A DNA stretch of 21,132 nucleotides, from positions 1 through 21,132 of IMG/VR virus record IMGVR_UViG_3300037191_001672; one strand, given 5' to 3'. This DNA comes from a virus. The notes beneath the pieces were generated by a model. That model saw nothing but the letters and a program-made list of their open reading frames with translations, did not search any database and had not been told where the DNA came from. Below, one piece after another: positions 1-21,132 of the stretch. How positions within the stretch are numbered: position 1 is the stretch's first letter; every line of letters begins with the position of its first letter. The position numbers and the translations under genes are program-made.

Positions 1-200
1 ACGTTACTAGCACCAAACATTCTTTTAAACAAAGGTGGGTTTTCAGCTTGCTTATGCGAAAAGTCTAAGTCTGACATTGCGCCAGCCCATTGTGAAAGTG
101 TTCCTGCCATATCTGACAGTTCTTTTCCTGTGCTTATTGCTGATTTAATGCCGCGGTATGCAGCTGATGCCAAGCCAATGGCAGTTACCGGATCTATCAT
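1..200 (-). CDS. Conserved phage protein of unknown function, N-terminal part (runs off the left edge)
   Basis: An open frame on the minus strand starts with ATG at 200 and stays open to the window edge, giving 66 codons. The product begins MIDPVTAIGLASAAYRGIKS and continues with an amphipathic, Ala/Gly-rich helical stretch (residues 5-45), then a polar region near NPPLFKRMFG. I see no signal peptide or catalytic motif. Small proteins with a similar MxDPxT..., Gly/Ala-rich start occur near tail genes of marine T4-like phages, but I cannot name a function. A perfect T4-type late promoter box on the same strand (273-280) lies about 70 nt upstream, so it is probably expressed late and may be a virion or morphogenesis protein. 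The ribosome binding site is weak (AAGG at some distance). Confidence 0.7.
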   Translation of the reverse strand, partial: MIDPVTAIGLASAAYRGIKSAISTGKELSDMAGTLSQWAGAMSDLDFSHKQAENPPLFKRMFGASN

Positions 201-246
201 CGCCTTATACTACCTTGTATTTTTCCCCTTCCAAGTCGCAAAGAAA

Positions 247-255
247 TGATATAAA
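247..255 (+). promoter_or_regulatory. Possible extended -10 promoter for the radical SAM operon
   Basis: TG-A-TATAAA (extended -10 form) lies about 75 nt before the first radical SAM gene at 323, in an AT-rich intergenic stretch. No convincing -35 hexamer is placed 17 nt upstream, so this is a weak call. The gene has a good AAGGA ribosome binding site at 312-316. Confidence 0.25.
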
Positions 256-272
256 ATAATATGAGTCAAAAC

Positions 273-280
273 TATTTATA
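273..280 (-). promoter_or_regulatory. T4-type late promoter box (TATAAATA)
   Basis: The plus strand reads TATTTATA, so the minus strand carries a perfect TATAAATA, the sequence recognised by the T4 gp55/gp33/gp45 late transcription machinery. With usual spacing, transcription would start near 267, giving a leader of about 67 nt before the minus-strand ATG at 200. A gp33 homologue is encoded in this window, which supports use of such boxes. Confidence 0.6.
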
Positions 281-322
281 TATACTTTTGTATCTAATAG
301 CCTATTTAATTAAGGATTTGTT

Positions 323-1435
323 ATGAGCTTTTGTAGTGCACCTTTTACACAACTGTCTATCGATCCCAGAGGTGTACTATTGCCATGCTGCCGATATCCA
401 AAACCATTATCGGATATGAAAGATGAGCGAATTGATGAAGGCTGGAATAATGAAAAATTCCAAGATCTTCGTCAAAGGTTTTTAGATGGTGAAAAACCTA
501 AAGAATGTAATGATTGCTGGAAGGCCGAAGAATCAGGTATTGAAAGTCTTAGGCAGGTAATAAATCGTTGGACCGATGATAAGTTACTGCCCGAAAAATT
601 TAAGTCCGCCGTTTTAGATACTCCGCCTGTATTTTGGGAATTTAAAACTACAAATGTGTGCAACCTTAAATGCCGTATGTGTGGATCATTCAATTCTAGT
701 CAAATTGCAAAAGAAACCGAAACGCCTGACGTGAGAGCACATTATCTAGCTCATAAAATACTCGGCACACATCACGAGCCAATCATACGCGATTGGCTGA
801 AGCAAGCTGATTATATCCTATTTGCAGGTGGCGAACCATTTGTAAATCAGGAAATTAAAAAGATTATGGATTACATAGACGAAGAAGGTCTTAATGACAT
901 AAGAACTTTAATGGTCACAAACGGAACTCACTGGAATACTAAGTTTGTTTCCCAGCTAAAAAAACTGAAGTCGCTTGACATTAGAATAAGTTTGGATGAT
1001 ATCTATGAAAGAAATAACTATCAACGTGAAGGCTCAGACTTCGACGTTATAGAAAAAAACTTTATAAATTTTATAAACAATTTTCCGGATAAAGTAATGT
1101 TTAATTGTACTATGAATTGGTACAATATATACTATATAGATGAGTTTTTAGAATATGCTGATGATTTTAGCACACCAGTTTCAATTCAATATGTTGAACA
1201 ACCAGTGAATCTAAATATCACTAATTTGCCTATTGAAGTAAAAGCAATTGTAAACAAGAAGTTTAAAGATAATAAAGACGAACGAATTCAGTTGATACTT
1301 AATAGAATGAACTTAGAAGGCGTTAATAAGATCGAACACTTTCGAGCACATATAAAATACTATGATGAACTGAGAGACAATAATTTTGCAAAAGCTTTTC
1401 CTGAATGGAGTGAGATATTAGATAATGTACGGTGA
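323..1435 (+). CDS. Radical SAM protein with N-terminal twitch-like Cys domain (copy 1)
   Basis: The 370-aa product has the radical SAM cluster motif C113-x3-C117-x2-C120 (CNLKCRMC) and a GGE motif (169-171, in LFAGGEPF). These are expected for a [4Fe-4S] enzyme that cleaves S-adenosylmethionine to a 5'-deoxyadenosyl radical. Before the core lies a Cys-rich N-terminal domain (C4, C22-C23, C62, C65, with the PxGxxLPCC pattern) resembling a twitch/SPASM auxiliary-cluster fold moved to the N-terminus. This matches the 'twitch domain-containing radical SAM' family common in marine phages and bacterial islands. The substrate of that family is not known to me. The start at 323 has AAGGA six bases upstream. 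It is the first gene of a coupled operon and overlaps the next, similar gene by 11 bases, suggesting the two work together. It could equally be a peptide, sugar or nucleotide modifier. Confidence 0.85.
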   Translation: MSFCSAPFTQLSIDPRGVLLPCCRYPKPLSDMKDERIDEGWNNEKFQDLRQRFLDGEKPKECNDCWKAEESGIESLRQVINRWTDDKLLPEKFKSAVLDTPPVFWEFKTTNVCNLKCRMCGSFNSSQIAKETETPDVRAHYLAHKILGTHHEPIIRDWLKQADYILFAGGEPFVNQEIKKIMDYIDEEGLNDIRTLMVTNGTHWNTKFVSQLKKLKSLDIRISLDDIYERNNYQREGSDFDVIEKNFINFINNFPDKVMFNCTMNWYNIYYIDEFLEYADDFSTPVSIQYVEQPVNLNITNLPIEVKAIVNKKFKDNKDERIQLILNRMNLEGVNKIEHFRAHIKYYDELRDNNFAKAFPEWSEILDNVR

Positions 1436-2474
1436 ATTTTCCCCATGTAATGCTCCATTTAATAATATGTATTTTAACACCCAAGGTGAAGTTGCTCCGT
1501 GTTGGAAGCTTCCTGGATTTGGTGACAAGTGGTCTAAGGATCGATCTGTAAATGATATATGGAATGGTGAGCATTTTCAAAAGTATCGTGATGCACTATT
1601 ACAAAACAAATTCTTAGATAGATGTAAAGAGTGCAAGCACGAAATGGATAATGACGTATGGCCTCTTGCAAAGGCATATGGTGAATTACCTGTGAATAAG
1701 AATGGTTATCCAAGCATGATTGAGCTTGAGGTAAGCAACCAGTGTAATCTCGAATGTATAATGTGTTCACCGCTATTAAGTAATGGCCTTGCAAAGAAAG
1801 CCGGTATGGGCGATCATCGTGGAATGCTAGAACCGTATGATGATTCATTTAGAGAGCAATTAAAGGAATACTATCCGCATCTTAAAGAGCTTCGATTTAA
1901 TGGCGGAGAACCATTTGCTCAAAAACTAGTATTAGAAATGTGCGAAGACATAGCAGAAATTAATCCTGGTCTTCCTATTAGTATTGCTACAAATGGTACT
2001 GTAATGAATAAGCGAGTACGTCATCTATTAGATATCTGTAACATCCAAATCAATATTAGTATTGACAGTTTAATTCCTGAGGCATATTCAAAAATTCGTA
2101 TTAACGGCGATCTTAGTAAAGTTATGGAAAACTTAGAAATCTTTAAGGATCACTGTAAGAAGAAGGATGTACAAATATCGGTTATGGTAAATCCTATGCG
2201 TAATAACTGGGAAGAGATGCCATCGTTCTTAGACTTTTGTCATAAGCATGATGTAAAGCTTTGGTTTAATACCGTGCTTTATCCGAGGCACCTATCGATA
2301 TGGAACCTTCCTACGGATGAGCTTAAGGTCATTTATGATAAGTTATCTACTATGACTGCTCGGCGAAAAAGGCTCAATGAATATAATAAACTCCGACATT
2401 TAGTAGAAGATCAAATTGCAAATTGGTTAATGGATTCTTATACAGAATCAAAACCAGACGATTTACATCCATGA
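1425..2474 (+). CDS. Radical SAM protein with N-terminal twitch-like Cys domain (copy 2)
   Basis: The 349-aa product has the same architecture as its upstream neighbour: an N-terminal Cys domain (C8, C26, C67, C70, with GEVAPCW in place of LLPCC) followed by a radical SAM core with C107-x3-C111-x2-C114 (CNLECIMC) and GGE at 160-162 (FNGGEPF). Only one Cys is present where copy 1 has a CC pair, so the auxiliary cluster may be ligated differently. The two are clear paralogues by domain order but diverged in sequence, so this is an old duplication or separate acquisition. The start overlaps the previous gene by 11 bases, and the stop overlaps the next start as ATGA, indicating translational coupling. 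The substrate is unknown; co-occurrence with a sulfotransferase-like gene hints at a small-molecule or surface-decoration pathway (inference). Confidence 0.85.
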   Translation: MYGEFSPCNAPFNNMYFNTQGEVAPCWKLPGFGDKWSKDRSVNDIWNGEHFQKYRDALLQNKFLDRCKECKHEMDNDVWPLAKAYGELPVNKNGYPSMIELEVSNQCNLECIMCSPLLSNGLAKKAGMGDHRGMLEPYDDSFREQLKEYYPHLKELRFNGGEPFAQKLVLEMCEDIAEINPGLPISIATNGTVMNKRVRHLLDICNIQINISIDSLIPEAYSKIRINGDLSKVMENLEIFKDHCKKKDVQISVMVNPMRNNWEEMPSFLDFCHKHDVKLWFNTVLYPRHLSIWNLPTDELKVIYDKLSTMTARRKRLNEYNKLRHLVEDQIANWLMDSYTESKPDDLHP

Positions 2475-3088
2475 CCCGTAAAAATATTTTGATAGTATCG
2501 GTACCAAGAACTGCATCTACATATTATCAAAGGGCTATGGCTCAAGAACACAATCTTATTGATGCCGGTGAAAAGCTTGAAACTATTAACTCAATTTATA
2601 GAAGCGATATAAACCCTTATATCGCTAAAGTGATGTTTTTAAAATTGGGGCGCTATATCGTACACTACCAGGATATTATTAAAGAGTGTGAAATACATGT
2701 ACTAGCCCCAAGAGAAGATATGGTTGATCACATAATGTCAAATCTTCTAATGCAATATAAACAACAGACTGATGGCTATGGCGAATATTGGTCAGTATCA
2801 TATGATAGAGATAAAAATAAAGTGTTAAACAATCTTGGCGATATAAAGGTACCGTATGAATATGTGACGGATGTTTCTGCTTACCATCTAATGCAAGCTC
2901 GCACTTTAGGAAAAATGACGCAATATGATAAGAAGATTACTTTTGAAGAAGTTATCGGACTACAACTACATACCTACCCAAATCATAAAGTATTTGAATC
3001 GCGCGAAGACAAGATGAGGTATTTTGAAGAGCCTGAAAAAACATTAGAGTATCTGGAGGCGTTAACATCATGTCATTTGCTGATTTAG
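2471..3088 (+). CDS. Sulfotransferase-like protein
   Basis: I place the start at ATG 2471 rather than the in-frame ATG at 2423, because it forms an ATGA overlap with the previous stop and puts the nucleotide-binding motif at the N-terminus. The 205-aa product begins with a beta strand and loop, ILIVSVPRTASTYYQRAM. PRTAST (residues 12-17) resembles the 5'-phosphosulfate-binding loop (PRTGST type) of PAPS-dependent sulfotransferases. The protein is short for the family and I cannot point to the 3'-phosphate-binding segment with confidence, so activity is unproven. It would transfer sulfate from PAPS to an unknown acceptor in the cytoplasm. It sits between radical SAM genes and overlaps the next by 19 bases, so it probably belongs to the same pathway. 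It could instead be another P-loop-like protein. Confidence 0.6.
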   Translation: MTRKNILIVSVPRTASTYYQRAMAQEHNLIDAGEKLETINSIYRSDINPYIAKVMFLKLGRYIVHYQDIIKECEIHVLAPREDMVDHIMSNLLMQYKQQTDGYGEYWSVSYDRDKNKVLNNLGDIKVPYEYVTDVSAYHLMQARTLGKMTQYDKKITFEEVIGLQLHTYPNHKVFESREDKMRYFEEPEKTLEYLEALTSCHLLI

Positions 3089-3870
3089 TAAATAAGCAAG
3101 TTAGAATTGCGCTAGACCTTTCTACATATTGTAATGCAGCTTGCCCACAATGTCACCGTACTGATCCTAACGGGCTTGGTAAGATGCCATGGCTTCCACT
3201 TATAAAATGGTCGTTAGAAGACTTTACACGAAAGTTTCCGCCAGGATCAATAGACTTTGTTTCACAGTTTGAAATTTGTGGAACTTGGGGTGATCCTATT
3301 ATGAGTAAAGATGTTGGCAAAATATGTAAATATATTATCGATAACTCGGATGCTCAAATACATTTGAATACAAACGGCGGGATGCGAACAGAAACTTGGT
3401 GGGAAGATCTTGGAAACTATTGTAAAGAGCGCCTGACGGTATATTTTGATATTGATGGTGTTGATAACGAAATGCATCAGAAGTACAGGAAAGGTGTAGA
3501 TTTAAACATAACGCTTAACAACATGGAAGCACTTTCTATTACACGTGCTCATACAAAAGCGTTTATAATTCTATTCAAACACAATCAAGATTATGTCTAT
3601 GATATAAGAAAAATGTGTAGAATGTACGGTGCCCAAGAAGTCTATATTATTAAGTCTGATAGATTTTTGATCAATGATAGGTTTGAGTTTATTAATGAGT
3701 TTGGTGAAAAAGAAGTTCTTGAAGAAATAACTAAAGACTTAAATCACATAATTCAAAATCCTTGGATCGATAATGCTTCAAAGAATATGATGGCAACACA
3801 TAATAAAACTGACAAAAGCAAGTATGCTAAAGATTGGACAATCCATGGACACAGATCTCACAGAGAATAA
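3070..3870 (+). CDS. Radical SAM core protein, stand-alone (pair A)
   Basis: The 266-aa product carries C21-x3-C25-x2-C28 (CNAACPQC) after a first beta strand (RIALDLSTYC), typical of the radical SAM barrel start. In place of the usual GGEP it has CGTWGDPI (70-77), which aligns by position with the SAM-amino-group-binding GGE loop. A later FDIDG and FKHNQD are shared with the pair B protein at 4170. There is no C-terminal Cys-rich SPASM region: the protein ends shortly after the barrel, and that domain is encoded by the next, overlapping gene. The start has GGAGG about ten bases upstream and overlaps the sulfotransferase gene by 19 bases. Reaction and substrate are unknown. Confidence 0.82.
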   Translation: MSFADLVNKQVRIALDLSTYCNAACPQCHRTDPNGLGKMPWLPLIKWSLEDFTRKFPPGSIDFVSQFEICGTWGDPIMSKDVGKICKYIIDNSDAQIHLNTNGGMRTETWWEDLGNYCKERLTVYFDIDGVDNEMHQKYRKGVDLNITLNNMEALSITRAHTKAFIILFKHNQDYVYDIRKMCRMYGAQEVYIIKSDRFLINDRFEFINEFGEKEVLEEITKDLNHIIQNPWIDNASKNMMATHNKTDKSKYAKDWTIHGHRSHRE

Positions 3871-4198
3871 ACCATGCATTACGTGCAAGTGGTTAAATGA
3901 AGAAAAAATACTCGTAAACCCAGATGGTCAGGTACTACCGTGTTGCTATTTAGGTAATACCAATTTCTTAAACCTATCAGATCCATCAAACAGGTCTGGC
4001 TGGGATAAGGATGGGTCTGTATTAAATAAGTATAAAAAGAATAGGCATAAGTATAATTTGAATGGCCACACCCTTGAAGAAATATTGACTTCTGATTGGT
4101 TTAACGTAGATCTTCCTGAATCATGGGAAAGCTATGAAACTCTTCCATCTGCATGCAGGACCTTTTGTGATGAACCAGACACTACTCCACTTTCTTGA
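3845..4198 (+). CDS. Stand-alone SPASM-like Fe-S domain protein (pair A)
   Basis: The 117-aa product looks like the C-terminal auxiliary domain of a SPASM radical SAM enzyme without its core: C11-x2-C14, then NPDGQVLPCC (C33-C34), then a helix with LEEILTSDW, and finally C104-x3-C108. In fused enzymes the same order (Cys, PxGxxxxCC, IxxIWxS, CxxxC) ligates one or two auxiliary [4Fe-4S] clusters. I chose ATG 3845 over 3824 because a GGA sits six bases upstream and it starts just before the first Cys pair; 3824 cannot be excluded. It overlaps the radical SAM core gene by 26 bases in the +1 frame and overlaps the next core gene too. It probably docks onto the pair A core in trans (inference). 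A programmed frameshift joining the two is possible, but I see no classic slip site. Confidence 0.75.
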   Translation: MDTDLTENKPCITCKWLNEEKILVNPDGQVLPCCYLGNTNFLNLSDPSNRSGWDKDGSVLNKYKKNRHKYNLNGHTLEEILTSDWFNVDLPESWESYETLPSACRTFCDEPDTTPLS

Positions 4199-4868
4199 AA
4201 GATCTAATCCGCACGTAAACTTTTCTCGTACTATCAACATGGATATATCTAATAAATGTACGTTAGAATGCCCATGTTGCAGACGCTTACAGCATATGAA
4301 AAAATATGGTAAAGTTTTAGGTGAGACGCTTTCTATAAAAGACTTTGAAAAGTATCTTAAGTATTTTGACCATTTTGATTTTAGTGGACAAGTTTCAGAC
4401 CCGTCTATGCATCCAGATTTTAAAGGCATATTGCATAAGGTTATAGAGTATGGTAAAAGTGCCTCAGTACACACAGCAGCATCACATAAGCCAGTAAAGT
4501 GGTACAAAGAAATATATGAAGAATGTACTAATGAAAATATTTCGTGGTTTTTTGGAATAGACGGACTACCAGAAGATTCACACAAATATCGTGTAAGGCA
4601 AGACGGCAAAAAGCTTTTTGATATGATGAAGATGTCTACAGAATACATGGATCCTAATAATATCATATGGAAATACATTGTATTCAAATACAACCAACAT
4701 GATATTGAAACTTGTAAAAAAATGGCACGTGATATCGGCGTCATATTTAATGTCGTGTATTCAAACCGATTTCCGTCCGAAGAATTCAGGCCAGACACAG
4801 AATTCCAATCTACGATACCAATGTTAAATAAAGTATATTATCCTGACGGAAGTGAAGAAATATGGTAA
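4170..4868 (+). CDS. Radical SAM core protein, stand-alone (pair B)
   Basis: With the start at ATG 4170 (AGGA nine bases upstream; an in-frame ATG at 4134 is the alternative) the product is 232 aa. The cluster motif is C30-x3-C34-x2-C37 (CTLECPCC, with one extra Cys at 36). The GGE-equivalent loop reads FSGQVSDPSMHPDF, again ending in DP. Shared landmarks with pair A (DxSxxC start, F-x-IDG, HxYR, FK-x-NQ) show the two cores are paralogues. The C-terminal SPASM region is absent and is supplied by the next gene, which begins seven bases before this stop. Length is below that of a complete SPASM enzyme, consistent with a core-only protein. Function is unknown; it likely acts with the gene at 4862. 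Confidence 0.8.
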   Translation: MNQTLLHFLERSNPHVNFSRTINMDISNKCTLECPCCRRLQHMKKYGKVLGETLSIKDFEKYLKYFDHFDFSGQVSDPSMHPDFKGILHKVIEYGKSASVHTAASHKPVKWYKEIYEECTNENISWFFGIDGLPEDSHKYRVRQDGKKLFDMMKMSTEYMDPNNIIWKYIVFKYNQHDIETCKKMARDIGVIFNVVYSNRFPSEEFRPDTEFQSTIPMLNKVYYPDGSEEIW

Positions 4869-5242
4869 ATGAATTTGAACCTATGTGTCTCGTTAAAAAA
4901 TCCTTGCTTATGAAAAAAGAAGGATTTGCTCATACTGCTACCGGATATTTAATACCGTGTTGTCACATTGACTACGAGCACAAACCACCAGATCCGCTAT
5001 ATAGTGCATTATTGAACGAAGAGCTTAAACTTTCAAATAATGAGTCTATCGAAGATATTCTATTAACAGATGAATGGTTAGCCTTTTCTGATGCTGTAGT
5101 AAAAGGAGCAAACGAAGGTCTTGAATATGCACCGCTGGCATGTAGAAAAATATGCGGGCCAGATAGACCAATTGAACAGATTGGCAGAACTGATGGCACT
5201 GTAAAAGAAAAAGTGAAAAAAAGTGAAAAAATAGCAAATTAA
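4862..5242 (+). CDS. Stand-alone SPASM-like Fe-S domain protein (pair B)
   Basis: The 126-aa product repeats the pattern of the protein at 3845: C9, then TGYLIPCC (C33-C34), a helix containing IEDILLTDEW, and ACRKIC (C94, C98) near the end. It is a paralogue of that protein and again follows a radical SAM core gene lacking this domain. The first C-x2-C pair of the pair A protein is reduced to one Cys here, so cluster ligation may differ. The C-terminus is a Lys-rich tail (KEKVKKSEK) encoded by an A-rich run. It overlaps the core gene by seven bases (frame -1), with a GAAG-type ribosome site upstream. This is the last gene of the accessory operon; no clear terminator follows, and a new promoter lies just downstream. 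Confidence 0.75.
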   Translation: MVNEFEPMCLVKKSLLMKKEGFAHTATGYLIPCCHIDYEHKPPDPLYSALLNEELKLSNNESIEDILLTDEWLAFSDAVVKGANEGLEYAPLACRKICGPDRPIEQIGRTDGTVKEKVKKSEKIAN

Positions 5243-5245
5243 CTG

Positions 5246-5274
5246 TTTACATATGATTCCAGATGTATTATTCT
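5246..5274 (+). promoter_or_regulatory. Sigma70-like promoter for the small-gene cluster
   Basis: TTTACA (5246-5251; five of six to the -35 consensus) is separated by 17 bases from TATTCT (5269-5274; four of six to the -10 consensus). Transcription would start around 5281, some 25 bases before the ATG at 5307, which has AGGAG at 5294-5298. A 7-base inverted repeat (ACTGTTT 5242-5248 and AAACAGT 5283-5289) brackets the promoter and could be an operator, or chance. The nonamer ATGTATTAT inside it recurs at 7443-7451 next to another promoter. Confidence 0.55.
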
Positions 5275-5306
5275 AATTACAGAAACAGTGATTAGGAGAA
5301 AACAAG

Positions 5307-5654
5307 ATGATCAAGATTCACCAAATTCAATTGACAGAAGCTCAAGTAGACCTTATCAACGCAGAAGGTCACGATGCAGTTCCTGCTCAGTCAGCTAAAT
5401 TGGCCGTATCATTCTTTGGTCCATCTAAGTTTAAAACCGAAAACTTTGCTTTCTACTCAGAAGCATTCCAAGTTCACACAGATGATAAAAATCTTGCATT
5501 TGAATATACTAATCTTTGGAACAATCAGTATTTTGTAGAAGTGATTGGTGATCGTAATCATTCAACATCAGTTGGTGATATCCTTGAAATGGATAACGGC
5601 GAATTCTTCATGGTGTGTAACTTTGGTTTTGAAAAAATCGAGGTGGCGGCATGA
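5307..5654 (+). CDS. Conserved phage protein of unknown function with SVGDI motif
   Basis: The 115-aa product is acidic and soluble, with no membrane segment. Its C-terminal third has the pattern HSTSVGDILEMDNGEFFMV followed by GFEKI, which I recognise as a recurring module (R/HSxSVGDxx...xG..F.V...GF) in small proteins of marine phages and plasmids. No function is established to my knowledge. The start has AGGAG eight bases upstream and lies directly behind the promoter at 5246-5274. Codon use looks more regular than in the radical SAM genes upstream, as expected for a well-expressed early gene (impression only). It ends in an ATGA overlap with the next gene. Confidence 0.7.
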   Translation: MIKIHQIQLTEAQVDLINAEGHDAVPAQSAKLAVSFFGPSKFKTENFAFYSEAFQVHTDDKNLAFEYTNLWNNQYFVEVIGDRNHSTSVGDILEMDNGEFFMVCNFGFEKIEVAA

Positions 5655-5833
5655 GCCTACAACAAGATTTAACTAATTTTTACAAATATAAGAGTGGCCA
5701 AGCTGCGGCCACCGAAGAAATGAAACATCCGGACTTCGACTTATTCGCCGCGATTAAATCTTTTGAGGATGATCCTGCAGACAGTTCTTTTCAGCATGGC
5801 TTTCTTAATGCATTGCGCAGAGGAGGTATGTGA
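5651..5833 (+). CDS. Small phage protein of unknown function
   Basis: This 60-aa protein starts in an ATGA overlap with the preceding stop and has a purine-rich GAGGTGG upstream. It is helical and polar, with no Cys and an acidic middle (FEDDPADSS) followed by FQHGFLNALRRGGM. I recognise no family. The last codons carry AGGAGG, which serves as ribosome binding site for the following gene, so the end of this gene is constrained by that role. It was probably co-transcribed from the promoter at 5246. Confidence 0.6.
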   Translation: MSLQQDLTNFYKYKSGQAAATEEMKHPDFDLFAAIKSFEDDPADSSFQHGFLNALRRGGM

Positions 5834-5997
5834 TGTTTTATCAGCAGCTGATTATGAAAATTTTAGAATGTGATGAGGCTTATGCCAAAATCATATTTGA
5901 TAAAATGTGTTTTTTGGATATGAGTGAAATGAGTGGTGCACAATTTACCGCTGAAGTACAATGGACAGATTTATGTTTAACTGAGGAGAGTGCGTAA
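5833..5997 (+). CDS. Very small phage protein of unknown function
   Basis: A 54-codon frame starts with ATG at 5833, sharing one base with the previous TGA, seven bases behind AGGAGG (5820-5825). It stops with TAA at 5995-5997, sharing one base with the next ATG. The product starts MFYQQLIMKILECDEAYAKI, is acidic and helical, and contains three Cys (residues 13, 26 and 48) with no recognised motif. The strong ribosome site and the exact fit between two neighbours make it a real gene despite its size. Confidence 0.65.
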   Translation: MFYQQLIMKILECDEAYAKIIFDKMCFLDMSEMSGAQFTAEVQWTDLCLTEESA

Positions 5998-6179
5998 TGG
6001 TTGGTTTAATCAGAGATATTGAAACACTTCGGAGTGTTATTATTGGAATTAGTGAAGGCGCTTCAGATGAGAAGCGTAGTGCAATGACTATGTTAACGGA
6101 CTTATTGGCACGTAAGGAGCTAGCATTCAAAACTTTTGAGGATGAAAATGAACCTCTAGAAATGGATGTGGTCGATTAA
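5997..6179 (+). CDS. Small acidic phage protein of unknown function
   Basis: This 60-aa protein starts in a TAATG overlap with the previous gene, eight bases behind GAGGAG (5983-5988). It is predicted helical with a very acidic tail (FEDENEPLEMDVVD). No family is recognised. It ends in a TAATG overlap with the next gene. Small acidic proteins in T4-like early regions are often host-takeover factors, but nothing here proves that. Confidence 0.6.
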   Translation: MVGLIRDIETLRSVIIGISEGASDEKRSAMTMLTDLLARKELAFKTFEDENEPLEMDVVD

Positions 6180-6409
6180 TGTTCACAAACGAAATTGATT
6201 GGGATGAAAGTATTACTACTGTCTTATGTGAAGCCGATGCTTACGAAGACGTGCAAATGTTCATCGACGAAAATGAAGTATACATAAGACAGTGGAATGT
6301 ATCACGGGACGAGCACGACTTGATTGTCATGTCTCCTATGATGTTCGCTGAACTATTACTAGCACTCAAACAGCCGGAAGGCAGTTTCCATACAAGGAAT
6401 AAAGAATGA
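6179..6409 (+). CDS. Small acidic phage protein of unknown function
   Basis: This 76-aa protein starts in a TAATG overlap without a strong ribosome site, so it probably depends on translational coupling. It is strongly acidic (EIDWDESITT near the start, FIDENEVYIRQW in the middle) with a hydrophobic helix (MMFAELLLALK) that is too short and interrupted to be a membrane span. No family is recognised. It ends in an ATGA overlap with the next small gene. Confidence 0.6.
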   Translation: MFTNEIDWDESITTVLCEADAYEDVQMFIDENEVYIRQWNVSRDEHDLIVMSPMMFAELLLALKQPEGSFHTRNKE

Positions 6410-6576
6410 CTAATGAGCATATGCAAGTTCAGATTATGAACATTATCGATAAATTAAAAATCATCGAGACAAAATTGTCTAAGGTTGAAGCACGCGTTTT
6501 AACACACCATGATGATATTCGTAGTATTCGTAAGCATACTGATGCAATTAAATCCACACTCGGAGGAATAAATTAA
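6406..6576 (+). CDS. Very small coiled-coil phage protein
   Basis: A 56-codon frame begins with ATG 6406 (ATGA overlap; AAGGA at 6394-6398) and ends with TAA at 6574-6576, sharing a base with the next ATG. The product has heptad-like spacing of I, L and V from about residue 9 to 50 (IMNIIDKLKIIETKLSKVE), which suggests a short coiled coil and oligomerisation. No family is recognised. The codons near its end carry GGAGGA, the ribosome site of the following gene. Confidence 0.62.
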   Translation: MTNEHMQVQIMNIIDKLKIIETKLSKVEARVLTHHDDIRSIRKHTDAIKSTLGGIN

Positions 6577-6845
6577 TGATGACTGATGAACAAATGAAAG
6601 ATCGTTTGGCTTTAATCAGAAAAGTCGGTAATCGTCGTAATAAAATGGCAAATCTTAAAGCTAAATCTAAGGCTCTATTAAATTCTGATATGTTGCCAAA
6701 AAAGAGTAAGCTTGTTCATGGCATTTTCATTCCGACTGATGACATGACTAATATCAATACATACACCGATGCACCGAAATATGCAAAGATGTATTATGGC
6801 GAAACTGCACATGAAACAACGAAATTTGATAATGATTGGAATTGA
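6576..6845 (+). CDS. Small basic phage protein of unknown function
   Basis: This 89-aa protein starts at ATG 6576 (or the adjacent ATG 6579), eight bases behind GGAGGA (6562-6567). The N-terminal half is basic and helical (RKVGNRRNKMANLKAKSK), possibly nucleic-acid binding. The C-terminal half is polar with several Tyr and Thr. No motif allows a function call. The next gene starts one base after its stop. Confidence 0.6.
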   Translation: MMTDEQMKDRLALIRKVGNRRNKMANLKAKSKALLNSDMLPKKSKLVHGIFIPTDDMTNINTYTDAPKYAKMYYGETAHETTKFDNDWN

Positions 6846-6846
6846 T

Positions 6847-7107
6847 ATGAAATATGAAAGAGAATGGCTTGTAAATACTTTGCTAGAAAATGAGAGCAAA
6901 GTAACATTCACTAAAAAAGACGGTACATCTCGTGTGATGTACTGCACGCTGCATCCATCTTTCTTACCGCCGGCTAAAAAGGACGATGCGTTAAGTCAGA
7001 AAAAAGTTCGTGCATTGAATGAAGAAGTTGTTGTAGTATATGATACAGAATCTGAAGGTTGGAGATCCTTCAGAGTTGATAGTGTGCTCGATTTTGAAAG
7101 TCTATAA
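6847..7107 (+). CDS. DUF2693-like small protein (SH3-barrel-like)
   Basis: I start the gene at ATG 6847, one base after the previous stop with GGA six bases upstream, instead of the longer frame from 6769, which would overlap the neighbour by 77 bases. The 86-aa product reads VTFTKKDGTSRVMYCTL, later VVVVYDTESEGWRSFRVDSV. This VxFxKKDGTxRxMxCTL ... VYD...GWRxFRxDS layout matches the small beta-barrel family I know as DUF2693 from T4-like phages. Its function is unknown. It is the last gene of the small-gene ladder, and its stop codon lies inside a late promoter box. Confidence 0.7.
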   Translation: MKYEREWLVNTLLENESKVTFTKKDGTSRVMYCTLHPSFLPPAKKDDALSQKKVRALNEEVVVVYDTESEGWRSFRVDSVLDFESL

Positions 7108-7110
7108 ATA
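7103..7110 (+). promoter_or_regulatory. T4-type late promoter box (TATAAATA)
   Basis: A perfect TATAAATA overlaps the TAA stop of the preceding gene. Expected start is near 7116, giving an untranslated leader of about 80 bases to ATG 7195. It would add late transcription of the small membrane protein, the basic protein and gp33. Confidence 0.55.
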
Positions 7111-7194
7111 GGTATTTAGTATCCATCCACCCTCAAAGGAACTCTTTAATTATACCACCATTTCTAATATCTGTACACAGTAAAAGGTTGACTT

Positions 7195-7407
7195 ATGAAT
7201 TTTTATATCGAACCATTTTGGGTAGCGTTTGCCTGCGTCGGGCTTAGTGCTTTGACCGGATATCTAATTGCTCGTACAAATCACGATGCAGATAATGAAA
7301 GAGCTATTGAGGACACTATCACATACCTTTGTAAAGAAGGCTATATAAAGCATAGGCATTTATCTGACGGTGAAATCGAAATCATTCCTCTGGAAGCAGA
7401 ACTATAA
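7195..7407 (+). CDS. Small single-span membrane protein
   Basis: The 70-aa product has one hydrophobic segment (residues 6-26, PFWVAFACVGLSALTGYLIA) followed by R27 and a polar, mostly acidic tail. This suggests an N-out/C-in inner-membrane protein or an uncleaved signal anchor. The tail pattern DTITYLCKEGYIK then GEIEIIPLE resembles short proteins of similar layout that I recall from marine T4-like phages; function is unknown. AAGG at 7184-7187 is seven bases before the start. It could act in host membrane takeover, superinfection exclusion or lysis timing, but nothing decides between these. Confidence 0.65.
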   Translation: MNFYIEPFWVAFACVGLSALTGYLIARTNHDADNERAIEDTITYLCKEGYIKHRHLSDGEIEIIPLEAEL

Positions 7408-7415
7408 AATAAGTG

Positions 7416-7444
7416 TGTACAACCTATTAATAATGTTGTAGAAT
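7416..7444 (+). promoter_or_regulatory. Sigma70-like promoter before the basic protein/gp33 genes
   Basis: TGTACA (7416-7421; four of six to the -35 consensus) and TAGAAT (7439-7444; five of six to the -10 consensus) are 17 bases apart. ATG 7473 follows with GGAGG at 7463-7467. The same arrangement (TGTAC-like element, 17 bases, TATAAT-like element) recurs before gp32 at 9256-9284. Confidence 0.5.
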
Positions 7445-7472
7445 GTATTATAGCAACGTTTTGGAGGATACC

Positions 7473-7979
7473 ATGGTTAAGAGAGATACTATAAAAATCA
7501 AGCCTAAGAAGCCACGCAAGCCTATGTCAGAGGAACAGCGCAAGCAGGTTGCTGAGCGTTTTGCCAAAGCTCGGGCCGAAAAGCTACTAAAAAATCCACC
7601 ATCATATTCATACATTGCCGATAACATATTGGCATTACCTGAAGATGATGTGTTCTCTCTTAAAAATATCAGACGGTGGCAGGCAACACAGAAAGAGATC
7701 TTGAAAGAAGATAGATCTCTCCTCCGTAAAGAACCTAATACAAAGGGCCTTTATGGAAAGGTATCTGCTACTGCCGGATACATTGCAAACCTAGATAGGT
7801 TCTTACGTACCGGAGATTACTGTGATGACTTCTATGGTGAACATAGGGAACACGCAGTAAAGTGGAGATGTGTACATCCGGCATACGACAAAGAAGGTAA
7901 TATTAAACGAACACATGGCGTATTTTATTCAGACCTTGGATTTACCTGGAATGATATGGCGGAAAACGAGGTTGAATGA
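7473..7979 (+). CDS. Conserved basic phage protein of unknown function
   Basis: I start at ATG 7473 because GGAGG lies five bases upstream; the longer frame from 7443 would overlap the predicted promoter. The 168-aa product has a very basic N-terminus (KIKPKKPRKPMSEEQRK, then a charged helix to about residue 45), followed by a LPEDDVFSLKNIRRW segment and a C-terminal globular part with HREHAVKWRCVHPAYD. The layout PxKPRKPMSEEQ-R-x-ERxxKAR with LPEDDxxSxKNxxxW is one I associate with a conserved protein next to gp33 in marine T4-like phages; its role is not known to me. The basic tail suggests nucleic-acid or RNA polymerase contact (inference). It overlaps gp33 as ATGA. Confidence 0.65.
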   Translation: MVKRDTIKIKPKKPRKPMSEEQRKQVAERFAKARAEKLLKNPPSYSYIADNILALPEDDVFSLKNIRRWQATQKEILKEDRSLLRKEPNTKGLYGKVSATAGYIANLDRFLRTGDYCDDFYGEHREHAVKWRCVHPAYDKEGNIKRTHGVFYSDLGFTWNDMAENEVE

Positions 7980-8206
7980 TAGAAACACAATTTTTAACAA
8001 AATCAAAATTCTCTGTTCTTATTGAGAATGCCGTAATTAAACAAAAAATGTCATACATCGATGCGGTGTGTGACATTTGCGAAAAGCATAATATCGATAC
8101 TCAGGATGTGCGCAAGTTTATATCTGCGCCTATCAAAGATAAGATTGAAGCCGAAGCAATGAAACTAAATTACTTACCACGCGGTAATGAATTAACATTT
8201 GAGTGA
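7976..8206 (+). CDS. gp33: Late-transcription co-activator, T4 gp33-like
   Basis: The 76-aa product aligns by eye with the C-terminal two thirds of T4 gp33. MSYIDAVCDICEKHNID corresponds to MSYLEATTAFLEENSIP, and APIKDKIEAEAMKLNYL to SGIIEKIQSEAIDENLL. In T4, gp33 binds the RNA polymerase beta-flap and links it to the gp45 sliding clamp, activating transcription from TATAAATA promoters together with gp55. The protein is shorter than T4 gp33 (112 aa) and lacks its N-terminal extension. It starts in an ATGA overlap with GAGG four bases upstream. Late boxes elsewhere in the window and the nearby gp32 gene fit the T4 arrangement, where gene 33 lies close to gene 32. Confidence 0.8.
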   Translation: MIETQFLTKSKFSVLIENAVIKQKMSYIDAVCDICEKHNIDTQDVRKFISAPIKDKIEAEAMKLNYLPRGNELTFE

Positions 8207-8209
8207 ACA

Positions 8210-9241
8210 ATGAAACCACTTCAGAATATAAATTTTGTACTGTCTAATAGATGCAATGCTACTTGTGTGTGGTGCCCGGCAAGTCGTGGCACTAAAAGTA
8301 ATTTTGATATGGACAAAGAGTTAGTATTTAAAATTATAGACGAAGCGGCTCACCCTGATTTTCCGTATGAATTGCAGCGTATGCATATGAGTGAAAATGG
8401 CGAGGCACTATATCATAGAGACTTTGTTGAGATCCTTCGATATATTAAAAAGAAACTTCCTAATGTGAAGGTTGATATGCTAAGCAACTTTGGACTAATG
8501 TCTAAGAAGGTTGCTGAGATACTTGTGAGAGAAAAACTGTTCGATTCTATTCAAGTTAATATTGATGGACACAACGACGAATCTTATAAGGCTGTCAAAG
8601 GTATTCCGTTTAAATCTGTAATGAAAAACCTAAAACATTTCTTAGGTTTGCGGATGGAACATTATCCTGATTTAGATTTTGGTATTAACGTAATGCCTGC
8701 CTTTGAATATGCTGCCACAATCTTCTCGGTATATGACAAGAACCCAATTCAAATTCCGGCTGGTACAAGTGTACCATTTAGCTCATACAGTTTGGTATGT
8801 AAAAGCCTAACAGAAATATTAGGTGAAGATATATTCAACTCACTGAGTGTAGTTAGACATAGTAGTTCAGGTATGTGGGCAGAAAGACCTCGATTTAAAT
8901 CAGGAGAACTTAAAGCTCACCCAGATTCTAAATGTCCTATGGTTAATGTTATGACAGAAACTATGTATGTAGCACCTAACGGAGATTTCTATGCATGCTG
9001 CCTTGATGATAATCAGGACTTGGTTGTAGGAAATCTGAAAGAGCAAACCTTAATAGAAGTTTGGAATTCACCTGAACGCCGAAACTTTATGAACAATATT
9101 AAGATGCATAACTATGGTAAGATTGGCTATCCATGTAATACTATTGGCGCCTGTCAAACCATAAATAACGCTGATCCCGATCATTGGAAAAATATCGAAG
9201 ATCAGTATAGCGATGGAGATTCCGTTGTCTTCGAAGAATAA
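8210..9241 (+). CDS. Radical SAM/SPASM protein, fused form
   Basis: The 343-aa product has the radical SAM motif C15-x3-C19-x2-C22 (CNATCVWC) at the very N-terminus. The GGE-equivalent loop is SENGEALYHRDF, and IDGHNDESY is a typical mid-barrel element. The C-terminal SPASM region has C242, APNGDFYACC (C263-C264), VGNLKEQTLIEVWNS, C309 and C315, enough for auxiliary Fe-S clusters. SPASM enzymes often modify ribosomally made peptides, but the family is broad and the substrate here is unknown. Unlike the 3070-5242 pairs, core and SPASM are fused. It starts three bases after gp33 with a weak ribosome site and is followed by promoters for gp32, so it sits inside the replication/late-transcription block rather than the accessory operon. 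Confidence 0.85.
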   Translation: MKPLQNINFVLSNRCNATCVWCPASRGTKSNFDMDKELVFKIIDEAAHPDFPYELQRMHMSENGEALYHRDFVEILRYIKKKLPNVKVDMLSNFGLMSKKVAEILVREKLFDSIQVNIDGHNDESYKAVKGIPFKSVMKNLKHFLGLRMEHYPDLDFGINVMPAFEYAATIFSVYDKNPIQIPAGTSVPFSSYSLVCKSLTEILGEDIFNSLSVVRHSSSGMWAERPRFKSGELKAHPDSKCPMVNVMTETMYVAPNGDFYACCLDDNQDLVVGNLKEQTLIEVWNSPERRNFMNNIKMHNYGKIGYPCNTIGACQTINNADPDHWKNIEDQYSDGDSVVFEE

Positions 9242-9243
9242 AG

Positions 9244-9251
9244 TATAAATA
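9244..9251 (+). promoter_or_regulatory. T4-type late promoter box before gp32
   Basis: A perfect TATAAATA follows the radical SAM stop codon by two bases. Transcription would start near 9257 and read through the sigma70-like promoter into gp32. Combined early/middle and late promoters are known for T4 gene 32. Confidence 0.55.
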
Positions 9252-9255
9252 GCGG

Positions 9256-9284
9256 TGTACTACGACACATGAACGTGGTATAAT
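9256..9284 (+). promoter_or_regulatory. Sigma70-like promoter for gp32
   Basis: A perfect TATAAT (-10, 9279-9284) is preceded at 17 bases by TGTACT (9256-9261), a weak -35 that resembles the TGTACA before 7473. The expected start near 9291 leaves a leader of about 42 bases with the repeat at 9295-9315 and AGGA at 9321-9324. The weak -35 with a perfect -10 could mean that a phage activator replaces the -35 contact, as in T4 middle promoters (inference). Confidence 0.5.
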
Positions 9285-9294
9285 ACAAAAACAC

Positions 9295-9315
9295 ATTACA
9301 GCAATATTACAGCAA
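9295..9315 (+). repeat. Tandem 10-base repeat in the gp32 leader, candidate autoregulatory operator
   Basis: ATTACAGCAA occurs at 9295-9304 and again at 9306-9315, separated by one T, immediately before the ribosome binding site (AGGA 9321-9324) of gp32. The region is A-rich and looks unstructured. T4-type gp32 represses its own translation by binding cooperatively to an unstructured leader next to the start codon, so these repeats may be its binding units (inference). Confidence 0.5.
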
Positions 9316-9332
9316 ATAAGAGGAACTATCAT

Positions 9333-10232
9333 ATGTCTTTTGCAGAACTAAAACGAAATAAAAGCTCAATCTCTAAACTCATCCAAGCAGCCGAAACTGC
9401 TGGCGGTGGTGGAGAAAAGAAAAGCTACGGTGATGATCGTATCTGGAAACCAACAGTAGATAAAGCCGGCAACGGTTATGCTGTCCTACGTTTCCTTCCA
9501 GCCGGTGAAGGCCAAGAACTTCCTTGGGTTCGGTATTGGGATCACGGTTTTAAAGGCCCAACTGGCCAATGGTACATCGAACGGTCTCTTACATCAATTG
9601 GCCAAACAGATCCTGTCGGTGAATTGAATTCCAAGTTATGGAATACAGGTATCGAAGAGGATAAAGGAACTGCACGCCAACAAAAGCGTCGGTTACACTA
9701 TGTCTCAAATATTCTAATTGTATCAGATCCTGCTAATCCTGAGCGTGAAGGCAAAACCTTCTTGTATCAGTATGGTAAGAAAATCCATGACAAAATCATG
9801 GATATGATGCAGCCAGAGTTTGCGGACGAAACTCCTACAAATCCGTTTGATATGTGGGAAGGTGCAGACTTTAAACTTAAGATTCGTAACGTTGAAGGCT
9901 ATCGTAATTACGATAAGTCTGAGTTTGCTTCTCCTGCAGCTATCTCTAGCGATGAGGATAAGCTTGAAGCTCTATATAATGGTATGTACGATCTAGCAGA
10001 GTTTGAAGATCCTAAGAACTATAAAACATATGCTGAGCTTAAAGCCAAGCTTATGAAAGTTCTTGGTGAATCTGCAGATGCCGGTCAGCAGTCATTGGCC
10101 CAGGCTGCTCAAATGAATGAGCCAGCGCCTGATCCAATGTTTAATGCTCCGGTAACGGCAGAGTCTATTAGTGAGAAATCAAATGATGATGACACACTAT
10201 CATACTTTGCCAAGCTTGCTCAAGACGATTAA
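9333..10232 (+). CDS. gp32: Single-stranded DNA-binding protein, T4 gp32-like
   Basis: The 299-aa product has the three-part gp32 plan. A short basic N-terminus (FAELKRNKSSISKL, residues 3-16) is the cooperativity domain. The OB-type core includes LRFLPAGEG, HGFKGPTGQWYIERSL, KRRLHYVSNILIVSDP and KIRNVEGYRNYDKSEF. A flexible Ala/Pro-rich linker leads to an acidic tail (SNDDDTLSYFAKLAQDD) that in T4 recruits replication partners. It coats ssDNA during replication, recombination and repair. The T4 core holds Zn through His and Cys residues, whereas this protein has no Cys at all: the region corresponding to the T4 zinc loop reads TSIGQTDPVGELNSKLWN, as I recall from marine T4-like phages. It ends tail to tail with the minus-strand tape-measure gene, the two stops sharing TTAA. 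Confidence 0.9.
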   Translation: MSFAELKRNKSSISKLIQAAETAGGGGEKKSYGDDRIWKPTVDKAGNGYAVLRFLPAGEGQELPWVRYWDHGFKGPTGQWYIERSLTSIGQTDPVGELNSKLWNTGIEEDKGTARQQKRRLHYVSNILIVSDPANPEREGKTFLYQYGKKIHDKIMDMMQPEFADETPTNPFDMWEGADFKLKIRNVEGYRNYDKSEFASPAAISSDEDKLEALYNGMYDLAEFEDPKNYKTYAELKAKLMKVLGESADAGQQSLAQAAQMNEPAPDPMFNAPVTAESISEKSNDDDTLSYFAKLAQDD

Positions 10233-12550
10233 AATGCCCCTGGCATAAGAGCAAAGGGATCGCCTGCAGAGGCGGTCCCATTTAAGTTTGTGGAGTTAGC
10301 ACTAGAAGAATTATTGTTTGCAGTATTAGTTGTATTGTTGTTAACAATAACTGACGAAATATTTGCGGCTAGCTGTGCCTGCAATACCTGGACATTTTCT
10401 AACTCCCTACGAGTTTCATTATCCAACTGCCTAATTTTCTTTTGGCTAGAGGTATTCCTATTATCAATACGAGTTTGGGCTGCAGCTCTTGTTGTTGCAT
10501 CACCTACGCCTACATCAATTGCCGGAATAAGATTAAACGCCGGTGTGATAAATGTTTCAGGAATATCAATTTTAGGAAGTTTAAACCTGAAGTTTTTAGA
10601 AATCATCAAGTATAGTTCATCACCAAGATTTGATATAAAGTTAGCAGCCTTTTCAAAGCCTGACTTAAATCCGTTAACTAGTCTTTTAACACTGAATGAA
10701 ATCTGTGCTACTAGAATATCTTTCATTAGGCCAATATTATCACCAAGAGCAGTGACTATATCAGACAGGCTAAATGACAGTCCGCCTAGATTAACCTCAC
10801 CACTAAACTTACTTGATAACCAATTTTTAACGCCGTTAAATGCCATTACAGCAAGATCACCTATACTGTAGTCTTTCCATTTAGAAAGCTCTTCAGCTTC
10901 TTCTTTAAATCCTAATTTTCCGGCTAGCCATGATGTAATGCTTAATATCGCATCCTTGACAAGGTTAGGCACGATTGTCGTCACATTGATTAGTGATGCA
11001 ATAATGCCTTCCATACCCTTATCAAATACAAATAGCTTCTTGACATACTTCCATGCATCAGATACGGCGAAGCCTACTATCATTCCGATACTATCAGTAA
11101 ACTTTGTTACACCGTCTACAGACCACTTGAATATACCGGTGAAATAATCAAATACAGGTTTTATAGCATTATCATATATCCACGCACCTATGCTGGCCAC
11201 GCCATCAAGAAGTGTTGTCCATAATGCCTTTAAAGACTCGACCGGATTTGCAAACACCCCTTTAACCCATGTCACGACACCAGAGATTGCATCTCCTATA
11301 AATGTCTGTAGCTTAAATTGTTTACCTTCTTCGTCAGTTGTTTTCCAACCGAACATAGAACCAATCCACTCTATTGCTTTATTGATTGGATAGTAGAATA
11401 TATCTGTCAGTGTTGTTGCACCTGCAACTAATAGGTTAAGTGAACTAGTCCATAATTGCTTTAATGCTGTTAAAGGATCTGTAAACAGCGTACCGAACCA
11501 TTCCATGACACTAGTAATCATATCTTTTATTGGTTTAACAAAGTCAATACCTTTTAGCCATTCGGCGCCTTCATCAAAGCCAAGCTTCTTTAGACCCCAT
11601 GCCATCAGATCCTTTAAAAGGTTTAGCGGAGCACCAATGAAGTCTGAAAGTGCAGTACTAATACCGGCCGTAAACTTTTCGAATATCGTTCCTTCGGTGC
11701 CAATAAAATCTGTGACACCTTTGAAGGCTGACACAAGAACACCGATAGGCCAAAGTATTTTACCAAATACTGCTAAAAGTTTTGTTGCGCCACCCTTCAT
11801 AAAGGTAACTATCTTTGATCCAAAACCACTCGTAAAGAATTCACCAATCGCAGCCCCAACTTTAGTGATAGGACTAAACAGCGATTTCATCTGGATAAGG
11901 AATTTGCCTATCCTTGGAGACTTAAATTTACCATCTTCGCCCTGCAAAGCAATAAGCTTTCCATCAATGCCGATACCAAATCCTTTGAGTATGCTTGCTT
12001 TGGCATTCTTAAATGCATTAGCTATTTGCCCACCAATAGATGTGATCTGTTTGCCATCTTCACCCTTAGGAAGAACTGCACTCATACTAAAGAATCTTAA
12101 TACGCGTGCCCGAACATTTAGAAATTTTTGATTAAGGGTTTTAGCCAATGACTCTGGAAACAGATTGCCAAACTTTATATTACTAATACGCTTTATGATA
12201 GGAAGTTCCCACCCGCGCATGCCCGCAAATGCAGCAGCTACAGCAGCAAGGCCTGCCGTAAAGCCTGCAAGCATTTTTCCAATGTTAGCAAGTCTACCAA
12301 AGAAAGCATTGATATTACCGCTAGCATTGTCAAGGGGTTTAAAGCCGGTCATTTCTTTTTTTACGACCTTAGGGGTTTTAGGACCTTCTAGCTTATCTTC
12401 TAGTCTGTCACCAGCACCACGTGCCTGCAATTTAAACTGCTTTGCAAAAGTAGAATTAAGCTTCATAATAGCGTCAGTCGTATTTGACTGCGCCTTATTA
12501 CCTTTTGCAATTTCGTCTTTTAAGTCAGACAGTGTTATTTTATCAGCCAT
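10229..12550 (-). CDS. Tape-measure-like tail protein (gp29-position)
   Basis: The 773-aa product follows gp26 and its frameshift extension on the same strand, the normal place of a tape-measure gene. A polar, helical N-terminus is followed by a Gly/Ala-rich hydrophobic segment (about 85-110, AGFTAGLAAVAAAFAGM), then a long region of loosely repeated modules with Trp and Pro landmarks (W-x-G-x-LF-x-DPL-x-AL-x-x-LW, then VFANPVESLKALWTTLL). A short coiled coil follows (DNETRRELENVQVLQAQLA) and then an Asn/Ser-rich tail. Such proteins span the tail lumen and set its length; at about 0.15 nm per residue, 773 aa would fit a tail near 115 nm (estimate). T4 gp29 is the functional equivalent at 590 aa; I do not see direct identity. 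Its ATG overlaps the upstream TAA as TAATG, so translation is coupled. Confidence 0.7.
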   Translation of the reverse strand: MADKITLSDLKDEIAKGNKAQSNTTDAIMKLNSTFAKQFKLQARGAGDRLEDKLEGPKTPKVVKKEMTGFKPLDNASGNINAFFGRLANIGKMLAGFTAGLAAVAAAFAGMRGWELPIIKRISNIKFGNLFPESLAKTLNQKFLNVRARVLRFFSMSAVLPKGEDGKQITSIGGQIANAFKNAKASILKGFGIGIDGKLIALQGEDGKFKSPRIGKFLIQMKSLFSPITKVGAAIGEFFTSGFGSKIVTFMKGGATKLLAVFGKILWPIGVLVSAFKGVTDFIGTEGTIFEKFTAGISTALSDFIGAPLNLLKDLMAWGLKKLGFDEGAEWLKGIDFVKPIKDMITSVMEWFGTLFTDPLTALKQLWTSSLNLLVAGATTLTDIFYYPINKAIEWIGSMFGWKTTDEEGKQFKLQTFIGDAISGVVTWVKGVFANPVESLKALWTTLLDGVASIGAWIYDNAIKPVFDYFTGIFKWSVDGVTKFTDSIGMIVGFAVSDAWKYVKKLFVFDKGMEGIIASLINVTTIVPNLVKDAILSITSWLAGKLGFKEEAEELSKWKDYSIGDLAVMAFNGVKNWLSSKFSGEVNLGGLSFSLSDIVTALGDNIGLMKDILVAQISFSVKRLVNGFKSGFEKAANFISNLGDELYLMISKNFRFKLPKIDIPETFITPAFNLIPAIDVGVGDATTRAAAQTRIDNRNTSSQKKIRQLDNETRRELENVQVLQAQLAANISSVIVNNNTTNTANNNSSSANSTNLNGTASAGDPFALMPGAF
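10256..10283 (+). terminator. Candidate hairpin terminator behind gp32
   Basis: GGGATCGCC (10256-10264) pairs with GGCGGTCCC (10271-10279) over nine pairs (one G-U) around a six-base loop, followed by ATTTAAGTTTG. It lies 24 bases after the gp32 stop, where convergent transcription meets. The U run is poor, so termination may be partial. The hairpin is inside the coding region for the last residues of the opposite tape-measure gene. Confidence 0.4.
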
Positions 12551-12741
12551 TATCTTTTACTTTGCTGTTCCTTGGCTCGTTCATTTTCTTCTTTTATATG
12601 TTCAATGAGCATTGTTAAATATACCTCCCTTTCCCATGGTATCATCTCTTCTATTTCGGTTAATGAATAATGATGATGTTGCATCAGGGAGAAATTCGTC
12701 TTAAAGTATCCGATCAGAGATTCGTGAGAAAGGGCTATTAG
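12550..12741 (-). CDS. -1 frame extension of gp26 (tail assembly chaperone-like)
   Basis: Behind the gp26 slip site the -1 frame is open for 63 codons, starting LIALSHESLIGYFKTNFSLM and continuing through SLTEIEEMIPWEREVYLTML to a charged tail ending QQSKR. Its TAA (12550-12552) shares a base with the tape-measure ATG. The extension is compact and helical, and PWERE-x-Y-x-x-L is a pattern I recall from small proteins beside gp26 in marine T4-like phages. An internal ATG (12684) could give a 44-aa protein, but it has no ribosome site, and plausible coding sequence continues upstream of it (GYFKTNFSLM) with no start codon other than by frameshifting. I therefore read it as the C-terminus of a 299-aa gp26 fusion, analogous to lambda gpGT. 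Confidence 0.7.
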   Translation of the reverse strand, partial: LIALSHESLIGYFKTNFSLMQHHHYSLTEIEEMIPWEREVYLTMLIEHIKEENERAKEQQSKR

Positions 12742-13448
12742 AAAAAATCGTTCATACCCTCCAAGGTAATTTTATTTGTGTCACTGCATGATACACATGT
12801 AAACTCCACATCGTGTTTTAGTTTAGGCATCAGCTCAACATACTCACGGATCTTATCAAACTGCTCAGATGTGAGTGATTCAATGAAGTCCATGACTTCT
12901 TGTTTTGGTTCATCTTTCATACTAATGCGTTCATCACCAGTAAGAACTGAGTCAATACACTTAGCAATCATGTCAAAGGTTTGAGTAACCTGACTTGCTC
13001 CATCGGCCATGTCAAGATCGCCTAGATCAGAATATGTTGGCCATTTTAGTTGTACCGAGATTTCATCAGTTAGTTCTATCAGACTAACGACATCCTCAGG
13101 CATATTAATTTTAATTGATTCAAGCGGAATCACAACTTCATTGGCGTGATCGCACTCTTTGCATTTGATAGACACCTTAGATGTTTCGCCTACTGACTTA
13201 GATCTAATCTGTGTGAACATATATTCAACATCAAACGTCGTAAGCTTTGTGCGCTCAATATCTTCGCTAACACACGCAACAATAGTATCTACGATTGCAG
13301 CAAGTGATTGTTTTTGGTCCTGTGACTCCATCGCAAGCATCAGAACCTTCTCTTCTTTTACAAGATAAGGTCTAAAGCGGACAGCTTGTTGTGTCGACGG
13401 TATGGTAATATCGTATTTTGGTGTAGAGTTTAATTTAGGTAAAGCCAT
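12738..13448 (-). CDS. gp26: gp26-like baseplate hub/tail assembly protein
   Basis: The 236-aa product starts MALPKLNSTPKYDITIPSTQ and has the layout of the T4_baseplate family (gp26): a beta-rich N-terminus (RFRPYLVKEEK) and a helical middle. A zinc-ribbon-like C96-x2-C99 (CKEC) is matched by a second pair, C218-x2-C221 (CVSC), near the C-terminus. T4 gp26 is assigned to baseplate hub assembly. The gene ends in DFF and a TAA that lies directly behind a T_TTT_TTC slip site. Part of the ribosomes are therefore expected to continue in the -1 frame for 63 more residues. The start follows the upstream tube-protein stop by one base, indicating coupling. The position just before the tape-measure gene suggests a chaperone role for tape-measure folding (inference). 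Confidence 0.78.
   Translation of the reverse strand: MALPKLNSTPKYDITIPSTQQAVRFRPYLVKEEKVLMLAMESQDQKQSLAAIVDTIVACVSEDIERTKLTTFDVEYMFTQIRSKSVGETSKVSIKCKECDHANEVVIPLESIKINMPEDVVSLIELTDEISVQLKWPTYSDLGDLDMADGASQVTQTFDMIAKCIDSVLTGDERISMKDEPKQEVMDFIESLTSEQFDKIREYVELMPKLKHDVEFTCVSCSDTNKITLEGMNDFF
12741..12762 (-). promoter_or_regulatory. Programmed -1 ribosomal frameshift site in gp26
   Basis: On the minus strand, GGAGGG (12762-12757) is followed by nine bases and then T_TTT_TTC (12747-12741), with the gp26 stop TAA as the very next codon. T_TTT_TTC is a canonical X_XXY_YYZ slippery heptamer. A Shine-Dalgarno-like element about ten bases upstream is the known stimulator of -1 slippage in E. coli dnaX. 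GGAGGG has no suitably spaced start codon in the -1 frame, so it does not serve a separate gene. I see no clear downstream hairpin by eye. Confidence 0.72.
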
Positions 13449-13449
13449 T

Positions 13450-14031
13450 TTATACTGATCTCCAGTCCTTATAGGACAATTGTACGTTCAATTCAACGAG
13501 CCCACCTTGCTCATTATTCAGTTGAATAGCATTCATGGTGGTAGGGAATGCCTTGTCAAGTACACACGTGTATATACTCTTTGCGTCTTTGAACAAATCA
13601 AAGTCTATATCGATGTTTAAACCAAATAGATTGAAGTTAATATCTACCGGTAAGTCGAGCGCTGCACCCTTTTGCAGTTGCTCTATTCGTACTTCAAACC
13701 CATACTCATCCGGGTAATTCAGTTCCTTATCTGTTATAATAAGATCTTGCCATTTCTCAAAATATTGACGCAGGCCATAGTCGTTAGTTACATAGAATGT
13801 CAGACTCACATCTTCTGATGCATAGCCATAAGCTTGCTTGACTTGCTTCATTCCAATGACACGTTCGTTAGTTAATATCTGTCTGCCCGGAAGTTGTACA
13901 TCTTTACATAGTAAATTCAATTGACGAGTGGTCACAACACCTGGTAAGGCAGGTAAGTACACACGGAACATATTAGGTACCGCAATACCCTTACTGATAG
14001 CACCTTTAAATTCGTCTACTGAAAATGACAT
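13450..14031 (-). CDS. Tail-tube family protein (T4 gp19-like)
   Basis: The 193-aa product starts MSFSVDEFKGAISKGIAVPN and has the tube fold signatures of the T4_gp19 family. NMFRVYLPALPG opens the first strand, LLCKDVQLPGRQI forms the typical 'xxCxxxxLPGR' loop, and MKQVKQAYGYASEDVSLTFYVTNDYGLRQYFEKW is followed by strands ending in VELNVQLSYKDW. Such proteins form stacked hexamer rings of the tail tube or the baseplate junction. T4 gp19 is 163 aa and gp54 is 320 aa, so size favours the gp19 type. The position next to gp26 and away from a sheath gene allows a baseplate-tube (gp54-like) role instead. The start overlaps the upstream stop as TAATG. Confidence 0.75.
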   Translation of the reverse strand: MSFSVDEFKGAISKGIAVPNMFRVYLPALPGVVTTRQLNLLCKDVQLPGRQILTNERVIGMKQVKQAYGYASEDVSLTFYVTNDYGLRQYFEKWQDLIITDKELNYPDEYGFEVRIEQLQKGAALDLPVDINFNLFGLNIDIDFDLFKDAKSIYTCVLDKAFPTTMNAIQLNNEQGGLVELNVQLSYKDWRSV

Positions 14032-14615
14032 TAGATCATACTCCGTGAAGCTTTATAAACATTTGCTTTGCTTGACTTCTGGAAGTCTGCGGTCGGTAAG
14101 AACGTAGCAATTTCCCACTCAGGTGCGGGTACATGTGCAAACCTACTTCTTACCTGAGAGCCAAGATAATGTTTTACACATGGTTTATACCATTTAAGCT
14201 TCGATGTTTTTTGTAATAGTTCGTATGATACTGCAAACTTAGTTGACTGATCGTACTTCTTGTTGTTTGTTATTCCCATAAGCCCATCTAGCATCCTTGC
14301 ACGCAGCGGAGGTGGTAGATAATGCAGGTTCAAACCCATAAATCCACCTTTGGCCGGACCAATAACAATAGTCAAAGGAAAGCTATCATAATAAGGCAAA
14401 GTAGCTTTATGCTTAGGATCATAAAAGTACATGTACATTTGTCCAACACCATGCCGATTTCTCAGCTTGATCGGATCTTCCATCATCAAATCACTACGTT
14501 TAACCTTACCCATAGCTCCGGCTTTTTTCTGGAACCATTTAATTGATTCCTTGGTCCGGGGCGTAATGCCTGCACGAAATGCTTCGATTTCTAATTGATT
14601 AAATATATTGCTCAT
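14031..14615 (-). CDS. Conserved T4-like head/tail protein, possibly gp2-like DNA end protector
   Basis: The 194-aa product has a basic N-terminal helix (FRAGITPRTKESIKWFQKKA), then MYMYFYDPKHKATLPYYDSFPL, GFMGLNLHYLPPPLRARMLD, and a C-terminal part with KWYKPCVKHYLGSQVRSRF and ATFLPTADFQKS. This set of motifs (FYDPK...LPYYDxFPL, GLNLHYLPP) is one I recall from a protein of T4-like cyanophages annotated as the gp2 DNA end protector, but I cannot confirm that name here. The position directly after gp4 on the same strand agrees with T4, where genes 2 and 4 adjoin. A late promoter box lies so close that transcription would begin at or within a base of the ATG. It is late-expressed and probably a virion component. 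Confidence 0.6.
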   Translation of the reverse strand: MSNIFNQLEIEAFRAGITPRTKESIKWFQKKAGAMGKVKRSDLMMEDPIKLRNRHGVGQMYMYFYDPKHKATLPYYDSFPLTIVIGPAKGGFMGLNLHYLPPPLRARMLDGLMGITNNKKYDQSTKFAVSYELLQKTSKLKWYKPCVKHYLGSQVRSRFAHVPAPEWEIATFLPTADFQKSSKANVYKASRSMI

Positions 14616-14620
14616 ACGGG

Positions 14621-14628
14621 TATTTATA
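14621..14628 (-). promoter_or_regulatory. T4-type late promoter box immediately before ATG 14615
   Basis: TATTTATA on the plus strand gives a perfect TATAAATA on the minus strand, overlapping the gp4 stop codon (14624-14626). With the T4 spacing (box at about -13 to -6) the start would fall at 14615, the A of the ATG, so the mRNA would be leaderless. The box may be coincidental, since read-through from the gp4 promoter also serves this gene. Confidence 0.45.
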
Positions 14629-15118
14629 CTTTTTTCTTTGGCTTTTTCTTAGGTTTAGGTAAAGGCTTTAGTTTCTTAAGAGGCTTAGGCATTAGTCCCA
14701 TTTCCTGTAGCTTCTTCTCTGTCCATATATGAAATTCCCATTTGCGGTCAAGCGCATATTTATTTGCAGCTTCCCACTTGTTCATATTCTTAACATAGGT
14801 CATACCTTCTTGCAGGTATCGCTTTGTGCGTCTGTCACCCTTTGGTGGTTGTGTCTCTTTCTCAGGTTTTATTTCTATCAACCAAGTCTTACCGTTCGAC
14901 CATGTAACCTTTAGGTCCATGAAGTACCTATGATACTTTTTATCTATGTCATAGTAATAAGGAATCACGACCTCTTCACTGGACCAACCCTTTACATCCG
15001 GACTTAGATCAGCCCACTTAAAGCAATATTTTTCCCATAAAGATCGATATATTACCTTTGATGGGTCACCTTGATATTTTACGGGGTTCTTAACTGTGTA
15101 TTTTCCAGAATATGCCAT
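14624..15118 (-). CDS. gp4: Head completion protein, T4 gp4-like
   Basis: I start the gene at ATG 15118 (MAYSGKY), not at the longer frame from 15169, because T4 gp4 starts MAYSGKW and lines up from there. The 164-aa product follows gp4 closely: PVKYQGDPSKVIYRSLWEKY, then VVIPYYYDIDKKYHRYFMDL, LIEIKPEKETQPP, and KWEAANKYALDRKWEF. The YFMD...IEIKPxKETxPP segment holds the acidic/Lys residues of a nuclease-like fold. T4 gp4 completes the head after DNA packaging, before tail joining. A Lys/Pro-rich C-terminus (about residues 145-164) is an extension relative to T4. No strong ribosome site is visible. A variant late promoter (15156-15163) lies upstream. Confidence 0.88.
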   Translation of the reverse strand: MAYSGKYTVKNPVKYQGDPSKVIYRSLWEKYCFKWADLSPDVKGWSSEEVVIPYYYDIDKKYHRYFMDLKVTWSNGKTWLIEIKPEKETQPPKGDRRTKRYLQEGMTYVKNMNKWEAANKYALDRKWEFHIWTEKKLQEMGLMPKPLKKLKPLPKPKKKPKKKV

Positions 15119-15127
15119 GATTATACT

Positions 15128-15135
15128 TATAAATA
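15128..15135 (+). promoter_or_regulatory. T4-type late promoter box for the rightward baseplate genes
   Basis: A perfect TATAAATA on the plus strand; the start would be near 15141, leaving a leader of about 34 bases to ATG 15175, with a weak GGA at 15164-15166. It faces the minus-strand variant box at 15156-15163. Confidence 0.6.
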
Positions 15136-15155
15136 GTTTAAACAAATCTATACAG

Positions 15156-15163
15156 TATTTATT
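15156..15163 (-). promoter_or_regulatory. Variant late promoter box for gp4 (AATAAATA)
   Basis: TATTTATT on the plus strand gives AATAAATA on the minus strand, one base from the T4 late consensus. The expected start is near 15150, 32 bases before the gp4 ATG at 15118. No other promoter candidate is visible for the leftward late operon. Confidence 0.45.
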
Positions 15164-15174
15164 GGACAATTCAA

Positions 15175-16170
15175 ATGGCTAATCAGGGTTACAGATTCCC
15201 ACTCAGTGATCAAGACGATTATAAAGCGAAGATTATGTTTCGTGTATTGTCTGAAGATACGAAGACTATTAATTTTCTGAATGCAAATACTCCTACAAGT
15301 TCAGGTAATTTCTTTGAAAACTTTGTGAACAACTTTCTGACTATCGTTAATAATAGTGCAAACTATGATGGATCCAAAGGAGGATCTTGTATGTTGTATA
15401 TGCCATCTGCACTGCAGATGCAAGACGGTGTGTCATTTGACAATGTTGCGCTTGGCGCATCAGGCGTTGCTGCGTTACAAACAGTGAACGATGCACAAAG
15501 TACAATGCAGCAGGCAGGCGAGATGCTAAAGGCTACTGCCGGCCTGACAGGTATTAGTGCTATTCTTGATGCAGCAAAGGCTAACAAAGATGTTGGTGGT
15601 GTTGTTATGAATAAACTAAGCGGACTAGCGGGTGATAGGGCCGGTGCAATCGCTTCTAACGCAACTCAGACTGCGGTAAATCCTAACACAAGAGCTACAT
15701 TCAAGACTGTTAACCATAGAGAACATTCATTCCAATTTAAATTCCTACCACGTAATGTGGAAGAAGGACGTGAAATTGAAAACATCGTTAAGTTTTTTCG
15801 AACCGAATTGTATCCCGAGTCTATTCAAGTCGGTGATATTTCGGTAGGCTATAAATTTCCTAATAAGTTTGCTATTCAAATGCTATATAATGGTGCACAA
15901 ATTGGACAGCGATTGCTACCTGCATTCCTAAGATCAGTATCAACAACTTACAATGGTACGTCCCAGAGTTTTTATAAGGATGGCAAATTCAGTGAGATCG
16001 ATCTGAGTCTTAACTTTATTGAACACGTCACAATGTCTCGCGATGATATTACATATGATCTTGATCCAATTGGCGGCAACTATAAAGAATGGTGGCAGAC
16101 ATTTTTGGATACACAGATAGCTGAAACCAGCCAGTTTCCTAATGCTAATGCGCAGACTGGAGTCCAATAA
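15175..16170 (+). CDS. Baseplate tail-tube cap/junction protein (gp48-like)
   Basis: The 331-aa product begins MANQGYRFPLSDQDDYKAKI, has an Ala/Gly-rich helical middle (about residues 85-165) and a conserved C-terminal half: HREHSFQFKFLPRNVEEGRE, IVKFFRTELYPES, then YKFPNKFAIQMLYN and SEIDLSLNFIEHVTMSRDDI. The F-x-F-x-F-x-P-R-N-x-x-E pattern with a following helix is typical of the T4 gp48/gp54 baseplate-tube proteins, which join the baseplate to the first tube ring. Size agrees with gp48 (about 360 aa in T4) or gp54 (320 aa); I cannot separate the two. It is the first gene of the rightward late operon behind a TATAAATA box and couples to gp53 by TAATG. Confidence 0.65.
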   Translation: MANQGYRFPLSDQDDYKAKIMFRVLSEDTKTINFLNANTPTSSGNFFENFVNNFLTIVNNSANYDGSKGGSCMLYMPSALQMQDGVSFDNVALGASGVAALQTVNDAQSTMQQAGEMLKATAGLTGISAILDAAKANKDVGGVVMNKLSGLAGDRAGAIASNATQTAVNPNTRATFKTVNHREHSFQFKFLPRNVEEGREIENIVKFFRTELYPESIQVGDISVGYKFPNKFAIQMLYNGAQIGQRLLPAFLRSVSTTYNGTSQSFYKDGKFSEIDLSLNFIEHVTMSRDDITYDLDPIGGNYKEWWQTFLDTQIAETSQFPNANAQTGVQ

Positions 16171-16904
16171 TGTCAACATACTTTAAAAACTTTCCGATTA
16201 CACCATATTCATTTGGTAATAACCTTGCGAACGTAGGCTTTCCTAATATATCTGCATATGTAGAAGTAATTGATGTAGTAAAGGATACTATAGCTTTTTA
16301 TCGTAAGTTCTACATCCAAGAAGGTGATCGTCCTGATCAGGTCTCTATGCAACTGTATGACACACCTGATTACTATTATACATTCTTTATGATGAATGAT
16401 AATATACGTGAACAAGGTTGGCCACTGTCAGAACAGCAACTCAAAGAGAGGGCTACAACAGACTTTCCACACCAAGTATTAACTACCAATGCAATTTTAA
16501 CAGGCATATTTAAAGTCGGAGCAATGATATCCGGTTCAACCTCTGGTGCTACAGGTAAGATCATTGGACGTAATCTAGATCTAGGTCAGATCATTATTGA
16601 TAGGACTACGATTGTTGGTACCTTTAGAAAGACCGAAATTATTACATCACAGGTTGGTGATTCTATTCAATCGGTCACACTCACAAACTCTATTGATCAG
16701 GGTAATGCGATTAAGCATTATGTAAATGGAGATAAACAGCTAAGTGATATTAATCCTCACTCAGGTGTTATTTCGTCCGAACTTACACCTATAACTAATC
16801 TTGAATATTATAGAGAACAGAACAACGGCCTCAAAGAGATAAAGGTTATAAAGCCTGGATCTATTGCCCAGATTGCAAAAGCGTTCCGCGAAGAGTTTAG
16901 ATAA
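16170..16904 (+). CDS. gp53: Baseplate wedge protein gp53-like, with an inserted beta domain
   Basis: The N-terminus STYFKNFPITPYSFG, then VVKDTIAFYRKFYIQEGDRP, YDTPDYYYTFFMMNDN and GWPLSEQQLKE, matches the gp53 wedge subunit, which helps lock the baseplate around the hub. The 244-aa product carries an insertion at about residues 110-185 (GAMISGSTSGATGKIIGRNL ... ITSQVGDS). Its SGSTSGATGKI pattern recurs in beta-rich decoration domains of phage tail proteins (known pattern, no assigned ligand). The ending LEYYREQNNGLKEIKVIKP is again gp53-like. It is coupled to both neighbours by TAATG overlaps. Confidence 0.78.
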   Translation: MSTYFKNFPITPYSFGNNLANVGFPNISAYVEVIDVVKDTIAFYRKFYIQEGDRPDQVSMQLYDTPDYYYTFFMMNDNIREQGWPLSEQQLKERATTDFPHQVLTTNAILTGIFKVGAMISGSTSGATGKIIGRNLDLGQIIIDRTTIVGTFRKTEIITSQVGDSIQSVTLTNSIDQGNAIKHYVNGDKQLSDINPHSGVISSELTPITNLEYYREQNNGLKEIKVIKPGSIAQIAKAFREEFR

Positions 16905-18295
16905 TGTCAGAGTATACCCCAAAAAGCCCACTCGAGTATAAGCTTGAGAAGGTTACGATTACACACGGCAGGAACGAACATGAATTCGATATTACTGCGT
17001 CTGTCGTAGAGATCGAGGTATTTGAAAATCTAAACCGTGCGTATCTTACAGGCTCACTTGTATTCTATGATGACGCAAGAATTGTTGAGGCTGTGGACTT
17101 TAATGGTACAGAGACTATTACTATTATTGCTGGCCTATATCAAACAGACTACAAGATTAAAAAAGAATTTGCGGTGCGCGAAATAAGTTCAATACATCCT
17201 GCATCAGATACCTCAGATGTTGTGACACTTAAGCTTATAGACAAAGACTCATACATCTCATCGATGATTAATGTTAATAAGATGTACGAGGGTAAGCCAT
17301 CTGAAATTATAGAGCATGTGCTACTTGATAACTTTGGTGCAACCAAAAGATTATATAAGCAAGGCAGTTCAAGTGCAAGTGATGTAGGATCAGATCTGCC
17401 TGAGATAGTTGCTGCTGCAAGTAGTTCTTCTGCAGAAATGCAGAACACTATGCGATATCTAGTGCCTAATATGACACCGCTTGAGGTTATTGAAAAAATG
17501 AAGATGCGGGCTAGCGGTCTGCAAGGTGCTCCTTATTTTTGTTACTCAAGTCTTAACGATAATGATCTGAGATTCTTTGATCTATATACACTCTTGACAG
17601 AACCATCGATGAATGCCGAGAATCCATTTTTATATTCTACTGTATATGCACAACAGAATCCTGGTGCTGGTGATACAGTGTCACTTAATATCATGTCATT
17701 TGATATGAAGAACAATGAGAATGCCTTGGCTCTTATTATGAATGGTGATGTAGGTGCACAGTACGAATACCTTGATACCACTACTGCACTAGAACATTCT
17801 TTTGCATATGATGTGGGTAAGGTATTTAAGCATGTCTTGCCGGCCGGAGCTAATCCTGTATTTGATATTATGACACAGTTTAATAATAAATCGGCTAACG
17901 AATATAGGACAAAGCGAGTGAGTCGTATTGCTACGACATCAACATTTGAACCCGGAATGTCTAATATATATGAAGAAGGCACGACGTCAAGACATTTTTC
18001 AAAGGCAATAAGTATATCACTGCGTAATATGTTAGGTAAATCATCTGTAGAAATACATGTTGCAGGTAGACAATTCTTTCCACAAGGCGACCATCGGACT
18101 ATTGGTCAAATTGTTTCTATTCTTACTATGGCCAATCAACAACCTAAAGGTTCGAATGAAGAGGTAGAAATTGATCAGAAAAGATCTGGTGACTATTTGA
18201 TATATGGTTGTAATCACATATTTGGTAAGACTGAGTATTCAGTAAAGTTATCGCTTGTTAAGATAACAAACTATAAAGGTAATACAAAGCTATGA
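16904..18295 (+). CDS. Putative baseplate hub protein (gp27-like position)
   Basis: The 463-aa product is beta-rich from the start (EYKLEKVTITHGRNEHEFDI, then VVEIEVFENLNRAYLTGSL), as in the first tube-like domain of gp27/gpD-type hub proteins. It has a Ser/Ala-rich loop near 160-180 (QGSSSASDVGS, AAASSSSAEM) and ends with a barrel-like region (EIHVAGRQFFPQGDHRTIGQ) and NHIFGKTEYSVKLSLVKI. That final pattern resembles the end of hub proteins that carry the gp5 trimer. The next gene is the gp5 OB-fold protein, which fits a gp27-gp5 hub pair. I rely on layout and position, not on clear identity to T4 gp27 (391 aa). The stop overlaps the next start. Confidence 0.6.
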   Translation: MSEYTPKSPLEYKLEKVTITHGRNEHEFDITASVVEIEVFENLNRAYLTGSLVFYDDARIVEAVDFNGTETITIIAGLYQTDYKIKKEFAVREISSIHPASDTSDVVTLKLIDKDSYISSMINVNKMYEGKPSEIIEHVLLDNFGATKRLYKQGSSSASDVGSDLPEIVAAASSSSAEMQNTMRYLVPNMTPLEVIEKMKMRASGLQGAPYFCYSSLNDNDLRFFDLYTLLTEPSMNAENPFLYSTVYAQQNPGAGDTVSLNIMSFDMKNNENALALIMNGDVGAQYEYLDTTTALEHSFAYDVGKVFKHVLPAGANPVFDIMTQFNNKSANEYRTKRVSRIATTSTFEPGMSNIYEEGTTSRHFSKAISISLRNMLGKSSVEIHVAGRQFFPQGDHRTIGQIVSILTMANQQPKGSNEEVEIDQKRSGDYLIYGCNHIFGKTEYSVKLSLVKITNYKGNTKL

Positions 18296-19125
18296 TGAGT
18301 CATTATGGTGATAACTTTCGCTGGTTCATGGGCGTAGTAATTAATAACCTAGATCCGCTTATGCTCGGAAGAACACAAGTTCGCATTTTTGGTATCCATA
18401 ACTCGGCGCTAGATGCAATTCCTAATGCCAAACTGCCTTGGGCTACAGTGATGCAACCAACAACAAGCGGCGGTACTTCAGGTATCGGTGCGATGCCTAT
18501 GCTTTTACCGGGTGCACAGGTTGTTGGGTTCTTTATGGACGGCGAAGGATCACAGCTTCCACTTATCATAGGCGTAGTTCCACATCTTGAAGTGCCGTCT
18601 GAACAACAGCTTGTCAAGGCGCAATCAGTCGAAATTGGTTATGGTGTTGGACAAGTCGATCCTGCTCTTGCACGGGCTGTGGGTACAGTAAACAACAGTA
18701 TGGGTTCAAGCGCATCAACGACATCTACTACAGGTATTCCGGTATATCCGCCCGATATATCTCTTGCATGGATAGAACAGACGATCAGAAGTGAAGCAAA
18801 CAAAGTAAGTATTGATCCAAATGTTGCGGTTAGATTATGGAAAGCCGAAGGCGGAGGTCAGTATCAGTCAGGTGTTACTACAGGCAATCAATTAAAAAGG
18901 AATGGTCGCGAAGCATCGTACGGCCCTTTTCAGTTGTATGTTGGTGGAGGTATGGGTAATGATTATGAGAGCGCTACCGGAAGAGATCTTGCGACTGACA
19001 ATACGAAAGCCGGTGTTACTAAACAAGTAGAATTTGCATTGGCCCAGGCAAAACGTGGTGGATGGGGTCCATGGTATGGCCGCAAGCCTGCCGGGATTGC
19101 AGTGTGGGAAGGAATTAGAACCTAA
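18292..19125 (+). CDS. gp5: gp5-like spike protein: OB-fold plus transglycosylase-like lysozyme domain
   Basis: The 277-aa product starts with the gp5 OB domain: FRWFMGVVINNLDPLMLGR aligns with T4 NLNWFVGVVEDRMDPLKLGR, and LPWATVMQPTTS...GIG with LPWMSVIQPITSAAMSGIG. Residues 130-150 form a Ser/Thr linker. The C-terminal domain (about 152-277) is not the T4 lysozyme fold signature. It reads VRLWKAEGGGQYQSG with E186 as a candidate catalytic acid and REASYGPFQL (206-215), the E ... S-x-GPFQ layout of SLT-type lytic transglycosylases. The protein ends there and lacks the beta-helix needle, which appears in the gene at 20729. It would locally open the murein during injection. The start may be ATG 18292 or 18295. 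Confidence 0.78.
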   Translation: MMSHYGDNFRWFMGVVINNLDPLMLGRTQVRIFGIHNSALDAIPNAKLPWATVMQPTTSGGTSGIGAMPMLLPGAQVVGFFMDGEGSQLPLIIGVVPHLEVPSEQQLVKAQSVEIGYGVGQVDPALARAVGTVNNSMGSSASTTSTTGIPVYPPDISLAWIEQTIRSEANKVSIDPNVAVRLWKAEGGGQYQSGVTTGNQLKRNGREASYGPFQLYVGGGMGNDYESATGRDLATDNTKAGVTKQVEFALAQAKRGGWGPWYGRKPAGIAVWEGIRT

Positions 19126-20732
19126 TGGTTTCGTTTAACAAAGTTAATAGTGTTTTATCTACATTTGACCAAAGACTTCCGCGTGATGGTTTGCTTGCTG
19201 CAGGCAACCAGGTTGTAGGAGAGTATAATGCTCAGCTCACATCAAAGCTTGGTGGGTCTCAAGGAGAAATACTAAACGGAATTCAAGCCCTGACTTCTGT
19301 CGCAGATTATCCAGGACAGTTTGGTGACAATGTATTTGGTACAGCAACAATAAAACTTACTGGTGGTGTAGACGGGTTTGCATCATCGCTTATAACTGAC
19401 ATTGCAAGTTTATTTTCGGGTGGTTCTGGTGGACATTCAGTATTTACTGACGTATTAAACACTGCTGCGGCATTGGCTGCAGTAACTCAGGGTAGTCCGG
19501 CTTCAGGATATTTGCAAAGTTATTTTGCTGGAAGTGGTGGAGAGTCTATTCAAAGGTTATTAGGTACTGCAACAGGTAAACCTATAAGCCAATTGCTTTC
19601 AGTAGTATCTACGGTGCAGGCTGCAGGGTCTGCAAAGTTTATTCAAAATGCTATGAAGCAAGCGTTGGGTGCGACACTTGGACCTGTTATTTCAGAATTT
19701 AATGTTCGGGCAAATCTTACTATTGGCACTGCGCTTGGCTCGACTCTACAAAACATTGTCGATGCGCTTGATACTCCGGTCGTACAGATTATATCAGGGC
19801 TTACACAAGGTAAACTAAAAACTGCACAACTCAACACAATTGCTCGCCTTATTGAGAATGGTAATTACACCGGAGCTATTGCGGCTGTCGCCGGAGTATC
19901 AACATTACCTATCGGAGAAATTGAATCTGGTATTAATGGGCTGAGTACTAAACTGTCTGATCGTGTTACGTATGGAAATGCTGTACTTACTCTGCCTAAC
20001 TTTGATATTGGATCAAATGCACAAGGTTGGGATGGCGTTCGTACAAATACACCTAATTCTGATTATAACGCAACTCTTGGCAGTAGTAGCGGTAGTATTA
20101 CTGGCGGCGGGTCTAGTAGTGGCGGCGGGTCCAGTAATTCAGAGCCTTATAACTTCACATACATTGCAGGTTCCGAAGAGCTTGAAGCCGAGATGAGATC
20201 ATCTTCACGTGAGATAACCGAAGTTGTTATCCATTGGACTGCTACGTTTATGGATCAAGATATTGGTAGTGAAGAGGTACATCAGTGGCACCTGGCTAGA
20301 GGATTCAGCGGCTGCGGATACCATTATATTATTCGAAGAGACGGAAGACTTCAGCGTGGTAGACCTATAGGTAAGACTGGTGCACATGCAAAAGAAAATG
20401 GTCATAATAATAAATCGATTGGTATATCACTAGCGGGTGGATATACTTGTGTGTCCGGTACTTCGGGCTATCAGAATTTAGTAGGTAAAGAATCATTCAC
20501 TACAGAACAGAACAAGGCGATGAATGAATTTTTGGCTACGTTCTATAAAGTATTCCCGGGTGGACAGGCATTTGGGCACAGTGATACCGATCCAGGTAAT
20601 AAAATTGATCCTGGTTTCAGTGTTCCTAGTTATGTTACATCGGTATTTAATAAGAATAATATTACGACTGGTACGAGTGCACCTCTCACGGTAGCACAAA
20701 TATCAACAGCACGGAGCACAGCTACAGTATGA
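19125..20732 (+). CDS. Baseplate-associated N-acetylmuramoyl-L-alanine amidase (Amidase_2)
   Basis: The 535-aa product has a 300-aa N-terminal part of Gly/Ala/Ser-rich helical sequence (ISQLLSVVSTVQAAGSAKFI and similar) that I do not recognise. A Gly/Ser linker (318-338) follows, then an Amidase_2/T7-lysozyme-type domain (about 343-510). Zinc ligands are H370 (VVIHWTAT), H485 (FGHSDTDPG) and D495 (KIDPGF). Y399 (GYHYIIRRDG) and K493 match the catalytic Tyr and Lys of T7 lysozyme, and H421 (GAHAKENG) also fits. It would cut the amide between MurNAc and L-Ala. Lying between two gp5 module genes, with TAATG and ATGA overlaps, it is probably a virion enzyme used at entry rather than an endolysin; the N-terminal part may anchor it to the hub (inference). 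Confidence 0.82.
   Translation: MVSFNKVNSVLSTFDQRLPRDGLLAAGNQVVGEYNAQLTSKLGGSQGEILNGIQALTSVADYPGQFGDNVFGTATIKLTGGVDGFASSLITDIASLFSGGSGGHSVFTDVLNTAAALAAVTQGSPASGYLQSYFAGSGGESIQRLLGTATGKPISQLLSVVSTVQAAGSAKFIQNAMKQALGATLGPVISEFNVRANLTIGTALGSTLQNIVDALDTPVVQIISGLTQGKLKTAQLNTIARLIENGNYTGAIAAVAGVSTLPIGEIESGINGLSTKLSDRVTYGNAVLTLPNFDIGSNAQGWDGVRTNTPNSDYNATLGSSSGSITGGGSSSGGGSSNSEPYNFTYIAGSEELEAEMRSSSREITEVVIHWTATFMDQDIGSEEVHQWHLARGFSGCGYHYIIRRDGRLQRGRPIGKTGAHAKENGHNNKSIGISLAGGYTCVSGTSGYQNLVGKESFTTEQNKAMNEFLATFYKVFPGGQAFGHSDTDPGNKIDPGFSVPSYVTSVFNKNNITTGTSAPLTVAQISTARSTATV
20103..20138 (+). repeat. Tandem 18-base repeat encoding the Gly/Ser linker of the amidase
   Basis: GGCGGCGGGTCTAGTAGT (20103-20120) is followed directly by GGCGGCGGGTCCAGTAAT (20121-20138), differing at two positions. 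Together they encode GGGSSSGGGSSN, the hinge between the N-terminal part and the amidase domain. The unit number could vary between relatives. Confidence 0.85.
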
Positions 20733-21132
20733 CAACAACAAATGATGAACTAGAAGACCGCATATTAGAAGGCGGGCAGTCGGCACAGAAGATCGGAGTA
20801 TTTCCGAACGGTTTTCAAGATCCTGCTGGTGTGTATCCTCGTCAAGACTATTGGCATCAGTCTTCACTTAATAAAACATCACTCGGCACGAATCGTAATG
20901 ATCTTACGACAAATGGCGGTATTCCCTCTTTGCAGACTGCAAAAAAAGTAAACTACGATTTGCAGTCAGAGATTCCTGAGATTGCAAATCAGGCCAAGAT
21001 TGATACAAACAAGGCGGCATCAAGCTATCCGAACAACCAGGTTACCGAAACGCCGGGTGGTCATATCATTGAAATGGATGATACGCTTGGTAACGAAAGA
21101 ATATTGATTAGACATAAGAGCGGTTCGGGTAT
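20729..21132 (+). CDS. gp5 C-terminal/needle-type spike protein (runs off the right edge)
   Basis: An ATG at 20729 overlaps the amidase stop as ATGA, and the frame is open to the window edge (134 codons). The N-terminal 100 residues are polar (FPNGFQDPAGVYPRQDYWHQ) and unrecognised. Then NNQVTETPGGHIIEMDDTLG and NERILIRHKSGSG match the module after the lysozyme domain in T4 gp5 and in VgrG-type spikes (xxVxETxSGHxxExDDTPGxERxxxxHxSG), which leads into the triple-stranded beta-helix needle. So the membrane-piercing part is a separate polypeptide here. The YPRQDYW segment probably packs against the spike trimer (inference). The C-terminal part is not in the window. Confidence 0.8.
   Translation, partial: MTTTNDELEDRILEGGQSAQKIGVFPNGFQDPAGVYPRQDYWHQSSLNKTSLGTNRNDLTTNGGIPSLQTAKKVNYDLQSEIPEIANQAKIDTNKAASSYPNNQVTETPGGHIIEMDDTLGNERILIRHKSGSG

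Follow-up and report, generated by a model that had tools for sequence, protein, structure and literature searches.

A reshuffling radical SAM gene island in a T4-like marine phage with a predicted role in sugar tailoring

The window analysed here is an IMG/VR virus record of 21,132 bases, a fragment of an incomplete phage genome, and derives from a T4-like marine phage resembling members of the Kyanoviridae. The closest matches of its gp32-like gene (9333–10232) are found in Phage C48C1 (60%) and Methylophilales phage Melnitz (55%), both of which are Kyanoviridae. Positions 323–5242 are occupied by an island of seven co-directional, overlapping genes, A to G (Table 1), and all seven open reading frames were confirmed in the order and on the strand given by the initial annotation. 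Genes A and B overlap by 11 nt, B and C by 4 nt (taking the ATG at 2471 as the start of C), C and D by 19 nt, D and E by 47 nt (26 nt with E starting at 3845), E and F by 65 nt (29 nt with F starting at 4170) and F and G by 7 nt, and a 64-nt gap separates G from the next gene downstream. The Pfam cut-off for the radical SAM domain is passed by A, B and D, and that for the SPASM domain by A, B and E. These open reading frames are not due to chance, because A, B, D, E, F and G share 90–98% amino acid identity with their homologs at the related locus L002, with dN/dS values of 0.03–0.12 that resemble the value of 0.07 obtained for gp32 in the same comparison; the island genes are under purifying selection. 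A DNA search of positions 323–9300 against annotated phages gave no matches, and generic scans for sigma-70 promoters and terminators remained at or below the expectation from shuffled sequences.

Table 1. Features of the island and its surroundings in the window
Feature	Coordinates	Strand	Basis
TATTTATATATA, minus-strand T4-type late-promoter motif with a degenerate plus-strand copy, upstream of the island	273–284	.	Putative role
Gene A, N-terminal-twitch/SPASM radical SAM protein, 370 aa, CNLKCRMC	323–1435	+	NF033640, PF04055 and PF13186 above cut-off
Gene B, N-terminal-twitch/SPASM radical SAM protein, 349 aa, CNLECIMC	1425–2474	+	NF033640 just under cut-off; PF04055 E=1.5e-14
Gene C, 205 aa, PRTAST P-loop-like motif, optional cassette	2471–3088	+	PF13469 E=0.038, below cut-off
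Gene D, radical SAM core, 266 aa, CNAACPQC	3070–3870	+	PF04055 above cut-off; best PDB match BlsE
Gene E, SPASM auxiliary cluster domain, 124 aa, putative second piece of the D enzyme	3824–4198	+	PF13186 above cut-off
Gene F, second radical SAM core, 232 aa, CTLECPCC	4170–4868 (longest ORF start 4134)	+	PF04055 below cut-off
Gene G, SPASM-like partner of F, 126 aa, GYLIPCC and ACRKIC	4862–5242	+	G-like gene after F-like genes elsewhere
Eighth radical SAM/SPASM gene, outside 323–5242	8210–9241	+	PF04055 E=1.6e-13; PF13186 E=2e-12

Genes A and B combine an N-terminal SPASM/twitch region with a radical SAM core, and both match NF033640 (curated cut-off 170 bits) over almost their full length. This is a subfamily model for which the library states no more on function than the name of the domain; A lies inside its cut-off with 287.5 bits and B misses it by 1.2 with 168.8 bits, in agreement with the proposed pair of N-terminal-twitch proteins. 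The best PDB match of B is MoaA.

Genes D and E appear to be one enzyme encoded in two pieces, because at least 18 related contigs encode D and E as a single open reading frame. The D family is present at no fewer than 80 viral loci in a profile scan, and the counts around it given below come from pattern-based scans that covered up to 80 loci, combined with simple ORF calling. In 54 of the 58 non-redundant loci, D is accompanied by a SPASM reading frame, which is separate but in the same gene chain in 40 and continuous with D in a single frame in 14; three of the four loci lacking the SPASM part are cut by contig ends. D frames longer than 320 aa numbered 19 before duplicate removal, one of them distant (L082) and the rest 346–404 aa long. 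Together, D and E provide what defines a radical SAM/SPASM enzyme, namely a CxxxCxxC core and a C-terminal SPASM domain in one functional unit. Among 85,000 prokaryote genomes, close matches to D were located solely on phage contigs. The three best matches in cell genomes (L113–L115; 42–46% identity over most of D) lie within MAG bins on contigs that carry the same phage genes, and the other full-length cell matches are 24–36% identical; those at around 30% identity were set aside as generic radical SAM proteins. The D family therefore looks phage-restricted in the collections searched. Its profile finds as best solved structure BlsE, a cytosylglucuronate decarboxylase (PDB 7vob/7voc; E=1.4e-5 over about 180 residues). 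BlsE shares the radical SAM core and acts on a sugar moiety, whereas D requires a separate SPASM protein; the match is compatible with a sugar substrate but weak evidence for it, since only the common radical SAM core is covered.

The initial annotation had counted two core/SPASM pairs, which holds for D and E by Pfam cut-offs, whereas F stays below the PF04055 cut-off (18.9 versus 29.5 bits) with its CxxxCxxC motif intact, and G has no Pfam match. F does match a generic radical SAM model of NCBIfam (E=1e-8), and a G-like gene (family c29) follows F-like genes at several related loci. A similar pair is found in the cultured Pelagibacter phage Mosig EXVC030M, where it likewise scores weakly against radical SAM/SPASM models: the F homolog, annotated as a molybdenum cofactor enzyme, is 41.5% identical to F, and the product of the next gene is 35% identical to G over 55 aa, with a common GYxIPCC-like motif. 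In Mosig, positions 61,562–70,736 form a run of mostly overlapping genes, flanked by tail-fibre genes and VrlC, that contains the F homolog, the G-like gene, a second MoaA-like radical SAM gene, a DegT-family sugar aminotransferase (252 bits), a carbamoyltransferase, a methyltransferase and the glycosyltransferase c1. Gene D was not found in Mosig by tblastn.

For gene C, the sulfotransferase label proposed earlier is unproven and at most putative. The Pfam sulfotransferase model PF13469 scores 14.7 against a cut-off of 27 bits, the AF2 model (pLDDT 48) was too poor for a fold search, nothing relevant was matched in the PDB by sequence, tblastn found no match in phages, and hhalign with other PRTAST proteins returned a probability of 27%. 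C is missing from L002 and L003, close relatives with otherwise the same island, by a clean join at the overlap of the B stop and the D start, and is therefore an optional cassette; this and the reshuffling of the cargo argue against the one fixed pathway that had been suggested. Beyond the island, the gene at 8210–9241 belongs to the same enzyme class and may be linked to the island, and in L002 and L003 its site is taken by an unrelated, GMP-reductase-like gene.

The seven genes of the island include neither a glycosyltransferase nor a nucleotide-sugar enzyme. Clustering of the reading frames around D yielded the families c1 at 49 loci and c2 at 41 loci, both with invariant DxD motifs. At least one glycan-type gene is present in the D-containing gene chain (gaps of at most 30 nt) in 46 of the 58 non-redundant loci; in 40 of the 58, the chain encodes a glycosyltransferase or a CMP-sugar synthetase. 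The genes in question encode GT-A glycosyltransferases, CMP-Kdo-synthetase-like proteins, carbamoyltransferases, SGNH proteins and methyltransferases; the c18 carbamoyltransferases score above Pfam cut-offs, and the labels of c3 (methyltransferase-like), c13 (SGNH-like) and the 185-aa GT9-like genes come from motifs read by eye, without a Pfam match. In the nearest sister islands, D and E occur together with a CMP-Kdo-synthetase-like (KdsB-like) gene, and D locus L012 contains a 3-deoxy-8-phosphooctulonate synthase gene (KdsA) above the curated cut-off. By sequence, c1 has no match in the PDB, and structure comparison was therefore used. The c1 model (pLDDT 92.9) shows a GT-A fold: its top PDB matches are GT-A glycosyltransferases (best E ~1e-6, TM ~0.4–0.5), and all 50 matches listed are glycosyltransferases, including LgtC, LARGE1 and the PBCV-1 capsid glycosyltransferase. 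Because the island genes recur together in many phages, they are not singletons in unrelated contexts, a pattern that the initial annotation had named as speaking against its proposal. Of the partners it suggested, glycosyltransferases are found in D chains, and no conserved small peptide gene was found at the window island.

In many relatives, the typical order is fibre-region genes c6-c5-c4 followed by c2-c3-c1-c2-D-E-(A-B), and D-containing chains with glycan-type genes often adjoin the tail-fibre block. Among 35 non-redundant loci with full flanks, fibre or structural genes lie within 6.5 kb of c1 in 32 and radical SAM genes in 27, with eight lacking the latter. Of 14 larger records, 13 contain c1, with D near it in eight and far from it in five; under uniform placement this proximity has P ~6e-5, a value that is only descriptive since the genomes are related. 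The c1/c2 block is far from D in records G001, G002, G004, G006 and G011, and the link between D and glycosyltransferases is therefore not obligatory. The window island, near gp32 and away from the structural cluster, has the same far-away layout as that of G001, a related record of 152 kb with c1 and c2 elsewhere in its genome. As to expression, loci L004–L009 carry a perfect two-way TATTTATAAATA 29–31 nt before the first island gene, which in this sister group would be compatible with late expression. Over all D loci, such motifs occur in 4 of 29 compared with 32 of 171 controls, which is not significant and no enrichment, and late promoters were dropped as proof of late expression.

Since the radical SAM genes of related phages lie among genes for the activation and transfer of sugars, the island probably makes an unusual sugar for a coat built by the phage on the virus particle or the host surface. 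We propose, with moderate confidence, that it encodes sugar-tailoring enzymes of a phage-encoded glycan assembly pathway, the acceptor of which is most likely a virion appendage. This proposal builds on the observed gene content, two-piece enzyme, purifying selection, GT-A fold of c1 and sharing of one gene chain with sugar and glycosyltransferase genes; the sugar substrate, the reaction type and the acceptor are predicted. As oxygen-sensitive radical enzymes, D+E, F+G, A and B would reduce S-adenosylmethionine at a [4Fe-4S] cluster to generate a radical, which would epimerise, deoxygenate, dehydrogenate or couple an activated or already transferred sugar. Attachment of the product would fall to separate phage glycosyltransferases, such as those that the c2-c3-c1 block encodes next to the tail-fibre genes, and by analogy with G001 the window phage itself presumably encodes such a block elsewhere. 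Because of the linkage to fibre genes, we infer virion appendages as acceptors; most likely a tail fibre or adhesin would be modified, providing each phage with its own coat or receptor-binding chemistry. Of the roles considered initially, decoration of the virion or host surface thus fares best, glycan chemistry being favoured by the sugar genes in D chains, the c1 fold, the Mosig run and the CMP-Kdo-type genes. Against this proposal speak the lack of glycosyltransferase and nucleotide-sugar genes in the island itself, the eight c1 loci with no radical SAM gene nearby, the lack of late-motif enrichment, the non-obligatory glycosyltransferase link and the fact that peptide modification is the best-known role of SPASM radical SAM enzymes (PMC11002830). 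A broader generalisation, which we consider doubtful, is that marine T4-like phages build a phage-specific glycan by radical chemistry, using phage-only and often two-piece radical SAM/SPASM enzymes, attach it to their tail fibres and swap tailoring genes to vary the coat.

The same sugar chemistry may instead target the host LPS or its O-chain, altering the surface during infection to block co-infecting phages. Such a target has been put forward for glycosyltransferases of the pelagimyophage host recognition cluster, for which modification of the host O-chain was proposed (PMC7029224), the KdsB-like and KdsA genes beside D have LPS-type sugar functions, and c1 resembles LgtC, a builder of lipooligosaccharide. 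However, the interleaving of the cassette with fibre and structural genes and the late-type promoter motifs in sister islands suit virion assembly better, and the genes examined include no recognisable membrane flippase or polymerase, so that we regard a host target as possible but on the unlikely side. Peptides are common targets of SPASM and twitch radical SAM enzymes, and the island enzymes could act on a ribosomally made peptide or on side chains of a virion protein, in a RiPP-like or fibre maturation process. The fibre-region protein c5, often encoded in the D chain, and a conserved micro-ORF of 33–45 aa beside an SGNH gene at some D loci would fit this idea, but c5 is also present at loci free of radical SAM genes (L148, L159–L163), and no island gene reaches the cut-off of a peptide-maturase NCBIfam model. 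No conserved intergenic small reading frame that could serve as RiPP precursor adjoins the window island, consistent with the earlier observation that a precursor peptide is not evident. The micro-ORF is absent from the window, and conserved micro-ORFs were rejected as precursor peptides, as they track SGNH genes or sit elsewhere; peptide chemistry is improbable on this evidence. We give just as little weight to the idea that the genes are unrelated cargo at a common insertion hotspot, their overlaps reflecting compact phage genomes and not a common pathway. The presence or absence of C between close relatives, the alternative genes at the 8210–9241 site and the few D loci lacking a nearby sugar gene (L031, L042) would agree with it, but divergent phages retain the D/E and F/G pairs unbroken, D often has sugar genes nearby and purifying selection acts on the genes. 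Nucleotide chemistry, with QueE-like DNA hypermodification or with the twitch enzymes producing a viperin-like small molecule, is very improbable: A and B match viperin and QueE-like models weakly and generically (43.5 and 42.1 bits, respectively, for the prokaryotic viperin model NF038283 with a cut-off of 180 bits), and the island contains no further gene recognised as belonging to the queuosine pathway; a role in counter-defence or in producing an antiviral molecule, as once suggested, likewise found no support. The best reading is that of a reshuffling sugar-tailoring module, with a glycan product predicted from genomic association and fold.

Phage radical SAM clusters have been noted since 2010 with no function assigned, and the island had initially been called undescribed, a description that published systems contradict. 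The Campylobacter phages CP220 and CPt10 contain interchangeable modules rich in radical SAM genes, for which the authors proposed a role in host metabolism and not in glycans (PMC2853527), a T4-like genome with 12 radical SAM genes has been reported (PMC5332604), and pelagimyophages harbour a host recognition cluster in which glycosyltransferases and radical SAM cassettes lie between VrlC and the tail-fibre genes (PMC7029224, PMC7892664). CP220 and CPt10 resemble the window phage in being T4-type phages with several adjacent radical SAM genes in an interchangeable block, which in CP220 is followed by two genes for nucleotide-diphospho-sugar transferase-like proteins. In contrast, their proteins reach only about 26–30% identity with D and F, in partial alignments, and they encode an amidinotransferase where P-loop or carbamoyl genes stand here. 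Mosig, as a representative of the pelagimyophage cluster, shares the F/G-like genes, there in one run with c1, but lacks a D detectable by tblastn, and the window island differs from that cluster in its location near gp32, outside the structural cluster, and in having no glycosyltransferase of its own. In the open-access literature, we found no description of the two-piece D/E family, its apparent phage restriction or its operon coupling to sugar-activating genes. With the operon link to sugar and glycosyltransferase genes, and with some of the system present in a cultured pelagiphage, the question of virion or host-surface glycans in phages of very abundant marine bacteria becomes testable; the apparently phage-restricted D/E family would offer new radical chemistry on sugars as well. 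While phage radical SAM islands and pelagiphage glycosyltransferase clusters are already known, what appears new is the split, apparently phage-restricted D/E enzyme together with its connection to sugar genes at the operon level.

The position immediately upstream of the gp32-like gene appears, on gene content, to be a swap site, since it holds a radical SAM/SPASM gene in the window and a GMP reductase/IMP dehydrogenase-like gene in L002 and L003, two close relatives lacking gene C. In sister phages (L004–L009), the two-way TATTTATAAATA element separates the island from a divergent 160-aa gene and is possibly a late promoter common to both.

Two conserved micro-ORFs are found in the related loci. 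One, of ~33–45 aa, usually lies after the SGNH-like gene in loci carrying the gene D family, and combines an amphipathic basic beginning with an acidic terminus near IYEEDE; none was detected in the window or in loci of the GT-A glycosyltransferase cluster (c1) that have SGNH without D. The second, with the core RYYEWMLWKxRQE, is present in many of these phages, immediately upstream of D in some loci and distant in others. About a dozen consecutive radical-SAM-like ORFs with CxxxCxxC are encoded on contig L126, binned as a Rickettsiales MAG (MED657).

Coordinates of features in the window and related loci (L-numbers)
Feature	Location	Strand	Remark
rSAM/SPASM gene	window 8210-9241		directly before gp32
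GMP reductase/IMP dehydrogenase-like gene	L002:13606-14712; L003:6193-7299		same pre-gp32 position; read by eye
Two-way TATTTATAAATA element	window 273-284; L004:1060-1071		equivalents in L005-L009; plus-strand copy degenerate in the window
SGNH-associated micro-ORF	L004:2043-2165; L005:4237-4362; L007:7864-8004; L008:7847-8011; L048:11109-11243; L063:12166-12423		also in further loci
RYYEWMLWKxRQE micro-ORF	L059:6551-6679; L062:7859-7957; L063:7648-7746; L007:892-999; L010:2536-2694		
Asn/Thr-repeat protein	L001:3166-4176	-	signal-like start
Large secreted-looking protein	L001:1065-3230	-	

In L001, the genes for an Asn/Thr-repeat protein and a large secreted-looking protein adjoin the gene divergent from the island, and this pair may be the counterpart of the curli-like region reported in pelagimyophages.

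Follow-up and report, generated by a model that had tools for sequence, protein, structure and literature searches.

Two probable two-subunit, twitch-type radical SAM enzymes in a T4-like marine phage

The window analysed here, a stretch of 21,132 nucleotides (IMG/VR virus record IMGVR_UViG_3300037191_001672), is a fragment of a T4-like marine phage. It probably encodes two twitch-type radical SAM enzymes that are paralogues of each other and consist of two subunits each, the catalytic core and the auxiliary Fe-S domain being the products of separate genes. Core and twitch genes are inherited together, usually side by side with overlapping ends, and across their relatives they have been repeatedly fused, split, reordered and separated. 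In the twitch and SPASM enzymes treated in PMC9012708, the auxiliary domain extends the chain of the core at its C end. This arrangement was found in 27 of the 182 distinct relatives collected in this study, and neither in the two pairs of the window nor in 145 of these relatives. No precedent for a separate, stand-alone auxiliary domain was found in the literature within reach of our search, subscription journals lying mostly outside it.

Gene pairs and cysteine motifs

The two gene pairs and the neighbouring genes considered here are the following:
323..1435, + strand: N-twitch radical SAM protein, auxiliary domain at the N end (PF13186 at residues 4-66, PF04055 at 109-259)
1425..2474, + strand: second N-twitch radical SAM protein (PF13186 at residues 8-71, PF04055 at 102-271)
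2471..3088, + strand: P-loop protein resembling sulfotransferases, its gene sharing 19 bases with that of core A (weak match, PF13469 at E 0.037 only)
3070..3870, + strand: core A, radical SAM core-only protein of 266 aa; CxxxCxxC is CNAACPQC (residues 21-28, DNA 3130-3153), GGEP-like motif CGTWGDP
3845..4198, + strand: twitch A, stand-alone auxiliary-cluster subunit of 117 aa (124 aa from an earlier ATG at 3824); Cys at 3884, 3941-3946 (CC), 4154 and 4166
4170..4868, + strand: core B, radical SAM core-only protein of 232 aa (244 aa from an earlier ATG at 4134); CxxxCxxC is CTLECPCC (DNA 4257-4280), GGEP-like motif SGQVSDP
4862..5242, + strand: twitch B, stand-alone auxiliary-cluster subunit of 126 aa; Cys at 4886, 4958-4963 (CC), 5141 and 5153
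8210..9241, + strand: ordinary fused radical SAM protein with C-terminal SPASM domain (PF04055 at residues 10-146, PF13186 at 246-294)

All open reading frames of a preliminary description of this DNA were found where it had placed them. Its overlaps of 26 bases between core A and twitch A and of 7 bases between core B and twitch B were reproduced with starts at 3845 and 4862, as were the frame steps from core to twitch (+1 in pair A, -1 in pair B). Twitch A in turn overlaps core B by 29 bases, counted from 4170, which that description does not mention. The gene at 8210 had been presented as a fused radical SAM/SPASM gene, and its product indeed matches both families; it represents a third architecture within the same window. 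In the translation of L126, a sulfotransferase look-alike was recognised by eye as an N-terminal fusion to core A.

The CxxxCxxC motif of the radical SAM superfamily is present in both cores. Its Cys are invariant in 59 of 59 aligned core A rows, the window left out (11/11 fused and 48/48 split), and in 38 of 38 core B rows. Core A matches PF04055 with 37.5 bits, above the cut-off of 29.5, and core B with 18.9 bits (E 0.0018), below it. That the two cores are paralogues, and their small partners likewise, had been proposed earlier and is borne out by profile comparisons (E 5.9e-21 for core A versus core B, E 4.4e-7 for twitch A versus twitch B). Purifying selection acts on each of the four genes, dN/dS values being about 0.03-0.09 versus L005 (dN 0.015 and dS 0.16 for core A, 0.014 and 0.255 for twitch A, 0.008 and 0.278 for core B, 0.038 and 0.624 for twitch B).

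A SPASM motif contains seven Cys and serves two auxiliary clusters, while a twitch motif serves one, with C-x(n)-G-x4-C and a later Cys pair. The small partners had been described as SPASM-type, and the auxiliary Cys pattern behind this label (CC, C-x3-C) is real. However, twitch A and twitch B have five conserved Cys in common, arranged as C-x(n)-G-x4-CC...C-x3-C, i.e. the twitch motif; the seven Cys of SPASM were found in neither. Since the five Cys include an upstream one, a one-cluster twitch domain suits these small proteins better than SPASM, as far as their sequences tell. The pattern of twitch A is not due to chance, because all 47 split and all 11 fused rows of the alignment contain its five Cys; those of twitch B are invariant in 5/5, and also in the 19/19 split rows of alignment A10. 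Twitch A is barely over the cut-off of the SPASM family PF13186 (23.5 versus 21.5 bits), and the Pfam search of twitch B gave no match to PF13186 or to any other family. The five Cys would hold one cluster, the number and type of clusters being read here from the Cys alone. In BtrN the auxiliary cluster is held by four Cys, according to PMC9012708.

Split and fused relatives

The 182 distinct relatives comprise 145 split and 31 fused cases, and 6 truncated by the end of their contig. For core A, the separate partner lies downstream in 80 relatives and upstream in 1, with 12 fusions at the C end and 1 contig end. For core B, it lies downstream in 44, upstream in 16 and non-adjacent in 4, the rest being 15 fusions at the C end, 4 at the N end, and 5 contig ends. 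Overall, the twitch domain is at the C end in 27 fusions and at the N end in 4. In the four non-adjacent loci an N-twitch radical SAM gene separates the core from twitch B, which lies upstream at a distance of about 1.5 kb. Every one of the 176 cores whose context is visible therefore has a partner of the matching class. As a control, 18 of 684 other ORFs (at least 200 aa) were followed by such a partner. Core and twitch are split in 13 of 13 close loci, which together with the 145 split relatives supports the earlier reading of core and auxiliary domain as two proteins and shows that their separation is conserved. In a tree of 131 cores, A and B form separate clades, and at least 13 changes of architecture are required, at least 8 of them between split and fused. 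Twitch B was also seen, by eye, joined to a glycosyltransferase-like domain.

Fused homologues that align over the junction, for which the preliminary description had suggested a search, exist among these relatives. One of the natural fusions, L096, aligns over both Mosig_00084 and Mosig_00085 (39.2%, E 3e-44), which are separate genes. Mosig is a cultured Pelagibacter phage in which pair B is split and annotated as unrelated genes; core B matches Mosig_00084 at 41.6%. A protein search of deposited phages gave matches only in Mosig and Campylobacter phages, twitch A retrieving just two weak Klebsiella phage matches (E 0.8), and a DNA search of deposited phages found nothing. One narrow scan of bacterial genomes with two short patterns returned 2 loci, both in MAGs. 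As the Parcubacteria MAG locus coincides in size and range with a viral contig, a cellular origin was not found in this two-pattern scan.

Model of a fused relative and alternative readings

The natural fused A relative L132, about 50% identical to core A, was modelled with AlphaFold2 (pLDDT 91.8, pTM 0.90). Residues 228-236 of the model are disordered and correspond to the linker where split relatives are cut. Its structural matches begin at model residues 1-4, extend to residue 344 or beyond, and include BlsE 7vob (Z 20.0, 271 aligned, rmsd 3.7), SuiB 5v1s (Z 20.0, 275 aligned), MoaA 1tv7 (Z 17.4) and BtrN 4m7t (Z 15.3). Because this fused model matches whole SPASM/twitch enzymes across the disordered linker, the separate twitch likely docks in trans on its core. 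The docking put forward in the preliminary description thus gains support from the natural fusions and from a predicted fold resembling complete enzymes, and is kept here as likely. A model of an N-fused B relative (pLDDT 81.4, pTM 0.83) has PDB matches mainly on its core part, with a best Z of 12.7. When the PDB was searched by sequence, the core A profile gave three matches, BlsE among them (E 0.0022), and the twitch A profile only kinases with E 0.04 or worse, taken as chance.

Alternatively, the small protein could stay outside the active site and serve its own core specifically, as a ferredoxin-like electron donor or a carrier of clusters. It is indeed small and of Fe-S type, and electron transfer from one radical SAM protein to another has been reported for PapB and QueE (PMC10470005). 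We consider such a donor or carrier unlikely, as the L132 model and the existence of fusions at both ends assign the small protein to the place that the C-terminal domain occupies in complete SPASM/twitch enzymes, and as the class of the partner is strictly cognate. This last observation also bears on the suggestion, made earlier, that twitch subunits are common to core A and core B or exchanged between them. In its favour, the two pairs are paralogues within a single run of genes, with twitch A sitting between the two cores of the window. However, partner class tracks core class in all 176 cases, i.e. in 172 of 172 adjacent or fused ones (margin at least 31.6 bits) and in 4 of 4 non-adjacent ones, and the A and B cores belong to separate clades. 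Exchange is thus not supported and very unlikely.

Overlapping genes and fused relatives aligning over the junction could also mean that the ribosome shifts frame in the overlap, producing a single core-twitch chain with nothing split. The preliminary description had stated that ungapped fused homologues together with a shared frameshift signal would indicate one protein. Since fused homologues exist, one half of this was found; the other half, a shared signal, was not, as by eye no slippery site common to the two overlaps of the window was seen. Moreover, among split relatives with a downstream partner the frame step is +1 in 75, -1 in 44, and in 5 both genes are in frame with a stop codon between them; the partner is upstream of the core in 17 split relatives, and a whole gene intervenes in 4. 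Frames, gene order and inserted gene leave next to no chance for a frameshifted single protein, which we take as ruled out. The same two gene orders, three frame relations and intervening gene uphold the earlier view that a sequencing error is unlikely; although the window is a single metagenomic fragment, the split in 13/13 close loci, in 145/182 relatives and in the cultured phage Mosig rules out an assembly error and, with the low dN/dS of all four genes, makes error or gene decay a negligible explanation.

Proposed role and known systems

For the two-subunit enzymes, we propose that each core would use SAM on its CxxxCxxC cluster to generate a 5'-deoxyadenosyl radical. The cognate twitch subunit would dock at the site taken by the C-terminal domain in BlsE, SuiB and MoaA, and equip the active site with one auxiliary [4Fe-4S] cluster. 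As has been proposed for BtrN, this cluster may accept an electron of the substrate radical; alternatively it may bind the substrate, like that of MoaA. The overlap of the genes could provide for equal synthesis and assembly of core and twitch. The substrate is the least certain part: the neighbouring genes suggest sugars or surface glycans produced by the island, and possible reactions on a nucleotide sugar are oxidation, epimerisation or decarboxylation. Judging from the gene neighbourhood, a two-subunit radical SAM enzyme for sugar tailoring in a phage glycan-modification island is likely. Immediate neighbours include a DegT aminotransferase and a carbamoyltransferase; CTP_transf_3 and DAHP_synth_1 occur in this glycan setting, with a Glyco_transf_8 match slightly below its cut-off, and the twitch B joined to a glycosyltransferase-like domain agrees with it. 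Among 148 flanking proteins scanned, 3 were DegT, 2 GT8 and 31 other radical SAM proteins. More speculatively, and with a low probability, the auxiliary Fe-S domain might be a mobile, recruitable subunit that, depending on the lineage, is tethered at either end, free, or fused to a glycosyltransferase-like domain, and that completes the active site and passes the substrate onward to the following enzyme in glycan tailoring. The auxiliary cluster would then be an in-trans switch setting what the core does.

Direct evidence for the role of auxiliary clusters has long been elusive, as noted in PMC9012708. In fused enzymes, testing this role needs mutation of cluster ligands, which can destabilise the protein. 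In the phage pairs this domain comes, twice over, as a subunit that can be left out, with fused relatives as controls. As catalytic and auxiliary halves are made separately, the role could be tested by adding or omitting a protein, and mixed pairs are possible. A role would also follow for many phage 'hypothetical proteins', e.g. Mosig_00085, and the annotation of partner genes as molybdenum cofactor enzymes would be corrected.

The phage proteins resemble twitch (BtrN, MoaA) and SPASM enzymes (SuiB, SkfB, anSMEcpe, PqqE) in the core CxxxCxxC, in the auxiliary C-x(n)-G-x4-C with a later Cys pair, and in the superposition of the fused relative on both domains. They differ from all of these in that the auxiliary domain is a gene product of its own, whose gene may lie on either side of the core gene or at a distance from it. 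BlsE, a cytosylglucuronate decarboxylase acting on a sugar compound, is the top structural match of L132, but is a single chain. L132 scores only 20.7 bits with the BlsE family TIGR04466, far below the cut-off of 400, and therefore no function in common with BlsE is claimed; this family was not listed for cores A and B of the window (E up to 1), nor for L096, L149 and Mosig (E up to 0.001). The likeness of L132 to BtrN 4m7t, which represents sugar or cyclitol dehydrogenases that remove two electrons from a sugar-like alcohol, is one of fold only. The N-twitch family NF033640 matches the protein at 323..1435 with 287.5 bits (cut-off 170) and that at 1425..2474 with 168.8 bits, slightly under the cut-off, and was not listed for core A or B. 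Its members, of which these two lie in the same gene run, also carry the auxiliary domain elsewhere than at the C end, but are still one chain.

To go by its name, GeoRSP_SPASM (TIGR04304) belongs to a radical SAM system as a SPASM protein in its own right, the partner of a radical SAM/SPASM protein. Its model length of 293 is, however, more than twice that of either twitch protein; with E values up to 1 it was listed neither for twitch A (2 families listed) nor for twitch B (none), and it was not found in the genome of L272 (0/1). LipS1 and LipS2 are each a radical SAM protein, whereas the second phage protein bears the auxiliary motif only. What this two-protein lipoyl synthase shares with the phage pairs is the division of the work of a radical SAM reaction between two proteins (PMC9585515). 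Radical SAM islands are found in other phages as well, Campylobacter phage CP220 having 11 radical SAM genes according to PMC2853527. Weak relatives of both cores occur in the Campylobacter phages CP220 and F379; unlike the pairs of the window, gp80, gp83 and gp84 of CP220 look by eye like single fused chains.

Separate core and twitch genes

The four ORFs of the preliminary description, two radical SAM cores each with a small partner, are present in the window as described:

Core A, 3070-3870, + strand, radical SAM core-only gene
Twitch A, 3845-4198, small auxiliary-cluster partner gene of core A
Core B, 4170-4868, + strand, radical SAM core-only gene
Twitch B, 4862-5242, small auxiliary-cluster partner gene of core B

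Both cores carry the canonical CxxxCxxC motif, and both partners show C-x(n)-G-x4-CC with a later C-x3-C. These five Cys are invariant in 5/5 B partners and present in all 47 split (two-gene) and 11 fused (one-chain) rows of the family A alignment used; in a smaller first alignment of this family, the last Cys of one of its 11 rows (L015) was not at the aligned place. According to passages of PMC9012708, the usual number of auxiliary clusters is two in a SPASM domain and one in a twitch domain. The partners had been described as SPASM-type; the auxiliary Cys motif is indeed there, but we name them twitch subunits because their five Cys, as far as sequence can tell, would fit one cluster. Profile comparison bore out the proposed pairwise paralogy, of core A with core B and of twitch A with twitch B.

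Comparison of the window with the related locus L005 indicates purifying selection on all four genes, with dS/dN of 0.16/0.015 for core A, 0.255/0.014 for twitch A, 0.278/0.008 for core B and 0.624/0.038 for twitch B. GGEP is the usual motif of radical SAM cores. Its position reads CGTWGDP in family A (window 3277-3297) and GQVSDP in core B of the window (4381-4401).

Split, fused and permuted relatives

Scanning first with core A, we obtained 13 loci, and the split arrangement claimed earlier recurred in these close relatives, a separate partner ORF directly following the core in 13/13. Wider scans found relatives in at least 473 (B) and at least 181 (A) viral stretches, of which the 80 best per family were retained. 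The window and the related viral loci L001-L270 then entered a profile census, which comprised 182 distinct cores. Among the 94 A cores, the partner is separate in 81 (80 downstream, 1 upstream) and fused at the C end in 12, and one core lies at a contig end. The 88 B cores are more varied: 44 have the partner downstream and 16 upstream, 15 are fused at the C end and 4 at the N end, 5 lie at contig ends, and in 4 non-adjacent cases twitch B is found about 1.5 kb upstream (4/4). These four are L043, L045, L047 and L062, where the gene separating core and partner was identified by eye as a radical SAM gene with an N-terminal auxiliary domain (N-twitch). Wherever the context of a core is visible, a partner of the same class is there (176/176); among 684 other ORFs, each 200 aa or longer, taken for comparison, 18 are followed by a twitch-only ORF. 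In L173 (1852-4225) the order is twitch A, core A, core A, twitch A, the adjoining cores being flanked by partners.

Downstream partners of family A are in the +1 frame in 47 cases, in -1 in 28 and in-frame after a stop in 5; those of family B are in +1 in 28 and in -1 in 16. The distance from core to downstream partner, with starts set by rule, ranges from an overlap of 85 bases to a gap of 11. Since all three frame relations occur, and given these distances, a single frameshifted core-twitch product is excluded for the family as a whole. In a quick tree of 131 cores, A and B form separate clades, with a minimum of 13 architecture changes, or of 8 if only the difference between split and fused counts; these counts are approximate because 42/128 inner branches are weak.

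The split B pair also occurs in a cultured phage, Pelagibacter phage Mosig EXVC030M. There the core is Mosig_00084 (annotation: molybdenum cofactor enzyme) and twitch B is Mosig_00085 (annotation: hypothetical), with an overlap of 8 bases. L096, a fused relative, matches both proteins in an alignment of two pieces (39.2%, E 3e-44). The text of the genome announcement (PMC7892664) does not contain 'radical', 'molybdenum', 'glycosyl' or 'auxiliary'.

Phages with many radical SAM genes are already known, as passages of PMC7029224, PMC5332604 and PMC2853527 record. No precedent for a separate auxiliary domain was found in the literature searched. The apparent novelty lies in a twitch domain that is a removable subunit: many phages retain it, and it has been fused, released and permuted repeatedly.

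Predicted structures of natural fusions

The AlphaFold2 model of L132, a natural C-terminal fusion of family A, has a mean pLDDT of 91.8 and a pTM of 0.90, with a linker (228-236) below 50. The model superposes, over its two domains jointly, on BlsE (Z 20.0, 271 aligned, rmsd 3.7), SuiB (Z 20.0, 275 aligned), SkfB (Z 18.9), anSMEcpe (Z 18.1), MoaA (1tv7, Z 17.4) and BtrN (Z 15.3), so the predicted domain placement is confident despite the low-confidence linker. The split relatives are cut at the place of this linker. For L149, a natural N-terminal fusion of family B (pLDDT 81.4, pTM 0.83, linker 92-109 below 50), PDB matches mostly cover the core, with a best Z of 12.7.

Gene neighbourhood and likely function

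The window is a complete IMG/VR virus record of 21,132 bases, in which the radical SAM cluster under study spans 323 to 5242. T4-type genes lie beyond it, among them:

Late-transcription coactivator, 7976
ssDNA-binding protein, 9333

The nearest relatives of the latter are in Phage C48C1 (60.0%) and then the Melnitz phages (55.1%), all Kyanoviridae. Over 323-9241 the two domains occur in three arrangements, with the auxiliary domain N-terminal (323, 1425), C-terminal (8210) or separate (3070-5242).

In L048, L057 and L067/L068, twitch B forms one protein with a glycosyltransferase-like domain, which was identified by eye from its similarity to Mosig proteins; one neighbour of these Mosig proteins matches GT8 slightly below the cut-off, and the L048 fusion has no Pfam match. 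In L126 the N end of core A is joined to a domain resembling, by eye, the sulfotransferase-like protein of the window, and the domain order is the gene order of the window. This sulfotransferase-like gene (2423-3088) is missing from two loci, L005 and L006; in these, core A directly adjoins the second N-twitch gene. L047 encodes (2645-5524) a 960-aa protein in which an N-twitch radical SAM protein is joined to a carbamoyltransferase.

Near the pairs are a CMP-sugar type cytidylyltransferase, a DAHP-synthase-family protein, the GT8 match already mentioned and a nitroreductase. The 148 immediate neighbours include radical SAM (31), SPASM (21), carbamoyltransferase N-terminus (9), DegT (3) and GT8 (2), and the Mosig neighbours are annotated as sugar aminotransferase, carbamoyltransferase and methyltransferase. 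Passages of PMC7029224 describe a pelagimyophage hypervariable region with LPS-related glycosyltransferases and cassettes of radical SAM proteins, and propose a change of the host O-chain against coinfection; one marine T4-like genome holds 12 radical SAM genes, as noted in PMC5332604. Together with the neighbouring genes, these reports lead us to favour, tentatively, sugar or glycan tailoring as the role of the core-twitch pairs.

Elsewhere, L005 carries an IMP dehydrogenase/GMP reductase-type gene (11606-12709) beside a gp33-like gene, at the spot held in the window by the fused radical SAM gene at 8210. The window also encodes a tail-region protein (19125-20732), the later part of which resembles, by eye, N-acetylmuramoyl-L-alanine amidase.

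Follow-up and report, generated by a model that had tools for sequence, protein, structure and literature searches.

Gene layout at the gp26 locus

The window, that is the whole stretch of DNA that was analyzed, comprises 21,132 nt of a virus (IMGVR_UViG_3300037191_001672:1-21132), and the features listed below are located on its minus strand. A short open reading frame is followed by an overlapping extension that is open in the -1 frame and lies directly upstream of a tape-measure gene, the latter being identified from weak matches. The features, with the evidence for each in brackets, are:

12738..13448, minus strand: gp26 or TAC-N, the short form, 236 aa in the zero frame (PF12322, phrog_150, AF2 model)
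12757..12762, minus strand: GGAGGG, a Shine-Dalgarno-like (SD-like) putative stimulator within gp26, 9 nt ahead of the heptamer (direct reading and anti-SD pairing)
12741..12747, minus strand: T_TTT_TTC, the slippery heptamer (direct reading and conservation)
12738..12740, minus strand: TAA, the stop codon of the short form, abutting the heptamer (direct reading)
12550..12741, minus strand: -1 frame extension (TAC-C, "gp51"), 63 codons plus TAA (phrog_634, dN/dS, AF2)
12550..13448, minus strand: predicted gp26-gp51 frameshift fusion (TAC-NC), 299 aa (T4 gp51 being the one-frame two-part equivalent)
10229..12550, minus strand: probable 773-aa tape-measure protein, presumably the client (weak PHROG and tape-measure matches, position)

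Read directly, gp26 ends in ...TTG GAG GGT ATG AAC GAT TTT TTC TAA, and its 236 codons span 13448-12741. From C12741 onwards, the -1 frame is translated into LIALSHESLIGYFKTNFSLMQHHHYSLTEIEEMIPWEREVYLTMLIEHIKEENERAKEQQSKR (63 aa) and closes at a TAA (12552-12550), the last A of which is common to the ATG of the tape-measure ORF, resulting in a one-base overlap. The remaining two frames are closed many times throughout the extension region. A sequence-only reading of the window had proposed a programmed -1 frameshift at this point, and the positions it gave for the heptamer, the GGAGGG, the stop codon, and the 63-codon frame reaching the tape-measure ATG were exact on direct reading, while the proposed fusion of 299 aa agrees with the sum of 236 and 63 codons. 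It had further held that the extension precedes any usable start codon, which is borne out in the window, as the first in-frame ATG, GTG, or TTG occurs at codon 20 and the -1 frame holds no start codon between its preceding stop (12774-12772) and the slip.

The gp26 protein was assigned to PF12322 (T4_baseplate) with an E-value of 2.5e-62 and 210.9 bits over a cut-off of 24.5, and to phrog_150 with an E-value of 2.3e-65. Its closest match was found in phage C48C1 with 47%. The extension matched phrog_634 (the gp51 family, annotated as "baseplate hub assembly catalyst") with an E-value of 3e-28 and was present in 664 phage records, and NCBIfam contained no model for either gp26 or the extension. 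The extension is thus not an unknown protein: it is the conserved short "gp51" of marine T4-like phages, about 60 aa long and annotated in most cyanophages. The phrog_150 match reached into the extension, which prompted a search for natural in-frame fusions among slip-bearing lineages; this candidate was rejected, since the phrog_150 family includes gp51 of the T4 type and reaches into the extension for that reason. The tape-measure ORF showed weak matches to phrog_6090 (E 5e-5) and phrog_4197 (E 6e-4) as well as to annotated tape measures. Genes for a tail tube (phrog_45) and a DNA end protector (phrog_429) are located upstream of the gp26 locus, so that the locus belongs to the tail module of a marine T4-like phage with kinship to Kyanoviridae.

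Conservation of the slip site and of its surroundings

The comparative set comprised 349 loci with a gp26 homologue, 243 of which were fetched by gp26 queries only, with the extension not selected for. A non-redundant set of 150 lineages was drawn up, with gp26 DNA identities below 80%. TTTTTTN occurred in the T_TTT_TTN phase at most eight codons from the gp26 stop in 343 of 349 loci, in most cases with zero or one codon in between, and was present in all 243 loci retrieved with gp26 queries alone. Among named phages, the slip site was found in Kyanoviridae, Schizotequatrovirus, Chrysonvirus, Pootjesviridae, and Busanvirus. The six loci in which it was absent belong to T4, Krischvirus MIZ4, Tulanevirus avDM3, Twarogvirinae PhT2, Det7 (Ackermannviridae), and Vibrio phage D495. 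In every one of the 334 complete loci, the -1 extension runs for 40 codons or more, and its length ranged from 55 to 69 codons across the 150 non-redundant lineages. The median open length after the slip was 62 codons in the -1 frame (minimum 55), 1 in frame 0, and 5 in frame +1.

The Phe codon of the slip was TTT in all 150 non-redundant lineages and TTC in none, with TTC making up 13-50% at other conserved Phe columns and 29% of Phe elsewhere. The codon preceding it always ended in T. The product of the codon-choice probabilities amounts to 10^-61 if lineages are taken as independent, which they are not, so that only its direction is usable; sequence counts are phylogenetically non-independent throughout, and nominal probabilities are therefore too small.

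Pairing with the anti-SD peaked at a mean duplex energy of -6.2 kcal/mol for the octamer beginning 15 nt before the heptamer (150 lineages), over a background of -0.6 kcal/mol (sd 0.5), and the match was sharply positioned between 18 and 11 nt ahead of the heptamer. An energy of -5 kcal/mol was reached at this element in 65% of lineages compared to 6% of windows in the rest of gp26. Where Glu precedes the conserved Gly, it was encoded by GAG in 62 of 93 cases (GAG:GAA 62:31), and the body of gp26 preferred GAA 2.7 to 1 (GAG:GAA 949:2543). The phased heptamer, the positioned anti-SD match, and the open -1 extension described for a single stretch by the sequence-only reading were kept among the homologues.

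Folding downstream of the slip, assessed by synonymous-codon shuffling, was more stable than the protein sequence calls for, with a mean z of -1.40 and a control region at +0.41. A hairpin directly after the slip occurred in about a third of lineages (37% at p<=0.05). In counts from the alignments, two types of hairpin in different registers were distinguished, with 97 and 98% of cells paired in the P-SSM2-type and S-CAM-type groups, respectively, both groups having been picked for having the stem. One pair was changed on both sides in the P-SSM2-type group and two in the S-CAM-type group, and this covariation support is modest because most stem pairs are invariant. In the window itself, no stable hairpin was found a few nt past the heptamer (z +1.28 by synonymous-codon shuffling), which rules out downstream RNA structure as a stimulator there.

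Copy number of the gp26 family and predicted folds

Whole-record searches with PF12322 covered 22 phages. Each of the 16 slip-bearing phages carried one PF12322 gene, whereas T4, Krischvirus, Tulanevirus, and Twarogvirinae, in which the slip site is absent, carried two. The phrog_634 family occurred once in each of 20 records, forming the C-terminus of a one-frame gp51 in the four two-copy phages, and T4 gp26 was found to have no phrog_634 extension. One gene with a slip site and two genes without one could thus supply a short and a long form in both kinds of phages. In T4, gp26 and gp51 both belong to PF12322 and gp51 ends in the same extension as in the window, but the short and long forms come from two divergently oriented genes and the slip site is absent. 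The window does not hold a one-frame gene of the T4 gp51 type, as the zero frame stops at 12740-12738 and the extension lies in the -1 frame.

The AF2 model of gp26 had a mean pLDDT of 92. A Foldseek search of the PDB with this model assigned the highest probability to the HK97 tail assembly chaperone 2ob9 with 0.87 (E 0.38). In a second structural comparison, 3fgx, 2ob9, and 3klu were matched over residues 1-96 at Z 7.8, 7.1, and 6.6, respectively, followed by 5ir0 at Z 5.0 and unrelated folds at 3.1 or below. While a Z of 7-8 falls within the range that the aligner states for best matches by chance, the top three form one functional group: the title of 2ob9 names a tail assembly chaperone, and 3fgx and 3klu (YqbN) are members of the same group. 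The N-terminal part of gp26 is therefore predicted to fold like solved tail assembly chaperones, at moderate Z. These HK97-type structures resemble gp26 residues 1-96 in fold, but identity is 7-13% and gp26 is about twice as long. From about residue 90 onwards, gp26 showed a weak likeness to small zinc ribbons. The extension was modeled as all-helical with a pLDDT of 86, and a fold search with this model gave no match with an E-value below 4.9. Sequence searches of solved structures gave nothing for the gp26 profile and chance coiled-coil matches only for the extension profile.

Probable two-product tail assembly chaperones in T4-like phages

The locus very likely encodes a tail assembly chaperone of the lambda G/GT type (TAC-N/TAC-NC). 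The -1 frameshift proposed by the sequence-only reading is supported by the phase and codon choice of the slip site, the anti-SD element, the purifying selection that acts on the extension, gene copy number, and the predicted chaperone fold. We infer the slippage itself, the ratio of the two forms, and the binding partners of each part along these lines: the majority of ribosomes would terminate at the TAA and release gp26 (TAC-N). On some ribosomes, the internal GGAGGG would pair with the anti-Shine-Dalgarno of the 16S rRNA with two tRNA-Phe on T_TTT_TTC, and a slip back by one base, in which TTT TTC re-pairs as TTT TTT, would add 63 more codons and yield the 299-aa TAC-NC. Both forms would probably cover the product of the next gene downstream, the tape-measure protein, with the extension probably bringing in the tail tube subunit.

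T4 gp26 and gp51 are classed among the chaperones of hub assembly, with gp51 being required and absent from the final particle (PMC3004832), and the frameshift could accordingly be real with its products serving baseplate hub assembly instead of tape-measure handling. This is unlikely given that the predicted chaperone fold, a gene placed directly before the tape measure, and a design with two products fit known tail assembly chaperones (PMC5009743). The T4 tape measure gp29 is moreover itself listed in the hub (PMC3004832), so that the hub and tape-measure readings may be one.

The extension is a real coding sequence under purifying selection, with a pairwise dN/dS of 0.067 (median of 2916 pairs, whose ancestry overlaps) next to 0.149 for gp26 itself. 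This strong constraint falls on the segment in which the sequence-only reading had seen a protein-like sequence. Its codons 2-10, which precede any start codon in most lineages, had a dN/dS of 0.163. Most GenBank records annotate a separate gp51, which would be a small gene with its own start or with re-initiation after the gp26 stop; the P-SSM2 and S-PM2 records place its ATG near codon 4 of the extension, and an ATG within the first five codons could provide such a start in 27 of 150 lineages, but in only these. We regard a separate gene as very improbable, as the conserved and selected part starts right at the slip in all lineages and an SD-like sequence precedes the first in-frame start in only 3 of 150. 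In the window, the first start codon lies past the best conserved stretch, and in P-SSM2-type phages the candidate ATG sits within the hairpin stem. Annotated gp51 starts also vary among relatives from about codon 4 to codon 34 (about codon 20 in S-CAM3 and S-RIM8, codon 27 in C48C1, about codon 34 in ACG-2014a), and no gp51 gene is annotated in S-CAM1, P-RSM1, and ACG-2014d, while similarity across these records reaches back to the slip site. A separate gp51 would furthermore leave the phased T6 and the anti-SD element unexplained.

The same fused product would arise if RNA polymerase slipped on the homopolymer run of at least six T, and the chances of such transcriptional slippage are just as slim. 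The heptamer run holds exactly six T in 100 of 150 lineages, which is short for transcriptional slippage, and the codon phase of the T run is X_XXY_YYZ in every case. The conserved ribosomal stimulators, namely the anti-SD element at fixed spacing and the 3' hairpins, should be irrelevant to a polymerase. A sequencing indel that splits one in-frame gene, conceivable because homopolymer runs are error-prone, has a negligible probability and is already refuted by the conserved arrangement, with the same layout in isolates and hundreds of independent contigs, nearly all of which stop in the zero frame 0-1 codons from the heptamer.

Returning to ribosomal frameshifting, we consider it fairly probable that, across T4-like phages outside the T4 group, a near-universal stimulator in the form of an internal anti-SD element some 9 nt ahead of T_TTT_TTN is joined by an optional 3' hairpin that evolved repeatedly and in at least two registers, and that several hundred annotated cyanophage "gp51" do not represent an independent gene. 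Lambda gpG/gpGT, with -1 slippage close to where the short form ends and a gene position just upstream of the tape measure, resembles the arrangement proposed for the window, but its slip sequence is G GGA AAG, unlike T_TTT_TTC, and the gp26 of the window has an extra C-terminal part that is metal-ribbon-like. In E. coli dnaX, an SD-like stimulator is similarly placed upstream of the slip, some 10 nt ahead of a six-base homopolymer heptamer; dnaX combines A_AAA_AAG with a downstream hairpin and makes a shorter frameshift product, whereas the window has T_TTT_TTC, no hairpin, and a longer predicted product. Vladimirov, Gautam and Davidson reportedly described in 2022 (Virology 566:9-15) that several T4-like groups conserve the frameshifting, with T4 using genes 26 and 51.

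Passages in later papers ascribe two results to Vladimirov et al. 2022, namely that in some T4-like phages the short and the fused long form have genes of their own (PMC10885494), and that T4-like TAC-N genes contain poly-T slip sequences (PMC12846349). As presented in these passages, the T4-like TAC-N/TAC-NC genes belong to the same gene family as those of the window and follow the same two-product logic. The sequence-only reading knew of no such description for gp26 of the T4 superfamily, which does not hold, since these passages credit the 2022 study with identifying the genes (PMC10885494, PMC12846349). Its finding is thus correct but not new, and the window constitutes a further member.

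In lambda, the two products gpG and gpGT act on the tape measure, and a 2016 review described G-T frameshifting as conserved in long-tailed phages "except T4" (PMC5009743). This gap in the G/GT rule would be closed, because T4 has two paralogous genes that replace the frameshift. Cyanophage gp51 has about 20% of the length of T4 gp51, an oddity noted by Sullivan et al. 2010, and was described at that time as being without the first ~200 residues (PMC3037559). The standing annotation would accordingly be corrected, in that cyanophage "gp51" is not truncated but the tail end of a gp26 frameshift fusion. With hairpin-bearing and hairpin-free members, the locus offers a clean natural series for studying how slippage is tuned.

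Sequence context of the slip site among relatives

Strong hairpins that start 2-7 nt 3' of the slip site, the T_TTT_TTN heptamer near the end of gp26, were found in about one third of the lineages, and their registers differ between lineages. In the P-SSM2 type, one of the hairpin groups among the relatives, the stem contains the annotated ATG of gp51, the -1 frame extension. Examples from the relatives' loci are as follows:

First 40 bases 3' of the heptamer: hairpin in L301, L334, L082, L098, L103, L083 and their relatives

In Pelagibacter phage Mosig (L085:1498-1525), zero-frame gp26 continues eight codons beyond the slip site, compared with the usual zero or one, and the overlap of the two frames is therefore longer.

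Relatives lacking the heptamer

The T6 heptamer was absent from the Ackermannviridae (L093, L353-L367) and from Vibrio phage D495 (L096), each of which carries a single PF12322 gene and a conserved extension of 54-59 aa that is open in the -1 frame. At the junction, the Ackermannviridae have an invariant GAR ATT TTC ATT TAA TTTTTG in the heptamer's stead.

Other genes of the window

The probable tape-measure ORF (10229-12550, minus strand) is very divergent, with no phage record covering 80% of it; its best match, Methylophilales phage Melnitz, shares 30% identity across one third of the ORF length. A further ORF adjoins the gp5-like hub gene, the lysozyme part of which gave no recognisable match:

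19125-20732: 535-aa ORF with an Amidase_2 (peptidoglycan amidase) domain in its C-terminal part

Five radical SAM ORFs were located in one 9-kb phage stretch, and SPASM domains occurred in three of them.

Radical SAM ORFs in the window
323-1435: radical SAM ORF
1425-2474: radical SAM ORF
3070-3870: radical SAM ORF
4134-4868: radical SAM ORF, weak match
8210-9241: radical SAM ORF
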